A stretch of DNA of 64,000 nucleotides, from NCBI RefSeq assembly GCF_014195325.1, contig NZ_JACIBK010000002.1, forward strand, positions 434,001 through 498,000, in the 5' to 3' direction. The first letter of the stretch is position 1. Each line of letters opens with the position of its first letter. The notes under the pieces are model-generated. The model saw only the letters and a list, made by a program, of their open reading frames with translations. It was not told the DNA's origin and made no database searches. Shown one piece after another: positions 1 through 64,000 of the stretch. A program made the position numbers and the translations under genes. The stretch comes from Rhizobium sp. BK650 (GTDB lineage Bacteria; Pseudomonadota; Alphaproteobacteria; Rhizobiales; Rhizobiaceae).

Positions 1-330
1 GCCGCACTCGAACAGGCTGTCGAGCTCGGCTGCGAGCGCATCCTCACCTCAGGCTGCGTGCCGAAGGCGCTCGATGGACTGGAAACGCTGAAGCGCATCT
101 CCGCCAGGGCAGCCGGTCGCATTTCGATCATGCCAGGCAGCGGCGTGCGCCCGAGCAATGCCGCCGAAATCCTGCGGGCGACGGGTGCTCGCGAAATCCA
201 CGGCTCCTGCAGCTCGACCGTTGCCAGTGCCGATCCGCGCGCTGTTTCCTTCGGCTTTGACGTGCCGACCTCGAACCGCACCGATGTCGAGGTCGTCAGG
301 CAGATGCGTGCCGCGATCGATACGCTTTAA
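1..330 (+). CDS. cutC: Copper homeostasis protein CutC, C-terminal part (cut by window edge)
   Basis: The reading frame is open from base 1 (it reads AALEQAVELGCERILTSG) and ends at the TAA at 328-330, so only the last 109 residues of a roughly 240-residue protein are present. The segment has the CutC barrel signature: SGC near the start and a MPGSGVRPSNA loop, followed by an IHGSCSS-like strand. CutC proteins are cytosolic TIM-barrel proteins linked to copper tolerance; the biochemical role is not settled. The gene converges on the dehydrogenase gene and overlaps its 3' end by 4 bp. The family call is fairly sure; the function is not. Confidence 0.85.
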   Translation, partial: AALEQAVELGCERILTSGCVPKALDGLETLKRISARAAGRISIMPGSGVRPSNAAEILRATGAREIHGSCSSTVASADPRAVSFGFDVPTSNRTDVEVVRQMRAAIDTL

Positions 331-1346
331 TCGGCGACCTTGATCACGGCCTTGATGAGGCCGCTCTTCTCATGCGCCCAGCGGGCAAGATCGCGCGGCG
401 CATCGGCAAGCGTCGTGCGATGCGTGACCAGCTTGTCGACCGGAACGAGGCCCTTGGCGATCGAATCCGCGACATGTTCGAAGTCGACGCGCGTTGCATT
501 GCGGCTGCCGATGACCATCATTTCCCGCTTGTGGAATTCCGGATCGGAGAAGCGGATATCGTCTTTGACCACACTGACGAGCACCAGCGCGCCGCCATGG
601 GCGACAAAGCTGAATGCCTTCTCTATCGACGGTCCAAAGCCTGTCGCGTCAAAGACGACATCAAAACCGTCGCCGTCCGTCTTGGCCTTTACGGCATCTG
701 CGGTCCCATCATTGGCGACGATGCCTGACGTAAAGCCGAAGCGCTCCGAGGCCATCTGCAACCGTTCCGCACTCGTATCCAGCAGCGTCACATCGTGACC
801 GGCAATGCGCGAGAAGATTGCCGCGCCAAGGCCGATCGGGCCTGCCCCGATGACGAGCGAACGGGAGCCCGCGGGCGCCAGGGATCGGCGTACCGCATGC
901 GCCCCAATGGCCAGGAATTCGACGGTCGCCGCAGCTTCCAGGCTGAGCCCCTTGGCAGCGTAGAGATTGCCCGCAGGCACCACGATCTCCTCGCAGAAAG
1001 CGCCGTCGGTATGAACCCCGAGTACCTTGATATTGGTGCAGCAGTTCGGCTTGCTCTGCCGGCAGGCAACACAGCTACCGCAGGAAAGGTAAGGATTGAC
1101 GATCACCGGCGTGCCCGAGGCCATCGCCACGCCGTCGCCTGCTTCGAGCACGGTCGCCGAGATCTCGTGTCCCATTACGCGCGGATATTCGAGGAACGGA
1201 TGCTTGCCCTCAAAGATGTGATAATCCGTGCCGCAGATGCCGACATGGCTGACGGCAAGCCGTACCCAGCCGGGTGCCGGTCTTTCGGGGGAGGGGCGCT
1301 CGACGAGATCGAGGACGCCGGGTTCGCGGCAAAGGACTGCTTTCAT
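327..1346 (-). CDS. Zinc-dependent alcohol/polyol dehydrogenase (MDR family)
   Basis: A 339-residue medium-chain dehydrogenase. The catalytic zinc site is visible as GICGTD (C38) and GHE (H60, E61). The structural zinc lobe carries C89, C92, C95 and C103, and the Rossmann loop is GAGPIGLGAA near residue 168. The family oxidises secondary alcohols of sugars, polyols or sugar acids with NAD(P). It is the last gene of the leftward sugar cluster, 65 bp after the permease and separated from it by a terminator-like hairpin, so it may be expressed less than the transporter. By context it could oxidise a deoxysugar acid intermediate such as 2-keto-3-deoxy-L-fuconate; the substrate is inferred, not shown. 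Confidence 0.85.
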   Translation of the reverse strand: MKAVLCREPGVLDLVERPSPERPAPGWVRLAVSHVGICGTDYHIFEGKHPFLEYPRVMGHEISATVLEAGDGVAMASGTPVIVNPYLSCGSCVACRQSKPNCCTNIKVLGVHTDGAFCEEIVVPAGNLYAAKGLSLEAAATVEFLAIGAHAVRRSLAPAGSRSLVIGAGPIGLGAAIFSRIAGHDVTLLDTSAERLQMASERFGFTSGIVANDGTADAVKAKTDGDGFDVVFDATGFGPSIEKAFSFVAHGGALVLVSVVKDDIRFSDPEFHKREMMVIGSRNATRVDFEHVADSIAKGLVPVDKLVTHRTTLADAPRDLARWAHEKSGLIKAVIKVAD

Positions 1347-1374
1347 GACGGTTCTCGCATTGCTGAAATGAAGA

Positions 1375-1397
1375 AAGCCGGCCCTCTGGGCCGGCTT
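1375..1397 (-). terminator. Hairpin between permease and dehydrogenase genes
   Basis: Perfect 10-bp stem (AAGCCGGCCC / GGGCCGGCTT) with a 3-base loop. On the minus strand it is followed by TCTTCATTTC, a weak T tract. It sits just after the permease stop and may partially terminate or protect the transporter transcript. Confidence 0.6.
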
Positions 1398-1411
1398 CGT
1401 TTGTATCTCGC

Positions 1412-2386
1412 TCAGCCCGCCCGGCGCCGGCGAAGCTGATCGAAGTAGACGATGACGATGATCAGCAGGCCGGTGATGATGCGCTGCCAGAACGAGTTGA
1501 CGTTCAGAAGGTTGGCGCCGTTGTTGATGGTCGCCAGAATGAAGGCACCGATCAGCGGGCCATGCACGGAGCCGACGGCGCCGAAGAGGGACGTGCCGCC
1601 GATGACCGAGGAGGCGATCGCCTGCAATTCCCAGCCGTCTGCCTGTGTTGCGTTGCCGATGGCAATACGCGAGGCAAGCAGTACGCCGACGAAAGCTGCA
1701 AACGAAGCCGACAGGACATAGGCGAGGTAGATCATCCCCTTGACGTTGACGCCGGAAAGGCGCGCGGCTTCCGCATTCGAACCGACCGCGAAGAGATAGC
1801 GGCCCCAGCGGCTCAGATGCAGGAAGACGAAGGAGGGGACCGCCACCAGGATGACCATCCAGAACAGGCTTGGAACGCCAAGGAAATCGGCGCGGGCGAA
1901 GTTGCTGAAGCCCTCGTCGGTGATGCTGATCGTCGAGCCGTTGGTGATCAGCAGGCCGATGCCGCGCAGCGATGTCAGTGTCGCCAGCGTGATGATGAAC
2001 GGCGGCAGGCCCATATGCACGATGCCGAAGCCATGGAAGGCGCCGATCGCAATGCCGATGGCCAGCGTCAGCACGATCGCGGCCCAGAGCGGCACGCCGG
2101 TCTGTAAGAGCCAGGCGATGATGACGGTGCAGAAGCCGACGATCGCGCCGACCGAAAGGTCGATGCCGGCGGTGATGATGACGAAGGTCTGGCCGAGGGC
2201 CAGGATCGCTGTCATCGCGCCTTGGCGTAGCAGGTTGGAAATGTTGAGCGGCGTCCAGAAGGCCTCGGTAACGAAGCCGAGCACGATCCAGAGGAAGATC
2301 AACAACCCGATCAGCGTCAGGCCGAACAGAATGTTCATCTTCCGGCGCGGCGGCGGCGCGACGATTTCGGTGGGGGTGACAGTCAT
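1412..2386 (-). CDS. Sugar ABC transporter permease (RbsC/AraH family)
   Basis: A 324-residue inner-membrane permease of the BPD_transp_2 family with about eight to ten hydrophobic segments. Family signatures include GQTFVIITAGIDLSVGAIVG near residue 65 and IGGTSLFGAVGSVHGPLIGA near residue 265. It forms the channel of a ribose-type importer with the ATPase encoded 27 bp upstream and the binding protein further upstream. The ATG start is preceded by a GAGGGAGAA Shine-Dalgarno on the minus strand. The substrate is not readable from the permease; the FucU and aldose dehydrogenase neighbours suggest L-fucose or a related pentose/6-deoxyhexose. Confidence 0.93.
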   Translation of the reverse strand: MTVTPTEIVAPPPRRKMNILFGLTLIGLLIFLWIVLGFVTEAFWTPLNISNLLRQGAMTAILALGQTFVIITAGIDLSVGAIVGFCTVIIAWLLQTGVPLWAAIVLTLAIGIAIGAFHGFGIVHMGLPPFIITLATLTSLRGIGLLITNGSTISITDEGFSNFARADFLGVPSLFWMVILVAVPSFVFLHLSRWGRYLFAVGSNAEAARLSGVNVKGMIYLAYVLSASFAAFVGVLLASRIAIGNATQADGWELQAIASSVIGGTSLFGAVGSVHGPLIGAFILATINNGANLLNVNSFWQRIITGLLIIVIVYFDQLRRRRAG

Positions 2387-2413
2387 GAGTTTTCTCCCTC
2401 TTAGTCTTTTGGC

Positions 2414-3967
2414 TCAGACGCCGATCGCTTCGCTGAGCACTTCTTCATGCGTCGCCGCGTGGAAATCATGGCTCGCAACGAGCTTGCCGCTGCGGAAAAC
2501 GTGCAGCCGGTCGGCCAGTTCATAGACCTCGGGCAGGTAGGAGGAGATCAGGATGATGCCCGCCCCCTCCTTCAGAAGCTTGGCGAACAGCCGGTAGATT
2601 TCCGCCTTGGTGCCGACGTCGACGCCGACGGTCGGCTCGTCGAAAATGAAAAGCCGGGCGCCGTGGCTCAACCACTTGCCGATGACGATCTTCTGCTGGT
2701 TGCCGCCCGACATGCTGGAGGCGGGCACACGCCGGCTCGGCGTCTTGATGCTGAGATCGCGGATCTGCTTGTCGGCATTTGCCGATTCGCGTGTGTGGTT
2801 GATGACCGGGCCGTTGCTGAGGCGTCCGAACACCGGCAGGTTGATATTGAGGCCGATCGGCAGGTTGAGGCAGAGCCCCTGGTCGCGCCGGCTTTCGGGC
2901 GCCAGTGCAATGCCAAGCTCCATCGCGGTGCGTTCGTTCCTGATGTCGACGCGCTTGCCCATCCAGTGGATTTCGCCCGCACTTGTCGGCTGGCGCCCAT
3001 AGAGCCCGAGCGCGAATTCGCTGCGCCCGGCGCCGATCAGCCCATAAAGTCCGACGATCTGTCCTGCCTTGACGGAGAGCGTCACGTCCTCGAAGCCCGG
3101 GCCTGTGAGACCCCTGACGTCGAGGATTGTCTCGCCGATCGGAATGTCTTCCTTATGGTAGATCTGCTCGATTGAGCGGTTGATCATCAGCGCGATCAGC
3201 TCGGCCTCATTGGTCTCGCCGATCAGGCGTGTACCGACATGCGTGCCGTCGCGAAGCACCGAAACGCGGTCGGCAAGCTCGAAGACTTCTTCCATGCGGT
3301 GGCTGATATAGACGATGGTGACGCCCTCGCCCTGCAGACGGCGGATCAGCTTGAAGAGCTGGGCGGATTCCTGACGGGTGAGATAGGCGGTTGGCTCGTC
3401 GAAGATTAGGAACTGCGTGCCGCGCATGGCCGCGCGTGCGGTGGCGACGAGCTGCTGCTGACCGATCGTCAGCGAACTCAGAAGCGCACCGGCTGGCAGG
3501 CCGAAACCGAGATCGTCGAGGACGGACTGCGCCATCTTCTCCATCTGCTTCCTGCGCATCAGCCCGTAACGGTTGACCTCGTCACCGAGGAAGAGGTTGG
3601 CGGCCACGGTCAGGTGCCGGCAGAGCACGACTTCCTGGTGGACGGCGTTGATGCCGCGGGCGATCGCCTCGTTCGGCGTCGACAGTCCCACCGGATGGCC
3701 GCACCACAGCACCTCGCCCGCCGTGCGGGTGATGACACCGGTGAGCAGTTTGATGAGTGTGGATTTGCCGGCGCCGTTTTCGCCGACGATGGCGTGGATT
3801 TCACCGGCAAGGAAGGTCAGCGTCGCAGGCTTCAGCGCCTGCACGTGACCGTAATTCTTCTGCAGGCCTTTCAGTTCGAGGATAGGCGATCCGGCGGGAA
3901 TTCGATTGGCTTCTTTCAGCGTCGCGCTGTCATCGTGGCGATGACTGACCTCTTCCAGTCCGACCAT
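2414..3967 (-). CDS. Sugar ABC transporter ATP-binding protein (RbsA/MglA family, two ATPase domains)
   Basis: 517 residues with two fused ABC domains, as usual for RbsA/MglA/XylG. The first domain has a complete Walker A (GENGAGKST), signature region LTIGQQQ and Walker B FDEPTAYLT. The second has the family's degenerate Walker A (GLIGAGRSE) with SGGNQQK and FDEPTVGVDVG. It energises the importer from the cytoplasm. The start ATG follows GAGGAGGAGAGG on the minus strand. It lies 200 bp downstream of the binding-protein gene, with a rhizobial double-hairpin repeat in the gap. The family is certain; the sugar is inferred from context. Confidence 0.95.
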   Translation of the reverse strand: MVGLEEVSHRHDDSATLKEANRIPAGSPILELKGLQKNYGHVQALKPATLTFLAGEIHAIVGENGAGKSTLIKLLTGVITRTAGEVLWCGHPVGLSTPNEAIARGINAVHQEVVLCRHLTVAANLFLGDEVNRYGLMRRKQMEKMAQSVLDDLGFGLPAGALLSSLTIGQQQLVATARAAMRGTQFLIFDEPTAYLTRQESAQLFKLIRRLQGEGVTIVYISHRMEEVFELADRVSVLRDGTHVGTRLIGETNEAELIALMINRSIEQIYHKEDIPIGETILDVRGLTGPGFEDVTLSVKAGQIVGLYGLIGAGRSEFALGLYGRQPTSAGEIHWMGKRVDIRNERTAMELGIALAPESRRDQGLCLNLPIGLNINLPVFGRLSNGPVINHTRESANADKQIRDLSIKTPSRRVPASSMSGGNQQKIVIGKWLSHGARLFIFDEPTVGVDVGTKAEIYRLFAKLLKEGAGIILISSYLPEVYELADRLHVFRSGKLVASHDFHAATHEEVLSEAIGV

Positions 3968-4045
3968 GGACCTCTCCTCCTCTTGTCACGTCTGCTCCAT
4001 CCCTGGTGAATCATACCATGGATGAGAAAGGCCGCGCCGGTTTTT

Positions 4046-4145
4046 ACAGCGCCGCGCGTCTTTTAAGACACGCAAAGGACGCTGTAACACTTTGAGTTTC
4101 TGCATAATTTTGTCCTTAGATCGATCCGATTTAAGGAATTATGCA
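4046..4145. repeat. Rhizobial intergenic double-hairpin repeat (copy 1)
   Basis: Two adjacent imperfect palindromes: 4046-4085 (arms begin ACAGCG and end CGCTGT, with inner GCGTCTT/AAGACACGC) and 4101-4145 (arms TGCATAATT / AATTATGCA, with inner TCCTTA/TAAGGA). The second palindrome recurs at 32009-32053 and the first resembles hairpins at 11317-11356 and 46884-46922. It lies between the binding-protein gene and the ATPase gene, where a hairpin could protect the 3' end of the abundant binding-protein message. Confidence 0.8.
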
Positions 4146-4170
4146 GTAGCCGGCGCGGCCGTCTGTCGTC

Positions 4171-5160
4171 TTACTTGATCTTCGGGTTCAGCAGCGCGTC
4201 GATCTTCGGCTCTTTCATGTTCGCCTTGGTGACGAGGTTTGCGCCGGTATCGACATTTGCCGGGACCTTCTCGCCCTTGGAGACGGCAAGAGCGGTCTTG
4301 ATGCCGTCATAACCCATGCGATAGGGGTCCTGAACGACGAGGCCGGCAATCGCACCATCCTTGAGGAAGCCGACCGTCTTGTCGTCACTGTCGAAGCCGA
4401 TGACCTTGATCTTGCCACCGAGCTTGTTTTCGGCGATCGCCTGGCCGACGCCCTGCGCCATGATCAGGTTCGAGGCGAAGACGCCGACGAGCTTCGGATT
4501 TGCCGTGATCAGGTCGGTCATCATGTTGAGGCCGGTCGTTGCCTGGCCGTCGCCGTACTTATCGGCGACCACCTTCAGGCCCGGATGCTTGGTCTTGATC
4601 TGATCCAGGAAGCCTTCGCGGCGCTGTTCCAGCGAGCCGACGCCGGGAAGGTTGGTCAGGATGACGACGTCGCCTTCTTCCTTGCCGGTCGCTTCCTTGA
4701 TGGCGGCGGCAAGGCCGTCGGCAGCGATACGGCCGCCCTGGACGTTGTCAGTCGTCAGGAACGACTTGAATGCCTTGGAGTCGGCTGCCGAATCGATGCC
4801 GATGATCGGAACGGACTTGGCGGCTTCATCGATCGGCTTGCCGAGCGCCTTGAACTCGGTGGGCGAGATCACGATGGCGGCCGGCTTGCCGGCAACGGCG
4901 TTTTCCAGGATCGAGATCTGGCCGTTGATGTCGGATTCGGCCTGTGCGCCGAGTTCCGGCACTTTCACGCCGAGATCCTTGCCGGCCTTGCGTGCGCCGG
5001 CCAGAACGATCTGCCAGTAGAAAGACGTCGTGTCCTTGACGATGATCGGGATCGTCACCTCGGCGGCAAAGGACGCGGCCGGCATCGCCGTGGCGATGAC
5101 GGCAGCGCCTGCAAGTGCCGTAAAGGCGCGGCGAGACAGAATGGATTTCACGATATTCAT
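4171..5160 (-). CDS. Periplasmic sugar-binding protein (RbsB family)
   Basis: 329 residues from the ATG at 5160, which has a GAGAGGAGA ribosome site just upstream; an in-frame ATG at 5244 would add 28 residues before the signal peptide and is rejected. The N-terminus (SRRAFTALAGAAVIATAMPAASFAA) is an export signal with cleavage near ASFAA-E. The mature part has the Peripl_BP_4 fold: TTSFYWQIVLAGA, ISPTEF, GIDSAADS, FLTTDNVQGG and VIGFDSDD. It captures the sugar for the importer encoded downstream. Its own promoter region contains a 22-bp site shared with the dehydratase promoter, suggesting substrate-controlled expression. Confidence 0.93.
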   Translation of the reverse strand: MNIVKSILSRRAFTALAGAAVIATAMPAASFAAEVTIPIIVKDTTSFYWQIVLAGARKAGKDLGVKVPELGAQAESDINGQISILENAVAGKPAAIVISPTEFKALGKPIDEAAKSVPIIGIDSAADSKAFKSFLTTDNVQGGRIAADGLAAAIKEATGKEEGDVVILTNLPGVGSLEQRREGFLDQIKTKHPGLKVVADKYGDGQATTGLNMMTDLITANPKLVGVFASNLIMAQGVGQAIAENKLGGKIKVIGFDSDDKTVGFLKDGAIAGLVVQDPYRMGYDGIKTALAVSKGEKVPANVDTGANLVTKANMKEPKIDALLNPKIK

Positions 5161-5224
5161 AAGGGTTCTCCTCTCAGGTGCGTTCTCCTCCAATGAAACC
5201 GGACCGCTGAACGCAGGCGGACGA

Positions 5225-5246
5225 TTTTTATCGATAAAAAACATTT
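5225..5246. promoter_or_regulatory. Putative operator of the sugar cluster (site 1)
   Basis: Begins with a perfect 16-bp palindrome, TTTTTATCGATAAAAA (5225-5240), followed by ACATTT. It matches the site at 8446-8467 at 19 of 22 positions in the same orientation and lies 65 bp upstream of the binding-protein start. It is probably bound by the divergently encoded GntR protein; this is inference from the shared sequence. Confidence 0.55.
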
Positions 5247-5351
5247 ACGATGAGAAGCTAGCTGAGGTCCAGGCAAATTGCAAGTGCGCTGATCTCGCCT
5301 TTATGATTCACTGAATTGCCTCCCAACCGATTGTTTTTATTTCATATACAT

Positions 5352-5373
5352 AAAGACCTAAAATGAGGTCTTT
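5352..5373 (-). terminator. Hairpin overlapping the fucU stop codon
   Basis: 8-bp stem AAAGACCT / AGGTCTTT with a 6-base loop, starting inside the TAA of the mutarotase gene. The following minus-strand bases are only moderately T-rich, so it may be a weak terminator separating the enzyme genes from the transporter genes. Confidence 0.5.
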
Positions 5374-5818
5374 AGTTGAATTGCACCTCATGCGGATGCA
5401 CGACGCCCTTCTTCAAAATGAGGTTGCCGTACAGTCGGAATTCGGTGGTCGCGACGATATAGGCCGCCTTCCGTGCCATTTCGTAGAAAGCGAAGCGTTC
5501 GACGGATGCGATCGGAAAATCACCCGCGCGCCGCGTGACGATTTCCTGGAATTCGGCGCAGACCTCCGGCACCGCCTTGGGGTCGCCGACCACTTCCATC
5601 CGCCATGCCGATTGCGGCACGAACGTATCGAGCGGCATGTGGGTGAGGATCGCTTCGGCCATGGCCGTAGCGCTGACGCCATCAGCGCGGATGACGTCGG
5701 GGCCCATGCTGCTGGCAGGGAAATTGGCATCGGCGATGACGATATCGTCGCCGTGCCCCATGCTCTTCAGCGCGTAGAGCAGATCGGGACCAAGAAGCGG
5801 ATGAATACCTTTAAGCAT
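5372..5818 (-). CDS. fucU: L-fucose mutarotase / RbsD-FucU family protein
   Basis: 148 residues, typical for FucU. Family features are the N-terminal MLKGIHPLLGPDLLYALKSMGHGD, the ADANFPA motif (D and N in the sugar pocket) and a C-terminal EFRLYGNLILKKGVV. These decameric cytosolic enzymes interconvert alpha and beta anomers of fucose or ribose. It is 9 bp downstream of the aldo-keto reductase gene, consistent with feeding the correct anomer to a sugar dehydrogenase. FucU rather than RbsD is favoured by length and the REF/RLYGN end; ribose-type pyranase activity remains possible. Confidence 0.88.
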   Translation of the reverse strand: MLKGIHPLLGPDLLYALKSMGHGDDIVIADANFPASSMGPDVIRADGVSATAMAEAILTHMPLDTFVPQSAWRMEVVGDPKAVPEVCAEFQEIVTRRAGDFPIASVERFAFYEMARKAAYIVATTEFRLYGNLILKKGVVHPHEVQFN

Positions 5819-5827
5819 GTTGTCTCC

Positions 5828-6847
5828 TCAGACCCGGACGGCTTCTTCGCCAAGCGGCGCGGCAACCAGCGTGTAGGGTTCGAATTCGGGGTAGATATCC
5901 GCAGGCAGCTGCGGCTCGAAATTTTCCATATTGCGCACGAGGCTCGAAGGTTTCGCGGTGCCGATCAGCACCGAGGAAACGATCGGGTCGCGCAGCGGAA
6001 ACTGCAGGGCAGGGGCGGCAAGCGGCACGCCGTGGCGCTTGGCCACCTCTTCCATCGCACCGACCTTGCCGAGAACCTCGTCGGTGGCGGGCATGTAATC
6101 GAAATGCGATCCCGGCACCGGCCCGGTTGCGAGAATGCCGGAATTGAAGACGCCGCCGACGACGAGCGACGTGCCCTTCTGCCGGCAGAGCGGGATGAGT
6201 TCGGCAACGGCAGACCGGTCGAGCAGCGTGTAGCGGCCGGCCATCAGGATCGTGTCGATATCGGCATTGCGCATCACGTCGAGGCAGACGGGCACTTCGT
6301 TGACGCCGAGACCGAAAGCCTTGATCGCGCCCGAAGATTTCAGCTTTTCCAGCGCCTTGATGCCGGTATCGAGGAAATTCTTCAGGTGCACGGCATTCCT
6401 GGCAGCGCCATGCGTATAGCTGCCGATGTCGTGGACGTAGAGAATATCGATGCGGTTGAGGCCGAGGCGCGCATAGCTGAAATCGACCGACCGCATGATG
6501 CCGTCATAGGAATAGTCGTAGTCGGCATCGAAGGAGAGCGGGTCGACATAGCTGTAATCGGGAACAGTGCCTGTCGGCACCGGGCGCAACAGGCGGCCGA
6601 CCTTGGTGGACAGCACATAATCGTTTTCCGGCTTGTCGCGCAGGAAATCGCCGACGCGTCGTTCGGCAAGCCCAAGGCCGTACCACGGCGCCACGTCGTA
6701 GTAGCGGATGCCGTAGCTCCATGCTGTTTCCAGCGTTTCCATCGCCTGTTCGCGCGGGCAGGCGCGGTAAAGGCCGCCGAGGGCTGCGGCGCCGAAGCTG
6801 ATTTCGGTCACTTCCAGCGCCGTGTTGCCAATTCTCCTCGTCTTCAT
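5828..6847 (-). CDS. Aldo-keto reductase, probable L-fucose (aldose) 1-dehydrogenase
   Basis: 339 residues from the second of two adjacent ATGs (6845-6847), placed 5 bases after GAGGAGGA; longer starts are less well spaced. It has the AKR barrel with catalytic residues D (YYDVAPWYG), K (STKVG) and H (LYVHDIG). The YYDVAPWYGLGLAERRVGDFL region resembles D-threo-aldose/L-fucose dehydrogenases, which make the lactone from the free sugar with NAD(P). It is flanked by fucU and the dehydratase gene in one leftward unit. The exact sugar is inferred. Confidence 0.87.
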   Translation of the reverse strand: MKTRRIGNTALEVTEISFGAAALGGLYRACPREQAMETLETAWSYGIRYYDVAPWYGLGLAERRVGDFLRDKPENDYVLSTKVGRLLRPVPTGTVPDYSYVDPLSFDADYDYSYDGIMRSVDFSYARLGLNRIDILYVHDIGSYTHGAARNAVHLKNFLDTGIKALEKLKSSGAIKAFGLGVNEVPVCLDVMRNADIDTILMAGRYTLLDRSAVAELIPLCRQKGTSLVVGGVFNSGILATGPVPGSHFDYMPATDEVLGKVGAMEEVAKRHGVPLAAPALQFPLRDPIVSSVLIGTAKPSSLVRNMENFEPQLPADIYPEFEPYTLVAAPLGEEAVRV

Positions 6848-6887
6848 CATTCCTCCTCGTGAAGACCCGAAATTCAATAAATACTAT

Positions 6888-8390
6888 TCAGAGTGTGGCG
6901 CCGAGATGCCACGGGACGAATTCGTTGTCGCCGTAGCCGAAGATTTCACTTTTCGTCTTTTTGCCCGAGGCCGTCTCGACGATCAGATCGAAGATCTCGC
7001 GGCCCTTGCCGCTGATCGTCGCATCGCCCGTAACGATCGTGCCGCAATCGATGTCCATGTCCTCTTCCATGGAGGCATAGAGCGCCGAATTGCTGGCGAG
7101 CTTCAGTGAGGGGGCGGGACGACAGCCGAAGCAGCTGCCGCGGCCGGTCGTGAACGCGATCATGTTCGCGCCGCCGGCCACCTGGCCGGTGGCCGAAACC
7201 GGGTCGTAGCCGGGCGTATCCATGAAGACGAGGCCGGGGGCCGTGACGCGCTCGGCATAGCCATAGACCGCAGTCAGCGGCGAGCGCCCGCCCTTGGCAA
7301 CGGCGCCAAGGGATTTTTCCAGAATGGTCGTCAGCCCGCCGCGCTTGTTGCCCGGCGATGGGTTGTTGTCGAGCGAAGCGCCGTGCAAAGCCACATAGTC
7401 TTCCCACCAGGCGATCTTCTCGTCGAGCTTTTTGGCGACCTCGTCGCTGACCGCGCGGCTGCGCAGCAAGTGCTCGGCACCGTAGATCTCCGAGGTTTCC
7501 GAAAGGATCGCCGTACCGCCGGCAGCTGCCAGCAGATCGGCAGCAACACCGAGCGCCGGATTGGCGGTGATGCCCGAAAAGCCGTCGGAGCCGCCGCACT
7601 GCAGGCCGATGATGATCTCGCCGACGGATATAGGCACGCGCTTTTCCCGGCCGACATCGGCAGCAATCTCGCGCAACACACCCATGGCGCGCTCGACCGC
7701 GCGGCGCGAACCGCCGGCATCCTGAATGTTGAAGTGCCGCTTGGAGGCGCCGGCTCCGCTCTGGCCGTAGAGGGTGAGCTGGTTGACCTCGCAGCCGAGG
7801 CCGATCATCAGCACGCCGCCGAAATTGACGTGGCGGGTGTAGCCGGCAAGAGTCCGGTGCAGCACGTTCATGCCGTCGCCGGTCGAGCTCATGCCGCAGC
7901 CCTGGTCGTGAACGATCGGCACGAAACCGTCAATGCCGTCGTAATGCGGCAGGATGGTGCGGTTGGCCTCGTCGGCGATTGCCCGGCAGACCGTGGTGGA
8001 ACAGTTCACGCTGGCGATGATGCCGATATAGTTGCGTGTCGCAGCGCGCCCGTCGGCACGGCGATAGCCCATGAACGTGCGCGCCTTGTCATCAGCACTT
8101 GCTTCTTCCGGCGCGGAATTGGCCGTTGCCGCAAGCCTGTCGTTCTCGAAATGGAGATTATGGCTGTGCACGTGGTCGCCCGCTTTTACATCGGCAGTCG
8201 TGCGGCCGATCGCCTGGCCGTATTTGACGACCGGCATTCCCTGCGGAATGTCCGTGATGGCGATCTTGTGGCCGGCGTCGATCTTCTGCCGCGTCTTCAC
8301 ATTGGCGACATCGGATCCTTCAGCGATTGGTGCCGTTGCGACCGCGACATTGTCTCCGGCCGACAGGATGATCCAGTTCTGTCTGTCCAA
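6888..8390 (-). CDS. UxaA/GarD-family sugar-acid dehydratase (probable L-fuconate or altronate-type)
   Basis: 500 residues from a TTG at 8388-8390 preceded by GGGAGAAG; no ATG fits, and upstream in-frame ATGs lack ribosome sites. The N-terminus is a SAF domain (IILSAGDNVAVATAPI to about residue 80). The rest is the UxaA catalytic region with NCSTTVCRAIAD, HDQGCGM, GLGCEVNQ, GLQCGGSDGFSGITANPA and FTTGRGSCFG. E. coli altronate dehydratase is 495 residues. These metal-dependent enzymes remove water from hexonates. Next to an aldose dehydrogenase and FucU, the substrate is likely L-fuconate or a close relative, a role usually filled by enolase-superfamily FucD. An operator-like site lies 56 bp upstream. 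Confidence 0.87.
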   Translation of the reverse strand: MDRQNWIILSAGDNVAVATAPIAEGSDVANVKTRQKIDAGHKIAITDIPQGMPVVKYGQAIGRTTADVKAGDHVHSHNLHFENDRLAATANSAPEEASADDKARTFMGYRRADGRAATRNYIGIIASVNCSTTVCRAIADEANRTILPHYDGIDGFVPIVHDQGCGMSSTGDGMNVLHRTLAGYTRHVNFGGVLMIGLGCEVNQLTLYGQSGAGASKRHFNIQDAGGSRRAVERAMGVLREIAADVGREKRVPISVGEIIIGLQCGGSDGFSGITANPALGVAADLLAAAGGTAILSETSEIYGAEHLLRSRAVSDEVAKKLDEKIAWWEDYVALHGASLDNNPSPGNKRGGLTTILEKSLGAVAKGGRSPLTAVYGYAERVTAPGLVFMDTPGYDPVSATGQVAGGANMIAFTTGRGSCFGCRPAPSLKLASNSALYASMEEDMDIDCGTIVTGDATISGKGREIFDLIVETASGKKTKSEIFGYGDNEFVPWHLGATL

Positions 8391-8445
8391 TTTCTTCTCC
8401 CTAGGGAAGCGTTCGCTACATCGGCGAAATGCGCATTGATTTTGT

Positions 8446-8467
8446 TTTTTATCTACAATAAACATTT
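8446..8467. promoter_or_regulatory. Putative operator of the sugar cluster (site 2) overlapping a promoter
   Basis: TTTTTATC plus TACAATAAACATTT, matching site 1 at 19 of 22 bases. On the minus strand a TTGACT hexamer (8471-8476) is followed 17 bases later by GATAAA (8448-8453), so the site covers the -10 and spacer of a likely dehydratase promoter. Such placement suits a repressor. Confidence 0.55.
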
Positions 8468-8519
8468 TCAAGTCAACGGGAATATTGATCCTGTGGACGA
8501 GGGAGGCAAACAGCCGCAT

Positions 8520-8545
8520 GCGACTGAAAATAAGATAAAAGTCGC
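8520..8545. promoter_or_regulatory. Inverted repeat in the divergent regulatory region
   Basis: GCGACT and AGTCGC arms separated by 14 A/T-rich bases, between the dehydratase promoter and the GntR-family gene. It could be a second regulator site or a leader hairpin of the regulator message; nothing further can be said. Confidence 0.3.
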
Positions 8546-8640
8546 TTGAAGAGGCTCCTGGTCCGGCTATGCCCGTTCTCGGCGGCGGGCATCATCGCCG
8601 CGTCGCCAGGACCGTCGGGTTGGGCGGAAAGCAGGGTCTG

Positions 8641-9537
8641 ATGGCAAGACAGAATACGGTCTTCAAGGAAGCGTATAATCGATATGCGGCAGCGTTGCGC
8701 CTGGACACAGCGCTGCCTTCGGAGCCCGAAATTGCCGCCCAGCTCGGCGTCAGCCGCAGCACGGCGCGCGCCATCCTGACCCGCCTCAGCGACGAAGGCA
8801 TCATCCGCTGGAACAAGCGCCAGAAGATCGTGCTGCGCCAGCCGACCGATCGCGACTTCTTCCCCTCGGAAGAAACCGACTCACTGCACGACATCATCGA
8901 GCGCAGCTTCATGCAGCGCATCCTTTCCGATGAGGCCGCACCCGGCATGCAGATCAACGAGCTGGAGCTCGCCCGCGAGATCGGCACGGGCACGACGAGC
9001 GTGCGCGAATTTTTGATCCGCTTTTCCCGCTTCGGGCTGATTGAAAAACGCCCGAACAGCCATTGGACGCTGAAGGGCTTTACCCGCGAATTCGCCTTGG
9101 AACTCGCGGACGTGCGCGAAATGTTCGAGCTGCATTCGGCCGCCGAATTCGGCAAGCTTCCCGCCGACCATCATGCCTGGGCCGATCTTGCGGCGATCAA
9201 GGCGGAGCATACGTCCGTACTCTCCGATATCGACGACCGCTTCAAGGAATTCTCGGCCCTCGACGAGCGCTTCCACCTTTTGATCCACCGCGCTTCGAAG
9301 AATCGCTTCATCGCCGATTTCTACGACGCGATCGCCATCATCTTCCACTATCACTATCAATGGAACAAAACGGCCGCCCGTGATCGCAACGAGCGTGCGA
9401 TCTACGAACATCTCGATTATATCGCAGCCCTTGAAGCTCGCGATCAGGCAAAGATCGAGGCCGCCTGCCGCGTCCACCTTCGCTCGGCGCGGCAGACGCT
9501 GCTGCAGTCCATCCCGCAGACGACGGAAAGTATCTGA
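8641..9537 (+). CDS. GntR/FadR-type regulator with two winged-helix domains and FCD domain
   Basis: 298 residues from the ATG at 8641. Residues about 8-66 form a GntR winged helix (LPSEPEIAAQLGVSRSTARAILTRLSDEGII). Residues about 80-138 form a second one (INELELAREIGTGTTSVREFLIRFSRFGLIEKR). Residues about 150-285 form the FCD ligand domain, with likely metal ligands in DERFHLLIHRAS and CRVHLRSA. The protein is divergent from the sugar cluster and is its likely regulator. Most FadR-type proteins have one winged helix, so the duplication is unusual. The ligand may be a sugar acid; this is inference. Confidence 0.85.
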   Translation: MARQNTVFKEAYNRYAAALRLDTALPSEPEIAAQLGVSRSTARAILTRLSDEGIIRWNKRQKIVLRQPTDRDFFPSEETDSLHDIIERSFMQRILSDEAAPGMQINELELAREIGTGTTSVREFLIRFSRFGLIEKRPNSHWTLKGFTREFALELADVREMFELHSAAEFGKLPADHHAWADLAAIKAEHTSVLSDIDDRFKEFSALDERFHLLIHRASKNRFIADFYDAIAIIFHYHYQWNKTAARDRNERAIYEHLDYIAALEARDQAKIEAACRVHLRSARQTLLQSIPQTTESI

Positions 9538-9563
9538 ATTGTCATCATCAAGGGTGTGCCGTG

Positions 9564-9688
9564 TGGCCCCCTCATCCGCCCTTCGGGCACCTTCTCCCCG
9601 ATGGGTAGAAGAGGGAATCGAGACGCCGCGGCATGTCCCTTCGCCCCACAGGGGAGAAGGTGGCCCGAAGGGCCGGATGAGGGGGCCA
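9564..9688. repeat. RIME-like rhizobial palindromic element
   Basis: Long inverted repeat: the left arm 9564-9599 contains CCCTCATCCG, CCCTTCGGG and CCTTCTCCCC; the right arm 9651-9688 carries the complements GGGGAGAAGG, CCCGAAGGG and CGGATGAGGG. The core, a CCTCATCCGGC / CCACCTTCTCCCC palindrome, is characteristic of Rhizobium intergenic mosaic elements. It fills the space between the convergent GntR and exporter genes and could act as a bidirectional terminator. Confidence 0.8.
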
Positions 9689-9719
9689 AACCCACCGATT
9701 CCAACCGATCAGCTCTATT

Positions 9720-11213
9720 CTAACGCGACGCCGCCTCGCTCGCCGCACCTCCCGCACCTTCGCTCTTCACCCCCCGGCCGATCGGAATGAGCCAGGTCGT
9801 CGCAAAGGTCAGCACCGCCACGACGACGACGCCCCAGAAGCTCCAGTGCAGCGCCGCATCGAAGACGCCACGCACCGCCGGATCGCTTGCAAGCGCCGAG
9901 AGGCCGGTCGGCTCGTTGAGGACATCGTGCAGGCGGTCCGCCGCTGCACCCGTCGCATAATGATCGATCCCGGCATTGAGGATCGCGCCGAGCACGGTGG
10001 CGCCGAGCGTATTGCCGAGGCTGCGGGCGAAGATGATCGAGGCCGTGGCGCTGCCGCGCATCGACCATTCCACGCTGTCCTGCACCAAAGCGATGCTGGT
10101 GAGGTTGATGAGCCCCATGCCGAAGCCCATGAAGAAGGAGCCGGCGCCGGCGACGGCCGGATGGCTTTCCGGCGTGAGGAACAACAGAAAGAAGGCGCCG
10201 AAGGGGAACATGAAGCTGCCGACCCTCAGCGTATTGCGGATGCCGAATGCCCTGAAGAAGCGGCTCGACAGCATCACCGACAAAGGCCAGCCGACCACGA
10301 GCATGGTGAGCGTGAAACCGGCGACGATCGACGAGCGGCCGAGCACGCCCTGCACATAGAGCGGCAGGATCGTCGATAGGCCGATCAGCGCCATGCCGGC
10401 GAGCAGCATGCAGGCATTGCTGGTTGCGACAAGCCGCCGGCTCCACAGCGCAATCGAAATGATCGGCTCCGGCGTGCGCTTCTCCTGCAGCACGAACAGG
10501 ATGCCGGTGACGACGAAAACGATCACCAGCGAACTCAGGAACCAGCCCGGCGCGCTCGTTTCCGTCAGGATCGTCAACAGCGCGATGATGGAAATCGAAA
10601 ACAGGATGGCGCCGAGATAGTCGATCCTGGCGTTCTTATGCGCCACGTCCTCCTTCAGGAAGATCAGGAAGGCGATGATCGACAGGACGCCGATCGGCAG
10701 GTTGATCCAGAAGATCCAGGCCCAGGAGATCGTATCGACGATAATGCCGCCGGCGAGCGGTCCGACGACCGCCGAGGTTGCCCAGACCGTTGCCATCACG
10801 CCCTGCACCTTGCCGCGCTCTTCGAGCTTGAACAGGTCGCCGATAATAGTCATCGTCACAGGTTGGATCGCACCGGCGCCAAGCCCCTGCACCAGACGGA
10901 AGACGATGAGCGAGGCCATCGACCAGGCCAGCCCGCAAAAGAGCGAGCCGACGAGGAAAACGAGGATGCCGCCGATCAGCACCGGCTTGCGGCCGAAAAT
11001 ATCCGAGAGCTTGCCGTAGATGACCGTCGTCGTCGACTGCGCCAGCAGGAAGGCGGAAAAGACCCAGCTGTAATAAGTGAAGCCGCCGAGCTGGCCGACG
11101 ATCCGCGGCATGGCGGTGGCAACGATCGTGGCCTCGATCGCTACCATGAAGGTCGCAAGCATGATGGTGGCAACGACGAGCGTGCGGTTGGATCGCTGGG
11201 TAGTGGCGGACAT
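9720..11213 (-). CDS. MFS drug exporter, DHA2 (EmrB/QacA) family
   Basis: 497 residues with about 14 hydrophobic segments, the DHA2 layout. Motif A is GKLSDIFGRKPVL near residue 67 and motif C, typical of antiporters, is SAVVGPLAGGIIVD near residue 150. The N-terminal ATFMVAIEATIVATAMPRI matches the family D1 motif, with A/E in place of the usual D. It probably expels a hydrophobic toxicant in exchange for protons across the inner membrane. No membrane-fusion partner or TetR regulator gene lies beside it, so the substrate is unknown. The start ATG follows GAGAGG. Confidence 0.9.
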   Translation of the reverse strand: MSATTQRSNRTLVVATIMLATFMVAIEATIVATAMPRIVGQLGGFTYYSWVFSAFLLAQSTTTVIYGKLSDIFGRKPVLIGGILVFLVGSLFCGLAWSMASLIVFRLVQGLGAGAIQPVTMTIIGDLFKLEERGKVQGVMATVWATSAVVGPLAGGIIVDTISWAWIFWINLPIGVLSIIAFLIFLKEDVAHKNARIDYLGAILFSISIIALLTILTETSAPGWFLSSLVIVFVVTGILFVLQEKRTPEPIISIALWSRRLVATSNACMLLAGMALIGLSTILPLYVQGVLGRSSIVAGFTLTMLVVGWPLSVMLSSRFFRAFGIRNTLRVGSFMFPFGAFFLLFLTPESHPAVAGAGSFFMGFGMGLINLTSIALVQDSVEWSMRGSATASIIFARSLGNTLGATVLGAILNAGIDHYATGAAADRLHDVLNEPTGLSALASDPAVRGVFDAALHWSFWGVVVVAVLTFATTWLIPIGRGVKSEGAGGAASEAASR

Positions 11214-11256
11214 GAGAACCTCTCGGGCTTTCTCAGCGAGACGGGTGTCGACTACA

Positions 11257-11357
11257 GCATCGGTCTGAAAATCGGAATCGATTTTCAGAAAGCCTGATGC
11301 GTAGCTTCAGAAAGCTAGAGCGTCCTTTGTGCGTCCGAATGGACGCACGGCGCTCTA
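11257..11357. repeat. Rhizobial intergenic double-hairpin repeat (copy 2)
   Basis: Contains TGAAAATCGGAATCGATTTTCA-type palindrome (11266-11287) and a second hairpin (11317-11356) with arms AGAGCG / CGCTCT and inner GTGCGTCC / GGACGCAC. The whole element is the reverse complement of the copy at 46884-46962. It lies in the 461-bp space upstream of the exporter gene. The rest of that space holds a perfect palindrome (GGCGGGTACCCGCC, 11511-11524) and no convincing gene. Confidence 0.8.
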
Positions 11358-11510
11358 GTGGCCAAGTTGCAATGCGTGATGTCGGCAGTCTTTTATGCTC
11401 CTGCTGGTAGCAGGTAAAGCGCAAGTGAATCCTTTCTACTATATCGACGAGTTAAACTGCTTCCGGCCCCGGCAAATTTCAAATACAAGGCATTTTGCGA
11501 AGGAAGTTTT

Positions 11511-11524
11511 GGCGGGTACCCGCC
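11511..11524. promoter_or_regulatory. Perfect 14-bp palindrome of unknown role
   Basis: GGCGGGTACCCGCC, flanked by TTTT on the left and GGAAAA on the right, 150 bp before the glycosyltransferase gene. It could be an operator or a bidirectional terminator core; the sequence alone does not decide. Confidence 0.3.
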
Positions 11525-11674
11525 GGAAAAGGAGATCTGGCAGGCTGCCAGGGCTCTCGGATGTCAGGATTGCATTTCCGCCAGGTTATTCCCAACTGAA
11601 AACCTGACGCAGGCCTGTGAACCGGTCCATCGCGGATGCGAAGGGTTCGGGTCCGGGCACGGAAATGGCAAGAT

Positions 11675-12517
11675 ATGATGACGCATGTTTTGGCCGCGAG
11701 CGGCGGCGTTAAACAGGTAATTTGCATCAATTGGGGTACGAAATACGGACCGACTTTCATCAACCGGCTGTATGCGATGGTGGCGCGCAACATCACGCCG
11801 CCCTTTACCTTCACCTGCTTCACCGACTGCCGGGACGATCTCCATCCCGCCATCCTGTGCGAGGACCTGCCGCCTCTGGACGTTAAGATGCCCGTCAATA
11901 CGAGAGGCATCTGGCCGAAGGCGATGCTTTGGGGACCGAAACTCGGAAGCCTGAGCGGGCCGGTCCTCTATCTCGACCTCGACCTGGTCGTCGTCTCTTC
12001 CCTTGACGGCTTTTTCGAAGTCGGAGGCCCTGACGATGTCGTCATGGCCCGCAACCAGACGACGCCTTTCGAAAGGCTCGGCCAGAGCTCGCTCTTTCGC
12101 TTTCCGGTCGGCAAGCTCCTGCCGCTGCAGGAAAAGTTCAGGGCCGACCCGCAGAAGGTGGCCGACGAGTATCAGTACGAACAGCGCTTCGTTACCCGCA
12201 ATGCACCCGGAGGCGTGAAGTTTTTCCCGCGCCGGTGGGTTCTGCACTTCCGGCAGGACTGTCACTGGGCCTTTCCGCTGAACTATTTCCTCGCCCCGCG
12301 CCTGCCCTCCAGCGCCCGCGTCGTCCTCTTCCCGCGCGGCTTCCATCCGCAGAACGCCATCGAAGGGAAATTCGGCCCGAGAGGCCGGGCCGAAACCAGG
12401 CTCGAGCACATCAAGCGTGTCGTCCACGCCAGCCAACGCGACGGCAAGCCGCCCTTCCGCTACCTGCGCCACTATATCCTGCCCACGCCCTGGGTGGCCG
12501 AGCACTGGCATGAGTGA
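11675..12517 (+). CDS. Putative glycosyltransferase with DxD motif
   Basis: 280 residues from the ATG at 11675 (another ATG follows at 11678), with GGAAATGG 10 bases upstream; earlier in-frame starts give an arginine-rich, non-protein-like N-terminus. The GPVLYLDLDLVVVSSLDGFF segment is a GT8-like nucleotide-sugar and metal site (DLD), preceded by KAMLWGPKLG. No transmembrane segment or signal peptide is seen, so it is probably cytosolic. It may act in surface polysaccharide or lipopolysaccharide modification; a GT39-type gene lies 600 bp away on the other strand. The fold call is moderate and the acceptor unknown. Confidence 0.65.
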   Translation: MMTHVLAASGGVKQVICINWGTKYGPTFINRLYAMVARNITPPFTFTCFTDCRDDLHPAILCEDLPPLDVKMPVNTRGIWPKAMLWGPKLGSLSGPVLYLDLDLVVVSSLDGFFEVGGPDDVVMARNQTTPFERLGQSSLFRFPVGKLLPLQEKFRADPQKVADEYQYEQRFVTRNAPGGVKFFPRRWVLHFRQDCHWAFPLNYFLAPRLPSSARVVLFPRGFHPQNAIEGKFGPRGRAETRLEHIKRVVHASQRDGKPPFRYLRHYILPTPWVAEHWHE

Positions 12518-12594
12518 CGGCCAAACTTTCCGATTCAGCGGAACAATTTCTCGCTTTAAATGTTCACTGCCCAGGAAAATCCCTGGGTGCTCTC

Positions 12595-13098
12595 ATGCGT
12601 CCTTTTCTGTTCGCAACGTCGCTCTCGCTCGCTGGCCTGGCTGCCGGCGCCAATGCGTCCGAGGCAGATTTTCTCAATTCGCTGGCAGGCGACTGGAGCG
12701 GAACCGGCATGGTCCTGACCAGGATCGGCGGCGCGAAAGTCAATGTCTCCTGCAATCTGAAATCCGATGCGAGCCCCTCGACCGTTGACATGAATGGCAG
12801 CTGCCGCGGTCTCGCCTTCATCACAAGAAGCTTTACGGCCAATGTGAAGGCAGCCGGCCAACGCTACACCGGCAACTATACCGGCCCCTCAGGCCTGCCT
12901 TCCAGGCTTGTCGGCAGCAGGAAAGGGGATGCCCTGACCTTCGATATCACCTGGGCGCGTGTCACCAATGGCGACCGAAGCGCGAATATGATGATCCAAA
13001 AGGTGGGTCAGAACGGGCTTCGCCTGCAGACCATCGATCGCGATCCTGTGTCGGGCCGGTCCGTGGTGACGAGCCGCATCGATCTGCAGCGCGAGTGA
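12595..13098 (+). CDS. Secreted hypothetical protein
   Basis: 167 residues from the ATG at 12595, which begins a clear signal peptide (MRPFLFATSLSLAGLAAGANA-SEA); the frame is open further upstream but without signal features. The mature part is a small beta-rich domain starting FLNSLAGDWSGTGMVL, with two cysteines (VSCNL and GSCRG) that could form a disulfide in the periplasm. The LAGDWSGTG start resembles lipocalin-like small periplasmic domains, but no family can be named firmly. It follows the glycosyltransferase gene by about 80 bp and may be cotranscribed. Confidence 0.7.
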   Translation: MRPFLFATSLSLAGLAAGANASEADFLNSLAGDWSGTGMVLTRIGGAKVNVSCNLKSDASPSTVDMNGSCRGLAFITRSFTANVKAAGQRYTGNYTGPSGLPSRLVGSRKGDALTFDITWARVTNGDRSANMMIQKVGQNGLRLQTIDRDPVSGRSVVTSRIDLQRE

Positions 13099-13120
13099 GG
13101 GCGTTAAAAGATGCGGGCGG

Positions 13121-14692
13121 TCATCGCACCGCAGATCCATCCGACAGCGGTCCGTCGATCCAGGCATAGCCGAGGGAAAAGACATGCTTGGGATTTCCGT
13201 AGAGATAGGGCAGCGTCAGGGCCTGTGTTTCGGGCAGTTCAATCCCAGCTGCCTGCAGGCGGGCTGCAAACTCCGGTGGAATCGTCGCGTCGCTCGCCGT
13301 GCGGCCGCGCCAGACGATGAGCACCGGTCCATCGGCGCGTGCGTAGCTGCTCGTTTGAGGATCGGGAAAATCGGGTAAGACGGCAGGCACGTCGGGCCAT
13401 TGCAGGCGAATATTGCCGGCCAGGTATTTGTTCGATGCGATGACGAGAACCGGCTTCCGGCTTTCGCCCAATCTTGATGCGAATTCCGCCATCGGTACGT
13501 TGAGGATCGGATAGCTCCCAAGGAGGCCGGCCCCGACGATCCTGAGGGTCAACACCGATACGATAATGACCATCGCCACCGGCACGATCGGCAGAAAACG
13601 GCGAATCCCGGCCGACATATCGAAGCCCGCAGCCTGCATTTTCAGGAAAAGGGTGATCGGCAGGACGAGAAGAAACGGGTCGAGCCACCGTTCATGAATA
13701 TGACTTGCGCCGCCGATGATGACGATGACGACCGAAAGCAGGCTTGCCGCCATCATGCGTTCGATCAATCGTATCAGGGGGCTGGTTGCCCTGAGAGCGC
13801 GGAAAAAATCGCGCCGGAAGCAGGCTGCAAACACGGCAATCGGCAGTGCCGTGAAACCGATGATGGCAATGAAGAGTGAGACAAGCCCCTGGCCGATCCG
13901 CAGGATCGCGCTCCCCGCTTCGTGGTCGGCGGTCATCCGCTCGAGGGTTGCAGCCGAAGCGCTCTCGATGTTGTCCGGCAGCCACAGCGCATGCGGCAGA
14001 ACGATGAGAATGGCAACGGCAATCGCGACGAGCATGCGCCAGTCAAAAAGATGGCGGCGCCACTGTCTGTCCGGCAAGACCGCAAGGAAAGCCGCAGCCG
14101 GCAGAATGGCGAAATTATATTTGGCGATCAGCCCGACGCCGACGGCGATGCCGACCAGCAGATAGGAGGCAAGCGTCGGCCGCCGAAGCGTCCTGAAAAA
14201 ACCGTAGAGAAACAGCGAGGTCGCAACCAGAAGCGCCACGGTGTGGGTAAGCTCGCGCTGCGCGAGAAAGCCGACCTGCGGCAGGATAATAAGGCTCAGC
14301 ATGGCAATGGCTGCGAGCGACTTGTCCTTCAGCGCTTCTCGTGCGGCAAAGCCATAGAACAGATAGCAGAGAAAAAGTAGGATGTTTTTGGGAACCACGA
14401 GCGTCCAGAGCGACAGGCCGGCCACCGAAACGACCGCATATTGCAGCCAGTTGTAGAATGGCGGCTGCGGGCCGTAGCCCAAGAGGAGAAACTGCGAGAA
14501 GAACGCCTGCTCGGATTCATCAAGGCCGAGCGTGTCGGGCTGTATCAGGCGAAGCACGATGTTGAGAACGAAATAGCCCGCCAGGAAAAACCCTGCCGCC
14601 GCAACGCTTTGACCAATGCCGGAGAGCACCGATCCGCGTTCGGCAATCACATTTTCCCCGCCCGGCGAGGGCAACGTGCTTTCAATTGTCAT
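13121..14692 (-). CDS. GT39/PMT_2-type membrane glycosyltransferase (ArnT-like)
   Basis: 523 residues, mostly hydrophobic with about 10-12 membrane segments. The first periplasmic loop carries [33 protein letters not shown], the acidic (DE) and P-F-YNW features of PMT_2 glycosyltransferases that use polyprenyl-phosphate sugars. The last 130 residues form a soluble periplasmic domain ([23 protein letters not shown] onward). Such enzymes add sugars to lipid A, proteins or envelope lipids at the outer face of the inner membrane. It stands alone on the minus strand; the donor and acceptor cannot be read from sequence. Confidence 0.8.
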
Positions 14693-15113
14693 GATAGGCC
14701 GACTTGAATGGAGAACATTTAGGGGAGGGTTCGTTGCGATATGTCGTTCGGCCTTGGCCTCGTCTTATGCGATGCGGCATCTCCGGCCTGACCTGGGCCA
14801 AGCCCGAGCCAGTCAGTCATTTCTCTCATCGTCGTCGGTCCCCCGGCATTCGCAGGTCGTCTCCTGACAGATCGCAACATGCGGTCGCAAATAGCAAGCC
14901 TGTCGCGGGTGGAGATATCAGTAAGTCGGGGCTGAAATTTTCAGGCGTGGCACAGCGGCCACAGGTTGCCGCCGTGGATCCTGCCTGTGATTGGACATCC
15001 CTTGAGCAATGCCGTTAGCGCACCGGCATGGGTCCCGTTGAAATACATCGCATTTCTTATAATCAACCGTCGCCGCGCATCCTGCTTCTGATCGGAAGTT
15101 CAGAGGAACGAGC
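14693..15113. other. Gene-free stretch at the left side of the accessory island
   Basis: About 420 bp with short overlapping reading frames of poor composition and no convincing gene. The tRNA-Thr 3' sequence found at 21078-21153 is not repeated here, so no attachment site was recognised. The AlpA-like gene starts at its right end. Confidence 0.5.
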
Positions 15114-15347
15114 ATGACTGGCAAGACAATCCCCTACACACTCTTAAGCACGAGCGACGTTCAGAAGATCGCTCCGGTTTCGAACGTGACGCTCTGGCGC
15201 TGGGTGAGGGACGGCAAGTTTCCCGCGCCCATACAGGTCGCGAAAAACAACTTCTGGAGGTCCGACGAAGTCGGCGCCTGGATGGATGAAATGTCCTTGA
15301 GGCGCGTTGCGTCAAATCCGAAAGCCCCTTCTCAGGAACGCGAATAA
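15114..15347 (+). CDS. AlpA-family DNA-binding protein (small MerR-like helix-turn-helix)
   Basis: 77 residues. The layout LLSTSDVQKIAPVSNVTLWRWVRDGKFPAPIQVAKNNFWRSDEVGAWMDE matches AlpA/phage excisionase-like regulators: helix-turn-helix (VSNVTLWRWV), wing with FPAPI, then WRSDEV. Such proteins activate integrase or replication genes of P4-like satellites and integrative elements. It lies 32 bp upstream of the primase-VapE gene, probably in one operon. No integrase gene is present in the window, so the element is either degraded or uses a remote recombinase. Confidence 0.85.
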   Translation: MTGKTIPYTLLSTSDVQKIAPVSNVTLWRWVRDGKFPAPIQVAKNNFWRSDEVGAWMDEMSLRRVASNPKAPSQERE

Positions 15348-15379
15348 GCGTCGGCCCCCCAAGTTTCATCGGAAAATCC

Positions 15380-17911
15380 ATGGATAGAATCTCGCAATAC
15401 GCGCCATCGCAGGCGGCGGGCGTCTCAGGCTGCGTCGAACGGCTGCGCCGCGACGTTTCCCTGTCTTCGACAGCAGCGCAATACGGCTGCAAGCTTACCC
15501 GCAGCGGGCAGGAATTTTCCGCCTGCTGCCCCTTCCACGCCGAAGACACCCCGTCGTTCACGATCTTCGCCGGCCAGGATGGGATCGAGCGTTTCCAGTG
15601 CTTCGGCTGCGGCAGGAAAGGCGATGTCCTCGACTTGGTGCAGGAGGTCAGAGGCGTCGATCTTCAGGGAGCGATCCGCATTCTCGGCGGCCGCGACGAC
15701 ATCAGGCCGAACGTTCCCGCTCGGCATGTCCAGGCGGGGAACATCTATGAGGGGCTGGTGCCCCTTCCGCCGCCGGCCGGTCTGCTTCAGGCCGGCCGGC
15801 GCATCACGCTCTATAATCCGAAACGCCGGGGGACGCCCTCGGAATGGGGCACCTTCGCCCCATCGATGGTCTTTCCCTATCGAAAGGCCGATGGCTCGCT
15901 GTCAGGTTATGTCCTGCGCCGGGATCTGCCTGATGGCGGCAAGGAGACGCCGATGGTCATGTTCGTTCGCCTCCCCGATGGCAAAGAGACCTGGTCGCGC
16001 TTCCCCTTCCCGAAGCCGCGGCCGCTCTACGGGCTGGAAACGATCGGCGACGGCAAGCAGGTGGTGATCGTCGAGGGCGAGAAGTGCCGCGACCGGCTCA
16101 GCCAGGCGAGCGGGCGAACCGTCGTCTCCTGGCCGGGCGGAACCCAAGGCGCAAAGCACACGGACTGGTCGCCGCTCTCGGGTCGGCACGTGCTGATCTG
16201 GCCGGATTTCGACGGTCCGGGCCTGGCGGCTGCCGATGATATCGCCGCCCGCCTGACCGCGGTCGGCGCGCATGTCCAATGCGTCGCCTTCACGGATGCG
16301 GCGCACGGGTCCGATATCGAGCGCTACCGTTTCGACGATTGGCGGGCCGGCCGTTTTCCACGCCGCGGCTGGGACAGCGCCGATGCCGTCGATGCCGGAT
16401 GGACGCAAAGCCAGCTCGACGCCTTCATGAGCGCCACGCTTCGCGACTGGAGGCCAGAGCCGCTTGCTGAGATGCCCGCTGCCGAGATGGAGCCCGTTTC
16501 TGAGATGGAGGAGCGGCGCGTCGTGCAGTTCAATCGGACAATTTCTGTGCAGGCCTCCATAAGCGCACGTCCCGAGCCGGTCCCGGATGCGTTCGCCCAA
16601 GACCCATATGCGTTCGAAGGCCCAGATGCGTTCGTCCAAGACGATGAGCCGACGCGGGCGATCACGCCTGCCGGGGATGCGCCCCGGAATTTCGGCCGCC
16701 TGATGGGCATCGCGCGCTTCGATATCGAACTCGAACAATGGTTGGTCGATCGCCAATGGTTCATCAAGCTCAACCTGCTTTCGGGCGAGTTGGAGATCCA
16801 TCGTGACAGCGGCATCGTTCCCATGAGCGACGCGCGGCTGGCGGAAATTCGCTTCGAGCTCGCCCGCGCGGCCCGGGGCAGGGAGTCGTCCAAGGACAAC
16901 ATTGTCGATGCCCTGGTGCTGATCGGCGAGCGGCGAGCCTACCATCCGGTGCACGACTATCTCGCCCGTGTCAAATGGGATGGAAAGCCGCGCATCGACA
17001 CCTGGCTCGTCGATTATTTCGGCGCTGAGGACTCGGCCCTCAACCGCGCCTTCGGCCGCAAGATCCTCTGCGCCGCCGTTCGCCGCGTCAGGCATCCGGG
17101 CTGCAAATTCGATCATATGCTTGTCGTCGAAGGCCCTCAGGACATCGGCAAATCCTCCGCCGTCCTGGCGCTCTGCCATGACGGCGACTGGTTCACCGAC
17201 CAGCTCGAAATCGGCGCCGATGCCAAAGTGACCATCGAAAAAACTGCCGGCCACTGGATCCTGGAAATGCCCGAACTCGACGGCCTGAGCCGCCGCGACA
17301 TCAACCGCGTCAAATCCTTCATCCCCGCGCGGAAAGATGTCGCCAGGCTCTCCTATGGCCGCTTTGCGACCAAACGCCCACGGCAATTCGTCCTCTTCGG
17401 CACCACCAACGAAAGCCGCTATCTGACCGACACCACCGGCAACCGCCGCTTCTGGATCGTCCGCGCCAAGGCTGCTGATCCCACGGGCATCGCGGCGGCG
17501 CGAGACCAGCTATGGGCGGAGGCTGCGGAGAGGGAGGCGGATGAGAACCTGTGGCTCGATGACCCGGCATTGCGGAATGCAGCGGCTGGTGTTGCGCATG
17601 AGGCATCGGATTTCGGGCCTTGGCTGGAAATCCTTCGCGAGCGCATTCCGGAAGGTCCGCTGAAGATCAAGGCCACGGATGCCTGGAAGCTCGTCGGCTT
17701 CGACGGGCCGGAGACCATCAATAAGCTGACGAAGGCTCATCACGCCCATATGCGTGCGGCGATGGTCGGCCTTGGGTTCGAGAAGAAGGATAAAGGCATC
17801 CGCTTTCGCGACGGCGAGAGAAAGACGGCCTATCTTCGCGGCGATCCGGACGACGCCCGGGAATGGAGCCCTCACAGTCACGCGCCGGCATATGGCGACG
17901 ATCCTTTCTAA
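15380..17911 (+). CDS. Primase-helicase of a mobile element (CHC2 zinc finger, Toprim-like, VapE domain)
   Basis: 843 residues. The N-terminal CHC2 zinc finger has C50, H53, C74 and C77 (CCPFH ... FQCFGCGRKGDVLDLV). A Toprim-like region follows (VVIVEGEKCRD near 227, LIWPDFDGPG near 272). An acidic, low-complexity linker with repeated PDAF motifs spans about 360-430. The C-terminal VapE ATPase holds Walker A GPQDIGKSS near 584, EMPELDGLSRRDINRVKSF and FGTTNESRYLTDTTGNRRFWIV. Proteins of this layout prime and unwind DNA for phages, satellites and integrative plasmids. A terminator and a dense repeat array follow directly, as expected of a rep gene beside its origin. Confidence 0.9.
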   Translation: MDRISQYAPSQAAGVSGCVERLRRDVSLSSTAAQYGCKLTRSGQEFSACCPFHAEDTPSFTIFAGQDGIERFQCFGCGRKGDVLDLVQEVRGVDLQGAIRILGGRDDIRPNVPARHVQAGNIYEGLVPLPPPAGLLQAGRRITLYNPKRRGTPSEWGTFAPSMVFPYRKADGSLSGYVLRRDLPDGGKETPMVMFVRLPDGKETWSRFPFPKPRPLYGLETIGDGKQVVIVEGEKCRDRLSQASGRTVVSWPGGTQGAKHTDWSPLSGRHVLIWPDFDGPGLAAADDIAARLTAVGAHVQCVAFTDAAHGSDIERYRFDDWRAGRFPRRGWDSADAVDAGWTQSQLDAFMSATLRDWRPEPLAEMPAAEMEPVSEMEERRVVQFNRTISVQASISARPEPVPDAFAQDPYAFEGPDAFVQDDEPTRAITPAGDAPRNFGRLMGIARFDIELEQWLVDRQWFIKLNLLSGELEIHRDSGIVPMSDARLAEIRFELARAARGRESSKDNIVDALVLIGERRAYHPVHDYLARVKWDGKPRIDTWLVDYFGAEDSALNRAFGRKILCAAVRRVRHPGCKFDHMLVVEGPQDIGKSSAVLALCHDGDWFTDQLEIGADAKVTIEKTAGHWILEMPELDGLSRRDINRVKSFIPARKDVARLSYGRFATKRPRQFVLFGTTNESRYLTDTTGNRRFWIVRAKAADPTGIAAARDQLWAEAAEREADENLWLDDPALRNAAAGVAHEASDFGPWLEILRERIPEGPLKIKATDAWKLVGFDGPETINKLTKAHHAHMRAAMVGLGFEKKDKGIRFRDGERKTAYLRGDPDDAREWSPHSHAPAYGDDPF

Positions 17912-17928
17912 CGCGCACCGACCCTGAC

Positions 17929-17954
17929 AACCCGGCCATCGAGCCGGGTTTTTT
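17929..17954 (+). terminator. Rho-independent terminator after the primase gene
   Basis: 8-bp GC-rich stem AACCCGGC / GCCGGGTT with a 6-base loop and a run of six T, 17 bp after the stop codon. Confidence 0.9.
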
Positions 17955-17970
17955 GTTTCCCTGGGAATGC

Positions 17971-18136
17971 GAACCTCCGCCAGGCAACCTCCTCCAGGCA
18001 TGGAACCTCCGCCAGCGAAGGCAGGTTTTGGCGGAGGTTCGTGGAGGTGGAGGAGGTTATGGAGGAGGTAACCTCCGCCGGGGTAAGTAATTGATCGTAA
18101 ATTGTTATCACCTGCTGGAGGAGGTGGAGGAGGTTG
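17971..18136. repeat. Dense ACCTCC/GGAGGT repeat array, candidate replication origin
   Basis: Units AACCTCCGCCAGGC (17972), AACCTCCTCCAGGC (17986) and AACCTCCGCCAGCG (18004) run in one direction. GGCGGAGGTT (18030-18039), GGTGGAGGAGGTT (18046-18058), GGAGGAGGT (18061-18069) and GGAGGAGGTGGAGGAGGTT (18117-18134) run in the other. The first two are spaced 14 bp apart. 18004-18014 and 18029-18039 can pair as an 11-bp hairpin. A/T-rich DNA (18084-18108) lies between the last clusters. An iteron-type origin for the adjacent primase-VapE protein fits, but binding has not been shown. Confidence 0.65.
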
Positions 18137-18164
18137 TTTGCTGAAAGGTACCGCAAGCTGGGTT

Positions 18165-18192
18165 TTGCCGGCTTTATTGGGCGAAATATAGG
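18165..18192 (+). promoter_or_regulatory. Possible promoter of the XRE gene
   Basis: TTGCCG (18165-18170), 16-bp spacer, TATAGG (18187-18192). Transcription would begin at about 18199, right where the first 17-bp repeat lies, leaving a leader of about 105 bases before the XRE gene. Confidence 0.4.
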
Positions 18193-18197
18193 GTGCT

Positions 18198-18214
18198 TCC
18201 GGCTACTCTTGGAA
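18198..18214. repeat. 17-bp direct repeat, copy 1 (possible operator)
   Basis: TCCGGCTACTCTTGGAA, identical to 18689-18705 except one base (G/A). This copy precedes the XRE gene and the other follows it, ahead of the DUF4238-like gene. A shared binding site of the XRE protein is one reading; a recombination scar is another. Confidence 0.45.
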
Positions 18215-18304
18215 AACGCGCTTTAACCTACGCCACCTCCGCCGCGGATCGATGGCGCGGCTTGTCGGCCCACGCGGGGACATCTACAAGGGATAGAGAA
18301 ACAC

Positions 18305-18652
18305 ATGGGTGAGCTTACACGATTGACTATCGAGGGGAAGGATTACGTTCTTCTCCCTGAACCGGACTATCAGGACATGATCGACATCAGGGACGCAGCC
18401 GCCGCACAAGCCAGGATCGCGGCCGGCGAGGAAACCTGGCCCGAAGAAGTCGTCGGCGCTCTCGTTGCCGGCAAGCATCCGGTCAAGGTCTTCCGCAAAT
18501 ATCGCGGCATGACGATGGCCGAGCTTGCGGCGGCGGCGACCCTATCGCAGCCCTATGTTTCCGAAATCGAAAGCGGCAAGAAGAGCGGATCGATCGACGC
18601 GATGAAGGCGATCGCGGTCGCGCTGAACGTCGACCTGAATGACCTAGTTTGA
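18305..18652 (+). CDS. XRE-family regulator, antitoxin-like
   Basis: 115 residues. The N-terminal half (LTIEGKDYVLLPEPDYQDMIDIRDAAAA) resembles Phd/antitoxin N-termini. The C-terminal half is a helix-turn-helix of the Cro/C1 type (YRGMTMAELAAAATLSQPYVSEIESGKKSGSIDAMKAIAVAL). This arrangement is common in antitoxins that follow a RelE/ParE toxin gene, but no toxin gene lies directly upstream or downstream. It may regulate the neighbouring island genes or be an orphan antitoxin. ATG start; ribosome site AAGGGATAGAG is 7-17 bases upstream. Confidence 0.8.
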   Translation: MGELTRLTIEGKDYVLLPEPDYQDMIDIRDAAAAQARIAAGEETWPEEVVGALVAGKHPVKVFRKYRGMTMAELAAAATLSQPYVSEIESGKKSGSIDAMKAIAVALNVDLNDLV

Positions 18653-18688
18653 TGCCGATCTTTGCGATCAGGAAGGGGAACCACCGCA

Positions 18689-18705
18689 TCCGGCTACTCT
18701 TAGAA
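18689..18705. repeat. 17-bp direct repeat, copy 2
   Basis: TCCGGCTACTCTTAGAA, 37 bp after the XRE stop codon and about 176 bp before the DUF4238-like gene. See copy 1 at 18198. Confidence 0.45.
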
Positions 18706-18880
18706 CAATTCGTTCTCCGCCGCCGTTGCCTTTTCACGACGCAATCGCGGCTTTTGATGATCCGAGCCGATGTGTGTTCGAACGGCTGGATCGAAGGTGA
18801 GTTTTGGCCGCGTCGCCCCTATATCCCGCTTTATCCGAATCTCTTCTTTTGAGAGAATGTAGGAGTTGGGCACGGGGGCT

Positions 18881-19843
18881 ATGCTGGGCGGCGGATCAAA
18901 ATCCAGAGAACATCACTGGTGGCCTGTGGGGCTACAAAAATTTTGGGCAGATAAAAACGGCGATCTAGCTTGGATATCACCGCAAGGAAAGATCGACAGA
19001 AAGCGCGTTCGAAACCGCAAGATTGCCAAGAAGGCCCACGGGCACACCATCTTTCATGGTCAGGTTTGGGAAACCAATTTCGAGGGTGACTTTCAATCCG
19101 TCGATGATGCCGCGCCCCAAATTGTCGAGACGTTGCTGGGCTTCAAACCGTTCGGCCTAACACCTAGCGAAGCCCTGCATATGTTTCGGCTCCTATTCAA
19201 GCGTGATCGGCATCTTAGGGATACATGTCGATTTTACAACCTTGACGAAAATACAAACCGGAAGCTTTTGCTACTTATCCTATCGCTATTGATTAGGGGT
19301 CCAGGCAATCGTTTCCGATACGAAAACTACCCCCAGCTGGTCGGCTTGCCGCCTAATGAGAACGTTGGCAAGTTGAATATGCGGCAAGCCTATTCGCTTG
19401 CTAAGCGGCAGTGTGAGACTGGTTCCCTCTCAAATCGCTATTACGTTTTGCTCCATTCGCCTTGGAAGCGGTTTGTTTTCGGCGACGGACAATTTGATTG
19501 GCTATCTCAAGGGCTCAACGGCTATCGGATTGATGGCCGAGCGCTGATGCCGCTCACGCCTCATTTGTGCATATATGTTTGCACGCCCAGATCTATGCGG
19601 GTCACGCCGAATTGCGCCTCGTTCCTGGCCCCGCCATGGATGGTGGATGAGGTGAACGAGATGATCCAAGCCTGTTCGAAGGACGCAATTTACTTCATGG
19701 GATCGCAGCCAAAGTTGATGCCTGCCTTCATTGAAGGGCAATTTCTTCGGCACAATCGTCCGAACAATTACCTGATAGACCTCCTGGACGAAGTTGCCGG
19801 AAACACAAGGCCGCTGTCATCTTTGATAAGTTGGACGGCCTAG
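18881..19843 (+). CDS. DUF4238-like protein of unknown function
   Basis: 320 residues from the ATG at 18881; a TTG at 18866 could add five residues and has no better spacing. The start EHHWWPVGLQKFWADKNGDLAWISPQGK matches the HH-P-LxxF-D-G opening of DUF4238, and the FGDGQFDWL and MPLTPHLCIYV segments correspond to its later conserved strands. No signal peptide or membrane segment is seen. The base composition is more A/T-rich than chromosomal neighbours and codon use is mixed, suggesting transfer. It is followed by a DUF3800-like gene 300 bp away. Function is not known; a defence or element-maintenance role is only a guess from location. Confidence 0.65.
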   Translation: MLGGGSKSREHHWWPVGLQKFWADKNGDLAWISPQGKIDRKRVRNRKIAKKAHGHTIFHGQVWETNFEGDFQSVDDAAPQIVETLLGFKPFGLTPSEALHMFRLLFKRDRHLRDTCRFYNLDENTNRKLLLLILSLLIRGPGNRFRYENYPQLVGLPPNENVGKLNMRQAYSLAKRQCETGSLSNRYYVLLHSPWKRFVFGDGQFDWLSQGLNGYRIDGRALMPLTPHLCIYVCTPRSMRVTPNCASFLAPPWMVDEVNEMIQACSKDAIYFMGSQPKLMPAFIEGQFLRHNRPNNYLIDLLDEVAGNTRPLSSLISWTA

Positions 19844-19971
19844 CCAAAACGGCCGCCAAGGGCAATCATCTGCAGGACCTGGCGGACCGCCGGTTCATAG
19901 ACTTCATACTAGGCAGCCCGCCAAGGTCGCTTATCAGTTTCAGCTACCACTTTCTTATTTGTTCAGCGTGA
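19801..19971 (+). pseudogene. Possible coding remnant after the DUF4238-like gene
   Basis: In a frame different from the DUF4238-like gene and overlapping its last 43 bases, the DNA reads KAAVIFDKLDGL, then AKTAAKGNHLQDLADRRF and IDFILGSPPRS, to the TGA at 19969-19971. The composition is protein-like but there is no good start. It could be a 3' remnant of a lost gene or the original C-terminus of the upstream protein after a frameshift. Confidence 0.3.
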
Positions 19972-20139
19972 TGTAATTAAATCGACCATTCCCGTTTCGA
20001 GTGCAACGCTAATGGCAATTACATATCTTCTACCTCTTGCAACTTTTACCGCCGTTGCGTATTTAGGTTTCGGAGTTGCGGAACAAACGCCGCGCTCATT
20101 CAGGGGCCCGTGCTTTTCTAGGTGCGGGCTTCCGCGTTT

Positions 20140-21015
20140 ATGATATTTGCCTATCTCGATGAGTTTGGCCACGCTGGGCCGTATTACGGGCGAAACCATC
20201 CTCGTTTCAACACCAGTCCTGTTTTTGGCCTCGGTGGATTTCTCCTTCCTGAGAATGCGATCCGCCCATTTGCAACGCGGTTCCTAAAACTGAAAACTGC
20301 ACTGTTGGCGCCCGAAATAGAGAAATCAGACAAGCAAGCTTATGAGTGGGAAAAAAAGGGCTCAAATCTTTTTACCGCCAACTCGATCGTAAGATACCCA
20401 CACATTCGCGCTGCAATGTTCCGGTTGATCAACGAGATAAGGAATTCATCCGGCAAAGTTTTCTACTCAGGTCGGGAGAAGATCCGCGACACTGAGGACG
20501 TCCGCGCAAATGGCCTTTATACTACGGTTTTTGCGAACGCCATCAGGCAGATCGATGCGTATTGCGAAAGCATTGACGAGAGCTTTGTTTTGATCGTGGA
20601 CGAACACTCTTCGAGAAAAGAACTCCTGGAAACAGCGGCCAAGACAATGTTTGGTCACACACCGGTAAGGCGACTATTGAGCCCGCCTTTTGAGGTCGAG
20701 AGCTACCTCAATCAGAATATCCAAGCCGCTGATTGGGTTGCGACAATCGTGGGTCGCATGTGGAACCACAAGATTGACGCCGATTTCGACAACTATGCTC
20801 TTTACGAAAAGTACTTCTGGACACGTATCCATTCAGTGGCGACGCACAGCACCGTCATGCAGCGTCCCAAGAAGAATCCGCTCCCCGACACCTCGTCGGA
20901 GGGGGCGCTCGCTTCTGCACTAAAGAAAGCACTTAAAGAGAAAGCGGGATCTAAGGTCACTTCTGTTGAAGCCGATCTTGTCCACGTCTCAATCAAAACC
21001 GCAACGCTGGACTAG
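20140..21015 (+). CDS. DUF3800-like protein, putative RNase H-like nuclease
   Basis: 291 residues from the ATG at 20140; a GTG at 20122 could add six residues. The N-terminal YLDEFGHAG corresponds to the Y-[IL]-D-E-[SF]-G motif of DUF3800. LIVDEHSSR near residue 150 and the NIQAADWVATIVGRMW motif near 200 supply the later acidic and Q-A-D residues. This set suggests an RNase H-type metal-dependent fold. Codon use is A/T-richer than the surroundings, as in the DUF4238-like gene. DUF3800 proteins are frequent in mobile elements and defence islands; their substrate is unknown. Confidence 0.75.
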   Translation: MIFAYLDEFGHAGPYYGRNHPRFNTSPVFGLGGFLLPENAIRPFATRFLKLKTALLAPEIEKSDKQAYEWEKKGSNLFTANSIVRYPHIRAAMFRLINEIRNSSGKVFYSGREKIRDTEDVRANGLYTTVFANAIRQIDAYCESIDESFVLIVDEHSSRKELLETAAKTMFGHTPVRRLLSPPFEVESYLNQNIQAADWVATIVGRMWNHKIDADFDNYALYEKYFWTRIHSVATHSTVMQRPKKNPLPDTSSEGALASALKKALKEKAGSKVTSVEADLVHVSIKTATLD

Positions 21016-21077
21016 TATTTAGTCCTGATTCAAAGCGCCATTTATAAGTGATTATAAGAAGCTAGCGAGAGAAGAAA

Positions 21078-21153
21078 TGGTGCCGCTTACGTGACTCGAA
21101 CACGTGACCCCATCATTACGAATGATGTGCTCTACCGACTGAGCTAAAGCGGC
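21078..21153 (-). tRNA. tRNA-Thr (anticodon CGU), CCA encoded
   Basis: Minus-strand cloverleaf: acceptor stem GCCGCTT / AAGCGGC, D-arm AGCTCAGTCGGTAGAGC, anticodon loop TTCGTAA within CATCA / TGATG, T-arm with TTCGAGT, then A and CCA at 21078-21080. The 3' end faces the accessory island, a common integration point, though no duplicated tRNA end was found. Confidence 0.97.
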
Positions 21154-21277
21154 AATCCGGCGGGAGAAGCTTGTCGCCCGCGATTTGCATGGGGCTGATA
21201 CAGGCATTGTCTGAAGATTTCAAGCACCCTCTTAGGCCCCCGGGCAAAAAAGCTGAAGCTTGTGGAAAGGCCGGCGG

Positions 21278-22237
21278 TTAGAGCGCCAGCCGGGCGCGGG
21301 CGGCATGATATTCCGCTTCCAGCCGGTCGACCAGCTTTGCGACCGGCTCCACGGCCTTGATTGCGCCGATGCCCTGGCCGCTGCCCCAGATGTCCTTCCA
21401 GGCTTTTGCGCCGCCGGTTGCCTGTTCGAAATCCATCTTCGAAGGATCGGCTTCGGGAAGGTTATCAGGGTCGAGGCCGGCGGCGCGGATGGAGGGTTTC
21501 AGGTAGTTGCCGTGTACGCCGGTGAAATAGTTGGAATAGACGATATCGGCCGCCGCTCCTTCGACGATCGCCTGCTTGTAGGCATCGGCGGCGCGGGCCT
21601 CTTCGGTTGCGATGAAGGGGGTGCCGATATAGGCCATGTCGGCGCCCATCGCCTCTGCGGCCAGAATGGCGCCGCCGGTCGCAATCGAGCCTGCGAGCAG
21701 CAGCGGGCCGTCGAACCAGGAGCGGATCTCCTGCACCAATGCGAAGGGGGAAAGCGTGCCCGCATGACCGCCGGCGCCCGCCGCAACGGCGATCAGTCCG
21801 TCCGCACCCTTGCGGATCGCCGAATTGGCATGGCGGTTGTTGATGATGTCGTGCAGCACGATGCCGCCATAGGAATGCACCGCCGCATTCACCTCAGGCA
21901 CCGCGCCGAGCGAGGAAATGACGATTGGCACCTTATATTTCACGCAGAGCATCAGATCGTGCTCCAGCCGCTTGTTCGACATATGGACGATCTGGTTGAC
22001 CGCGAAGGGGGCGGCCGGCCGCTCCGGATGCCTGGCATTATAATGGGCGAGATCTTCTGACATCATCGCCAGCCACTCGTCGAGCTGGCTTTCCGGCCGC
22101 GCGTTGAGCGCCGGAAAGGCGCCGATCACGCCGGCCTTGCATTGCGCGAGCGTCAGCGCCGGATGGGAGACGATGAAAAGCGGCGAGCCGATAACAGGCA
22201 GTCTCAGATTGTCCTTGAGGATCGCGGGCAGGGCCAT
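21278..22237 (-). CDS. Nitronate monooxygenase-like flavin oxidoreductase
   Basis: 319 residues with the NMO/2-nitropropane dioxygenase TIM barrel. FMN-site features include LPVIGSPLFIVSHP, KVPIVISSLG, HDIINNRHANSAIRKGADGLIAVAAGAGGHAGTLSPFALVQEI (with the conserved H-D, AGG and GH segments) and LLAGSIATGGAILAAEAMGADMAYIGTPFIAT. These enzymes oxidise nitronates or reduce other substrates with FMN. The gene is single, between tRNA-Thr and a divergent gene of unknown function. A perfect 9-bp inverted repeat lies 15 bp upstream of the start, suggesting TetR- or MerR-type control; no regulator gene is adjacent. Confidence 0.9.
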   Translation of the reverse strand: MALPAILKDNLRLPVIGSPLFIVSHPALTLAQCKAGVIGAFPALNARPESQLDEWLAMMSEDLAHYNARHPERPAAPFAVNQIVHMSNKRLEHDLMLCVKYKVPIVISSLGAVPEVNAAVHSYGGIVLHDIINNRHANSAIRKGADGLIAVAAGAGGHAGTLSPFALVQEIRSWFDGPLLLAGSIATGGAILAAEAMGADMAYIGTPFIATEEARAADAYKQAIVEGAAADIVYSNYFTGVHGNYLKPSIRAAGLDPDNLPEADPSKMDFEQATGGAKAWKDIWGSGQGIGAIKAVEPVAKLVDRLEAEYHAARARLAL

Positions 22238-22251
22238 GCTTTCACCATTTT

Positions 22252-22273
22252 TTGACGTTTACGAAAACGTCAA
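22252..22273. promoter_or_regulatory. Palindromic operator upstream of the flavin oxidoreductase gene
   Basis: Arms TTGACGTTT (22252-22260) and AAACGTCAA (22265-22273) around a 4-base centre. Its place just before the start codon suits a repressor site, and the shape resembles TTTACG-type sites of acyl-CoA-responsive MerR/TetR regulators. The other part of this 300-bp divergent region shows nothing clear. Confidence 0.55.
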
Positions 22274-22543
22274 TTGATTATCAGAGCCAGCGCCCGAGGA
22301 AAAGGGAGCCCCAGGAAAAGAGCAAGAGGAAAAGAGCAAGAGGGGAACGCGCTCTCTTTTCCGTAATCCTGTCCAGTTTCAGATTATCTAATCCAGATCT
22401 GGAGCATTGCGTGGCGCCTATCCCCCGCCGATGCGCTCCGCAAGGGCTGCGAGGCTTGCGGTTTGCCGCACTTGCCGCTACCCAATTTCGATGGGCATTT
22501 TATCTTTTGCGGTGAATGTCGCTGGAAACGTGAAGGACTTGAC

Positions 22544-23785
22544 GTGAGCGGACTAGAAACGGCCATCAGAACTGCCCTCGATAGTTCCGACCGCGACAAT
22601 GCGGAAGTCCGCGCACGTATCTATCAGTCTGCGCGTCAGGCGCTGGAAGCTGGTCTGCGCAAGCAGGATATCACCGATGCCGATGTCGTGGCCTATCACC
22701 GCCATCGTTTGGAAACCACAATCCATACGATCGAGAGCGAGGAGCGCGCCCGTCTGCATCCGCGTCAGGGGCCTCCGGAGGTTCCGGTCCCGCCCATCGT
22801 CGAGATGCCCGAGCCCGCGCATCGCGCCGAAGAGCCCGCGCATCATAGAGAAGAGCCTGCCTTTCGCGCCGAAGAGCCCGCTTATCGCGAGCATGAGGAT
22901 GACAATCTCGCCGTCGTCGGCGAAACCCGCGGCTACCATGCCGCTCATGTGGACGATGCACGCCTGGATGATGTGCATGCCAGAAGCGCCGATCACCTGG
23001 GGGCGGCGCCCGATCGAGAGATGCGCGGAGAGATGCGCGGGGCGCCGGACAGGCGCGGCGGCATGGATTTTCGCCCCGAACGGGCTGCTGTCCGCCGCAA
23101 GCCGCGCAAGTTCTTCTCGCGCCTGCTCGTCTGGTGCGTGTTGCTCGCCTTCATCGGCACGGGTGCCTGGTGGGTCTATAGTTCCGGTCTGCTGAAGACG
23201 GCGGCGGAGCGAGACACGAGCGTCGCCAACCCGCCCGCCAGCACCCAGCCGGAAGATTTCAACGGCGAGGAAAGTGCCGGCGACCGCGCGTCGCATAGTG
23301 ATCAACCGGTCACCATCGATCCGCAGAATGGTTTCTCCGCGGACTGGATCGAGATCTTCAAGCCTTCCGATGCCGACAAGATCCAGGCCGGGCCGCGCGC
23401 CCGTGTGGAAAATGTCACCGAGACCGAAGGCCCGGCCGTCCGCCTGACCTCGCAGAGCGGCAATGCCGATGGCAATGTCTCGATCAGCATTCCCGCCAAC
23501 GTGCTGCAGCAGCTCGCCGGTAAGTCCTCGACCGTGGCACTCACCCTGCAGTCGACCACGGACGAGCCCACGCAGATCACCGTCGAGTGCGATTTCCAGT
23601 CGCTCGGCAATTGTGCCCGCCATCGTTTCAATGTCACGCGCGAAAAATCCGACGCCCTGCTGCAGGTGCGCTTCGACCGCTCGCTGGCGCCGAATTCCCC
23701 CGGCAAGCTGATGATCAATGGCGATGTCGACGGCAAGGCCCGCGGCATCAATCTCTTTGCGGTGCGCATCCTGCCGGGCCAATAA
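22544..23785 (+). CDS. Membrane-anchored conserved hypothetical protein
   Basis: 413 residues from the GTG at 22544, with GAAGGAC five bases upstream; an upstream frame extension looks non-coding. Residues about 1-75 are helical (ETAIRTALDSSDRDNAEVRARIYQSARQALEAGL). Residues about 85-125 contain proline/glutamate repeats of the EEPAHR type. One membrane segment (LLVWCVLLAFIGTGAWWVYSSG) lies near residue 200. The C-terminal 160 residues are a probable periplasmic beta domain (WIEIFKPSDADKIQ ... LPGQ). This looks like a rhizobial envelope protein with a cytosolic head. No known enzyme motif is seen. Confidence 0.7.
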   Translation: MSGLETAIRTALDSSDRDNAEVRARIYQSARQALEAGLRKQDITDADVVAYHRHRLETTIHTIESEERARLHPRQGPPEVPVPPIVEMPEPAHRAEEPAHHREEPAFRAEEPAYREHEDDNLAVVGETRGYHAAHVDDARLDDVHARSADHLGAAPDREMRGEMRGAPDRRGGMDFRPERAAVRRKPRKFFSRLLVWCVLLAFIGTGAWWVYSSGLLKTAAERDTSVANPPASTQPEDFNGEESAGDRASHSDQPVTIDPQNGFSADWIEIFKPSDADKIQAGPRARVENVTETEGPAVRLTSQSGNADGNVSISIPANVLQQLAGKSSTVALTLQSTTDEPTQITVECDFQSLGNCARHRFNVTREKSDALLQVRFDRSLAPNSPGKLMINGDVDGKARGINLFAVRILPGQ

Positions 23786-23808
23786 GCGGTCCGGCTATTC
23801 GCGAGAGT

Positions 23809-24690
23809 CTATTTCAGGAAGCCGGGACCGGAGCCGATGATCTTGTCGTCGAGCGTGCCGATTGCCTCCTTGTTCTTGCCGTCATAGTCGATGGTCTTGA
23901 GCATGTGGCGGATGAGGTTGAGCCGCGCCCGGTGCTTGTCATTCGCATGGATCACCGTCCAGGGCGCAAATTCCGTGTGGGTCTCCTTCAGCATGCGGTC
24001 GCGCTTCTCGCTGTAATCGTCCCATTTGGTCAATGCGGCTATATCCATCGAGGAAAGCTTCCAGACGGCGAGCGGGTCATGCCGCCGGTCATGGAACCGC
24101 TTGATCTGCATTTCCCGGCCGATATCAAGATAGAATTTGAAGAAGAATATGCCTTCGTGAGCGATGATCTTTTCGAGCTGCGGCGCCTGGTGCAGGAAAT
24201 CTTCATATTGCCTCAGTGTGCAGAAGCCCATGACCGGCTCGACCCCGGCGCGATTGTACCAGGAGCGGTCGAAGAGCACGAACTCGCCCGATGTCGGAAA
24301 CTGCGCGATATAGCGCTGGAAATACCATTGGCCCTGTTCCCGGTCGGTCGGCTTGGCGAGCGCCACCACGCGGGCAAGGCGCGGGTTCATATGGGCTGAA
24401 GATGCCTGGATCGCGCCGCCCTTGCCGGCCGCATCGCGCCCTTCGAAGAGCGCCATCACCCGCTTGCCCGTCGCCTGCAGCCAGAACTGCACCTTCACGA
24501 GCTCGGCCTGCAACGTCTTGAGCTCGTCGAGATACTCGTCGTCCTTCAGCTTCTTCTTGTAGGGATAGCCGCCGGATTCCAGCGCATGCTCGTCCACCCA
24601 GTCGGGCAAGACGGGATCGTCGATATCGAAGACGCGCTTCTTGCCCCCGATCTCCAGTTCCACGGTTCTGCGTTCGACATCCTCGGCCAT
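23809..24690 (-). CDS. ppk2: Polyphosphate kinase 2 (PPK2 class I)
   Basis: 293 residues, usual for one-domain PPK2. The Walker A loop is [10 protein letters not shown] (83-92), the Walker B-like segment is [18 protein letters not shown] (D141) and the lid region is [17 protein letters not shown]. These enzymes transfer phosphate between polyphosphate and nucleotides, mainly making GTP or ATP from polyphosphate. It is divergent from phoR and the pst-pho genes, so phosphate storage sits next to phosphate uptake and sensing. Only a single CTGTCAT (24832-24838) is visible in the shared 199-bp region, so Pho control of this gene is uncertain. Confidence 0.93.
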
Positions 24691-24889
24691 CGCTCCCTCC
24701 GGTGCTTGATCGTTTCGTTTTTCAGCAGGCGAACATATTTATCATTGAAAATCAAATCCGCTGGGTAAGCGAAGCGCAATCGCCATCGTGCGGCCGCGGC
24801 TTTTCGCGCAAGTTTCTCAAATGGAAAACTTCTGTCATGAAAGGCGGCTATCAGGCAGAGTTTGAATATAAAGAAAACGAATCGATGCC

Positions 24890-26158
24890 GTGAGGGGCGC
24901 TTTGGAAGACGAAAGATCGTGGACGAAAAGCCTGTTGGCGCGTATCCGGCGCGAGCGCCCGGTTCTGCTGGCGGCGCTGCTGAGCGCGCTGGTGGCGCTT
25001 GCCGCGGGCATGAACAAATGGATCGTGTTTGCCCTGCTGCTCGCCATGATCGTCACCGCGCTCTTCCACGAGGCGCCGGTTATCAAGCCCGATGTCGTCG
25101 AGCCGGCCGAGCCGGAGCCTGAAGAGCTCCCGAGCCGTCTGCCGGAGGTCTCCGCCACGCTGGCCGGTCTCGATATCCCCGTCATGGTGCTGTCGGAAGA
25201 TGCCTCGGTGCTCTTTCAGAACCGTGCGGCTGAAAAAGCCTTCGGCGAGGTGACGCCCGGCTCGCATATATCGGCAAGGCTGCGTTCGCCCGGCGTGCTC
25301 GACATGGTGCGTGAAACCATTGCCACCAACGCCCCGAACCAGATCGAACATTCCGAGCGGCTTCCCTCCGAGCGTGTCTATATCGTTCGCAGCGCCCCGA
25401 TCGAATTCGTGGAGGATGACGGCCGCCAAGAGCGCTATTACATCCTCTCCTTCCGCGATATTTCCGAGGTCCGCCGCATCGACCGCATGCGCTCGGATTT
25501 CGTCGCCAATGCCAGCCATGAGCTGCGCACGCCGCTTGCCTCGCTGCGCGGCTTCATCGAAACCATCCAGGGGCCGGCCAAGAACGATCCGAAGGCGCAG
25601 GCGCGCTTTCTCGGCATCATGTTCGACCAGACGACGCGCATGAGCAGGCTGGTCGACGATCTCCTGTCTCTGTCAAGGCTCGAGCTCAAGTCGCATATCG
25701 CCCCCGATGAAAAGGTGGATTTGGTGCCGCTCCTCGGCCATGTCAGGGATTCGCTCGTACCGCTTGCAAGGGATGTCGGCGTCTCGATCAACCTGCATCT
25801 GCCCGACGGCAAGGTCGAAGTGCTGGGAGACCGCGACGAACTCGTCCAGGTCTTCGAGAACCTGATGGAAAACGCCTGCAAATACGGCCAGGAAGGCGAG
25901 ACCGTCGATGTCTGGCTGCGGAACGGGTCGGGCCAGCCGGTGGAAGTCAGCGTCATAGACAAAGGTCCCGGCATTCCGGCCGAACATGTGCCGCGCCTGA
26001 CGGAGCGCTTTTATCGCGTCAGCATCGAAGACAGCCGTTCGAAGAAGGGCACCGGCCTCGGGCTTGCCATCGTCAAGCATATTCTCACACGCCATCGCGC
26101 ACGCCTGATCGTCAAATCCGAGGTCGGCAAAGGAACCGAGTTTACGGTACGCTTCTGA
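24890..26158 (+). CDS. phoR: Phosphate-regulon sensor histidine kinase PhoR
   Basis: 422 residues from a GTG at 24890; a TTG 12 bp downstream is possible. Two hydrophobic stretches lie at about residues 25-60, then a PAS region (LDIPVMVLSEDASVLFQNRAAEKAFG). The dimerisation/phosphoacceptor box is NASHELRTPLASLRGF and the ATPase boxes are NLMENACKYG, DKGPGIP and GTGLGLAI. It senses phosphate status through the Pst transporter and PhoU and phosphorylates PhoB, encoded about 6 kb downstream in the same direction. The order phoR-pstSCAB-phoU-phoB is typical of Rhizobiales. Confidence 0.95.
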   Translation: MRGALEDERSWTKSLLARIRRERPVLLAALLSALVALAAGMNKWIVFALLLAMIVTALFHEAPVIKPDVVEPAEPEPEELPSRLPEVSATLAGLDIPVMVLSEDASVLFQNRAAEKAFGEVTPGSHISARLRSPGVLDMVRETIATNAPNQIEHSERLPSERVYIVRSAPIEFVEDDGRQERYYILSFRDISEVRRIDRMRSDFVANASHELRTPLASLRGFIETIQGPAKNDPKAQARFLGIMFDQTTRMSRLVDDLLSLSRLELKSHIAPDEKVDLVPLLGHVRDSLVPLARDVGVSINLHLPDGKVEVLGDRDELVQVFENLMENACKYGQEGETVDVWLRNGSGQPVEVSVIDKGPGIPAEHVPRLTERFYRVSIEDSRSKKGTGLGLAIVKHILTRHRARLIVKSEVGKGTEFTVRF

Positions 26159-26220
26159 CGCAATATTTCGCACCTTATTTAACGGACAAAAATTTTTAGC
26201 TTAAGAATCAATAGTTTAAG

Positions 26221-26253
26221 CTGTCATAAATGTTTCACCGATCTGACATAAAA
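26221..26253 (+). promoter_or_regulatory. Pho box: three 11-bp repeats upstream of pstS
   Basis: CTGTCAT-AAAT, GTTTCAC-CGAT and CTGACAT-AAAA follow each other with exact 11-bp spacing, the known arrangement of PhoB half-sites. The array ends 104 bp before the pstS start. The first and third units are near-consensus; the middle one is degenerate. Confidence 0.88.
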
Positions 26254-26357
26254 GGACGGTGCTTAAGGCGCTAAGAGAGTCCTGCCGATGAAAAAAGGCA
26301 ATGCGGGGGCCTCTTCGAGGCCGCACTCACACAAGCCCAAATGCCCGGGAGATTCTA

Positions 26358-27392
26358 ATGAACACCTTTAAACTCACTGTTGCCGCGCTCGCTGCAACCG
26401 CCGCTTTCGCTGGCGTTGCCGTCGCCCGCGACCAGATCCAGGTTGCTGGTTCCTCCACCGTCCTGCCCTACGCCAAGATCGTCGCTGAATCCTTCGGCGA
26501 GACCTTCACCAACTTCAAGACGCCGGTCGTCGAATCCGGCGGCACGGGCGCCGGCCTGAAGGAATTCTGCAAGGGCGTCGGTGAAGACACGATCGACGTC
26601 GCCAATGCTTCGCGTCCGATCAACAAGAGCGAGCTGGAAGCCTGCAAGGCAGCCGGCGTGACGGACATCCAGGAAGTCAAGATCGGCTACGACGGCATCG
26701 TCTTCGCAACCGACGCTTCCAACCCGGATGTCGCCTACGTTCCGGCCGACATCTACAAGGCCCTCGCTGCCCAGGTCGTCGTCGACGGCAAGCTCGTCGC
26801 CAATCCCTACAAGAAGTGGTCGGAAGTCAACCCGAAGCTCCCGGCTGTTGATATCGCTGCCTACATCCCCGGCGAAAAGCACGGCACCCGCGAAGTCTTC
26901 GAACAGAACGTTCTCGCCGCCGGCTGCAAGGCCTCCGGCGCTCTCGATGTCATCGCCAAGGAAATCACCGACAAGGCTGCCCAGACCAAGGCTTGCGTCG
27001 CAGTCCGCAAGGACGGCGCTGCAGTCGATATCGACGGCGACTATCCGGAAACCCTGGCACGCATCGCTGCCAACAAGACCGGCGTTGGCGTATTCGGCCT
27101 CTCCTTCTACGAAAACAATGCCGACAAGCTCAAGGTTGCGACCATGAGCGGCATCGTTCCGTCGACGGAAACCATCGCCAACGGCACCTACCCGGTTTCC
27201 CGTCCGCTGTTCTTCTACGTCAAGAAGGCGCATCTCGGCGCCGTTCCGGGCCTGAAGGAATATGTCAACTTCTTCGTATCCGACCAGATGATCGGCCCTG
27301 ACGGCCCGCTCGCCGAATACGGCCTGGTTGCCGCTCCGGACGCAGAGCGCGACGCGATCCGCAAGGACGTCGAGGCTGGCAAGACCATGTAA
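26358..27392 (+). CDS. pstS: Phosphate ABC transporter substrate-binding protein PstS
   Basis: 344 residues from the ATG at 26358 (GGGAG upstream); earlier in-frame starts give no signal peptide. The signal is MNTFKLTVAALAATAAFAGVAVA. The mature protein begins RDQIQVAGSSTVLPYAKIVAESF, with the phosphate-site motifs AGSSTVLPY, SGGTGAG and ANASRPI. It belongs to the alphaproteobacterial PstS-like group that binds phosphate in the periplasm for PstCAB. It is under the Pho box at 26221. A strong hairpin follows the stop codon, so expression may exceed that of pstC. Confidence 0.96.
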   Translation: MNTFKLTVAALAATAAFAGVAVARDQIQVAGSSTVLPYAKIVAESFGETFTNFKTPVVESGGTGAGLKEFCKGVGEDTIDVANASRPINKSELEACKAAGVTDIQEVKIGYDGIVFATDASNPDVAYVPADIYKALAAQVVVDGKLVANPYKKWSEVNPKLPAVDIAAYIPGEKHGTREVFEQNVLAAGCKASGALDVIAKEITDKAAQTKACVAVRKDGAAVDIDGDYPETLARIAANKTGVGVFGLSFYENNADKLKVATMSGIVPSTETIANGTYPVSRPLFFYVKKAHLGAVPGLKEYVNFFVSDQMIGPDGPLAEYGLVAAPDAERDAIRKDVEAGKTM

Positions 27393-27399
27393 TGACTTT

Positions 27400-27430
27400 A
27401 CCGGCGCGGCGCTTGGGGCGTCGCGCCGGT
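27400..27430 (+). terminator. Hairpin between pstS and pstC
   Basis: 9-bp GC-rich stem ACCGGCGCG / CGCGCCGGT with a 13-base loop and no T run. It is more likely a message-protecting or attenuating hairpin than a full terminator, since pstC lacks an obvious separate promoter. Confidence 0.6.
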
Positions 27431-27555
27431 ATCGCCTTATCCGCTCGGCGCACCTGGCGCCGGGCGGATCATTCTTCTCCATGATATCGAAGCCGACGGC
27501 ACGCTCCCGGAGCTGCCGGGCTCTTTTGGGGCTGTGGGGCCTGGGGACGTAACGA

Positions 27556-29037
27556 ATGAGCACATCCATGATACTCTTGTGCCTGCTGGTGATCGGCGCC
27601 GTTGCCTATGTGGCCGCGCGCAGCCGCGCCGGGGCACTTGCCGGCGGCAGGTCTTCCGTCCTGCATTCGCGGCCGGCCTATTACGGTTCCTACGCTGCGA
27701 TCTGGGCCGTTCTGCCTTCCTTGATCGTCCTGTGCATCTGGTTGGCCGTCAGCCCGGGCATCATCTCGTCCTCCGTTCGCGGCGCCTTTCCCGACGACGT
27801 GAAGGCTCAGCCCGCCGCCCAGCAGGACCTCGCCTATGGCATGGTCGCCACGGTCGCCCGCGGCATGAACCTCCTGACCGCCGACGAGCTTTCGTCGCTG
27901 TCCGGCAATCCCGCCGGTCTGCAGGCAAAGCTCAATGAAAAGGGCGTGCCGCTCGCCGGCGAACCGCAGCCCTTCATGATCGATGCTGCCAAGACCCTGA
28001 ATGCGAAAAGCATGACGAGCCGCATGATAATGACGGCCATCGTGCTGGTCCTGTCCGTTGCCGGCGCCTTCTACGCCCTGCGCTCGGTCGCACCCCGTTT
28101 CCGCGCCCGCAACCGTGTCGAACGCGTCATGCTCTGGGCGCTGCTCCTCGCCTCCTCCATCGCCATCCTGACGACGATCGGCATCGTGCTTTCGATGCTG
28201 TCGGAAGCAGCCCGCTTCTTCTCGGTCGTTCCCTTCGCCGACTTCTTTTTCGGAACGGTCTGGGATCCGCGCTTTGCAGGTGCAGGCGGCTCCTCCTTCG
28301 GCCAGTTCGGCCTAGTTCCCCTGCTGCTCGGCACGCTCTATATCGGCCTGGTCGCCATGCTGGTTGCCGTTCCCGTCGGCCTCTTCGCTGCCATTTATAT
28401 GGCCGAATACGCTTCGCCCCGGGTTCGCTCGCTCGCCAAGCCGCTTCTCGAAGTGCTGGCCGGCATTCCGACCATCGTTTACGGCTTCTTCGCCCTCGTC
28501 ACGGTCGGCCCGTTCCTGCGCGATTTCTCATCGCAGATCAATGGGTTGCTGACCGGCAACTACACCAACTTCATCCAGGCGCAGAGCGTGATCACCGCCG
28601 GTATCGTCATGGGCATCATGCTGATCCCCTACGTTTCCTCGCTCTCGGATGACATCATCACCGCCGTGCCGCGTGCGTTGCGCGACGGTTCCCTCGGTCT
28701 CGGTGCCACCCGTTCCGAAACCATCAAGAAAGTGGTCCTGCCAGCCGCACTTCCCGGCATCGTCGGTGCATTGCTCATGACGGCATCCCGCGCCATCGGC
28801 GAAACCATGATCGTGGTTCTCGCGGCCGGTGTCGCCGCCCGCATCCAGATCAACCCCTTCGAACCGATGACGACCGTGACCGTCAAGATCGTCAACCAGC
28901 TGACCGGCGACCTCGAGTTCACCTCGCCGCAGACGCTGGTGGCCTTCGCACTCGGCATCACACTGTTCTGCATCACGCTTTGCCTCAACATCTACGCACT
29001 TTATATCGTGCGCAAATACCGGGAGCAGTACGAATGA
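27556..29037 (+). CDS. pstC: Phosphate ABC transporter permease PstC
   Basis: 493 residues, long like other rhizobial PstC proteins because of an N-terminal extension with two membrane segments and a periplasmic loop. The permease core starts near residue 200 (LLASSIAILTTIGIVLSMLSEAARFF). It contains the EAA-type loop (PRALRDGSLGLGATRSETIKKVVLPAALPGIVGALLMTASRAIGETM). With PstA it forms the inner-membrane channel for phosphate. Its stop overlaps the pstA start by 4 bp, indicating translational coupling. Confidence 0.95.
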   Translation: MSTSMILLCLLVIGAVAYVAARSRAGALAGGRSSVLHSRPAYYGSYAAIWAVLPSLIVLCIWLAVSPGIISSSVRGAFPDDVKAQPAAQQDLAYGMVATVARGMNLLTADELSSLSGNPAGLQAKLNEKGVPLAGEPQPFMIDAAKTLNAKSMTSRMIMTAIVLVLSVAGAFYALRSVAPRFRARNRVERVMLWALLLASSIAILTTIGIVLSMLSEAARFFSVVPFADFFFGTVWDPRFAGAGGSSFGQFGLVPLLLGTLYIGLVAMLVAVPVGLFAAIYMAEYASPRVRSLAKPLLEVLAGIPTIVYGFFALVTVGPFLRDFSSQINGLLTGNYTNFIQAQSVITAGIVMGIMLIPYVSSLSDDIITAVPRALRDGSLGLGATRSETIKKVVLPAALPGIVGALLMTASRAIGETMIVVLAAGVAARIQINPFEPMTTVTVKIVNQLTGDLEFTSPQTLVAFALGITLFCITLCLNIYALYIVRKYREQYE

Positions 29038-30356
29038 CGAATATTGTTTCTCCCGTCGCCGGCGTCACCGTTTCCAAGGCGCCCGCGCGCCGCGATATCG
29101 GTATCAAGCGCCGCTATGCCGCCGAGCGCCGGTTCCAGGCCTATGGCATCGCCGCTATCGCCTTCGGCCTCGTCTTCCTCTTCATTCTGCTCTGGACCGT
29201 CATCAGCAACGGCTATACCGCCTTCCAGCAGACGGCGATCACGCTGCCGATCGAGTTCACCGAAAAGACCATCGACCCCGACAACAAGCGCGCGACCGAT
29301 CCCTCGGTTCTGATCGCCGCCAATTATCCGGTCCTGCTGCGTGACGCGATCGTCAAGCAGCTCGGCATCAACCCCTCGAGCCGTTCGGATGTGCGTGACG
29401 CGTCCGCCATGATTTCGAAGGGTGCGCCGATCCAGCTGCGTGACATGGTCGTTGCAGATCCGTCGATCATCGGCAAAACCGTCAACGTCACCGTTCTCGC
29501 CGATGCGAATATCGACAGCGCCAACAAGGGCCAGATCGATCTGCGCGTCGATGAGAAGAACCGCAAGGTCAACGACAAGCAGGTCGGCTGGATGAACCAG
29601 CTGAAGGCGAGCGGCGCGCTGCACAAGCAGTTCAACACCGGCCTCTTCGTCAACGGCAACTCCAGCCGTCCCGAAGCGGCAGGCCTCGGCGTCGCCTTGA
29701 TCGGCTCGCTCTACCTCATGCTGATCGTTCTCGCGCTTGCGTTGCCGATCGGCGTCGCCGCCTCGATCTACCTCGAGGAGTTTGCGCCGAAGAACAGGCT
29801 GACGGACCTGATCGAGGTCAACATCAACAACCTCGCAGCCGTTCCCTCGATCGTCTACGGTCTGCTCGGCCTCTCGGTCTTCATCAACTTCGCCGGCATG
29901 CCGCGTTCGGCATCGCTGGTCGGCGGCCTGGTGCTGACGCTCATGACGCTGCCGACGATCATCATCGCGACGCGTGCAGCACTTCGCGCCGTGCCGCCGT
30001 CGATCCGTTCGGCCGCTCTCGGCCTCGGCGCCTCGAAGATGCAGATGGTGTTCCACCACGTGCTGCCGCTCGCCATGCCGGGCATCCTCACCGGCACGAT
30101 CATCGGCCTTGCCCACGCACTCGGCGAAACCGCGCCGCTGCTCTTGATCGGCATGGTCGCTTTCGTGGCCCAGGCGCCGGCCACGCCGCTCGATCCTTCC
30201 ACCGCACTTCCGGTCCAGGTCTACATGTGGGCCAACGAAGCCGAGCGCGCATTCGTGGAAAGAACCTCGGGTGCCATCATCGTCCTGCTCCTGTTCCTGA
30301 TCGTCATGAACATTGGGGCTATCCTCTTGCGTCGTCGCTTTGAGCGCCGCTGGTAA
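29034..30356 (+). CDS. pstA: Phosphate ABC transporter permease PstA
   Basis: 440 residues from the ATG at 29034, within the ATGA overlap with pstC. A first membrane segment ([21 protein letters not shown]) is followed by a long periplasmic insertion of about 150 residues. The core permease domain follows, with EAA loop [56 protein letters not shown]. The insertion makes it longer than enteric PstA (about 296 residues), as usual in rhizobia. It pairs with PstC. Confidence 0.95.
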
Positions 30357-30370
30357 ACGGAGTAGAGATC

Positions 30371-31186
30371 ATGAATATGTTGACGGAAGCAGCAGTCGAG
30401 AAAGCGCTGGACCAGAAAATGAGCAATGTCCCGTTTAAGATGATCGGTCAGGACGTCTCCGTTTATTACGGCGAGAAGCGCGCGCTTTTCGATGTCAATC
30501 TGAACATCCGCGAAAACACCGTGACCGCGCTCATCGGTCCGTCCGGCTGCGGCAAGTCCACCTTCCTGCGTTCCCTGAACCGCATGAACGATACGATCGA
30601 CGGCTGCCGCGTCACCGGCAAGATCACGCTCGACGGCGATGACATCTACGATCCCGATATCGACGTCGTGGAACTGCGCGCCCGCGTCGGCATGGTCTTC
30701 CAGAAGCCGAACCCGTTCCCGAAGTCGATCTACGAGAACGTCTCCTACGGACCGCGTATCCACGGCCTGGCCAAGTCGAAGGCAGACCTCGACCAGATCG
30801 TCGAGTCGAGCCTGCAGCGCGCCGGCCTCTGGAACGAGGTCAAGGATCGTGTGCATGAATCCGGCACCGGCCTTTCCGGCGGTCAGCAGCAGCGTCTGTG
30901 TATTGCGCGCGCCGTTGCCGTCAGCCCGGAAGTCATCCTGATGGACGAGCCGTGCTCGGCCCTCGACCCGATCGCGACCGCCAAGGTCGAAGAGCTGATC
31001 CACGAACTGCGTGAAAACTACACGATCGTCATCGTGACGCATTCCATGCAGCAGGCCGCCCGCGTCTCGCAGCGCACCGCCATGTTCCATCTCGGCAACC
31101 TTGTCGAGGAAAACGATACCGACAAGATGTTCACCAATCCCGACGATCCGCGCACCCAGGATTATATCATGGGCCGGTTCGGCTGA
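30371..31186 (+). CDS. pstB: Phosphate ABC transporter ATP-binding protein PstB
   Basis: 271 residues. Walker A is GPSGCGKST, the Q-loop region is [24 protein letters not shown], the signature is [14 protein letters not shown] and Walker B/D-loop is [14 protein letters not shown], followed by the switch His ([12 protein letters not shown]). It powers phosphate import and, with PhoU, signals to PhoR. The ribosome site is CGGAGTAGAG. It lies 14 bp after pstA and 43 bp before phoU, in one operon. Confidence 0.97.
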
Positions 31187-31229
31187 TTTTGGCGTTGTGA
31201 ACTTTCCCGTTTTGCAAGGACAAAGCCCC

Positions 31230-31943
31230 ATGGCATCGACACATATTTTTTCCGCCTATGACGACGATCTGAAATTCCTGTCCCGGCGCATTTCCGAGAT
31301 GGGCGGCCTTGCCGAACAGATGGGCGCCGACGCCGTCCGCGCGCTGGTCAATGGTGACACCGCGCTCGCCCAGAAGGTCATTTCCGACGACGTGATCCTC
31401 GATCACGCCGAACGCGAGATCAACGACAAGGCGATCGTCACGATCGCCCGCCGTCAGCCGATGGCCGCCGACCTTCGCGAGATCATGGGCTCGATCCGCA
31501 TCGCCGCCGACCTCGAGCGCGTCGGCGATCTCGGCAAGAACACCGCAAAGCGCGTCATCGCCGTCCAAAGCACCGGCGTTCCGCGCAAGCTCGCCCGTGG
31601 TCTTGAGCATCTGTCCGAACTGGCGCTCGTCCAGCTCAAGGAAGTGCTCGACGTCTACACCAACCGGTCTGCCGACAAGGCCAAGTCCATCCGCGAGCGA
31701 GACGACGAGATCGACGCGATGTACACCTCGCTGTTCCGCGAGCTCCTGACCTACATGATGGAGGATCCGCGCAACATCACGAGCTGCACCCATCTTCTCT
31801 TCTGCGCCAAGAACATCGAGCGCATCGGCGACCATGCGACCAATATCGCCGAGACCATCTACTATATGGCGACCGGCGCCCAGCCGGAGGGCGAGCGTCC
31901 GAAGGACGACAGTTCCAACACCGTCGGCGCCGTGACGGAGTAA
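31230..31943 (+). CDS. phoU: Phosphate signalling protein PhoU
   Basis: 237 residues from the ATG at 31230, with AAGGA upstream. It has two PhoU three-helix repeats with the metal-site motifs ERVGDLGKNTAKR and ERIGDHATNIAE. It links the state of PstB to PhoR and lowers PhoB signalling when phosphate is plentiful. The position between pstB and phoB is conserved in rhizobia. Confidence 0.96.
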   Translation: MASTHIFSAYDDDLKFLSRRISEMGGLAEQMGADAVRALVNGDTALAQKVISDDVILDHAEREINDKAIVTIARRQPMAADLREIMGSIRIAADLERVGDLGKNTAKRVIAVQSTGVPRKLARGLEHLSELALVQLKEVLDVYTNRSADKAKSIRERDDEIDAMYTSLFRELLTYMMEDPRNITSCTHLLFCAKNIERIGDHATNIAETIYYMATGAQPEGERPKDDSSNTVGAVTE

Positions 31944-32008
31944 TCCGGACCGGCCCATTGCATGCGCGCCCGCGCCGGGCGCGCAAGGTGCAGCCAATTC
32001 CGAATTCC

Positions 32009-32053
32009 TGCATGATCCCCTGCCTAAATCACCCCCGGTTTAAGGATCATGCA
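32009..32053. repeat. Half copy of the rhizobial double-hairpin repeat (copy 3)
   Basis: Palindrome with arms TGCATGATC and GATCATGCA and inner CCTAAAT / GTTTAAGG, matching the second hairpin of the copy at 4101-4145. It sits between phoU and phoB, ending 18 bp before the phoB start, and may affect phoB expression. Confidence 0.75.
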
Positions 32054-32070
32054 TTAGGAGACTGACACGC

Positions 32071-32754
32071 ATGATCCCAAGAGTTGCAGTTGTTGAAGAT
32101 GAAGAGGCGCTGAGCGTGCTTCTCCGCTACAATCTCGAAGCCGAAGGTTTCGAGGTGGATACGATTCTGCGTGGCGACGAGGCCGAAATCCGGCTTCAGG
32201 AGCGCACGCCGGACCTGCTCATCCTGGACTGGATGTTGCCGGGCGTTTCTGGCATCGAGCTCTGCCGCAGGCTGCGCATGCGGCCGGAGACCGAGCGCCT
32301 GCCGATCATCATGCTGACGGCGCGCGGCGAAGAGAGCGAGCGCGTTCGCGGTCTCTCGACCGGCGCAGACGACTACGTCGTCAAGCCCTTCTCCACGCCG
32401 GAACTCGTCGCCCGCGTCAAGGCGATGCTGCGCCGCGCCCGCCCGGAGGTACTCTCCACCGTTCTGAAATGCGGCGATATCGAGCTCGATCGCGAAACCC
32501 ATCGCGTCCACCGCAAGAGCCGCGAAGTCCGCCTCGGCCCGACCGAGTTCCGTCTGCTGGAATTCCTGATGTCGTCGCCCGGCAGGGTCTTCTCCCGCTC
32601 GCAGCTTCTCGACGGCGTCTGGGGCCACGATATCTATGTGGACGAACGTACCGTCGACGTCCATGTCGGTCGCCTCCGCAAGGCGCTGAACTTTTCCAAC
32701 ATGCAGGATGTCATCCGCACCGTCCGCGGCGCCGGATATTCCATGGAAGCTTAA
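32071..32754 (+). CDS. phoB: Phosphate-regulon response regulator PhoB
   Basis: 227 residues. The receiver domain has acidic pocket VVEDEEA, phospho-acceptor D in LLILDWMLPG, T in IIMLTARGE and K in DDYVVKPF. The C-terminal OmpR-type winged helix includes LGPTEFRLLEFLMSSPGRVFSRSQLLDGVWG and DERTVDVHVGRLRKAL. It binds Pho boxes such as that at 26221. It is separated from phoU by a repeat hairpin, so it may also have its own promoter. Confidence 0.97.
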   Translation: MIPRVAVVEDEEALSVLLRYNLEAEGFEVDTILRGDEAEIRLQERTPDLLILDWMLPGVSGIELCRRLRMRPETERLPIIMLTARGEESERVRGLSTGADDYVVKPFSTPELVARVKAMLRRARPEVLSTVLKCGDIELDRETHRVHRKSREVRLGPTEFRLLEFLMSSPGRVFSRSQLLDGVWGHDIYVDERTVDVHVGRLRKALNFSNMQDVIRTVRGAGYSMEA

Positions 32755-32884
32755 TCCGAGTGATCGGAGGTCCAGACGGGTCGCTCGCTTGCCGGGCGGC
32801 CCGTTTGCGTAACTGATCGGCAAGCTTCAATTTGCTTAGCTCGCTCGGGCAAGACGTTCTCAAGCAAGCTGTTATGCCGGCTAA

Positions 32885-32920
32885 AAATATTGCCCCTCCT
32901 CGCGTCGGCGAGGAGGGGCA
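32885..32920 (-). terminator. Rho-independent terminator of gcrA
   Basis: 12-bp stem TGCCCCTCCTCG / CGAGGAGGGGCA (32891-32920) with a 6-base loop. On the minus strand it is followed by ATATTTTTAG (T-rich, 32881-32890). It ends the leftward gcrA transcript and may also stop phoB readthrough. Confidence 0.85.
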
Positions 32921-32951
32921 ACGGAATGCTGCATATTATGAAAAGCGCGGA

Positions 32952-33482
32952 TCAGGCGACCCGGACAGCCTTGCGACGTTCGCTCACCGGCTGGTAGGCG
33001 AGGCGCTGGTGGTAGCTGCAGTAGGGCGACGAGTCCGACGAGTCGCAGCCGCAGAAGTAGAAGTCGTCCTTCAGCGGATCGCCGACCGGCCACTTGCAGG
33101 TGCGCTCCGTCAGCTCCGTCAGGCCGAGGCGGCGGGAGATCGGCACGACCACATTCTTGGCCGGCACGTATTCCATTTCCTCGGCGGTTTCGATCTCGAT
33201 CTCTTCCTTCAGCATCGTTGCGCCCTGCTGGCGTGCCACGGTGCGAGTAGCGATACGAGATGCATAATTCGGGGCACGGGGCGCCGAAGTCGTGCGCTTC
33301 GGTGCGCGCGCCGCGGTTGCCGTGCCGCCGGCCTTGGCGCGACCGGGAAGACTGAGCCGGTGAACCTTGCCGATAACAGCGTTTCTGCTCACTCCGCCAA
33401 GCTGCGCAGCGATTTGGCTGGCGCTCAGCCCCTCCGACCAAAGCTTCTTGAGCTTCTCGACACGCTCGTCTGTCCAGTTCAT
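32952..33482 (-). CDS. gcrA: Cell-cycle regulator GcrA
   Basis: 176 residues from the ATG at 33480-33482, giving the canonical GcrA start MNWTDERVEKLKKLWSEGLSASQIAAQLGGVSRNAVIGKVHRL. The middle is a basic linker (KRTTSAPRAP). The C-terminus has the sigma-70-binding-type domain with CKWPVGDP, FCGC and PYCSYH. GcrA recognises GANTC sites methylated by CcrM and works with RNA polymerase at cell-cycle promoters. The upstream DNA is itself unusually rich in GANTC. Confidence 0.95.
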   Translation of the reverse strand: MNWTDERVEKLKKLWSEGLSASQIAAQLGGVSRNAVIGKVHRLSLPGRAKAGGTATAARAPKRTTSAPRAPNYASRIATRTVARQQGATMLKEEIEIETAEEMEYVPAKNVVVPISRRLGLTELTERTCKWPVGDPLKDDFYFCGCDSSDSSPYCSYHQRLAYQPVSERRKAVRVA

Positions 33483-33516
33483 TGCCCTGTCTCCACCTTT
33501 CGCGTTGGTGATGGCA

Positions 33517-33888
33517 GAATCCCTCACCGTTGCCTCGGAGGTCTCCGAAGCAAGAAACGCCTGATCAATTTTGGTGACTAGTTCCGCCGCATGCAGTCTA
33601 GTAATTGAACTTTAACCTAGTGTGAGGCTGACTCTGTGACAAGAGTCGCAGGAATCCGATGAATCCGAATTCGTAGTTTTCCCCAACTTGCTTCCCGGGA
33701 GAGTCATTTCTGCAACATTAGCTGTTGATAGACCTGTAAAGCCGATTACAGGCTTGACGCATGCGCTAAATCCTCAGTTTTGTTGACATTGCAGTGCGAA
33801 AAGTAAATAGTGCTCCAGGCCGCCGAAAGGCGGCATTTTTAATTTTTCGGACCTGGTTTTCTTAGCCGGAGTCCGGTGCCTCAGAATC
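33517..33888. promoter_or_regulatory. GANTC (CcrM) site cluster between gcrA and argD
   Basis: Eight GANTC sites: 33517, 33630, 33643, 33652, 33661, 33701, 33869 and 33884. Four of them fall within 36 bp (33630-33665). The cluster lies in the gcrA promoter region, where methylation state could couple gcrA transcription to replication. Apart from this and the hairpin near 33819, the 424-bp region holds no gene. Confidence 0.7.
33783..33847 (+). promoter_or_regulatory. Promoter-like sequence followed by terminator-like hairpin before argD
   Basis: TTGACA (33783-33788) with AATAGT 17 bp later is a fair promoter. It is followed directly by GCCGCC-GAAA-GGCGGC (33819-33834) and a T-rich run (33836-33847). 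The hairpin could terminate an upstream short RNA, or the promoter could drive argD with an early hairpin in its leader. The two readings cannot be separated by eye. Confidence 0.45.
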
Positions 33889-33906
33889 TGATCAGGAGAT
33901 CGCGCC

Positions 33907-35106
33907 ATGGCTGAAGCCTCGCCGCTTTATGACACCTATTCTCGTGCCCCATTGCGGTTCGAGCGAGGTGAAGGCGTCTGGCTGATCACCGAAACCGGCG
34001 AGCGATATCTGGATTTTGGCGCAGGCGTTGCCGTCACGTCGGTGGGTCACGGCAACCCGCATGTCGTAGCGGCCCTCAAGGATCAGGCTGACAAGGTCTG
34101 GCACCTGTCCAACGTCTATGAGATCCCCGGCCAGGAAAAGCTTGCCAATCGTCTGACCGAAGCCACTTTCGCCGACAAGGTGTTCTTCACCAATTCCGGC
34201 GCCGAGGCTCTTGAGTGCGCTATCAAGACGGCGCGCCGCTACCAGTTCTCCAAGGGCCATCCGGAGCGCTTCCACATCATTACCTTCGAAGGCGCCTTCC
34301 ATGGCCGCACGCTGGCGACGATCGCCGCCGGCGGCCAGGAGAAGTATCTCGAAGGTTTCGGCCCGAAGACCCCTGGTTTCGACCAGGTGCCCTTCGGCGA
34401 TGTCGAGGCCGTGCGTGCCGCGATTACCGACAAGACGGCCGGCATTCTCATCGAGCCGGTGCAGGGTGAGGGCGGCGTCCGCCCGGCGACATCAGAATTC
34501 ATGAAGGCGCTCCGTCAGCTTTGCGATGAGCACGGCCTGCTCCTCATCCTCGACGAAGTCCAGACCGGCGTCGGCCGTACCGGCAAACTCTTCGCCCATG
34601 AATGGTCGGGTATAACGCCCGATATCATGGCGGTTGCCAAGGGTATCGGCGGCGGCTTCCCGCTTGGCGCCTGCCTTGCAACGGCAGAAGCCGCCTCGGG
34701 CATGAAGGCCGGCACGCATGGCTCCACCTATGGCGGCAACCCGCTGGCCATGGCTGTCGGTAACGCGGTCCTCGACGTCATCCTGGCTGAAGGCTTCCTG
34801 CAGCATGTCCGCGATGTCGCCCTCGTCTTCCGCCAGGGCCTTGCCTCGCTCAAGGATCGTTATCCCGATGTGATCGAAGATATCAGGGGCGAAGGCCTGC
34901 TGCTCGGCATCAAGGCTGCCATTCCATCGGCTGAACTGCTGAAGGAAATCCGCGCAGCACACCTTCTGGCGATCCCCGCAGGCGACAACGTTATCCGCCT
35001 GCTGCCGCCGCTGGTCGTAACCGCCGAGGAGGCGCGCGAGGGTCTTTCCCGCCTCGAACGCGCTGCCGAAAGCATCCGTGCCGCCAAGGTAAAGAAGAGC
35101 GCTTGA
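33907..35106 (+). CDS. argD: Acetylornithine aminotransferase
   Basis: 399 residues, class III PLP aminotransferase. It has the [14 protein letters not shown] segment, the FHGRTL loop, the DEVQTG aspartate contacting PLP, and the Schiff-base lysine in [17 protein letters not shown]. It converts N-acetylglutamate semialdehyde to N-acetylornithine in arginine synthesis (and can act in lysine synthesis). ATG start with AGGAG. It is followed 45 bp later by argF, forming the argDF operon usual in Rhizobiales. Confidence 0.95.
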
Positions 35107-35151
35107 TAGAATATTGCCCCGCCCGCTGGCGGGCGTAGCAGGTAAAGAACA

Positions 35152-36069
35152 ATGGCTTCCCCGAAACATTTCCTCGATCTCTCCGCAGTCACCGCATCCG
35201 ACCTCAGAACCATCATGGACGATGCCAAGCTGCGAAAGCAGGCATTCAAGGCCGGCACCGCGGACAAGCCGCTCGCCGGCAAGATGCTTGCCATGATCTT
35301 CGAAAAGCCGTCCACCCGAACCCGTGTCTCCTTCGATGTCGGCATGCGCCAGCTCGGCGGCGAGACTTTGTTCCTGTCGGGCACCGAAATGCAGCTCGGC
35401 CGCGCCGAGACGATCGGTGATACGGCGAAGGTTCTGTCGCGTTATGTCGATGCGATCATGATCCGCACGACCGAGCACAGCCGTATGCTGGAACTCGCCG
35501 AACACGCGACCGTACCCGTCATCAACGCGCTGACGGACGACACCCATCCCTGCCAGATCATGGCCGATATCATGACCTTCGAAGAGCATCGCGGCCCGAT
35601 CAAGGGAAAGACGATCGCCTGGACGGGCGACGGCAACAACGTGTTGCATTCGCTGGTGGAGGGGGCTGCCCGTTTCGGCTATCGTATGAACATGGCCGTA
35701 CCCCTTGGTTCCGAGCCTAAGGATCACTATCTGAACTGGGCCCGCAATGAGGGCGCCGAAATCATGCTTTACCATGATGCTGACCGTGCGGTCGCCGGCG
35801 TCGATTGTGTGGTGACCGATACCTGGGTCTCCATGAATCAGGAACATCGGGCCCGCGGTCACAATGTCTTCCAGCCTTATCAGGTCAACGCGCATTTGAT
35901 GGCGCAGGCCGGCAAAGACGCATTGTTCATGCACTGCCTTCCCGCTCATCGCGGTGAGGAGGTGACGGATGAGGTGATCGACGGCCCGCAATCCGTGGTC
36001 TTCGATGAAGCGGAAAACCGTCTTCATGCGCAGAAGTCGATTCTTGCTTGGTGCCTGGGCGCGATCTGA
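35152..36069 (+). CDS. argF: Ornithine carbamoyltransferase
   Basis: 305 residues. The carbamoyl-phosphate loop is [10 protein letters not shown], followed by [12 protein letters not shown]. The ornithine-site motifs DTWVSM and [11 protein letters not shown] are present (family HCLP). It makes citrulline from ornithine and carbamoyl phosphate in the cytoplasm, as a trimer in the family. It is cotranscribed with argD; a short hairpin (CGCCCGCTGGCGGGCG) lies in the 45-bp gap. Confidence 0.96.
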
Positions 36070-36160
36070 ACCATAATCGGATGTCGCGAGTTCAAAACTC
36101 GCGGCTGCGCAAGCAGCCGGTGCGCTAGCCGGCTGCTCTGACAGAACAGGAGTGAAAGCC

Positions 36161-37153
36161 ATGGCAGAAGCTGCCGCCGCCCTCGGCGAGTTCGATTTCG
36201 CCGGCGATGATCATGTCGTCCCCTTCCAGGTGGAAGGGCTGGATGTGCGCGGTCGCGCCGTCCAGCTCGGCCCGATGCTGGATTCTATCCTCGAGCGCCA
36301 TCACTATCCGGCACCCGTCGCCCGCCTTCTGGCGGAAGTGGTGGTGCTCACGGTGCTGCTCGGCACTTCGCTGAAATTCGAGGGCAAATTCACGGTCCAG
36401 ACCAAGAGCGACGGTCCTGTCGATCTCCTGGTTGCCGATTTCTCGACACCGGAAAATGTCCGGGCCTATGCCCGTTTCGACCGGGGGCTGCTCGATAAGG
36501 CGATCGCGGCAGGCGAAACCGAGCCCGAGCAGCTTCTCGGCAAGGGTATACTGGCCTTCACCATCGATCAGGGCAAGTTCAGCCAGCCCTATCAGGGCAT
36601 TGTCGCGCTCGATGGTACCTCGCTCGAAGACATTGCCGGCGTCTATTTCCGCCAGTCGGAACAGATCCCGACGCGCGTGCGCCTCGCAGCCGCCGAGCTT
36701 TTTGATCGCGATGAGAATGGCAAGCCGCGTCATCGCTGGCGGGCAGGGGGCCTCGTCGCCCAGTTCCTGCCGGAAGCGCCGGAGCGCATGCGCCAGCCCG
36801 ACCTTCATGGCGGTGATGGCGATACGGAGACCCGCGCCAATGTCGAGGACGATGCCTGGACCGAAGCCCGCTCGCTCGTCGAAACCGTAGATGCGGACGA
36901 ACTGACCGATCCGCAGGTCGGAACGGAACGCCTGCTTTTCCGCCTTTTCCACGAGCGCGGTGTGCGCGTCTACGATCCGCGCGCCGTCTTCGACCGCTGC
37001 AGCTGTTCGCGCGAAAAGATCGGTGGCGTGCTGAAGGGCTTCAGCGCCGAGGAGATCGAGGCGAGCCAAGAAAACGGGGAGATCTCGGTTACCTGCGAGT
37101 TCTGCTCCACGACCTATCGCTTCCCGGTGCATGAGGTAGCACCGGCGGAGTGA
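36161..37153 (+). CDS. hslO: Redox-regulated chaperone Hsp33
   Basis: 330 residues from the ATG at 36161, nine bases after ACAGGAG; a GTG at 36152 is less well placed. The C-terminal zinc switch is intact: C280-S-C282 and C312-EF-C315. On oxidation the four cysteines form disulfides and the protein becomes a holdase chaperone. It follows argF in the same direction with hairpins in the 91-bp gap, as is frequent in rhizobia. It converges with apaG without overlap. Confidence 0.95.
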   Translation: MAEAAAALGEFDFAGDDHVVPFQVEGLDVRGRAVQLGPMLDSILERHHYPAPVARLLAEVVVLTVLLGTSLKFEGKFTVQTKSDGPVDLLVADFSTPENVRAYARFDRGLLDKAIAAGETEPEQLLGKGILAFTIDQGKFSQPYQGIVALDGTSLEDIAGVYFRQSEQIPTRVRLAAAELFDRDENGKPRHRWRAGGLVAQFLPEAPERMRQPDLHGGDGDTETRANVEDDAWTEARSLVETVDADELTDPQVGTERLLFRLFHERGVRVYDPRAVFDRCSCSREKIGGVLKGFSAEEIEASQENGEISVTCEFCSTTYRFPVHEVAPAE

Positions 37154-37546
37154 TCAGTTCAGCACTCTGAGCAGGCCGGGGGAATCCAGCGAGAAGGCGG
37201 GTATGTCGACATCGAACAGCTCGCCTTCGTCCGTCTCCATCTGGTAATGCCCGAACATCAGGCCGGATGGCGTATCGAGCGGGCAACCGGAAGAATATTC
37301 GTAAGTGTCGCCCGGCTGCAGCCGCGGCTGCTCGCCCACGACGCCGGGGCCGCTGACCTCGTCGATCTGCCCGTTCTGGTCGGTAATGTTCCAGTAGCGG
37401 TTGACGAGACGTACGGCGATCTTGGAATTGTTGCTGATGACCACACGATACCCCCAGACATAGCGGTCGTCGTCCGGATCGGATTGCTCCTCCAGATAAA
37501 AGGGTTCGACAACCACTTCGATGTCTCGTGTGAGGGCGCGATACAT
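37154..37546 (-). CDS. apaG: ApaG family protein
   Basis: 130 residues of the ApaG fibronectin-III-like fold. Typical segments are [69 protein letters not shown] and [10 protein letters not shown]. ApaG homologues are linked to Co2+/Mg2+ tolerance in enterics, with unclear biochemistry. Its last base abuts the end of hslO. No partner gene adjoins upstream. Confidence 0.93.
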
Positions 37547-37740
37547 GCCTTACACCTTAGTCAAGATAAGTTACCCGTATCTTATAAGAGGCCCCATCCG
37601 TCAAGAAATGGTACAGTGATCACCGCCCTGCCACTCCCGGCTGGGCGGCCTTTCGTTCATTAAGCCTAACTCTCGGTGTTAATTTCAAGGCAAATGCCAC
37701 GGTCGCGGGATGATCCCTCCCGCTCTACACTTGAAGCGCA

Positions 37741-37780
37741 CGCATCGGCTCGAAAATCGATCCCGATCTTCAGAGCCGAT
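37741..37780. repeat. Short rhizobial palindrome downstream of metZ (related to copies 2 and 5)
   Basis: Inverted repeat with arms ATCGGCTC / GAGCCGAT around GAAAATCGATCCCGATCTTC. The central part matches the AAAATCGATTCC segment of the elements at 11257 and 46884. It is placed 11 bp beyond the metZ stop, so it may end that transcript. Confidence 0.6.
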
Positions 37781-37791
37781 ACTGGAGAAGA

Positions 37792-38976
37792 TCAGGCCGA
37801 AACCTTCGACAGCGCGCGGGCAAAATCCTCGACGAGATCATCCGTGTCTTCGATGCCGGCCGAGAAACGGACGGTTCCCGGCGAAATGCCGAGTTCGGCG
37901 CGGGCCTCGTCCGTCAGGTTCTTGTGCGTCGTCGTAGCCGGATGAGTGATCAGGCTCTTGGAGTCGCCGAGATTGTTGGAGATATTCACGATCTCGAGCG
38001 CATTCTGCAGAGCGAAGGCCGCTTCCTTGCCGCCCTTCAGTTCGAAGCACACGAGGGTGGAGCCGCCCGACATCTGCTTGGCGATGATATCGGCCTGCGG
38101 ATGATCCTTGCGGCCGGGATAGATGACCTTGGCGACCTTGCCTTGATCGGCGAGGAAATCGGCGATCTTTGCGGCATTCTGCGTCTGCTGCTTGACGCGC
38201 AGCGGCAGCGTCTCGATGCCCTTCAGGAGCGTCCAGGCATTGAACGGCGACATGGCCGGGCCGGTATGGCGGAAATAGTCGTGCAGGTTCTCGTCGATCC
38301 ATTCCTTGTCCGACAGCACCACGCCGCCGAGGCAGCGGCCCTGGCCGTCGATATGCTTAGTCGCGGAATAGACGACGATATGGGCGCCGAGCTCCAGCGG
38401 CTTCTGGAAGAGCGGCGTCGCAAACACATTGTCGACGACGACCTTTGCGCCGATCTGATTGGCGAGCTTGGCGACACCCGAGATATCGACGACTTCCAGC
38501 GTGGGGTTGGTCGGGCTTTCCAGGAAGAAGACCTTGGTCTTCGGTGTAACAGCCCTTTCCCAGTTCTCCAGATAGCGGCCGTCAACCAGCGTGCAGTCGA
38601 TGCCGTATTTCGGCGCCAGCGTTTCGACCACCCAGCGGCAGGAGCCGAAGAGCGCACGCGCTGCAACGATATGATCGCCGGCCTTCAACTGGCAGAGGAT
38701 GGCAGCGGTAACAGCGGCCATGCCGGAGGCGGTGGCGCGGGCATCTTCGGCGCCTTCCAGCATGCACATGCGCTTTTCGAACATGTCATTGGTGGGGCTG
38801 CCGTAGCGCGCGTAGATAAACCCGTCCGTTTCGCCCTTGAAGCGCGCTTCCGCTGCTTCTGAAGTATCGTAGACGAAGCCCTGCGTGAGATAGATTGCTT
38901 CCGAAGTCTCGCCATATTGCGAGCGCAGCGTACCACCGTGGACGAGTTGGGTTGCCGGGCGCCAAGTCTTGCTCAT
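37792..38976 (-). CDS. metZ: O-succinylhomoserine sulfhydrylase
   Basis: 394 residues from the ATG at 38974-38976 (MSKTWRPATQLVHGGTLRSQYGETSEAIYLTQGF); an upstream in-frame start would run into the terminator of the leader. It is a Cys/Met-metabolism PLP enzyme with the lysine in YSATKHIDGQGRCLGG and FLESPTNPTLEV upstream. The MetZ group makes homocysteine directly from O-succinylhomoserine and sulfide. A SAM-II riboswitch plus terminator precedes it, so expression falls when S-adenosylmethionine is abundant, agreeing with the methionine assignment. Confidence 0.93.
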   Translation of the reverse strand: MSKTWRPATQLVHGGTLRSQYGETSEAIYLTQGFVYDTSEAAEARFKGETDGFIYARYGSPTNDMFEKRMCMLEGAEDARATASGMAAVTAAILCQLKAGDHIVAARALFGSCRWVVETLAPKYGIDCTLVDGRYLENWERAVTPKTKVFFLESPTNPTLEVVDISGVAKLANQIGAKVVVDNVFATPLFQKPLELGAHIVVYSATKHIDGQGRCLGGVVLSDKEWIDENLHDYFRHTGPAMSPFNAWTLLKGIETLPLRVKQQTQNAAKIADFLADQGKVAKVIYPGRKDHPQADIIAKQMSGGSTLVCFELKGGKEAAFALQNALEIVNISNNLGDSKSLITHPATTTHKNLTDEARAELGISPGTVRFSAGIEDTDDLVEDFARALSKVSA

Positions 38977-38998
38977 GCCATCACCACTTTCAAACAAC

Positions 38999-39028
38999 AA
39001 AAAAACCGGCCGCAAATGCAGACCGGTT
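38999..39028 (-). terminator. Intrinsic terminator in the metZ leader
   Basis: On the minus strand AACCGG (39028-39023) pairs with CCGGTT (39009-39004), and the run T7 follows. AACCGG overlaps CCGGTC (39026-39021), which can instead pair with GACCGG at the riboswitch 3' end. Confidence 0.8.
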
Positions 39029-39032
39029 TCAA

Positions 39033-39093
39033 CCCGGTCTTTTTAGCCACTTGTTTAACGTGGCTGCAAGCCGACCGGCCAAATCACCACGGG
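39033..39093 (-). ncRNA. SAM-II riboswitch (metA-type RNA element)
   Basis: Read on the minus strand, P1 is CGTGG / CCACG (39091-39087 with 39063-39059). The conserved TGATTTGGCC and CTTGCAGCC surround the loop, and TTAAACAAGTGGCTAAAAA precedes GACCGG (39039-39034). The loop CCGGTC (39078-39073) pairs with GACCGG to form the pseudoknot. This matches the alphaproteobacterial SAM-II consensus and lies 57 bases before metZ. Confidence 0.92.
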
Positions 39094-39101
39094 ATAAAAT
39101 T

Positions 39102-39130
39102 GCAATACTGCCGTTCTGCGCTTGCGTCAA
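39102..39130 (-). promoter_or_regulatory. Probable metZ promoter
   Basis: Minus strand: TTGACG (39130-39125), 17-bp spacer, TATTGC (39107-39102). Transcription would start about 5-10 bases before the riboswitch. Confidence 0.6.
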
Positions 39131-39176
39131 TTCCCCGACTTTGGTTTTGTCGGCAGCAAATTATGGATGGAGCATG

Positions 39177-40268
39177 ATGGCTCGCGACACTGGAATTCTG
39201 GCCGACCGCGCGATAGCAGCGCTGTTTGAAACGGGGCGTCTTCAAAGCGAACGTGAGCTCGATCGCGATCAGATCCAGCCCGCAAGCCTGGACCTGCGGC
39301 TGGGCGCCAAGGCTTTCCGTGTGCGCGCCAGCTTCATGCCGGGCCCGTCCCATCTCGTTTCCGACAAGCTCGACCGGCTGAGCCTGCATGTCATCGATCT
39401 CGGCGAAGGCGCGGTGCTGGAAACCGGCTGCGTCTACATCGTGCCGCTGATGGAGCATCTCGACTTGCCGGCCGATATGTCGGCCTCGGCCAATCCGAAG
39501 AGCTCGACCGGCCGCCTCGATATTTTCACGCGTGTCATCACTGACTATGCACAGGAATTCGACAAGATCCCGGCGGGCTATTCCGGCCCGCTTTATCTCG
39601 AAATCAGCCCGCGCACCTTCCCGATCGTCGTGCGCCGCGGCTCTCGCCTGTCGCAGATCCGCTTCCGCGTCGGCCATTCGGTTCTCAGCGAACCGGATCT
39701 TCTGAAGCTGCACGAAGCGGAAACGCTGGTCGCTGCCAAGCAGCCGAATATCTCCGGCGGCGGCATCGCATTGTCCATCGATCTGACGGGCGACAAGGAT
39801 GGCCTGATCGGCTATCGCGGCAAGCACCACACCGCCGTCGTCGATGTCGACAAGAAGGATCAGCACGATATCTACGATTTCTGGGAGCCGCTCTACAGCC
39901 GCGGCCGCAACGAGCTGATTCTCGATCCGGATGAGTTCTACATCCTCGTCTCACGCGAGGCGGTGCATGTCCCGCCCGACTACGCGGCCGAAATGACGCC
40001 CTTCGATCCGCTGGTCGGCGAATTCCGCGTCCACTACGCCGGCTTCTTCGACCCTGGCTTCGGCCATGCCCCGGCCGGCGGGCGCGGCAGCCGCGCGGTG
40101 CTTGAAGTGCGCAGCCACGAAGTCCCCTTCATCCTCGAAGACGGCCAGATCGTCGGCCGCCTGATCTATGAGCACATGCAGGAGCAACCGTCGAGCCTCT
40201 ACGGCTCAGGCCTCGGTTCCAACTATCAGGCCCAGGGCCTGAAGCTCTCGAAGCATTTCCGCATCTGA
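39177..40268 (+). CDS. dcd: 2'-deoxycytidine 5'-triphosphate deaminase (long alphaproteobacterial form)
   Basis: 363 residues from the second of two adjacent ATGs; GGATGGAG lies 5-12 bases upstream. The long form has two DCD-like halves: IQPASLDLRLG with ASANPKSSTGRLDIFTRVI in the first half, and ILDPDEFYILVSREAVHVPPDYAAEM and HYAGFFDPGFG in the second. It deaminates dCTP toward dUTP for thymidylate supply. E. coli Dcd is 193 residues, so the double-length form is typical of this class. It is divergent from metZ with a 200-bp control region between. Confidence 0.92.
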   Translation: MARDTGILADRAIAALFETGRLQSERELDRDQIQPASLDLRLGAKAFRVRASFMPGPSHLVSDKLDRLSLHVIDLGEGAVLETGCVYIVPLMEHLDLPADMSASANPKSSTGRLDIFTRVITDYAQEFDKIPAGYSGPLYLEISPRTFPIVVRRGSRLSQIRFRVGHSVLSEPDLLKLHEAETLVAAKQPNISGGGIALSIDLTGDKDGLIGYRGKHHTAVVDVDKKDQHDIYDFWEPLYSRGRNELILDPDEFYILVSREAVHVPPDYAAEMTPFDPLVGEFRVHYAGFFDPGFGHAPAGGRGSRAVLEVRSHEVPFILEDGQIVGRLIYEHMQEQPSSLYGSGLGSNYQAQGLKLSKHFRI

Positions 40269-40327
40269 TATGCGGTGATGCCGCGACTTGACAGCGACGG
40301 CCATCTGTTGGAAGTCTCAAGTGGTTG

Positions 40328-40401
40328 GCGGGTGTAGCTCAATGGTAGAGCAGCAGCTTCCCAAGCTGAATACGAGGGTTCGATTCCCTTCACCCGCTCC
40401 A
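40328..40401 (+). tRNA. tRNA-Gly (anticodon CCC), CCA encoded
   Basis: Acceptor stem GCGGGTG / CACCCGC, D-arm TAGCTCAATGGTAGAGC, anticodon loop TTCCCAA within GCAGC / GCTGA, T-arm with GGTTCGATTCC, then T and CCA. The outermost anticodon-stem pair (G-A) is mismatched. Confidence 0.95.
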
Positions 40402-40409
40402 GCTACCTC

Positions 40410-40691
40410 TCAATCTCTTCCGAAAATATTGATCGGCCGGTACCGGCGATGAGCGATTGCCAGCGTGCGATCCGGGCGGATGATATAGATCTCCTCGACC
40501 TGGCGGCCATACTGATCGATGAAATCATGCGGGAAAGTCGAGCCGACAGGCGATTTCGTCAGTTTCGTGCGCGGCTGGCCATTATAGGTGATGCTGCCGG
40601 GGATGGGCTCGATGCCGGGCCCGGTATATTCGACAGTCGTGCAGCCGGCGAGCGTCAGCGCGCCAAAGAGGCCAAGTGCAATAAGTTTCAT
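40410..40691 (-). CDS. Small outer-membrane or periplasmic lipoprotein
   Basis: 93 residues from the ATG at 40689-40691: MKLIALGLFGALTLAGC is a lipoprotein signal with cleavage before C17. The mature part has VEYTGPGIEPIPGSITYNGQPRTKLTKSPVGSTFPHDFIDQYGRQVEEIYIIRPD. The frame stays open upstream to 41036 but without a signal sequence or sensible composition, so that longer reading is rejected. It is a rhizobial protein of unknown function beside tRNA-Gly; no catalytic motif is visible. Confidence 0.8.
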   Translation of the reverse strand: MKLIALGLFGALTLAGCTTVEYTGPGIEPIPGSITYNGQPRTKLTKSPVGSTFPHDFIDQYGRQVEEIYIIRPDRTLAIAHRRYRPINIFGRD

Positions 40692-41053
40692 GTCCAGAGC
40701 CTTTCCTTCCGCTGCACGGTGGCATTGTACCGCAATTCGCGGAAAGCTCACGATGGAAACGGAGCGATCACTTCGATCTGATCTCGTCACCAGCTTTCTG
40801 TAGAGGCCGCCGGCGTCACGATGCCGCTCGATTGACCTGCGTTTGCCACTCGTGGTGCGATCTGCTAAATCGGCACTGTCGAAAAAGGCAGGACCGGATA
40901 AGGTAAGCCCGGTCCCTCCCATCATGGGAAGCTCTGCTCCGTGTTTCACACGAGAACCCGCGACGTGGCCCGCATGCGAATGCGGGGTCCCGGCGGCATG
41001 CGGAGCGTATAGGAACGCACTCCTCCGGGATTTCATTTTCGAAGGAGACTTTC
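40692..41053. other. Intergenic stretch with no recognised feature
   Basis: 362 bp between the leftward lipoprotein gene and the rightward VOC gene. It should contain both promoters. No convincing gene, repeat or RNA was recognised; the ribosome site GAAGGAG of the VOC gene lies at its right end. Confidence 0.5.
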
Positions 41054-41437
41054 ATGCGCTTGAACCATTTTGATTTCTACGTCCCCGATATCGCCGCCAC
41101 GGCCGATTTCTTCCTGCGTTATTTTGGCCTGTCATTGCAGGAGATGAACGAGCGGATCGGTCGGGCGATCCTTCATGACGGTGAGGGCGCCGAGATCGTC
41201 TTGAGTCGCCCGCACCCGAAATTCGGCGGTGCCGATCAGGTCGAACTGCAAAAGCAGACCTATCATATCGGCTTCATTCTTTCCGAAAGATCTGACGTCG
41301 ACCGGCTCTATGGCCGCTTGGTGGCAGATGACGCCGTCCTCTCGGGACCGCCGGCCGCCATCCGCGGCGGTTGGCTGTTCTACTGCACGGCCCCCGGCAA
41401 TATTCTTGTCGAGATTGGCTGGCGTCCGCCAGTCTGA
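41054..41437 (+). CDS. VOC-superfamily protein (glyoxalase/dioxygenase-like)
   Basis: 127 residues, one VOC unit pair: MRLNHFDFYVPDIAATADFFLRYFGLSLQE at the start, YHIGFILSERSDVDRLYGRL in the middle and LFYCTAPGNILVEIGWRP at the end. Candidate metal ligands are H5, H in YHIGF and E in LVEIGW. The family binds metals and handles small organic substrates or antibiotics. There is no operon partner, so the reaction cannot be stated. Confidence 0.8.
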   Translation: MRLNHFDFYVPDIAATADFFLRYFGLSLQEMNERIGRAILHDGEGAEIVLSRPHPKFGGADQVELQKQTYHIGFILSERSDVDRLYGRLVADDAVLSGPPAAIRGGWLFYCTAPGNILVEIGWRPPV

Positions 41438-41454
41438 ATAGGGCTCGAAACGAG

Positions 41455-41478
41455 AATGGGCGGCCGAAGCCGCCCATT
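41455..41478. terminator. Bidirectional terminator between VOC and chemoreceptor genes
   Basis: 10-bp perfect stem AATGGGCGGC / GCCGCCCATT with a CGAA (minus strand TTCG) tetraloop, between convergent genes. T tracts are short on both sides. Confidence 0.75.
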
Positions 41479-41501
41479 TGTCACTCACTTCGATCTCGAG
41501 C

Positions 41502-43502
41502 TCAGAATTCCGTCCAGTCCGCTTCCTGGCTGCTGGACGGGGCGGCGGCATTGCTCGCGCCAAAGGCGCTGGCGAGCTTCTGGCCAAGTGCGCGGGCCGG
41601 GGAAGCCTTCGGGCGTGCGGTGCTTTCGGCAACGCGAACCGGGGCTCTGGCGGCTGGGCGTGAGGCAGTGCGCTGCCCGGCCGGCGCCGTCGGGATCGGC
41701 GCGGCGGCAACGAAGCCGCCGGTGCCCGTCAGGCGGAACTGGCCGAGCAGGTTGTTGAGCGCCGTCGCCTCCGTGGCAAGGCCGTGGCTTGCCGCCGTCG
41801 ATTCCTCGACCATGGCTGCATTCTGCTGCGTGCTCTGATCCATCGTATTGACGGCGGTGTTGATCTCCTGCAGTCCAATCGACTGCTCGCGCGCAGCTTC
41901 GGCGATCGCGTGGACGTGCTGGTTGATTTCCTGCACCTCGTGGACGATCGCATCGAGCGCTTTGCCCGTTTCGCCCACCAACGAGACGCCGGTTTGCACA
42001 TGCGTGCCTGATGTGGTGATCAGCGCCTTGATCTCCTTGGCGGCGTTTGCAGAGCGCTGGGCAAGCTCACGCACTTCCTGCGCCACGACAGCAAAGCCCT
42101 TGCCGGCTTCACCGGCGCGCGCAGCTTCAACGCCGGCGTTGAGCGCCAAGAGGTTCGTCTGGAAGGCGATATCGTCGATGACGCCGATGATATTGCCAAT
42201 CTCGACGGAAGACTGCTCGATCTGATGCATAGCAGCGACCGCCTTACGGACGATGTCACCGGATTTCTCTGCACCAAGACGAGTACGGGCAACGAGTTGG
42301 CTTGCCTCTTCGGCGCGCTTTGCTGCGTCTTTCACTGTCGTCGTGATCTCTTCAAGCGCTGCTGCCGTCTCTTCGACGGAGGCTGCCTGCTGTTCGGTAC
42401 GCTTCGAAAGCTCGTCGGCAGACGACCGGATCTCGTTGGCGCCGGCGCCGATCGCCCGCGCATTCGAGCCGACCGTGTGCATGGTCTCGTTGAGCTTCTC
42501 GACCGAATTGTTGAAGTCCTGGCGCAGTGCATCGAGATGCGCGACGAAGGGCGTGTCGATATGCGAGACGAGGTCGCCGGCCGAGAGCCTGCGCAGGCCG
42601 TCGCCGAGCGCATTGACCGCACGTTCGAGATCGGCGGCTTCGGCGGCCTTCTGCGCTTCGCGTTCGCGGCGCTCGCTGTCGCTGAGGCTGCGATCGGCTT
42701 CGGCGCGGGCTTCGAGCTGCACGCGCGCGATTGCGTTGTCACGGAAGACGGAGACGGCCTCCGCCATCTTGCCGATTTCGTCGTGACGGTCGAGCCCGGC
42801 GATGTCACTGTCCGTGTCACCCTCGGCGAGACTCGTCATGCGCTCGCGCAGCTTTGCCATAGGGCTGGTGATGCCGATCTGGGCGACGACGATGCTGAGA
42901 CCGATGGCACCGACGACGGCCAGGCCGATCAATGCGAAGCAGAGGTTGATGCGTTCGTTGACGGAAGCCGAAAGAGCGTCGCCGCCGTCATTGAGCATCG
43001 CCATCATCGCATCGTTGTTGGCGATCATCTTCGGCGTCAGCGCGTTGAGCTTGGCATTGATCAGGCCGACATTCGCCAGTGCGCCGGTGCTGTCTTTAGC
43101 TTTGCTCTGGTCGACGATCTTGTTCGCCAGGGCTTCGATTTCATCAATGGCAACCAGGATTTCTTCGATCGCCGCCTTGCGGCTGGGCACAAGCGCCAAC
43201 GCCTGGTTCATGCGGTCGCGTGCCTGCGGCAGCTTGCTCGGTGTGGCAAGCGCCGTCTGGAATGCCGGCGTATCGGGCTTCATGTCGGCAAGCAGGCTCA
43301 CCTGCAGCACCGAGGCGACGACTGAAGCGCTGGCGCGCGCGCTCTGCATCGAAGCCAGCGCCTCATGATCGATGAAGGCGCTGTAGGCGACGTCCGCGCG
43401 ACGAAATTCGGAGATGACATAGATCAGTCCGGCTATCGTGATCAGCCCCAGCAGCGCCACGACCGATATGATTTTTGTGCGGATTTTCAGATGTTTCAGC
43501 AT
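41502..43502 (-). CDS. Methyl-accepting chemotaxis protein
   Basis: 666 residues. The first membrane segment is IISVVALLGLITIAGLIYVI; a helical periplasmic four-helix-bundle-type sensor spans about 35-190; the second segment is INLCFALIGLAVVGAIGLSIVVAQIGI. HAMP region(s) follow (PMAKLRERMTSLAEGDTD), then the signalling domain with hairpin tip IGVIDDIAFQTNLLALNAGVEAARAGEAGKGFAVVAQEVRELAQRSA. The last residues, DWTEF, resemble the NWETF pentapeptide that tethers CheR and CheB, so this is probably a major receptor. The ligand is unknown. No che genes lie nearby. Confidence 0.95.
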   Translation of the reverse strand: MLKHLKIRTKIISVVALLGLITIAGLIYVISEFRRADVAYSAFIDHEALASMQSARASASVVASVLQVSLLADMKPDTPAFQTALATPSKLPQARDRMNQALALVPSRKAAIEEILVAIDEIEALANKIVDQSKAKDSTGALANVGLINAKLNALTPKMIANNDAMMAMLNDGGDALSASVNERINLCFALIGLAVVGAIGLSIVVAQIGITSPMAKLRERMTSLAEGDTDSDIAGLDRHDEIGKMAEAVSVFRDNAIARVQLEARAEADRSLSDSERREREAQKAAEAADLERAVNALGDGLRRLSAGDLVSHIDTPFVAHLDALRQDFNNSVEKLNETMHTVGSNARAIGAGANEIRSSADELSKRTEQQAASVEETAAALEEITTTVKDAAKRAEEASQLVARTRLGAEKSGDIVRKAVAAMHQIEQSSVEIGNIIGVIDDIAFQTNLLALNAGVEAARAGEAGKGFAVVAQEVRELAQRSANAAKEIKALITTSGTHVQTGVSLVGETGKALDAIVHEVQEINQHVHAIAEAAREQSIGLQEINTAVNTMDQSTQQNAAMVEESTAASHGLATEATALNNLLGQFRLTGTGGFVAAAPIPTAPAGQRTASRPAARAPVRVAESTARPKASPARALGQKLASAFGASNAAAPSSSQEADWTEF

Positions 43503-43943
43503 GAGCTCACCCGATTGCCCGGGCGTGTTGCAAACCCGGTGCTTTTGAAATCATTTGTTGCAGAACAATTCTTTGGTATTTGCGCCAGTGGGATACCCTA
43601 AGAGGCTCGACATGCGCGTCATGCAGTCGGCCGGTGAGGCCGATGTCGTCGCGTCAAATAAGACGGGATATTGCTTAATTCCGCGCTAACGGCCCGGCGA
43701 TTGCCCATGAATTTTGGGGGCGCGGTTGCCGTTCGTGCCGGGCGCCAAAAAAATGCAACTTATGCGGAAGTCTCTGTGGCCGGCGCAAAGCCGCGTCTTC
43801 TGAAAGTGCCAAGGCCGGCGGCATGGATGGTATTCCGTTCGGTAGCCATCTACCACTCCACCATACCGTATTCCCCGATAGATATGATTCTGTTACATCT
43901 CGGCTGTGGCCGAGCGCCGCTCTCAATCCCGAGGCAGGTTATA
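43503..43943. other. Divergent intergenic region, no recognised gene
   Basis: About 440 bp between the chemoreceptor gene (leftward) and the solute-binding protein gene (rightward). Upstream extension of the latter's frame to 43671 looks non-coding. No repeat or RNA was recognised. Confidence 0.45.
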
Positions 43944-44819
43944 ATGGTGCGATCTAAACCGGCGTTTCCGGCTCCCGGAGGAATGTTCATCCTCTGCCTG
44001 TTTTCGGTTGTACTGCTGTCGGCCTTTTCCGTTTTTGCTCAGCAGGCAGGTCCGTCCCTGCCGTTGCTTTTCGATTCTCGCGAGCGCCTGGCAAAGCCTG
44101 ATCTCTCCTCGCTCGTGCGCTTGCGCTTCCTGACTTCGGTGGATTTCCCGCCCTTCAATTTCACCGATCAGAACGGCAAGCTCGCAGGCTTCAACGTCGA
44201 TCTCGCCCGCGAGATCTGCAGCGAGCTTGAGATTGCCGACAAATGCCAGATTCAGGCGCTGCCCTTTGCCGACCTGCAGAAGGCGCTTGCCGGCTCGCAG
44301 GGTGATGCGGTCATCGCCGGCCTTGCCGTCACGCCCGAGCTGCGCCGCGAATTCCTCTTCTCCCGCCCCTATTTGATGCTGCCGGCCCGCTTCGTCCGCA
44401 ACGTGAGCGCGTCCGTGACCGGAACGACGGCTGCTGGCCTCGCCGGCCATTCCGTCGGTGTCGTCAAAGGTACTGTGCACGAGGCAATGCTGGCGGCCTT
44501 CTTCCCCGCCATCAAGGCTCAGTCCTTCGATACCAAGGACGCGCTGCTGACGGCCTTGAAGGAACGCAAGGTCGATGCCGCCTTTGCAGACGCGTTGCAA
44601 CTTTCCTTCTGGGTAGCTTCGCCGGCTTCCGGCAAATGCTGCGCCTTATTCGACGGCCCCTATATGTCCGAGCATTTCCTGGGCGAGGGCATGACAATCA
44701 TGCTGCGCCAGAACGACAGCGTGCTGACGGCAGCGATCGACCACGCGCTGGCAACACTCTCGCGCAACGGTCGCCTACAGGAAATCTATCTGCGTTATTT
44801 CCCTAACGGGCTCTACTAG
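43944..44819 (+). CDS. Solute-binding protein, family 3 (amino-acid type)
   Basis: 291 residues from the ATG at 43944 (GAGGCAGG 6 bases upstream). A signal peptide is seen (MFILCLFSVVLLSAFSVFAQQ). The mature part has SBP_bac_3 features: VDFPPFNFTDQNGKLAGFNVDLAREICSEL, DAVIAGLAVTPELRREFLFSRPYLMLPARFV, and GVVKGTVHEAML. It likely binds an amino acid or related small molecule in the periplasm. There is no permease or ATPase gene beside it, so it may serve a distant transporter or feed the adjacent chemoreceptor; the latter is speculation from position. Confidence 0.85.
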   Translation: MVRSKPAFPAPGGMFILCLFSVVLLSAFSVFAQQAGPSLPLLFDSRERLAKPDLSSLVRLRFLTSVDFPPFNFTDQNGKLAGFNVDLAREICSELEIADKCQIQALPFADLQKALAGSQGDAVIAGLAVTPELRREFLFSRPYLMLPARFVRNVSASVTGTTAAGLAGHSVGVVKGTVHEAMLAAFFPAIKAQSFDTKDALLTALKERKVDAAFADALQLSFWVASPASGKCCALFDGPYMSEHFLGEGMTIMLRQNDSVLTAAIDHALATLSRNGRLQEIYLRYFPNGLY

Positions 44820-44881
44820 CAAATCCAGCAAAAGTGCCTAACGGTTCTGCGTCCGGAATTGCGTAAAGAAAAGCTGAAACC

Positions 44882-45295
44882 TCAGCCCTTGCGGAAACGG
44901 GCAATCGCGCTGCGCTCGATGGCCGCACAGGTCAGCTTGTCGAGTCCGAGACGATCGCGCAGCAGGCTGAGCAGCCGCAATTCTTCCGCCTTGACGGAAA
45001 GGTCGGCCGAGGCGACTTCGACCGCCAGCGCATAGGCCGTGTCGTAGAGGCGGGCAGGCAATGTGTCGCGAACGGTCTCCAGCACCACGTCCAGTCCTTC
45101 CGGTCCGGCCAGCAGCGAGGCGCAGTCGCGGGCGATGGAAATCAGATTGTCGTCGTCGAAATCGCGAAACACCGGCAGGAATCCGATGAGCTGGCCAATC
45201 CTTTCCATTTCCCGGTCGTTCATAGTGCTGTCGACGGCGGATGCCATCACCATCACATAGATCAGCGCGTCATGGGCGGAAAGCGGCTTGTTCAT
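44882..45295 (-). CDS. TerB-like tellurite-resistance family protein
   Basis: 137 residues from the ATG at 45293-45295; the frame is open upstream but MNKPLSAHDALIYVMVMASAVDSTMNDREMERIGQLIGF is the natural TerB-like start. It is an all-helical domain with paired acidic motifs (DSTMNDREME, DLSVKAEELRLL) that in TerB form a metal-binding four-helix pair. It is cytosolic. Many single TerB-domain proteins are not involved in tellurite; no ter genes are nearby. Confidence 0.8.
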   Translation of the reverse strand: MNKPLSAHDALIYVMVMASAVDSTMNDREMERIGQLIGFLPVFRDFDDDNLISIARDCASLLAGPEGLDVVLETVRDTLPARLYDTAYALAVEVASADLSVKAEELRLLSLLRDRLGLDKLTCAAIERSAIARFRKG

Positions 45296-45343
45296 GTCTG
45301 ATTCCCTCTTCGATGAGCGGAGATTAGGAATTGGCGGTCTCAA

Positions 45344-46099
45344 TTACAAGGGAGCGGCCGCTTCGGGCCGGCGCGTAGACGCCGGTCTGCGGCGCGGATC
45401 CTCGCCGTGAATGCCTTGTTTTGCCTGTTTTGCCTTTTCGCCGGCAGCGGCAAGCGGCGAGCCCGGCTGCGCCTCCACCCAGCCGTTTTCAACCAGCCAT
45501 GTGCCGATATCCTGCTGCCCCAGCCGGCAGGCAGCCTTTGCCATATCCTCCCACGCATCGGAAGGCAGGTCGCAATCGATCGTGCGGTTGCGCAGGTAGA
45601 GCCGCAGTGCAGTTTTCGCCATCATGCCGCACGGCCACTGCTTGCCGCCCGAACCACAGCTCTTGTCGGCAGGCGTCTCGATGACATTGGCAATCTGCAG
45701 CCTGCGCTTGCCGAAGGAGAGAATGCCGGCGCTCTCCACCGCCGGCCGCAGCAGTTCCACGCTGCCCTTTCCGACGGGCGCAGCTGATGACGCCTCAGCC
45801 GGCGCAACCGCACCTGCATCCGCTGGTGCCTTTTCGGAAAGAGGGCCTGCAGCATTTTCGGATCGAGCCGCCGTTCCCTCTGCCGGCGCAGGCGCCGTTG
45901 CCCGTGCGATCAGTTCAGCATCTTCGTCCGTGAGCGGTGCAGGCGGTTCTGCCATATCGGGCGCCGCCGCGACGGCGTTTCCGGCATTAGCGTCAGATGA
46001 CGGGCTTTCGCTTCCGTTGAGCCGCGCTTGTCCTGCCAAAAGCAGGCCGACCACCACCGCTACCCCCGCGATACCTGTGATAAAGGCTGCAGGGCGCAT
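45344..46099 (-). CDS. Membrane-anchored thermonuclease-like (SNase) domain protein
   Basis: 251 residues from the ATG at 46097-46099 (GGAAAA upstream). An N-terminal membrane segment (AAFITGIAGVAVVVGLLLAG) is followed by an Ala/Pro/Glu-rich linker to about residue 120. A compact domain follows, with RLQIANVIETPADKSCGSGGKQWPCGMMAKTALRLYLRNRTIDCDLP and LVENGWVEAQPGSPLAAAGEKAKQAKQGI. This resembles the rhizobial SNase-like extracytoplasmic proteins. The catalytic R/E set of true nucleases (R35, E43, R87 in SNase) is not clearly kept, so enzyme activity is doubtful. It lies 10 bp after the S24 repressor gene, likely an operon. Confidence 0.65.
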   Translation of the reverse strand: MRPAAFITGIAGVAVVVGLLLAGQARLNGSESPSSDANAGNAVAAAPDMAEPPAPLTDEDAELIARATAPAPAEGTAARSENAAGPLSEKAPADAGAVAPAEASSAAPVGKGSVELLRPAVESAGILSFGKRRLQIANVIETPADKSCGSGGKQWPCGMMAKTALRLYLRNRTIDCDLPSDAWEDMAKAACRLGQQDIGTWLVENGWVEAQPGSPLAAAGEKAKQAKQGIHGEDPRRRPASTRRPEAAAPL

Positions 46100-46109
46100 G
46101 ATTATTTTC

Positions 46110-46778
46110 CTATTGGCTGGCCCAGATGATACGGGCAATCCATTCGACGTCTGAAAGCTCGATCGTCCGGTTAGGATGTTCGGGATTAAGCGACAAAAGT
46201 TCGATGGAGCGTGGGCTTTGGCGCAGGAGCACCTTGGCCATGACCTCACCCTCACGCGTCTTGACGACGACGCGGTCGTTGCGGCGCACCTGAGCGCCAG
46301 GCTCAACGATCAGCACATCGCCGTCGCGATAAAGCGGCATCATGCTTTCGCCCTGCACCTCAAGCGCATAGACACCGGCCTTCTGCGAGGGGCCGGCCGG
46401 AAATTCCACCACATCCCAGCCCTGGCCCGCAGGAAAGCCGCCATCGTCGAAAAAGCCGCCGGCGCCCGCCTGCGCAAAGCCGAGCAGTGGAATTGAACTC
46501 CGCTGCGAGGCAAAAATACCCTCCGGCAGGCTGGTGGCGGCAGCACCTACCGGCCGCATGAAGCCGAGGAACTGTTCCATGCTTGCGCCCGTCGCCTCCA
46601 GCACCTTGGCGATGGATTCCGTCGACGGCCAGCGCAGGCGCCCGTCTGCCGAGAGCCGCTTGGATTTGTTGAAGGAGGTCGGATCAAGCCCCGCCCGCCG
46701 CGCAAGACCAGACGGCGTCAGGTCATGCCCTTCGGCAAGCCTGTCAATCGCTCCCCAGATCTGATCATGTGACAGCAT
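46110..46778 (-). CDS. Helix-turn-helix/S24 peptidase repressor (LexA/CI-like)
   Basis: 222 residues. The N-terminal helix-turn-helix (LTPSGLARRAGLDPTSFNKSKR) is followed by a C-terminal S24 domain with the nucleophile S in QGESMMPLYRDGDVL and the general base K in GEVMAKVLLRQ. A candidate self-cleavage Ala-Gly pair occurs in FAQAGAGGFF. This is the form of SOS-type, self-cleaving repressors, but it is conserved chromosomally in rhizobia and may control the nuclease-like gene downstream. No SOS box was looked for successfully nearby. Confidence 0.9.
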   Translation of the reverse strand: MLSHDQIWGAIDRLAEGHDLTPSGLARRAGLDPTSFNKSKRLSADGRLRWPSTESIAKVLEATGASMEQFLGFMRPVGAAATSLPEGIFASQRSSIPLLGFAQAGAGGFFDDGGFPAGQGWDVVEFPAGPSQKAGVYALEVQGESMMPLYRDGDVLIVEPGAQVRRNDRVVVKTREGEVMAKVLLRQSPRSIELLSLNPEHPNRTIELSDVEWIARIIWASQ

Positions 46779-46883
46779 ATGCGTCCGGTTCCGCGGTCCG
46801 TCCGGCCGCTTTCTATCGCCGGCAGATTAGCCGAGGCATTTTCCCGAGTAAAGCGCAAATGAGGAATAAAATCCTGTCTCTTT

Positions 46884-46962
46884 AGAGCGCCGTGCATCCA
46901 TTCGGACGCACAAGGACGCTCTAACTTTCTAGATTTACATCATCGGCCCGAAAATCGATTCC
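46884..46962. repeat. Rhizobial intergenic double-hairpin repeat (copy 5)
   Basis: Hairpin 46884-46922 (arms AGAGCG / CGCTCT, inner GTGCATCC / GGACGCAC) followed by an ATCGGCCCGAAAATCGATTCC segment. It is the reverse complement of the element at 11257-11357. It occupies the 190-bp gap between the S24 repressor gene and the NarL-type regulator gene. Confidence 0.8.
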
Positions 46963-46968
46963 GCAGGC

Positions 46969-47613
46969 TCAGGCGACCATCGCCATGTTGATCTTGCCAA
47001 GCTGGATGACCGCCTGCGTGCGGCTGTCGACGTCGAGCTTCAGGAGGATCGCCGAGACATGCGCCTTGATCGTCGCCTCGGAAACGCCGAGCTCATAGGC
47101 GATCTGCTTGTTCAGCAGCCCTTCGCCGAGCATGGTCAGCACACGACTCTGCTGCGGTGTCAGCGTATGCAGCCGGTGAATGAGGTCGGCGACATCGGGG
47201 TCCTGCTCCTGCCCGCCGCGATAGCTCTCAGGCGTTGCAATATCGCCCGCCAGCACCGTCTGGATGCTGCGGCGGATATCGTCGATACCTGAGGATTTAG
47301 AGATGAAGCCGGAGGCGCCAAGTTCCAGCGCCCGGCGGACCGTTGACGAATCGTCGGTCGCCGAAATGATGACGATCGGCAGGCTCACGAATTCCGAGCG
47401 CAGGGCCATCAATCCCGAAAAGCCGCTGACACCGGGCATAGCGAGGTCAAGCAGCATCAGGTCGGCATCCGGGTGGTCACCCGCTGCCGTTCTTGCCGCT
47501 GCAAAATCTCCGGCCTCGACGATTGCCTGCGTTCCTTCCATGCCGAGCACCGCCTGGCGCAGCGCGTCGCGGAAAAGCGGGTGGTCGTCAGCAATGATAA
47601 TGGTTTGTTGCAT
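46969..47613 (-). CDS. NarL/FixJ-family response regulator
   Basis: 214 residues. The receiver domain has pocket ADDHPLF, phospho-acceptor D in LMLLDLAMPGVSG, T/S in IVIISATDD and K in GFISKSSG. The C-terminal LuxR-type helix-turn-helix is TPQQSRVLTMLGEGLLNKQIAYELGVSEATIKAHVSAIL. It is a transcription regulator whose histidine kinase is not encoded nearby. The ATG has GGGAGGGAG 6-14 bases upstream. The target genes are unknown. Confidence 0.93.
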   Translation of the reverse strand: MQQTIIIADDHPLFRDALRQAVLGMEGTQAIVEAGDFAAARTAAGDHPDADLMLLDLAMPGVSGFSGLMALRSEFVSLPIVIISATDDSSTVRRALELGASGFISKSSGIDDIRRSIQTVLAGDIATPESYRGGQEQDPDVADLIHRLHTLTPQQSRVLTMLGEGLLNKQIAYELGVSEATIKAHVSAILLKLDVDSRTQAVIQLGKINMAMVA

Positions 47614-47703
47614 CGAAAACTCCCTCCCAAGAGCTCGATCCCGTCAGCCCTGTCCGGCTCCCCTGCACGAACATGACTCTCTACTCATATGAATATAACC
47701 AGA

Positions 47704-48102
47704 TCAACTCCGCTGCGGAAGGGGATTGGCCTCGCCCTCCGCTCGGAATTCCCGCACAATTCCCATGAAACTGCGCATCATCCGCTCCATGATGCCGATC
47801 GAGCGGTCGATTTCCGCATCCGTCGGTAAGGCGGGACGGGCGGCGGTATTCTTCTCCAGCGCGCTGACACGGTCGGCAAGCCGGTCGAGTTCGTCCTCGT
47901 AGGCGGCGCGTTCGTCGGCCGCCATGCGGCAGACCAAAGCACCATCCTTTTCGGTGCAGAGCGACATGGCGCCTGTCTGCCGGTCGAGGCGCACGAAATG
48001 ATCGCCGCTGCGCTCCAGTTGAAAACGTGCCGCATCGGGCTCCGCCGCCAGCGCCGCAAGCGGCAGAAGACCGGCAGAAAGCAGGATTGCAAATGCCTTC
48101 AT
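47704..48102 (-). CDS. Small secreted hypothetical protein
   Basis: 132 residues from the ATG at 48100-48102, starting a signal peptide (MKAFAILLSAGLLPLAALAA-EPD). The mature part contains RFQLERSGDHFVRLDRQTGAMSLCTEKDGALVCRMAADERAAYEDELDRLADRVSALEKN, a short beta segment with two cysteines and then a coiled-coil-like helix. The frame extends upstream, but only this start fits export. It is typical of small rhizobial periplasmic proteins of unknown role. Confidence 0.78.
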   Translation of the reverse strand: MKAFAILLSAGLLPLAALAAEPDAARFQLERSGDHFVRLDRQTGAMSLCTEKDGALVCRMAADERAAYEDELDRLADRVSALEKNTAARPALPTDAEIDRSIGIMERMMRSFMGIVREFRAEGEANPLPQRS

Positions 48103-48211
48103 TGTCTCATCCTCCGCAAAGCGAGATACCGTCCGTTTTTGTGCCCGAGGCGTGGACATCGCCGTCTCTTTGGGGCAAAGCCCTCCTAACAGGCCAACCA
48201 ACGAGATCATC

Positions 48212-48565
48212 ATGACCGCGACACCGACCCTTTACAAGATCGTGCCGGAGGCGCTCTGGCAGGAAGCTAGACAAACCGGCGTTTTTCATGGCGCCGGCAT
48301 CGATATCAAGGACGGCTTTATCCATTTCTCGACGGCAGAGCAGGTCAAGCAGACGGCGGCCTTGCATTTTGCCGGTCAGACCGGCCTTGTCCTCGTCGCC
48401 ATTGATGGGCGCGGTTTCGGTGACAAGTTGGTCTTCGAAGCCTCGCGCGGCGGTGCGCTCTTCCCGCATCTTTATGCCGCACTGTCGCTTTCGGCTGTCC
48501 TCTGGGAGGCCGCCCTGCCGCTCGATGATGCCGGCCTTCATAGCTTCCCGGAGCTTGTACCGTGA
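48212..48565 (+). CDS. DUF952 family protein
   Basis: 117 residues from the ATG at 48212. DUF952 features are LYKIVPEALWQEARQTGVFHGAGIDIKDGFIHFSTAEQVKQTAALHFAGQTGLVLVAID, with the conserved GFIHFS and later FPHLYAAL. The fold is thought to relate to RNA 2'-phosphotransferase/ADP-ribosyl-type folds, but no activity is established. It overlaps the pyrD start by 4 bp (GTGA), so both are translated together, an arrangement frequent in Rhizobiales. Confidence 0.88.
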   Translation: MTATPTLYKIVPEALWQEARQTGVFHGAGIDIKDGFIHFSTAEQVKQTAALHFAGQTGLVLVAIDGRGFGDKLVFEASRGGALFPHLYAALSLSAVLWEAALPLDDAGLHSFPELVP

Positions 48566-49650
48566 TCGATCCTTTCAAACGTATCGCCCGCCGTGGCCTC
48601 TTCCTCTTCGATCCCGAAACCGCGCACGGCATGTCAATTGCGGCACTGAAGTCAGGTGTCGTACCCGCCTGCCGCATCGCGCCGGATCCGCGCCTGCGCC
48701 AGACCGTTGCCGGCCTCGACTTTCCCAATCCGCTCGGCATGGCTGCGGGCTATGACAAGAATGCCGAAGTGCCGGAAGCCCTGCTGAAGCTCGGCTTCGG
48801 TTTCACCGAGATCGGCACCGTCACGCCGAAGCCACAGTCCGGCAATCCGCGCCCGCGCATCTTCCGCCTGGTGGAGGATGAAGGCGTCATCAACCGCCTC
48901 GGCTTCAACAATGAAGGCCATGAAGCGGCCTTCCGCCGCCTCTCGCAGATCGGTCGCGCCGGCATCGTCGGCGTCAATATCGGCGCCAACAAGGACAGCG
49001 AGGAGCGTATCGCCGATTATGTTGCCGGCATCCGTCGCTTCTATTCGGTTGCCCGCTATTTCACCGCCAATATTTCCTCGCCCAACACGCCGGGTCTGCG
49101 CGATCTGCAGGCGCGCGAAAGTCTCGCGACCCTGCTGACCGCCGTGCTGGCGGCGCGTGACGAGGAAGCAGAGAAGGCCGGCCGGAAAATCCCGGTCTTC
49201 CTCAAGATCGCCCCCGATCTGACCGAAGAGGGCATGGATGACATCGCCGCCGAGGCGCTCTCGCATGCGCTCGACGGTCTCATCGTTTCCAACACCACGC
49301 TTTCGCGTGACGGTCTGAAGGATCAGATTCAGGCGAAGGAGGCGGGCGGCCTTTCCGGCGCACCGCTCTTCGAGAAGTCGACGATCGTGCTTGCCAAGAT
49401 GCGCAAGCGTGTCGGTTCAGCCCTTCCGATCGTTGGCGTCGGCGGCGTCTCCTCAGCCGAAACGGCGCTGGAAAAGGTCAGAGCAGGGGCCGATCTCGTC
49501 CAGCTCTATTCCTGCATGGTCTATCAAGGCCCGGGCCTTCCCGGCGCGATCGTGCGCGGCCTGTCGAAGCTGCTGGATCGCGAGAAGGTGGCATCGATCC
49601 GCGATCTCAGGGATATCAGCGTCGATTACTGGGCAGCGCGGAACGTCTGA
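48562..49650 (+). CDS. pyrD: Dihydroorotate dehydrogenase (quinone), class 2
   Basis: 362 residues from the GTG at 48562. It has the class 2 N-terminal membrane-associating helices (FKRIARRGLFLFDPETAHGMSIAAL), FNNEGHEAA, the NISSPNTPGLRDLQ segment with the catalytic serine region, KIAPDL and VSNTTLSRDGL, and the FMN phosphate loop VGGVSS. It oxidises dihydroorotate to orotate with quinone in pyrimidine synthesis. Its last 25 bp overlap the 3' end of the convergent MATE gene. Confidence 0.96.
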   Translation: MIDPFKRIARRGLFLFDPETAHGMSIAALKSGVVPACRIAPDPRLRQTVAGLDFPNPLGMAAGYDKNAEVPEALLKLGFGFTEIGTVTPKPQSGNPRPRIFRLVEDEGVINRLGFNNEGHEAAFRRLSQIGRAGIVGVNIGANKDSEERIADYVAGIRRFYSVARYFTANISSPNTPGLRDLQARESLATLLTAVLAARDEEAEKAGRKIPVFLKIAPDLTEEGMDDIAAEALSHALDGLIVSNTTLSRDGLKDQIQAKEAGGLSGAPLFEKSTIVLAKMRKRVGSALPIVGVGGVSSAETALEKVRAGADLVQLYSCMVYQGPGLPGAIVRGLSKLLDREKVASIRDLRDISVDYWAARNV

Positions 49651-50972
49651 GCCGCCCGCGGCTTGATCAGCACCACCAGGAAGAAGCCGCGAAACAGCAG
49701 GAAGGCGTTCATCGCCAACCACAGGCCATGATTCCCGAAGAGCGGCACGAAGACGGCAAGCATCGCAAGATAGCCTGCAAAGGACATCAGCATGCGGTTG
49801 CGCATGTCGACGGACCATGTCGCGCCGATGAAGACGCCGTCCATCAGGAAGGCAAGTGCGCCGGTCAGCCCCGTCACTGCCGCCCAGGGCAGATAGGTCC
49901 CCGCCGCCGCCTGCACCTCTGGCGAACTGGTCAGCCCGGAAATGAGAGCAGGGCCGGCGAAATAGAAGAAGGCGGAAATGATCGCCGCCAGCCCGAAGGA
50001 CCACAGGGTCGTCAGCCTCAAGCCGCGGTCGAAGGCTGGCCGGTATTGTGCGCCGATCGCCCGCCCGGTGATCTGCTCGGCGGCATTGGCAAGGCCATCG
50101 AGATAGTAGCCTGACAGCAGGAAGAAGTTCATCAGCACGGCGTTAGCCGCAAGTGTGATCGCGCCGAAGCTCGTACCGATGCGGGTCATGATCGCAAAGG
50201 AGCCGATCAGGACGAAGGTGCGGATCAGAATGTCGCGGTTCAGGGCGAAGAGTTCGGCAAGCTTGCTCCGTGAAAACACCTCCGTCCGGTTCGGCCGATA
50301 TGCTCTGTCGAAGCTGCGCAGCACGATGAAAAGACCGGCGAGCGCCCCTGCCGTCTCGCCCGCCATCGTGCCCCAGGCGACACCCGAGACACCCCAGTCG
50401 AGCGACAGGCCGAGATAGATGGAAAGCAGGATATTGATACCGTTGATCAGTGCCTGCAGCAGCAACCCCATTTGCCCCTGGCCGCGGCCGAGCACGAAGC
50501 CGAGAAGTGCGTAATTGGCAAGGGCTGCCGGTGCTGCGAGGATCCGGATCGAGAAATAGGTGCTGGTCGCCTCGGCAATCCGCCCTTCCGCGCCCATCAG
50601 CTTCAGTCCGACGAAGATCAAGAGCGGCGACAGGATGAGCAGCACTAGGCCGCAGCCGAGTGCCGAGACGATCGCTCGCCAAAAGACTGCCTGTTGCTCA
50701 TGGGCGTCACGCCGGCCAAGCGCCTGCGCCGTTAGCCCCGTCGTCGAGGCACGCAGGAAGTTGAAGCTGCCCATGATGAGGTCGAACAGCATGGCGCCGA
50801 TCGCCAACCCCGCCAGCGCTTCCGGATCGCCCATATGGCCGACGACGGCGGTGTTGGTAATGCCGAGCAGTGGCGTGGTCATGAAGCCAAGCGTCATGGG
50901 AATGGCAATCGACAGCACCAACCGGTGCGTCACGTCGAATGCCAATGTATTTCTGCTGCTGCCGGTATCCAT
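49626..50972 (-). CDS. MATE-family efflux transporter (DinF-like)
   Basis: 448 residues from the ATG at 50970-50972; the upstream extension lacks membrane character. It has twelve expected membrane helices in two homologous halves (SIAIPMTLGFMTTPLLGITNTAVVGHMGDPEALAGLAIG; and NRDILIRTFVLIGSFAIMTRIGTSFGAITLAANAVLMNFF). The DinF group exports organic cations or other toxins with H+ or Na+. The substrate is unknown. It overlaps pyrD tail-to-tail by 25 bp, which is unusual but intact in both frames. Confidence 0.92.
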   Translation of the reverse strand: MDTGSSRNTLAFDVTHRLVLSIAIPMTLGFMTTPLLGITNTAVVGHMGDPEALAGLAIGAMLFDLIMGSFNFLRASTTGLTAQALGRRDAHEQQAVFWRAIVSALGCGLVLLILSPLLIFVGLKLMGAEGRIAEATSTYFSIRILAAPAALANYALLGFVLGRGQGQMGLLLQALINGINILLSIYLGLSLDWGVSGVAWGTMAGETAGALAGLFIVLRSFDRAYRPNRTEVFSRSKLAELFALNRDILIRTFVLIGSFAIMTRIGTSFGAITLAANAVLMNFFLLSGYYLDGLANAAEQITGRAIGAQYRPAFDRGLRLTTLWSFGLAAIISAFFYFAGPALISGLTSSPEVQAAAGTYLPWAAVTGLTGALAFLMDGVFIGATWSVDMRNRMLMSFAGYLAMLAVFVPLFGNHGLWLAMNAFLLFRGFFLVVLIKPRAAQTFRAAQ

Positions 50973-51004
50973 ATTCGCCTCGGGATAGCCGAGGCAGGAT
51001 CGCC

Positions 51005-51502
51005 TCAGCTGGAAAGCACCATTGCCCAATAGGGCAGATTCTTAGAAGACGTATTATGTGCAACGGCAACGCCGATACCGCTATAGCGTCCGAGCATATT
51101 TTCCAAATGGTGGGGGGAATTGATCCAGGCGGCAACGACCGCGTCGACGCTCTGCTGGCCAGACGCGATGTTTTCGGCGGCCGGCAGAGCAACGCCGCTC
51201 GCCTTCACACGAGCACCGAAACTGTCGGTGATACCCATCAAATGCGCCATCCTGCCGGCACTTGCCATGCGCTTCGCCTGGAAAATCGCGGCGGCACTCG
51301 CATGCGGGTCGACGCTGAGCGGCGGCAGGCCCTTCTTGGCTCGAAGCTGATTGACGAGCGGCAGTGCTGACGCTGTCTCGTCCGAGGCATTGGAGGGCGT
51401 GGTCGCAAATTTCGGGGTGGTTGTGCAGCCGGCGATGCCGGCCACGACCGCGAGACCGGAAAGCTGCAGCATGCAGCGGCGTGAAAGGATGATAGGAGCC
51501 AT
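51005..51502 (-). CDS. CAP/SCP-domain secreted lipoprotein
   Basis: 165 residues from the ATG at 51500-51502. The N-terminus MAPIILSRRCMLQLSGLAVVAGIAGC has a twin-arginine pair and a lipobox ending at C26. The CAP domain has LVNQLRAKKGLPPLSVDPHASAAAIFQAKRMASAGRMAHL and AAENIASGQQSVDAVVAAWINSPHHLENML. The conserved H in AHL and the HH pair mark the CAP pocket. The bacterial family has no agreed activity. It is followed on the minus strand by the MATE gene 32 bp later. Confidence 0.88.
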   Translation of the reverse strand: MAPIILSRRCMLQLSGLAVVAGIAGCTTTPKFATTPSNASDETASALPLVNQLRAKKGLPPLSVDPHASAAAIFQAKRMASAGRMAHLMGITDSFGARVKASGVALPAAENIASGQQSVDAVVAAWINSPHHLENMLGRYSGIGVAVAHNTSSKNLPYWAMVLSS

Positions 51503-51503
51503 G

Positions 51504-51770
51504 TTATTTTCGATAGCTGAAAAGACGGATGATGACGAAGATCGGGATGACGATAGTGGCACCTAGCATCAGATAGTCGCCGACGCGCCCAAGCGCCGAA
51601 AAACCCTGCCGCCACAGATGCACGACGAAATCGCGGAAGCTGTAGATGAGCTCCCAGGGAGTGAGCCCGAAGATGGCCATGACGAAACCGACGATCAGCG
51701 ACACCACCAAGAGCTTGATGATCGTGCGGCCAATGGAATCGCCGAGAAACCTGTTCACCTGATCGGACAT
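51504..51770 (-). CDS. Small two-helix membrane protein (DUF6460-like)
   Basis: 88 residues from the ATG at 51768-51770: MSDQVNRFLGDSIGRTIIKLLVVSLIVGFVMAIFGLTPWELIYSFRDFVVHLW, then a second hydrophobic segment (YLMLGATIVIPIFVIIRLFSYRK). Two membrane helices are separated by a short amphipathic stretch. Only one base separates its stop from the next gene's start, so it is cotranslated with the CAP lipoprotein gene. The family name is from memory of alphaproteobacterial proteins; the role is unknown. Confidence 0.75.
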   Translation of the reverse strand: MSDQVNRFLGDSIGRTIIKLLVVSLIVGFVMAIFGLTPWELIYSFRDFVVHLWRQGFSALGRVGDYLMLGATIVIPIFVIIRLFSYRK

Positions 51771-51911
51771 GCGCCATCTCCTGTTTGCCTTGAGATACGG
51801 CCGCGGCGATTCGCCCGCAAGCCTTTTCCGCCAAGACAGCACCGCCTCTGAAATAGGACTTGAGTTTTTTTGTGGCCGCCGCCAAATGCCGCGAAGTCAC
51901 AGGGTCCGATC

Positions 51912-52844
51912 ATGCAACCAAGCCAGCTTTCTTCCGGCGACGTCATCGCCGACCGCCGCGCCGATTATGCGAAAATGCTCGACGAGGGCGGCGAAGCGGA
52001 AGCGGCAGCCGAACTGATGGAGCAGGCACTGGAGCTGACGCCCGCTTGGGCGGCAGGCTGGTATCGCCTCGCCACTTACCGCGAAAAGGCAGGCAGGATG
52101 GACGCCGCCGTCGACGCCTATCGCCGCACGCTGAAGCTCGACCCGGAGGATATTTTTGGGGCCGGCCTGAAGCTCGCCCTGCTCGGCGACGCCGAAACGC
52201 CGGACCAGCCGCCGAGCCGCTATGTCGAGCGTCTTTTCGACGATTATGCCGATCGCTTTGAAACCTCGCTTGTCGAGAAACTGGATTATTCCGTCCCGCA
52301 GAAGCTTGCCGCACTCGTTGCTTCGACGGACCGACACTACCAGCGCGCCGTCGACCTCGGCTGCGGCACAGGTCTGCTTGGCCCCGAGATTCGTTCTCGG
52401 GTTGCACAACTCGAAGGTTTCGATCTTTCGCAGAACATGCTGGCAAAGGCTGCCGAAAAGGGTGTCTATGATCATCTGGCGCAGGCGGACCTGTCGCTGT
52501 CGCCCGAGGCCTCTGGCGTCTTGGCGGATGGCGAACGGCACCGCGCCGACCTCGTGACAGCTGCCGACGTCCTGATGTATCTCGGCAATCTCGAAAGTGT
52601 CTTCGCGATCGTCGATGCGCTTGCCGCACCCGGCGCCGATTTCGCGTTTTCGGTGGAAGACGGCGGTGAAGGAAACGGCTTTCATCTCGCGCCATCGTTG
52701 CGCTACGCCCACTCCGGGACCTATGTAAAAGGGCTTGCGGCTGCTCACGGCCTCGAAATCCGTGAGGTCGTCAAAACTATCATTCGCAAAGATGGCGGCG
52801 AACCGGTTTCGGGCATTCTGTTCCTTACGCGCAAGACTGTCTGA
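51912..52844 (+). CDS. TPR-repeat SAM-dependent methyltransferase
   Basis: 310 residues from the ATG at 51912. Residues about 25-100 form two TPR units (EAEAAAELMEQALELTPAWAAGWYRLATYREKAGRMDAAVDAYRRTLKLDPED). A class I methyltransferase domain follows: motif I is VDLGCGTGLLGPEI, then FDLSQNMLAKA, and motif IV-like DLVTAADVLMYLGNL. The preceding segment RYVERLFDDYADRFETSLVEKLDY is typical of this group. The substrate is unknown. It is divergent from the small membrane protein gene. Confidence 0.88.
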   Translation: MQPSQLSSGDVIADRRADYAKMLDEGGEAEAAAELMEQALELTPAWAAGWYRLATYREKAGRMDAAVDAYRRTLKLDPEDIFGAGLKLALLGDAETPDQPPSRYVERLFDDYADRFETSLVEKLDYSVPQKLAALVASTDRHYQRAVDLGCGTGLLGPEIRSRVAQLEGFDLSQNMLAKAAEKGVYDHLAQADLSLSPEASGVLADGERHRADLVTAADVLMYLGNLESVFAIVDALAAPGADFAFSVEDGGEGNGFHLAPSLRYAHSGTYVKGLAAAHGLEIREVVKTIIRKDGGEPVSGILFLTRKTV

Positions 52845-53038
52845 ACGCATATTTCTTGCGATTTTCAAATAGGTCAGCATTGCTTACGTATTTCGCTTGT
52901 GCGCAAGCTTGATTAGCCTGATAATTCGGCCATTCAGCGAGAAAGCGGACCGCTCAAAAAATGCGGCACGCGCCCATCCAACCGTACATTTCCTCTTCCT
53001 CCGGCCTGACCGGAGCAGCCGCTATCGGAGATCGCGAC

Positions 53039-53674
53039 ATGAGCCAGCTCATCAGTGCCCTCGGTTTCTGGAATACCACCGCGACGCGCCATACGCCGGT
53101 CGAGGACGTGCAGGGCATATTCTCGGGCAGCCTCATTTCCGCGCTCGGCCTCTATGTTCTTGCCAGCGCTGGCCTTCTCACCGGCAGCACTGCCGGTATC
53201 GCCTTCTTGCTGCACTATGCTTTCGGCGTGAATTTCGGCCTTGCCTTCTTCCTGCTTAACCTGCCCTTCTTCTATCTCTCGTGGAAGCGTCTCGGCATGG
53301 CCTTTACGATCAAGACCTTCATCGCCATCGGCCTGACTTCGGCGCTGACCAGCCTGCAGCCGAAGGTCATGGCGATCGCAGCCATTCACCCGGCTTGGGC
53401 GGCACTTCTTGGCGGTCTGCTGCTCGGTTACGGCTTGCTTGCGCTCTATCGCCATCGCGCCAGCCTCGGCGGCGTTGGCATTCTCGGCATCTATATGCAG
53501 GAGCGTTTCGGCATTCGCGCAGGCCTCGTGCAGCTCGCCATCGACATGTGCGTTCTGGCAGCCGCCTTCTTCGTCACCACGCCGCCGGTTGTCTTCTATT
53601 CCGTGCTCGGCGCCGTCGTGCTCAACCTCTTCGTCGCCATCAACCACCGCGCCGACCGCTACATCGCTTTGTAA
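53039..53674 (+). CDS. YitT-family membrane protein
   Basis: 211 residues from the ATG at 53039, eight bases after GGAG; the upstream in-frame extension is not membrane-like and is dropped. It has about five to six hydrophobic helices, with LISALGLYVLASAGLLTGSTAGIAFLLHYAFGVNFGLAFFLLNLPFF and SLGGVGILGIYMQERFGIRAGLVQLAIDMCVL; the glycine-rich motifs are the YitT signature. The family lacks the C-terminal DUF2179 found in many Firmicutes members. The transported species is unknown. Confidence 0.85.
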   Translation: MSQLISALGFWNTTATRHTPVEDVQGIFSGSLISALGLYVLASAGLLTGSTAGIAFLLHYAFGVNFGLAFFLLNLPFFYLSWKRLGMAFTIKTFIAIGLTSALTSLQPKVMAIAAIHPAWAALLGGLLLGYGLLALYRHRASLGGVGILGIYMQERFGIRAGLVQLAIDMCVLAAAFFVTTPPVVFYSVLGAVVLNLFVAINHRADRYIAL

Positions 53675-53772
53675 AGTTACAAAACCGTAAGCCGTTCTAA
53701 ACAAAACGTAACTTGCCTATGATCACCCCGAGCGCGACACTTTTCCTTGCGCCGGATATGATGAGGTAAGCT

Positions 53773-53940
53773 ATGTCAGATTTGGAAAAGCTTGTCAGAC
53801 GCCGCATGCAGGAAGAATACGCCAAGGGCTCTTCCGCAAAGGAAATCGCGAATGTCGTCCGCGATATATTCAACGGCATCGACCCATCGGGCAGGTTGCC
53901 TGACGCCGTTGCTATCAAGGCCGCGACGGATCACGCGTGA
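53773..53940 (+). CDS. Small 55-residue hypothetical protein
   Basis: An open frame of 55 codons from ATG (ribosome site ATGAGGTAAG just upstream) to TGA at 53940. It reads MSDLEKLVRRRMQEEYAKGS, then SAKEIANVVRDIFNGIDPSG and RLPDAVAIKAATDHA. The charged, helical N-terminal half and sensible codon use suggest a real cytosolic protein. No family is recognised. It stands alone between the YitT gene and the convergent AhpD-like gene. Confidence 0.65.
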   Translation: MSDLEKLVRRRMQEEYAKGSSAKEIANVVRDIFNGIDPSGRLPDAVAIKAATDHA

Positions 53941-54007
53941 CCATAGTCAACCGACCCGAAGCTCTCGGGTCGGTCGCCGGGATGAATTCCCTCAAGCGGA
54001 TATCCTG

Positions 54008-54469
54008 TCATGCAGCCTTCTGCGGCGCATCGATCGGATGCTGGGCGCGGAAGCCAACAGCAAGCCGGTTCCAGATATTGATCGTTCCGATCGCGACCGT
54101 GATCTTGGTCATTTCCTCTTCCGAGAAATGCGCCTTCAGGGCCTCGTAATCGGCATCCGGCGCACCGGTTTCCGCGATCTTTGTCACGGCGTCGACCCAG
54201 CCGAGCAGCGCGCGTTCGCGGGCGTCGTAGACCGGCGATTCCCGCCATACGCACATCAGATTGATCCACTGTTCGGAAAGCCCATGATGGCGAGCTTCCT
54301 TCGAGTGCATGTCGACGCAATAGGCGCAGCCGTTGATCTGCGAAGCGCGAAGCTTGATCAGGTGGATGAAGCGCTTATCCAGTCCGGATTCCTGCACATA
54401 CTGCTCGAGTGCGACGACGGCTTTATAGGCATCTGGAGCGGCTTTGCCGAAGTTGAAACGTGCTTGCAT
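54008..54469 (-). CDS. Carboxymuconolactone decarboxylase/AhpD-like protein
   Basis: 153 residues. The peroxidase-type active site C48-AY-C51 with H55 (GCAYCVDMHSKEARHHG) matches AhpD-like alkylhydroperoxidases. It probably reduces peroxides via the CxxC pair, in the cytoplasm. The ATG follows AAGGAGA. It lies 48 bp downstream of the Rrf2-type regulator gene on the same strand, so both share a promoter with the palindrome at 55032. Confidence 0.9.
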   Translation of the reverse strand: MQARFNFGKAAPDAYKAVVALEQYVQESGLDKRFIHLIKLRASQINGCAYCVDMHSKEARHHGLSEQWINLMCVWRESPVYDARERALLGWVDAVTKIAETGAPDADYEALKAHFSEEEMTKITVAIGTINIWNRLAVGFRAQHPIDAPQKAA

Positions 54470-54517
54470 GATATTTCTCCTTAGGTTTGGAATTGAGGTT
54501 GCGGTTTGTGTTGCGGC

Positions 54518-55018
54518 TCAGCGAGCCGCCTTTCTCTCGTGTATTTCCATGAAGGCGCATCCCCTGGCGGCGATCCCGCCATCATCCTCCGCGGAAAGTT
54601 CGGCCAGGATGTCGGCGACACTGGTGCTCGCGAGTTCGGCGCGATAGGCGCGTTCGGCTCTCAGCATTGCGGCCGTGATCTGGCAGGGTTTGGTGAAATA
54701 GCGCTGCGGCAGCGGGTTCGGGCCTCGCTGGCGGATTTCCGAACAGCGGAAGGCCGGCGCTGGCCCCTCGATCGCGAGCACGATATCGAGCAAAGAAATG
54801 TCGTCAGGTTTCTTTGCCAGCCGGTAACCGCCCTTCGGCCCCGGCACCGTCTCCAGAATGCCGGCTCCGGAAAGCGCCTGCAGGTGCTTCAACAGATAGC
54901 TGGTCGACACACCGTGGAATTCGGCAAGGGCCGCCGCCGAAAGCACGCCGCCAGCCGAGAGCCCTGATAGTACCGCCGTGCAATGAATGGCCTGTTCGAC
55001 ACCGTCACCAAGCTTCAC
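54518..55018 (-). CDS. Rrf2-family transcriptional regulator
   Basis: 166 residues from a GTG at 55016-55018 with a strong AAGGAGGTCAC site. It has an Rrf2 winged helix (VLSAAALAEFHGVSTSYLLKHLQALSGAGILETVPGPKGGYRLAKKPDDISLLDIVLAIEG). Cysteines are at 13, 92, 112 and 154; C92 and C112 lie where related proteins hold an Fe-S cluster, but the three-cysteine spacing of IscR/NsrR is absent, so a thiol switch is as likely. It heads a two-gene unit with the AhpD-like gene and probably represses it until oxidative or nitrosative stress. Confidence 0.9.
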   Translation of the reverse strand: MKLGDGVEQAIHCTAVLSGLSAGGVLSAAALAEFHGVSTSYLLKHLQALSGAGILETVPGPKGGYRLAKKPDDISLLDIVLAIEGPAPAFRCSEIRQRGPNPLPQRYFTKPCQITAAMLRAERAYRAELASTSVADILAELSAEDDGGIAARGCAFMEIHERKAAR

Positions 55019-55031
55019 AAGTGACCTCCTT

Positions 55032-55058
55032 AATCATGGATAAATTATATCCACGATT
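55032..55058. promoter_or_regulatory. Palindromic operator upstream of the Rrf2-type gene
   Basis: TGGATA (55037-55042) and TATCCA (55048-55053) about a 5-base centre, flanked by AATC (55032) and GATT (55055). The symmetric 27-bp site lies 14 bp before the GTG and overlaps the expected promoter. Autoregulation by the Rrf2 protein is likely. Confidence 0.7.
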
Positions 55059-55095
55059 ATAGCGGCGAGTCAATAGCGCTTCTATTCGTCAGCGT

Positions 55096-57624
55096 TTGAA
55101 CTACATTTGCCCCGTGGATCAGATCGAAACCGACCTCAGTCTTGCCTTGCCCGCTCCCTTCCTCCGCTGGTTTGCGGAAAAAGGCTGGCGTCCCCGCGCC
55201 CACCAGCTCGAACTCCTGTCTCGCGCCGAAGCAGGCGAAAGCACGCTGCTGATCGCGCCAACCGGTGCCGGCAAGACCCTTGCCGGTTTCCTGCCGTCGC
55301 TGACCGATCTCACACGCCGCGGCGAGATCCCGCCCGGCTCGGCCTTTACCGGCATCCATACGCTCTATGTCTCGCCGTTGAAGGCGCTGGCCGTCGATAT
55401 CGAGCGCAACCTCACGAAGCCAGTCACGGAAATGGGTCTGCCGATATCGATCGAGAACCGCACCGGCGATACGCCGAACGCCAAGCGTCAGCGCCAGAAG
55501 CTCAATCCCCCCGATATATTGTTGACGACGCCGGAACAGGTGGCGCTGCTCCTGGCAAACCGAGAAGCCGAGCGCTTCTTCAAGGATTTGAAATACGTCG
55601 TCTTCGATGAGCTGCACTCGCTCGTCACGTCGAAGCGCGGCCACATGCTCTCGCTCGGCCTTGCCCGGTTGCGGAGACTGGCACCCGATCTGAAGACGAT
55701 CGGCCTCTCTGCCACAGTCGCCGATCCGCTGGATCTGCAGAAATGGCTGGTGGCGCAGGAAGATGGCAGGGAAAACCATGCCGGCCTCGTGCTCGTCGAG
55801 GGCGGCGCCAAGCCCGATATCTCCATTCTCGATACGGAAGAGCACATTCCCTGGGCGGGCCATTCCGCCAAATATGCGATCCCGGATGTCTACCGGCAGC
55901 TGCTTGAGCACAACACGACGCTACTCTTCGTCAATACCCGCTCGCAGGCCGAAATGCTCTTCCAGGAGCTCTGGACGGTCAACGAGGAGAACCTGCCGAT
56001 TGCGCTCCACCACGGTTCGCTCGATGTTGCCCAGCGCCGCAAGGTCGAAGCCGCCATGGCCGCCAACCGGCTGCGGGCTGTCGTGGCCACCTCGACGCTC
56101 GATCTCGGTATCGATTGGGGCGACGTCGATCTCGTCATCCATGTCGGCGCGCCGAAGGGGGCCTCGCGCCTTGCCCAGCGCATCGGCCGCGCCAACCACC
56201 GCATGGACGAACCATCAAAGGCGATCCTCGTGCCCGCCAACCGCTTCGAGGTCATGGAATGCCAGGCAGCGCTCGACGCGAATTATATCGGCGCACAGGA
56301 TACGCCGCCTGTCGGTCGCGGCGGGCTCGATGTGCTCGCCCAGCACGTGCTCGGCATGGCGTGCGCCGACCCCTTCGACATGCTGGAACTCTATGATGAG
56401 ATCACCAGCGCCTCGCCCTATGCCGACCTCTCGTGGGAGACCTTCGAACGCGTCGTCGATTTCGTCGCGACCGGCGGTTACGCGCTGCGCACCTACGAGC
56501 GATATGCCCGCATCCGAAAGACCAAAGAAGGCCGCTGGCGCGTCTCCAATCCGCAGGTTGCCCAGCAATATCGCCTGAATCTCGGCACCATTGTTGAGGC
56601 CGCGATGCTGAATATCCGCGTGGCCAAGCGCGGCGAGGGCGGCAGGCTCGGTCGCCCTGGTGCCGTGCTTGGCAAGGTCGAGGAATATTTCCTCGAGCAG
56701 CTTGCGCCGGGTGATACGTTCATCTTCTCCGGCAAAGTGCTGCGTTTTGAGGGTATCAGGGAAAGCGAGGCGCTGGTCAGTCCGGCCTATTCCTTCGATC
56801 CGAAAATCCCCTCCTATAACGGCGGCAAATTTCCACTCTCGACCTATCTTGCCGATCAGGTCCGCTCGATGCTGGATGATCCTGACCGCTGGCACCGACT
56901 GCCGGACCAAGTGCGCGACTGGCTCTCCCTGCAGAAGGAAAAATCCCTGCTGCCAAAGCACGATGAGCTGCTGATCGAAACCTTTCCGCGCGGCAGCCGC
57001 GGCTACATGGTCATCTATCCCTTCGAGGGACGGCTGGCGCATCAGACGCTGGGGATGCTGTTGACCCGGCGTCTGGACAGGGCCGGAGCAAAACCGCTCG
57101 GCTTCGTCGCCACGGATTATTCTCTCGGCATCTGGGGGCTCGAGGACCTCGGCCTGATGATCGCCAATGGCCGCCTCAGCCTGTCCGATCTCTTCGACGA
57201 AGACATGCTCGGCGATGATCTGGAATCCTGGCTGAACGAATCCTTCCTTTTAAAGCGCACCTTCCGCAATTGCGCCGTGATTGCGGGATTGATCGAGCGG
57301 CGTCATCCGGGAAAGGAAAAGACCGGCCGGCAGATTACCGTCTCTGCCGATCTTATCTACGATGTGCTTCGAAGCCACGAGCCCGATCATATCCTGCTGC
57401 AGGCAACGCGGCAGGACGCCTCGACCGGCCTTTTGGATATTTCCCGTCTTGGCGATATGCTGAAGCGAATCAAGGGCCATATCACCCACCGGGCGCTGGA
57501 TCATATTTCGCCGCTCGCCGTACCGGTCATGCTGGAAATCGGCAGGGAATCGGTGCCGGGTCAGGCCCATGATGCGCTGCTTGCCGAAGCCGCCGACGAT
57601 CTGATCGCCGAGGCAATGGCCTGA
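55096..57624 (+). CDS. Ligase-associated DEAD/DEAH-box helicase (Lhr-like)
   Basis: 842 residues if started at the TTG (55096); a GTG at 55114 is equally possible, and neither has a good ribosome site. Helicase motifs are Walker A APTGAGKTLAGF, DEXH-type box DELH, SAT motif GLSATVADP, and second-domain motifs LHHGSLDVAQRRKVEAAM, VVATSTLDLGIDWGDVDLVIHVGAPKGASRLAQRIGRANHR. The rest is the Lhr-core winged-helix region. Such helicases act with a DNA ligase, an exonuclease and PdeM in DNA repair in many alphaproteobacteria. Only the pdeM partner is in this window, directly downstream. Confidence 0.93.
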   Translation: MNYICPVDQIETDLSLALPAPFLRWFAEKGWRPRAHQLELLSRAEAGESTLLIAPTGAGKTLAGFLPSLTDLTRRGEIPPGSAFTGIHTLYVSPLKALAVDIERNLTKPVTEMGLPISIENRTGDTPNAKRQRQKLNPPDILLTTPEQVALLLANREAERFFKDLKYVVFDELHSLVTSKRGHMLSLGLARLRRLAPDLKTIGLSATVADPLDLQKWLVAQEDGRENHAGLVLVEGGAKPDISILDTEEHIPWAGHSAKYAIPDVYRQLLEHNTTLLFVNTRSQAEMLFQELWTVNEENLPIALHHGSLDVAQRRKVEAAMAANRLRAVVATSTLDLGIDWGDVDLVIHVGAPKGASRLAQRIGRANHRMDEPSKAILVPANRFEVMECQAALDANYIGAQDTPPVGRGGLDVLAQHVLGMACADPFDMLELYDEITSASPYADLSWETFERVVDFVATGGYALRTYERYARIRKTKEGRWRVSNPQVAQQYRLNLGTIVEAAMLNIRVAKRGEGGRLGRPGAVLGKVEEYFLEQLAPGDTFIFSGKVLRFEGIRESEALVSPAYSFDPKIPSYNGGKFPLSTYLADQVRSMLDDPDRWHRLPDQVRDWLSLQKEKSLLPKHDELLIETFPRGSRGYMVIYPFEGRLAHQTLGMLLTRRLDRAGAKPLGFVATDYSLGIWGLEDLGLMIANGRLSLSDLFDEDMLGDDLESWLNESFLLKRTFRNCAVIAGLIERRHPGKEKTGRQITVSADLIYDVLRSHEPDHILLQATRQDASTGLLDISRLGDMLKRIKGHITHRALDHISPLAVPVMLEIGRESVPGQAHDALLAEAADDLIAEAMA

Positions 57625-57625
57625 A

Positions 57626-58372
57626 ATGATTGGAATAACTGAAGTGATGAACCGCCTCGCCCTTGCGCGCGACATGACTGGCCTTGCCGCAATACCGGGC
57701 GTCGAAACCGCCATTCACGGTGTTGCCGCCGTCTGCGACCCGCTCGGCGCGCTCTATTTGCCGGATGCCGGCATACTCGTCGTTTCCGACCTGCATCTGG
57801 AAAAAGGCGCAGCTTTTGCCCGCCGCGGGATGATGCTGCCGCCCTACGATACGCTGGCGACACTGACAGTGCTCGCCGCCGTCGTCTCCCGCTACGACCC
57901 TCAGATCGTCATTTCGCTCGGCGACAATTTCCATGATCGCGTGGGCTCCCAACATCTGCCGGATGCCTTCCGCACGCTGATCGTCGAAATGGCGCGTGGC
58001 CGCGAATGGATCTGGATCAATGGCAACCACGATCCCGATGGCACCGTCGATCTGCCCGGTAGCTGCTCGGACGAGCTCTTCTATGCCGGTCTGACTTTTC
58101 GCCACGAGCCGCGCGACGGCCTTCAGAAAGGCGAGATCGCCGGCCACTTGCATCCGGCTGCCACCGTCCGCCGCCGCGAAAAATCCGTCCGCCGTCCCTG
58201 CTTTGCGACAGACGGCGCTCGACTGCTGATGCCCGCCTTCGGCGTCATGAGCGGCGGTCTCGACCTCGGTCACAGGGCGATGAAAGACCTGTTCGACAGG
58301 ACCTCGCTGATCGCGCATCTCCTCGGCCGCGACCGGATCTATTCCGTCCGATACGACAATTTGCGCGGTTAA
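57626..58372 (+). CDS. pdeM: PdeM: ligase-associated metallophosphoesterase (probable DNA endonuclease)
   Basis: 248 residues from the ATG at 57626 (ATG at 57647 is possible and better spaced from GAAG). Metal-site motifs are complete: SDLHLEKG (D and H), GDNFHD, GNHD and GHLHP. It belongs to the calcineurin-like phosphoesterases paired with Lhr-like helicases in DNA repair loci. The start lies 1 bp after the helicase stop, so the two are cotranslated. Its 3' end overlaps the convergent transglycosylase gene by 4 bp. Confidence 0.93.
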   Translation: MIGITEVMNRLALARDMTGLAAIPGVETAIHGVAAVCDPLGALYLPDAGILVVSDLHLEKGAAFARRGMMLPPYDTLATLTVLAAVVSRYDPQIVISLGDNFHDRVGSQHLPDAFRTLIVEMARGREWIWINGNHDPDGTVDLPGSCSDELFYAGLTFRHEPRDGLQKGEIAGHLHPAATVRRREKSVRRPCFATDGARLLMPAFGVMSGGLDLGHRAMKDLFDRTSLIAHLLGRDRIYSVRYDNLRG

Positions 58373-58950
58373 TTGCATCCCTGCAATTGCTGCTGGTAGG
58401 TTCCTGCCATCCGGGCGAATTTCTGCGCCGTCTGCTGCAACTGTCCATTGTTACGCCAGTCGCCGCGCTTGTAGCCGGTCGGGCCGGAATAATAGGCGAG
58501 GTAGAGGTTGTAGGCGTCGTTGAGCGGAATGCCCGTCGCTTGAGCGTTGCTGTAGTGGTACCAGCCGATGAAATCGATCGCGTCGGCGAAGTTCGTGCGC
58601 CGCGCCGCCCAGTTGCCCGTTTCCGACTGGTAGTGGTCCCAGGTCCCGTCCAGCGCCTGCGAATAGCCATAGGCCGTCGAAGGCCGCGTCCAGGGAATGA
58701 AACCGAAGAGTTTGGTGCGCGGCGGACGCGCGTAGGGCTGGAAACCGGATTCGACATACATGGTCGCCATCAGGATCGGCACCGGCACGCCATATTTCTT
58801 CTCCGCACGCTCCGCAGCCCCCTGCCAGCTGGTGAAGAGGCCATCCTTTTGATCGAAGACGGCGCAGATATTGCGCGTCTGGCGGGGTGCTGTCGCGCAG
58901 CCGGCGAGCAAAGCCAACCCGAGGACCGCAAGCACGGTACGAGTACGCAT
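58369..58950 (-). CDS. Lytic transglycosylase (SLT domain) lipoprotein
   Basis: 193 residues with lipoprotein signal MRTRTVLAVLGLALLAGC (cleavage before C18). The catalytic glutamate is in MYVESGFQP (E67), followed by TAYGYSQALDGTWDHYQ and NLYLAYYSGPTGYKRG, typical of SLT-type transglycosylases. It would cut peptidoglycan from the outer membrane or periplasm. Its stop overlaps pdeM tail-to-tail by 4 bp. A short CTCTCG/CGAGAG hairpin lies before the start. Confidence 0.9.
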   Translation of the reverse strand: MRTRTVLAVLGLALLAGCATAPRQTRNICAVFDQKDGLFTSWQGAAERAEKKYGVPVPILMATMYVESGFQPYARPPRTKLFGFIPWTRPSTAYGYSQALDGTWDHYQSETGNWAARRTNFADAIDFIGWYHYSNAQATGIPLNDAYNLYLAYYSGPTGYKRGDWRNNGQLQQTAQKFARMAGTYQQQLQGCN

Positions 58951-59082
58951 GATACAAACCTCTCGTTTCCGAGAGATTACTAACTCGTAAACGTTAAAGA
59001 GCGGTTTTTATGCGAATACGAGATGTTCCGGCAGCTTTTGGGCCAGGGATTGGTGCCGTCCCGCAGCCAGCGCGGACAATGA

Positions 59083-59643
59083 TCAGGCCGCCCTGACGGG
59101 CTCGTAGCGCAGGATCACTGCGCCGCTCTTCGTTACGGACGAGTCGAGCAGCTTCAGGGGCTGCCGTGCATCCGCAGGCTTGAAATGCGGATTGCCGCCA
59201 CCGAGGATGACGGGAACGAGGCAGATGCGTATTTCATCCATCAGCCCCGCCTTCAGCACGGCATCGGAAAGCTCGGCGCTGCCGAAGATGAAGATCGTCT
59301 TGCCATCCTCTTCCTTCAGCCGCGCCAGTTCGGACACCGGATCGCTGACGACGCGCGTGTTATTCCAATCCGCTTTTTCCATGGTCCGCGAGACGGCGAT
59401 CTTTGCGATGCCATTCATATAGGCCTTGATCTTGTCTTCACTTTCGGCGGTCGGCCAATAGGCGGCCATGCCCTCATAGGTCTTGCGGCCGAAGACCAGG
59501 AGATCGCCTTCCTCACCGAACTGTTCGGCATATTTTTCGAGCTCCGGCCCCCAGGCCAAATTGTGGAAATCGATATCCCACGGTTTCGATCCTTCGAAAT
59601 AGCCATCCAGCGTCATCAGGTTCCAGACAACAAGCTTCCTCAT
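59083..59643 (-). CDS. Dihydrofolate reductase/RibD C-terminal-like protein
   Basis: 186 residues from the ATG at 59641-59643 (MRKLVVWNLMTLDGYFEGSKPWDIDFHNLAWGPELEKYA); the frame extends upstream but without ribosome site or fold. Dihydrofolate-reductase-like segments include LLVFGRKTYEGMAAYWP and IFIFGSAELSDAVLKAGLMDEIRICLVPVILGGG. The group binds NADPH but is not the housekeeping DHFR, and its substrate is unknown. The inverted repeat upstream hints at a dedicated regulator. Confidence 0.88.
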   Translation of the reverse strand: MRKLVVWNLMTLDGYFEGSKPWDIDFHNLAWGPELEKYAEQFGEEGDLLVFGRKTYEGMAAYWPTAESEDKIKAYMNGIAKIAVSRTMEKADWNNTRVVSDPVSELARLKEEDGKTIFIFGSAELSDAVLKAGLMDEIRICLVPVILGGGNPHFKPADARQPLKLLDSSVTKSGAVILRYEPVRAA

Positions 59644-59679
59644 CTCATCCTCCGCTTTCTGCACCAAGATTAAAACCGG

Positions 59680-59728
59680 TTGCGTTTTAGAACTAGTTAG
59701 GGATAACTCGACTGATAGCAAAACGCAA
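59680..59728. promoter_or_regulatory. Inverted repeat upstream of the DHFR-like gene
   Basis: TTGCGTTTT (59680-59688) and AAAACGCAA (59720-59728), 31 bp apart (about four helical turns centre to centre). The arms surround the promoter region and may be paired repressor half-sites, for instance of a TetR- or HxlR-type protein. The rest of the 229-bp gap shows no gene. Confidence 0.45.
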
Positions 59729-59872
59729 GCAGTTTTGAGAAGGGGTGGAAGGCCTGTCTGCTCCGGCTTTAATCGAACCACGAGAAGCGGCTGCCACCGA
59801 GAGCGTCATCTGCGCTCGGCCTCGGTTAGGAAGGTCATTTTAGAAGTCTCCGCCAGACGAAAGCGCGTCCGG

Positions 59873-60670
59873 TCAATCCTTGCGGAAGATGAAGCTGGCG
59901 CCCCATCCGGTCAGTACGGCCAGAAGCACCGCGAAGCAGCCGTAGAAAATCGGCTGCCGATGCGCCACATCGGTAATCGTCTGCTCAATGCCGGTCTTGA
60001 TGACCCGCAGCGGCTGCGATTTCTGCGTTACGAACTTCCCGCTTTTGAACAGATAGGCGCGCACGGTATGCACGCCGTTCGGAATATTGGCCGGTAGCCG
60101 CAGGCTTGCCTTGAAGAGATTTGAAGAAACGAAGCGCACGCCGCTCGGATTGCGCTCGTAGAGCCCGCCTACCTGCTGTATGCGCCGGAACGCGGTGCGG
60201 AATTCGTTGAGACTGTTGAAGTTGCCGGCAAAATCGATCGGCCGCAGCGGGATATGGTCAATGCCGATGCCCTCTCCAGTCAGGTCGAGCGGAGTCGTAA
60301 TGTCATCGATTGAGCGCGAACTCGACATTGAATAGGAATGCGGCACGTCGGCGAAAGTCATCGACGAGGCATTGACCCATATGCCGAAGATCCGTTCCTT
60401 CCGGCGCACCGTGGCGTCCTGGCGCGGGCCTTCCAGAACCACGATGACATCATACTGGCCGATGGCGAGCAACAATTCGTCGGTATTGGTCACTGCGCCG
60501 AAGATTGTCAGGTCGGCGCCGCGAAAATCGGAGGTGATGGCTATTTCGCTGGTGGAGGTGCCGATTTCCAGCCCCTCGCGCTCGGCCTGAGTTCCCTGTC
60601 CGGGTAGCAGCACCTGCGCCGAGGCGGCGGCAGGGATGAGAAGGGTAAGGACCACGAGGAGCCGAAACAT
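59873..60670 (-). CDS. TIGR02186-family membrane protein
   Basis: 265 residues with a signal peptide (MFRLLVVLTLLIPAAASA-QVL) and a C-terminal membrane segment (PIFYGCFAVLLAVLTGWGASFIF), so most of the protein is periplasmic. LEIGTSTSEIAITSDFRGADLTIFGAVTN and RKERIFGIWVNASSMTFADVPHSYSM mark the alphaproteobacterial TIGR02186 family, almost always next to a TauE/SafE-type transporter. Its start overlaps the transporter stop (TGATG), so it is its translational partner. The function is not known; an accessory of sulfur or organic-acid export is possible. Confidence 0.88.
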   Translation of the reverse strand: MFRLLVVLTLLIPAAASAQVLLPGQGTQAEREGLEIGTSTSEIAITSDFRGADLTIFGAVTNTDELLLAIGQYDVIVVLEGPRQDATVRRKERIFGIWVNASSMTFADVPHSYSMSSSRSIDDITTPLDLTGEGIGIDHIPLRPIDFAGNFNSLNEFRTAFRRIQQVGGLYERNPSGVRFVSSNLFKASLRLPANIPNGVHTVRAYLFKSGKFVTQKSQPLRVIKTGIEQTITDVAHRQPIFYGCFAVLLAVLTGWGASFIFRKD

Positions 60671-61593
60671 CAGTTCCCCACTCCCATCACCACCGAAAAG
60701 ATATCTTCAGGCGTCAGCACCAGCGCAACGGCCAGGCGCAGGCCGACCGCAAGCACCAGCAGGCCAAGCAGCGCGCGCAACTGTTCGCCGCGCAGCCGCT
60801 GACCAACACGCACGCCATACTGGGCGCCGATGACGCCGGCGAGCATCAGGACGAAGGCAAGTACGATATCGACCGAATAGTTGGTCGCGGCCTGCACAAT
60901 CGTCGTATAGGCCGTCACAAAGATGATCTGGAAGAGCGAGGTCCCGACGACAACGTTGGTCGGGATGCGCAGCAGGTAAATCATGGCAGGCACCATGATA
61001 AAGCCACCGCCGACGCCCATGACAGAGGTGAGAATGCCGATCGCAAAGCCGAGTGTCACGATCGGAATGACAGACAGATAGATCTTCGATTTCTTGAACC
61101 GCACCTTCAGCGGCAGCTTGTGCACCCAGTGCTGATGGCCAGGCCTGCGCGGGACAGGCGCTTCGTTGCGCGCCGCACGGCGCATGGCGTTGATGCTTTC
61201 CCAGAGCATCAGCCCGCCGACCGTGCCGAGGAAGATGACGTAGAGCAGGGAGATGAAGAGGTCGAGCTGACCGATGGCGCGCAGCAGCGAGAAAATCCAG
61301 ATGCCGACCGTCGCGCCCGAAAGACCGCCGACAAGCAGCACCGTGCCGAGCTTCACGTCCAGAGTGCCGCGCCTGAAATGTGTGATCGCGCCCGATATCG
61401 ACGAAGCCACCACCTGGTTGGCGCCCGTGGCGACGGCAACGACCGGAGGAATGTTGTAGAAGATCAGGAGAGGCGTGATCAGGAAGCCGCCGCCGACGCC
61501 GAACATGCCGGACAGGAAGCCGACGGCAGCCCCCATGCCGAGAATGATGAAGATGTTCACCGACAATTCTGCGATGGGCAGATAGATTGTCAC
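60670..61593 (-). CDS. TauE/SafE (TSUP) family transporter, sulfite-exporter-like
   Basis: 307 residues from a GTG at 61591-61593, with about eight hydrophobic helices. Family repeats are GMGAAVGFLSGMFGVGGGFLITPLLIFYNIPPVVAVATGANQVVASSISGAITHF and LTSVMGVGGGFIMVPAMIYLLRIPTNVVVGTSLFQIIFVTAYT. TSUP members move sulfite or sulfonates, or related anions, across the inner membrane. The partner TIGR02186 gene is coupled downstream. The substrate is inferred only from the family. Confidence 0.9.
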   Translation of the reverse strand: MTIYLPIAELSVNIFIILGMGAAVGFLSGMFGVGGGFLITPLLIFYNIPPVVAVATGANQVVASSISGAITHFRRGTLDVKLGTVLLVGGLSGATVGIWIFSLLRAIGQLDLFISLLYVIFLGTVGGLMLWESINAMRRAARNEAPVPRRPGHQHWVHKLPLKVRFKKSKIYLSVIPIVTLGFAIGILTSVMGVGGGFIMVPAMIYLLRIPTNVVVGTSLFQIIFVTAYTTIVQAATNYSVDIVLAFVLMLAGVIGAQYGVRVGQRLRGEQLRALLGLLVLAVGLRLAVALVLTPEDIFSVVMGVGN

Positions 61594-61817
61594 AGCCGAC
61601 CCCAGTTATTGCCGCTCCCGCCAGGGCGGCCCTCTCACGTTCCCATTCGAATGGCGCATCCTACTGTGAAATCGTTGCCAGAGGCTTTCGAAGGAAAAAG
61701 CCATGATCAGCCGGATGCAGGCTCCGATATGTCCCGCATAATCCGGCTTTTTTCAGGTTTTGTGACAGTCGGTTCGAAAAGGCGAAAAGCCCCGCAGCAT
61801 AGCGCCGCCGGGCTAAC

Positions 61818-64000
61818 CTAGATTGCCTTGGCGCCTGGTTTGTTACGCTCCAGAAGCGCCTTCACCGTGTCGTCGTTAACCTTGCCGGTCGGTTCCTGTC
61901 CGATCGACTTCTGGAAGTTCTTGAGGGCGGCCACGGTCTTCGCGCCCATCTCGCCATCCGGCGGGCCGGCGTCGAAGCCGTTATTGTTGAGGATAGCCTG
62001 GATGTTGCGGATCGCCTTCTTCATGTCGACGGTCGCCGTCTTCGGTGCTGAGCCGCTTGCCCACGTGTCGGGGATCTCGATGCCGTTCGCCTTGTTGTCG
62101 AGCGGCTGCGGCTTCCAGATATCGGCCTTTGCGCGAGCACGTTCAAGCTGATCAGGCTTCATGGCATTCGCCACTTCCTCGCGCTTCTGGGCGGCATCCT
62201 TGTCGCCGGACTTGGCGGCGATCGCAAACCACTTGTAGGACTCTTCCAGATCCGCGGGCACGCCATTGCCGCGGGCGCAGAGGATGGCGAGGTTGAACTG
62301 GCTGTCGGTGACGCCGAGATCGGCGGCCTTCTTGAACCAGGTGGCCGCCGCCGCATAATCCTGTTGGCCCAGTGCACCCGAGGCGTAGAGAACGGCGAGA
62401 TTGTGCATGGCGCTGGCATTGCCCTGACCTGCAGCCTGTTCGTAGAGGGCCTTGGCCCTCTGCACGTCGCGGTCGATGCCGTTGCCCTTCTCATACATGC
62501 TGCCGAGACGGTACTGCGCCGGCGCAAAGCCCTTGTCGGCAGAAAGCTGGTACCAGTTTGCCGCCTGTTTCTGGTCGGCGGCAAGGCCGTTGCGGCCGTC
62601 GGTATAGCGTGCACCGATCTCGAAGAGGGCCAGCGCATCGCCGTTGCGTGCCGCATCGGCAAGCGGCTGCGGCTGGATCGTATCGGGAACGATAATCGAA
62701 GCGGCCCCGGGGGCGGCAGGCACTGTTGCAGGCGCCGTGGGAGGGTTCGGATCGCCGGACGTATCTTGTGGCGGTGTCTGAATGAAATCCTCTGCACCTT
62801 CACCATCGAGCGGCGCGACATCGGTCATGTGATCGTGTGCTGCCGCCTGCGGCATTGCTGGAGCGGCTGTCTCCGGACTGGCAGGTTCCAGTGTCGTTGC
62901 GGGCGGCTGCGCAGTCGTTTCGGGCGCGATTGCTTCCGGCGCAACTGGTGCCGGGACTGTCATGTTGGCTTCCGGCGTTTCGGCCGCGCCGGTCAAGACT
63001 GAGACTTCAGCCGGGGGCGGCGCCTTTTCGCCCGTCGTCAACGTGCGGGCAAGCGGGAAAGCCATGATGGCAAGCAGCACGGCGCCGATCGCCAGCAGGA
63101 TCGGCCGGCGAAAGCGCGAAAATGGGCCCCCTTTGCCGGCGTTCTCCGGCTTTGCAGCGCGACGTTCGGCGCGAGTCGCCGACTTTGCGCTGCTGTCGAT
63201 CTCCATGGCGGCGGCCTGCGCAGCGCGACGCGCGGCGGCTATATAATCCGCACGATCGTTTTCGGTGGCCGGCTTTCCGCGCTGGGCATTCTGGCTGGCG
63301 CGCACGCGCTCCAGGATTTTCTTGACATCAGGCGCGCCCGAGCCGGGTTCCAACAGCTCGTTTGCCGCCTCAGTGGACACCACGTCGACGGGATCGATCG
63401 ACGGAGCCGGATCGATGATCGTGCGATCGGTGGCGGCGGCCTTCGCTTCCGTCCTGCGCGCTGGCAGCAGCTTGCGGCCAAGACTTGCAAGCAGGCTTCC
63501 TTTGGCCGGAACGGCGGGCTTGTCCGGCTGACTGGTGGCTTCGATGGCGATTGCGCTGGTACTGTCGGCCAGCGCCGCTTCCGGCCTACGCGGTGCTTCT
63601 TCGGCGATGTCGGCAGGGCGCACCACAGGGGAAACCTTTGGCGCCTGCATCACCGCAGCCTTGGCCGGCTCCCGGCCTGCGTCTACCAGTGCGTAAGGAT
63701 CGACGTTGAAATCGACCTCGGCCGCGGGTATCCGGGCAGCCGGGCGCACCCGCTCTTCCATCGTATCCAGCCGGTCGGCAATATGCACCAGCGTCTCGTG
63801 CAGGGCTTGGAAAGTCTTGTGGGTGCGCTCTTCGCTGTCGCGGCTCAGATCTTCGAGATGCCTCAGATCGTCAGCAAGTGCAACCAAGGCCGACATGTCG
63901 GCCGACTCGGGTGCAGCACCCTGTACTCCGCTATTGCGCGAATAGGCATCGACAACGGCTTCGGCCGCCTGCCGCGCCGCCTCGATGATATACTCGTCAT
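61818..64000 (-). CDS. podJ: PodJ-like polar localisation protein, 3' part (gene continues beyond the window)
   Basis: The frame stays open through the right edge: codons before the ATG at 63896 read DEYIIEAARQAAEAVVDAYS, so that ATG is internal and the gene is truncated by the window. About 726 codons are visible. In order: an acidic/Ala-rich cytosolic part with coiled-coil character and the repeated D-[YF]-I-x-A-A-R-x-A-A-[QE] motif; a membrane segment (PILLAIGAVLLAIMAFPLA); a Pro/Ala-rich linker; Sel1-type repeats (ALALFEIGARYTDGRNGLAADQKQAANWYQLSADKG and following); and a C-terminal peptidoglycan-binding domain (KAIRNIQAILNNNGFDAGPPDGEMGAKTVAALKNFQKSIG). This layout matches rhizobial PodJ, a cell-pole organiser. 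Confidence 0.85.
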   Translation of the reverse strand, partial: DEYIIEAARQAAEAVVDAYSRNSGVQGAAPESADMSALVALADDLRHLEDLSRDSEERTHKTFQALHETLVHIADRLDTMEERVRPAARIPAAEVDFNVDPYALVDAGREPAKAAVMQAPKVSPVVRPADIAEEAPRRPEAALADSTSAIAIEATSQPDKPAVPAKGSLLASLGRKLLPARRTEAKAAATDRTIIDPAPSIDPVDVVSTEAANELLEPGSGAPDVKKILERVRASQNAQRGKPATENDRADYIAAARRAAQAAAMEIDSSAKSATRAERRAAKPENAGKGGPFSRFRRPILLAIGAVLLAIMAFPLARTLTTGEKAPPPAEVSVLTGAAETPEANMTVPAPVAPEAIAPETTAQPPATTLEPASPETAAPAMPQAAAHDHMTDVAPLDGEGAEDFIQTPPQDTSGDPNPPTAPATVPAAPGAASIIVPDTIQPQPLADAARNGDALALFEIGARYTDGRNGLAADQKQAANWYQLSADKGFAPAQYRLGSMYEKGNGIDRDVQRAKALYEQAAGQGNASAMHNLAVLYASGALGQQDYAAAATWFKKAADLGVTDSQFNLAILCARGNGVPADLEESYKWFAIAAKSGDKDAAQKREEVANAMKPDQLERARAKADIWKPQPLDNKANGIEIPDTWASGSAPKTATVDMKKAIRNIQAILNNNGFDAGPPDGEMGAKTVAALKNFQKSIGQEPTGKVNDDTVKALLERNKPGAKAI

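Follow-up and report, generated by a model that had tools for sequence, protein, structure and literature searches.

The window analysed here, a stretch of 64,000 nucleotides from Rhizobium sp. BK650, contains a small replication module beside a tRNA-Thr(CGT) gene (21078..21153, minus strand), a gene that serves as the integration site of elements in relatives. As the tRNA gene lies on the minus strand, its 3' end faces the island. The conserved module (15037..18260, plus strand), found at the same tRNA-Thr locus in relatives, consists of an alpA-like gene, a CHC2-VapE gene, a terminator and an array of ten iterons, and it is followed by genes for an XRE-type regulator, a DUF4238-like protein and a DUF3800 protein. 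On the left lies a variable gene for a PMT_2 glycosyltransferase (13121..14692, minus strand) that, among the 14 clade loci examined, occurs here only in the window and in G033 (G numbers denote genomes). This order agrees with the preliminary description, all of whose named parts were recovered in place, together with the 62-base gap between the DUF3800 stop codon and the tRNA-Thr 3' end and the A/T-richer composition of the last two genes, across which GC content falls from approx. 0.6 to 0.51 and 0.50. The reported absence of integrase and capsid genes likewise held in a Pfam scan for integrase and phage families that covered 16 window proteins of the region.

The first gene of the module (15114..15347, plus strand) encodes a 77-aa AlpA/excisionase-like HTH regulator that matches HTH_17 (E 8e-6, 26.5 bits; Pfam cut-off 27), Phage_AlpA (E 0.001, 19.3 bits; cut-off 21) and phrog_66 (3e-9); its mean dN/dS in six species is 0.23. 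The second gene (15380..17911, plus strand) encodes a protein of 843 amino acids in which a CHC2 primase-type zinc finger (PF01807, 3e-18) is joined to a VapE helicase domain (PF05272, 2e-67). The VapE part also matches PDB entry 7pds, 'Similar to D. nodosus vapE' (4e-37), and PF03288 (P4 alpha) is absent from the Pfam matches of the protein at E 0.1. Of the CHC2-Toprim-VapE architecture proposed earlier, CHC2 and VapE are recognised by Pfam, whereas Toprim is not named by it; the region in question is covered by primase matches from other libraries. The Walker A motif reads GPQDIGKSS in the window copy and GPQGIGKSS in the five aligned orthologues, and the window's own VapE, with this altered residue, may be inactive. 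A terminator-like stem with a T run lies 3' of the primase gene (17929..17950, plus strand), one such stem having been found against 1.2 expected in shuffles, which is not significant by itself.

The module adjoins the same tRNA-Thr gene in eight of the 148 genomes of the genus (six intact, two half) and is thus an accessory feature that most of the genus lacks, as had been proposed. Its copies are 85-91% identical at the DNA level, except for the alpA fragment in G171 (79%), and have sharp borders on both sides. Fragments occur at the same locus in four further members of a 14-species clade (G157, G148, G027 and G153), and none was found at the tRNA-Thr locus of G159 and G014. In six species, vapE has a mean dS of 0.256, compared with 0.275 for the flanking NMO gene. 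Judged by such values, the AlpA-VapE-iteron stretch is an old unit that diverges like its flank and is under purifying selection; a satellite-type origin and its initiator would have been kept for a long time as a chromosomal fixture amid turnover of the surrounding genes. The dN/dS of vapE in the same species is 0.28, compared with 0.08 for the NMO gene, i.e., nearly four times as high, which counts against the explanation preferred below.

Because the genes on both sides of the module differ between species, and because the tRNA end occurs twice at 4 of 32 tRNA-Thr loci (G142, G066, G002 and G137), with a tyrosine integrase between the copies in the two that were read (G142 and G066), the tRNA-Thr site is, on this comparative reading, an integration hotspot that holds a satellite-type replication relic. 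Even with up to 3 mismatches allowed, the window contains a single copy of a 24-base segment from the tRNA 3' end. A 92-aa gene in the cargo of G033 is 87% identical (80/92) to a gene in the G142 element. Moreover, the G033 cargo includes a stretch that is the leftover of the 3' end of a second module, 87% identical to the module of G143 and 84% to its own; the leftover VapE end has the C-terminal signature GDAEEAKEW in common with G143 and has no array of its own. A possible remnant of the same kind in the window (18686..18724, plus strand) matches the G135 module end with 32.8 bits, compared with 26.5 bits for the best of 15 shuffles of the same cargo, although a shuffle of the G098 cargo reached 31.9 bits. 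Many cargo proteins at the site have no family match, and the hotspot holds many uncharacterised cargo genes.

In the window, the cargo begins with the XRE-type regulator (18305..18652, plus strand; 115 aa; HTH_3 9e-11, phrog_7241 2e-22), which lies outside the conserved module; the protein is present in one of the 32 tRNA-Thr loci, and an 86-bp DNA fragment is present in G033. The next protein (18866..19843, plus strand; 325 aa; TTG start, with ATG at 18881 also possible) matches PF14022 with E 1.3e-4 and 21.9 bits, below the cut-off of 27, and is therefore named only DUF4238-like. The DUF3800 protein (20122..21015, plus strand; 297 aa; perhaps starting at ATG 20140) matches PF12686 (1.6e-12, 48.8 bits; cut-off 21) and phrog_26069 (7e-59), and its acidic residues D7, E8, D154 and D198 are invariant in all ten aligned sequences, that of the window included. 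Neither cargo protein matched a PADLOC model, a search for close relatives of the DUF4238-like protein in viral contigs gave none, and PDB sequence searches returned only chance-level matches (best E 0.33 for the DUF4238-like and 0.25 for the DUF3800 protein). The predicted structures are too poor for use, with a mean pLDDT of 38 (DUF4238-like, sequence alone) and 46 (DUF3800, six sequences). Among 397 genomes of the order, relatives of the DUF4238-like protein occur in seven and those of the DUF3800 protein in three, both occurring together only in the window's own genome; a joint role of the pair, for which co-occurrence had been proposed as a check, is not upheld. The two genes look like separate cargo and probably act singly. 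Some of the cargo does belong to kinds known from defence hotspots, as had been supposed, and an anti-phage action is plausible; the cargo would then serve in defence.

The most satisfactory explanation, which is probable though far from certain, is that the module derives from a SaPI/P4-like satellite or a prophage, has lost its integrase, and has been vertically kept at a tRNA hotspot with turnover of cargo. A replication module composed of a regulator, a primase-helicase initiator and an iteron origin would have entered at the tRNA-Thr(CGT) 3' end in the common ancestor of the roughly 14 species that form the clade. The integrase and any packaging genes would then have been lost, and vertical inheritance since that time would have left the module intact in 6 of 14 species, the rest having it in broken form or not at all. 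Integrase-bearing elements and recombination would add and remove cargo beside it, the XRE, DUF4238-like and DUF3800 genes being the present cargo of the strain, perhaps used in phage defence. The module may still replicate today. Since the window yielded neither an integrase nor an att repeat, a packaging gene or a helper, the satellite identity is read from the replication genes alone, and since VapE- and CHC2-type proteins also occur in ordinary phages and prophages, a prophage ancestor fits as well. A doubtful but not negligible alternative is that an ordinary temperate prophage, and not a satellite, left the module behind: CHC2-VapE relatives lie near an integrase-like gene on IMG/VR contigs of 46-48 kb, and another primase locus of the window's own genome (L040) adjoins a lysozyme-like gene (both read by eye), but the best full-length IMG/VR relatives are only 43-46% identical, Pfam revealed no structural phage gene among the 16 proteins scanned at the locus, and the G066 element at the same tRNA, which also carries a VapE relative, measures only about 7.8 kb. 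The position at a tRNA gene, the lower GC content of the cargo and its near absence from relatives (1/61 and 2/61 genomes) would also agree with a single, recently acquired satellite in which the XRE, DUF4238-like and DUF3800 genes arrived with the replication core. However, the core is common to eight species, at the same place and with flank-like divergence, the cargo differs between carriers, and the remaining 31 tRNA-Thr loci that were examined, those of the seven other carriers among them, all lack the three cargo proteins; a joint arrival is thus very improbable. From the preliminary description, the satellite- or prophage-type core survives, as a remnant and not a complete element, whereas its view of core and cargo as one unit does not.

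SaPI and PICI replicons use a VapE-type helicase as initiator, a primase and an iteron origin. The module resembles them in having a VapE-domain helicase, a primase-type domain and a repeat array beside the gene; it differs in that the CHC2 zinc finger is fused to VapE in one protein, in that no integrase or packaging gene was found, and in being fixed at one place in the clade. The roles of the helicase and the primase in the SaPI/PICI replicon are described in one account (PMC7145576). With P4-like satellites, as portrayed in another (PMC8628076), the module shares a putative AlpA-like regulator, a fused primase-helicase and variable cargo, here at a tRNA site. The same account has P4 alpha detected by PF03288, in contrast to the helicase part here, which matches PF05272 and not PF03288, and the cargo here lies outside the module. 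Among the 16 scanned proteins, no Pfam match to a tyrosine or serine integrase, psu, delta or epsilon was obtained, with a profile set that did not include sid. P2/P4 defence hotspots (PMC9122126) likewise hold at one site cargo that differs per strain, and a single DUF4238 protein from them protected against T7; in contrast, the site here is a chromosomal tRNA gene, and the DUF4238 match is sub-threshold.

The iteron array (17970..18253, no strand assigned) is of type A, with ten copies of GGNGGAGGT, in both orientations, in 349 bp, compared with one copy in the remaining 63.6 kb of the window. In six modules, iteron columns are less variable than spacers (12/91 vs 74/171, p 4e-7; for this and the iteron/spacer p values below, columns are treated as independent and the seven tests are uncorrected). 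The array is a putative origin whose iterons VapE may bind. It had no blastn match in 72,556 plasmid and 50,697 phage records, and one exact pattern found no match to it in viral contigs; thus, these iterons are not known from any replicon existing today. It is unlikely that the array, instead of being an origin, represents a structured RNA gene or a cluster of regulatory binding sites. The array RNA is predicted to fold strongly (z -4.9) and is weakly similar to the ar14 sRNA family (Rfam, 25.5 bits; cut-off 58.8), but inverted repeats would fold anyway, no Rfam family reaches its cut-off in the stretch searched, ar14 falling short of its gathering score, a helicase gene adjoins the array, and iterons in both orientations have one common variant within most arrays. 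In G143, the module iterons are of type B and the S1 array (see below) is of type A. One resident protein fixing the iteron type genome-wide was rejected on this ground, and AlpA became less likely as the iteron binder, its HTH region being unchanged in G143 despite the type B module iterons. Of the 15 VapE changes specific to G143, five fall within the C-terminal 44 residues (p 0.001; 0-2 in other species). This clustering is weaker than it appears, as G171, a genome with type A iterons, shares the change at residue 805.

Iteron arrays without a primase gene are present at three further chromosomal sites in the same clade, so that origin-like arrays lacking their replication gene are uncovered at conserved chromosomal places. 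At the commonest site, array alleles are at odds with species relationship, and in two species pairs arrays that are 97% identical lie within flanks of 85-86% identity; the solo arrays appear to have been exchanged between species. Their role could be that of immunity decoys or docking sites, or they may simply be leftovers. It is quite possible, if short of an even chance, that they are functionless leftovers of former insertions: G014 has lost part of its S1 array, no S1 array was detected in G157, G148, G027 and, its module aside, G171, constraint is undetectable in type B (p 0.43) and type D arrays (p 0.65), and the searches of plasmid and phage collections gave no replicon with these iterons. 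Set against this are the nearly identical arrays inside diverged flanks and the lower variability of S1 iterons relative to spacers, both in five type A arrays (16/92 vs 94/207, p 2e-6) and between G153 and G159 (6/80 vs 44/219, p 0.009), two genomes that lack an intact vapE at tRNA-Thr and contain other CHC2-type relatives. A more speculative and rather improbable proposal is that the solo arrays are their own kind of element, i.e., satellite origins copied without the primase, mostly with one iteron variant per array. They would be under constraint at S1 at least, would move between species as short array-centred alleles, and could act as decoys or docking sites. As decoys, they would confer an incompatibility-type immunity by titrating the initiator that an incoming satellite or phage brings, variants A-D being the specificities; as docking sites, they would let integrase-less replicons enter by homologous recombination. 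To our knowledge, origin decoys acting as immunity are known only from cloned phage origins. Array exchange between species, if confirmed, would make it testable whether bacteria keep such decoys as immunity. The arrays are like phage-encoded resistance (PER), in which a phage origin region is cloned in trans, in being origin-like repeats without their replication gene; unlike the cloned phage origins of PER (PMC8965321), they are natural and chromosomal. The literature consulted, largely outside subscription papers, gave no fitting account of such arrays or of the tRNA-Thr module in Rhizobium. Homology between the module and the S2 solo arrays starts at about the end of the terminator-like stem.

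Every part of the island named in the preliminary description was recovered in its place: the module (AlpA-like gene, CHC2-VapE gene, terminator and iteron array; approx. 15037-18260), the cargo of XRE (18305-18652), DUF4238-like (18866-19843) and DUF3800 (20122-21015) genes, and tRNA-Thr(CGT) (21078-21153, minus strand), whose 3' end faces the cargo. Among its domain names, CHC2, VapE, HTH_3 and DUF3800 lie well over the curated Pfam cut-offs, and AlpA-like and DUF4238-like fall under them; Toprim received no Pfam call, the region being covered by primase matches from other libraries. The reported absence of integrase and capsid genes held, with neither integrase nor phage structural families among the 16 window proteins of the region in the Pfam scan. 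In the alignment, the Walker A motif of the window VapE reads GPQDIGKSS (17130-17165), as opposed to GPQGIGKSS in five orthologues.

The compared sequences indicate that the replication core is old and fixed in place. The CHC2-VapE protein was searched for in 148 genus genomes, the window's own counted in; relatives at E 1e-60 or better occur in 21, and seven genomes, not counting its own, have a best match with 84-91% identity across the whole protein or part of it. All eight carriers have the module beside the same tRNA-Thr(CGT), and their common stretch begins approx. 80 bp ahead of the alpA-like gene and stops just past the last iteron. A 14-species clade was hand-picked as those genomes, among the matches listed, that match both halves of the long right flank at approx. 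80% or more. Within it, the module is intact in six species, half kept in G098 and G171, reduced to its start in G157, G148 and G027, and to the start plus a decayed array in G153; none was found at the tRNA-Thr place in G159 and G014. Across the six intact copies, vapE has a mean dS of 0.256 and a dN/dS of 0.28, versus 0.275 and 0.08 for the flanking NMO gene; these values fit vertical inheritance of the module under purifying selection weaker than that on the flanking gene. In the linker of the CHC2-VapE protein (amino acids 361-450), dN/dS is 0.3-1.0. In four species (L052, L056, L057, L058), a truncated module start is directly followed by the same pair of HlyD-like and MFS-transporter-like genes. 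The window's own genome, G000, has three more CHC2- or VapE-type loci (L040 on C3, L041 at C2:144918, L042 at C1:236483), two of which match the primase half of the window protein at 65-66%, and the third the VapE half at 43%; next to one of the three lies what is presumably a lysozyme-like gene.

Seven modules with a well-kept array were compared. Six of them hold 8-11 copies of GGNGGAGGT in approx. 350 bp, versus 0 or 1 in the remainder of each locus; the array of the G143 module contains zero copies of GGNGGAGGT and seven of GGAYGGGGT. In the six, 12 of 91 iteron columns are variable, compared with 74 of 171 spacer columns (p 4e-7, columns treated as independent). Most likely, the module works like a SaPI/P4 replicon, in which the iterons would form the origin, the VapE helicase with its primase-type zinc finger would be the replication protein, and control would be of the AlpA type. 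The label of P4-like satellite was not applied, since integrase, packaging genes and the alpha family were searched for and none was found.

A pattern search revealed a second iteron array in G000, on a different contig and without a primase gene (G000:C6:144540-144900; L124:9040-9400), flanked by two ordinary genes at one of three conserved solo sites. A sequence model trained on the arrays of the seven modules together with this solo copy, run with stricter filters than in a search of 18 genomes, detected arrays in 11 of the 148 genus genomes, every one inside the 14-species clade. Besides tRNA-Thr, arrays with matching flanks occupy three sites: S1 (ten species), S2 (three) and S3 (two). 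S1 lies between two converging genes, which by inspection we take to encode a dioxygenase-like protein and a GlxA-like regulator. Iteron variant A occurs in six modules and also at S1 in seven species, where two of the arrays are partial. The G143 module shares variant B with all three S2 arrays, G153 and G159 have variant C at S1, and G153 has variant D both in its module remnant and at S3. Variants are mixed at S1 in G135, no variant fits the G159 array at S3, and several arrays contain one odd copy. The match of the S2 arrays to the G143 module (89-91%) begins approximately where the vapE terminator ends and extends through the last iteron. Possible roles of solo arrays are decoy immunity or docking sites, and they could also be plain leftovers.

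At S1, array identity does not track flank identity (rho -0.13 over the 28 pairs formed by eight of its ten species). Arrays of G000 and G098 are 96.9% identical versus 85.3% for their flanks, and those of G033 and G143 97.3% versus 86.0%; the remaining 26 pairs have arrays of 72-85%, 2 to 16 points under their own flanks. The closest species are among them: G135-G143 (flanks 91.6%, array 75.9%) and G098-G133 (92.3%, 78.0%). Deviations range from -15.7 to +11.6 points at the array, versus -7 to +9 in ten control windows along the flanks; these windows consist largely of coding sequence, and non-coding DNA would be expected to show part of the array deficit in any case. The informative part of the signal is the contrast between the two near-identical pairs and the low array identity of the most closely related species. 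Constraint alone cannot be the cause, given how strongly the remaining pairs diverge at those positions; recombination between species could produce the pattern, as could shared alleles of great age. At S2, the array excess over flanks is smaller, being absent in one of three pairs (-0.9) and +5.5 and +5.8 in the others.

Genes on both sides of the module vary. To the left stand a glycosyltransferase gene (window, G033), a methyltransferase-like gene with one we named GGDEF/EAL-like by inspection (G135, G133, G098, G171), a 237-aa gene (G143), or 51 bp only (G161). To the right, G135 carries MerR-DUF433 with DUF5615, G143 an Abi_alpha-like protein (under cut-off), G133 a HipA_2 kinase, G033 an FA_hydroxylase, G171 an FkbM methyltransferase, G161 a gene without family assignment, G098 a presumed acyltransferase-like gene (named by inspection, no family scan), and the window XRE, DUF4238-like and DUF3800. 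Among the genes listed, no two carriers have an identical right-hand set; a 237-239-aa gene recurs on the right in G033 and G171 and on the left in G143. A HipA_2 kinase and a DUF3037 gene stand at the same tRNA-Thr in G009, a species without the module (L035:16613-18209). The 30 proteins scanned comprised cargo, two integrases and the products of two left-hand genes, among others; 16 of them lacked any Pfam match at E 0.001, so the cargo cannot be described as mostly defence.

Elements have reached tRNA-Thr repeatedly and left pieces behind, given the tRNA-end copies, integrase elements, a gene pair of G033 and G142, and module 3'-end leftovers. In 4 of 32 tRNA-Thr loci (G142, G066, G002, G137), 52-79 bases of the tRNA region are present a second time. 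Two of these loci were read: the copies in G142 bound an element of approx. 11 kb with a tyrosine integrase, and two whole-tRNA copies in G066 an approx. 7.8-kb element with an integrase and a VapE relative. The 92-aa genes of the G033 cargo (L039:5772-6050; no Pfam match) and the G142 integrase element (L065 oriented, 11981-12259) are 87% identical. Moreover, the G033 cargo includes a remnant from the 3' end of a second module that matches the G143 module at 87% versus 84% for the G033 module itself; a shorter trace in the window (18686-18724) is just modestly over shuffles. In G002 and G137 (L071, L075), the second copy covers 52-54 tRNA bases and lies 6-9 kb off. A different DUF3800 gene (L066 oriented, 5891-6727) lies directly outside the G066 element (6878-14736).

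None of the window's three cargo proteins was found at the other 31 tRNA-Thr loci. Across 397 order genomes, DUF4238-like relatives occur in 7 and DUF3800 relatives in 3; the two proteins, taken as a pair in the preliminary description, failed the co-occurrence check, being together in the window's genome only. According to an excerpt of one study, a single DUF4238 protein gave protection against T7 (PMC9122126), and another study models DUF3800 as an RNase H fold (PMC10910872); both serve as leads for the window's cargo. Relatives of the DUF3800 protein turned up in 21 plasmid and 4 phage records. Eight such neighbourhoods were fetched, and in the seven with annotation no annotated DUF4238 protein lies within 2.5-5 kb of the relative; neighbours include BrnTA, a HEPN protein, TIR and caspase-family genes, and Kfr genes. 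In phage phiO18P, the DUF3800 gene is flanked by a replication gene on one side and the portal gene on the other. Two IMG/VR contigs carry the closest relatives (75% and 73%); in one of these contigs, a gene not far off is, by inspection, presumably integrase-like.
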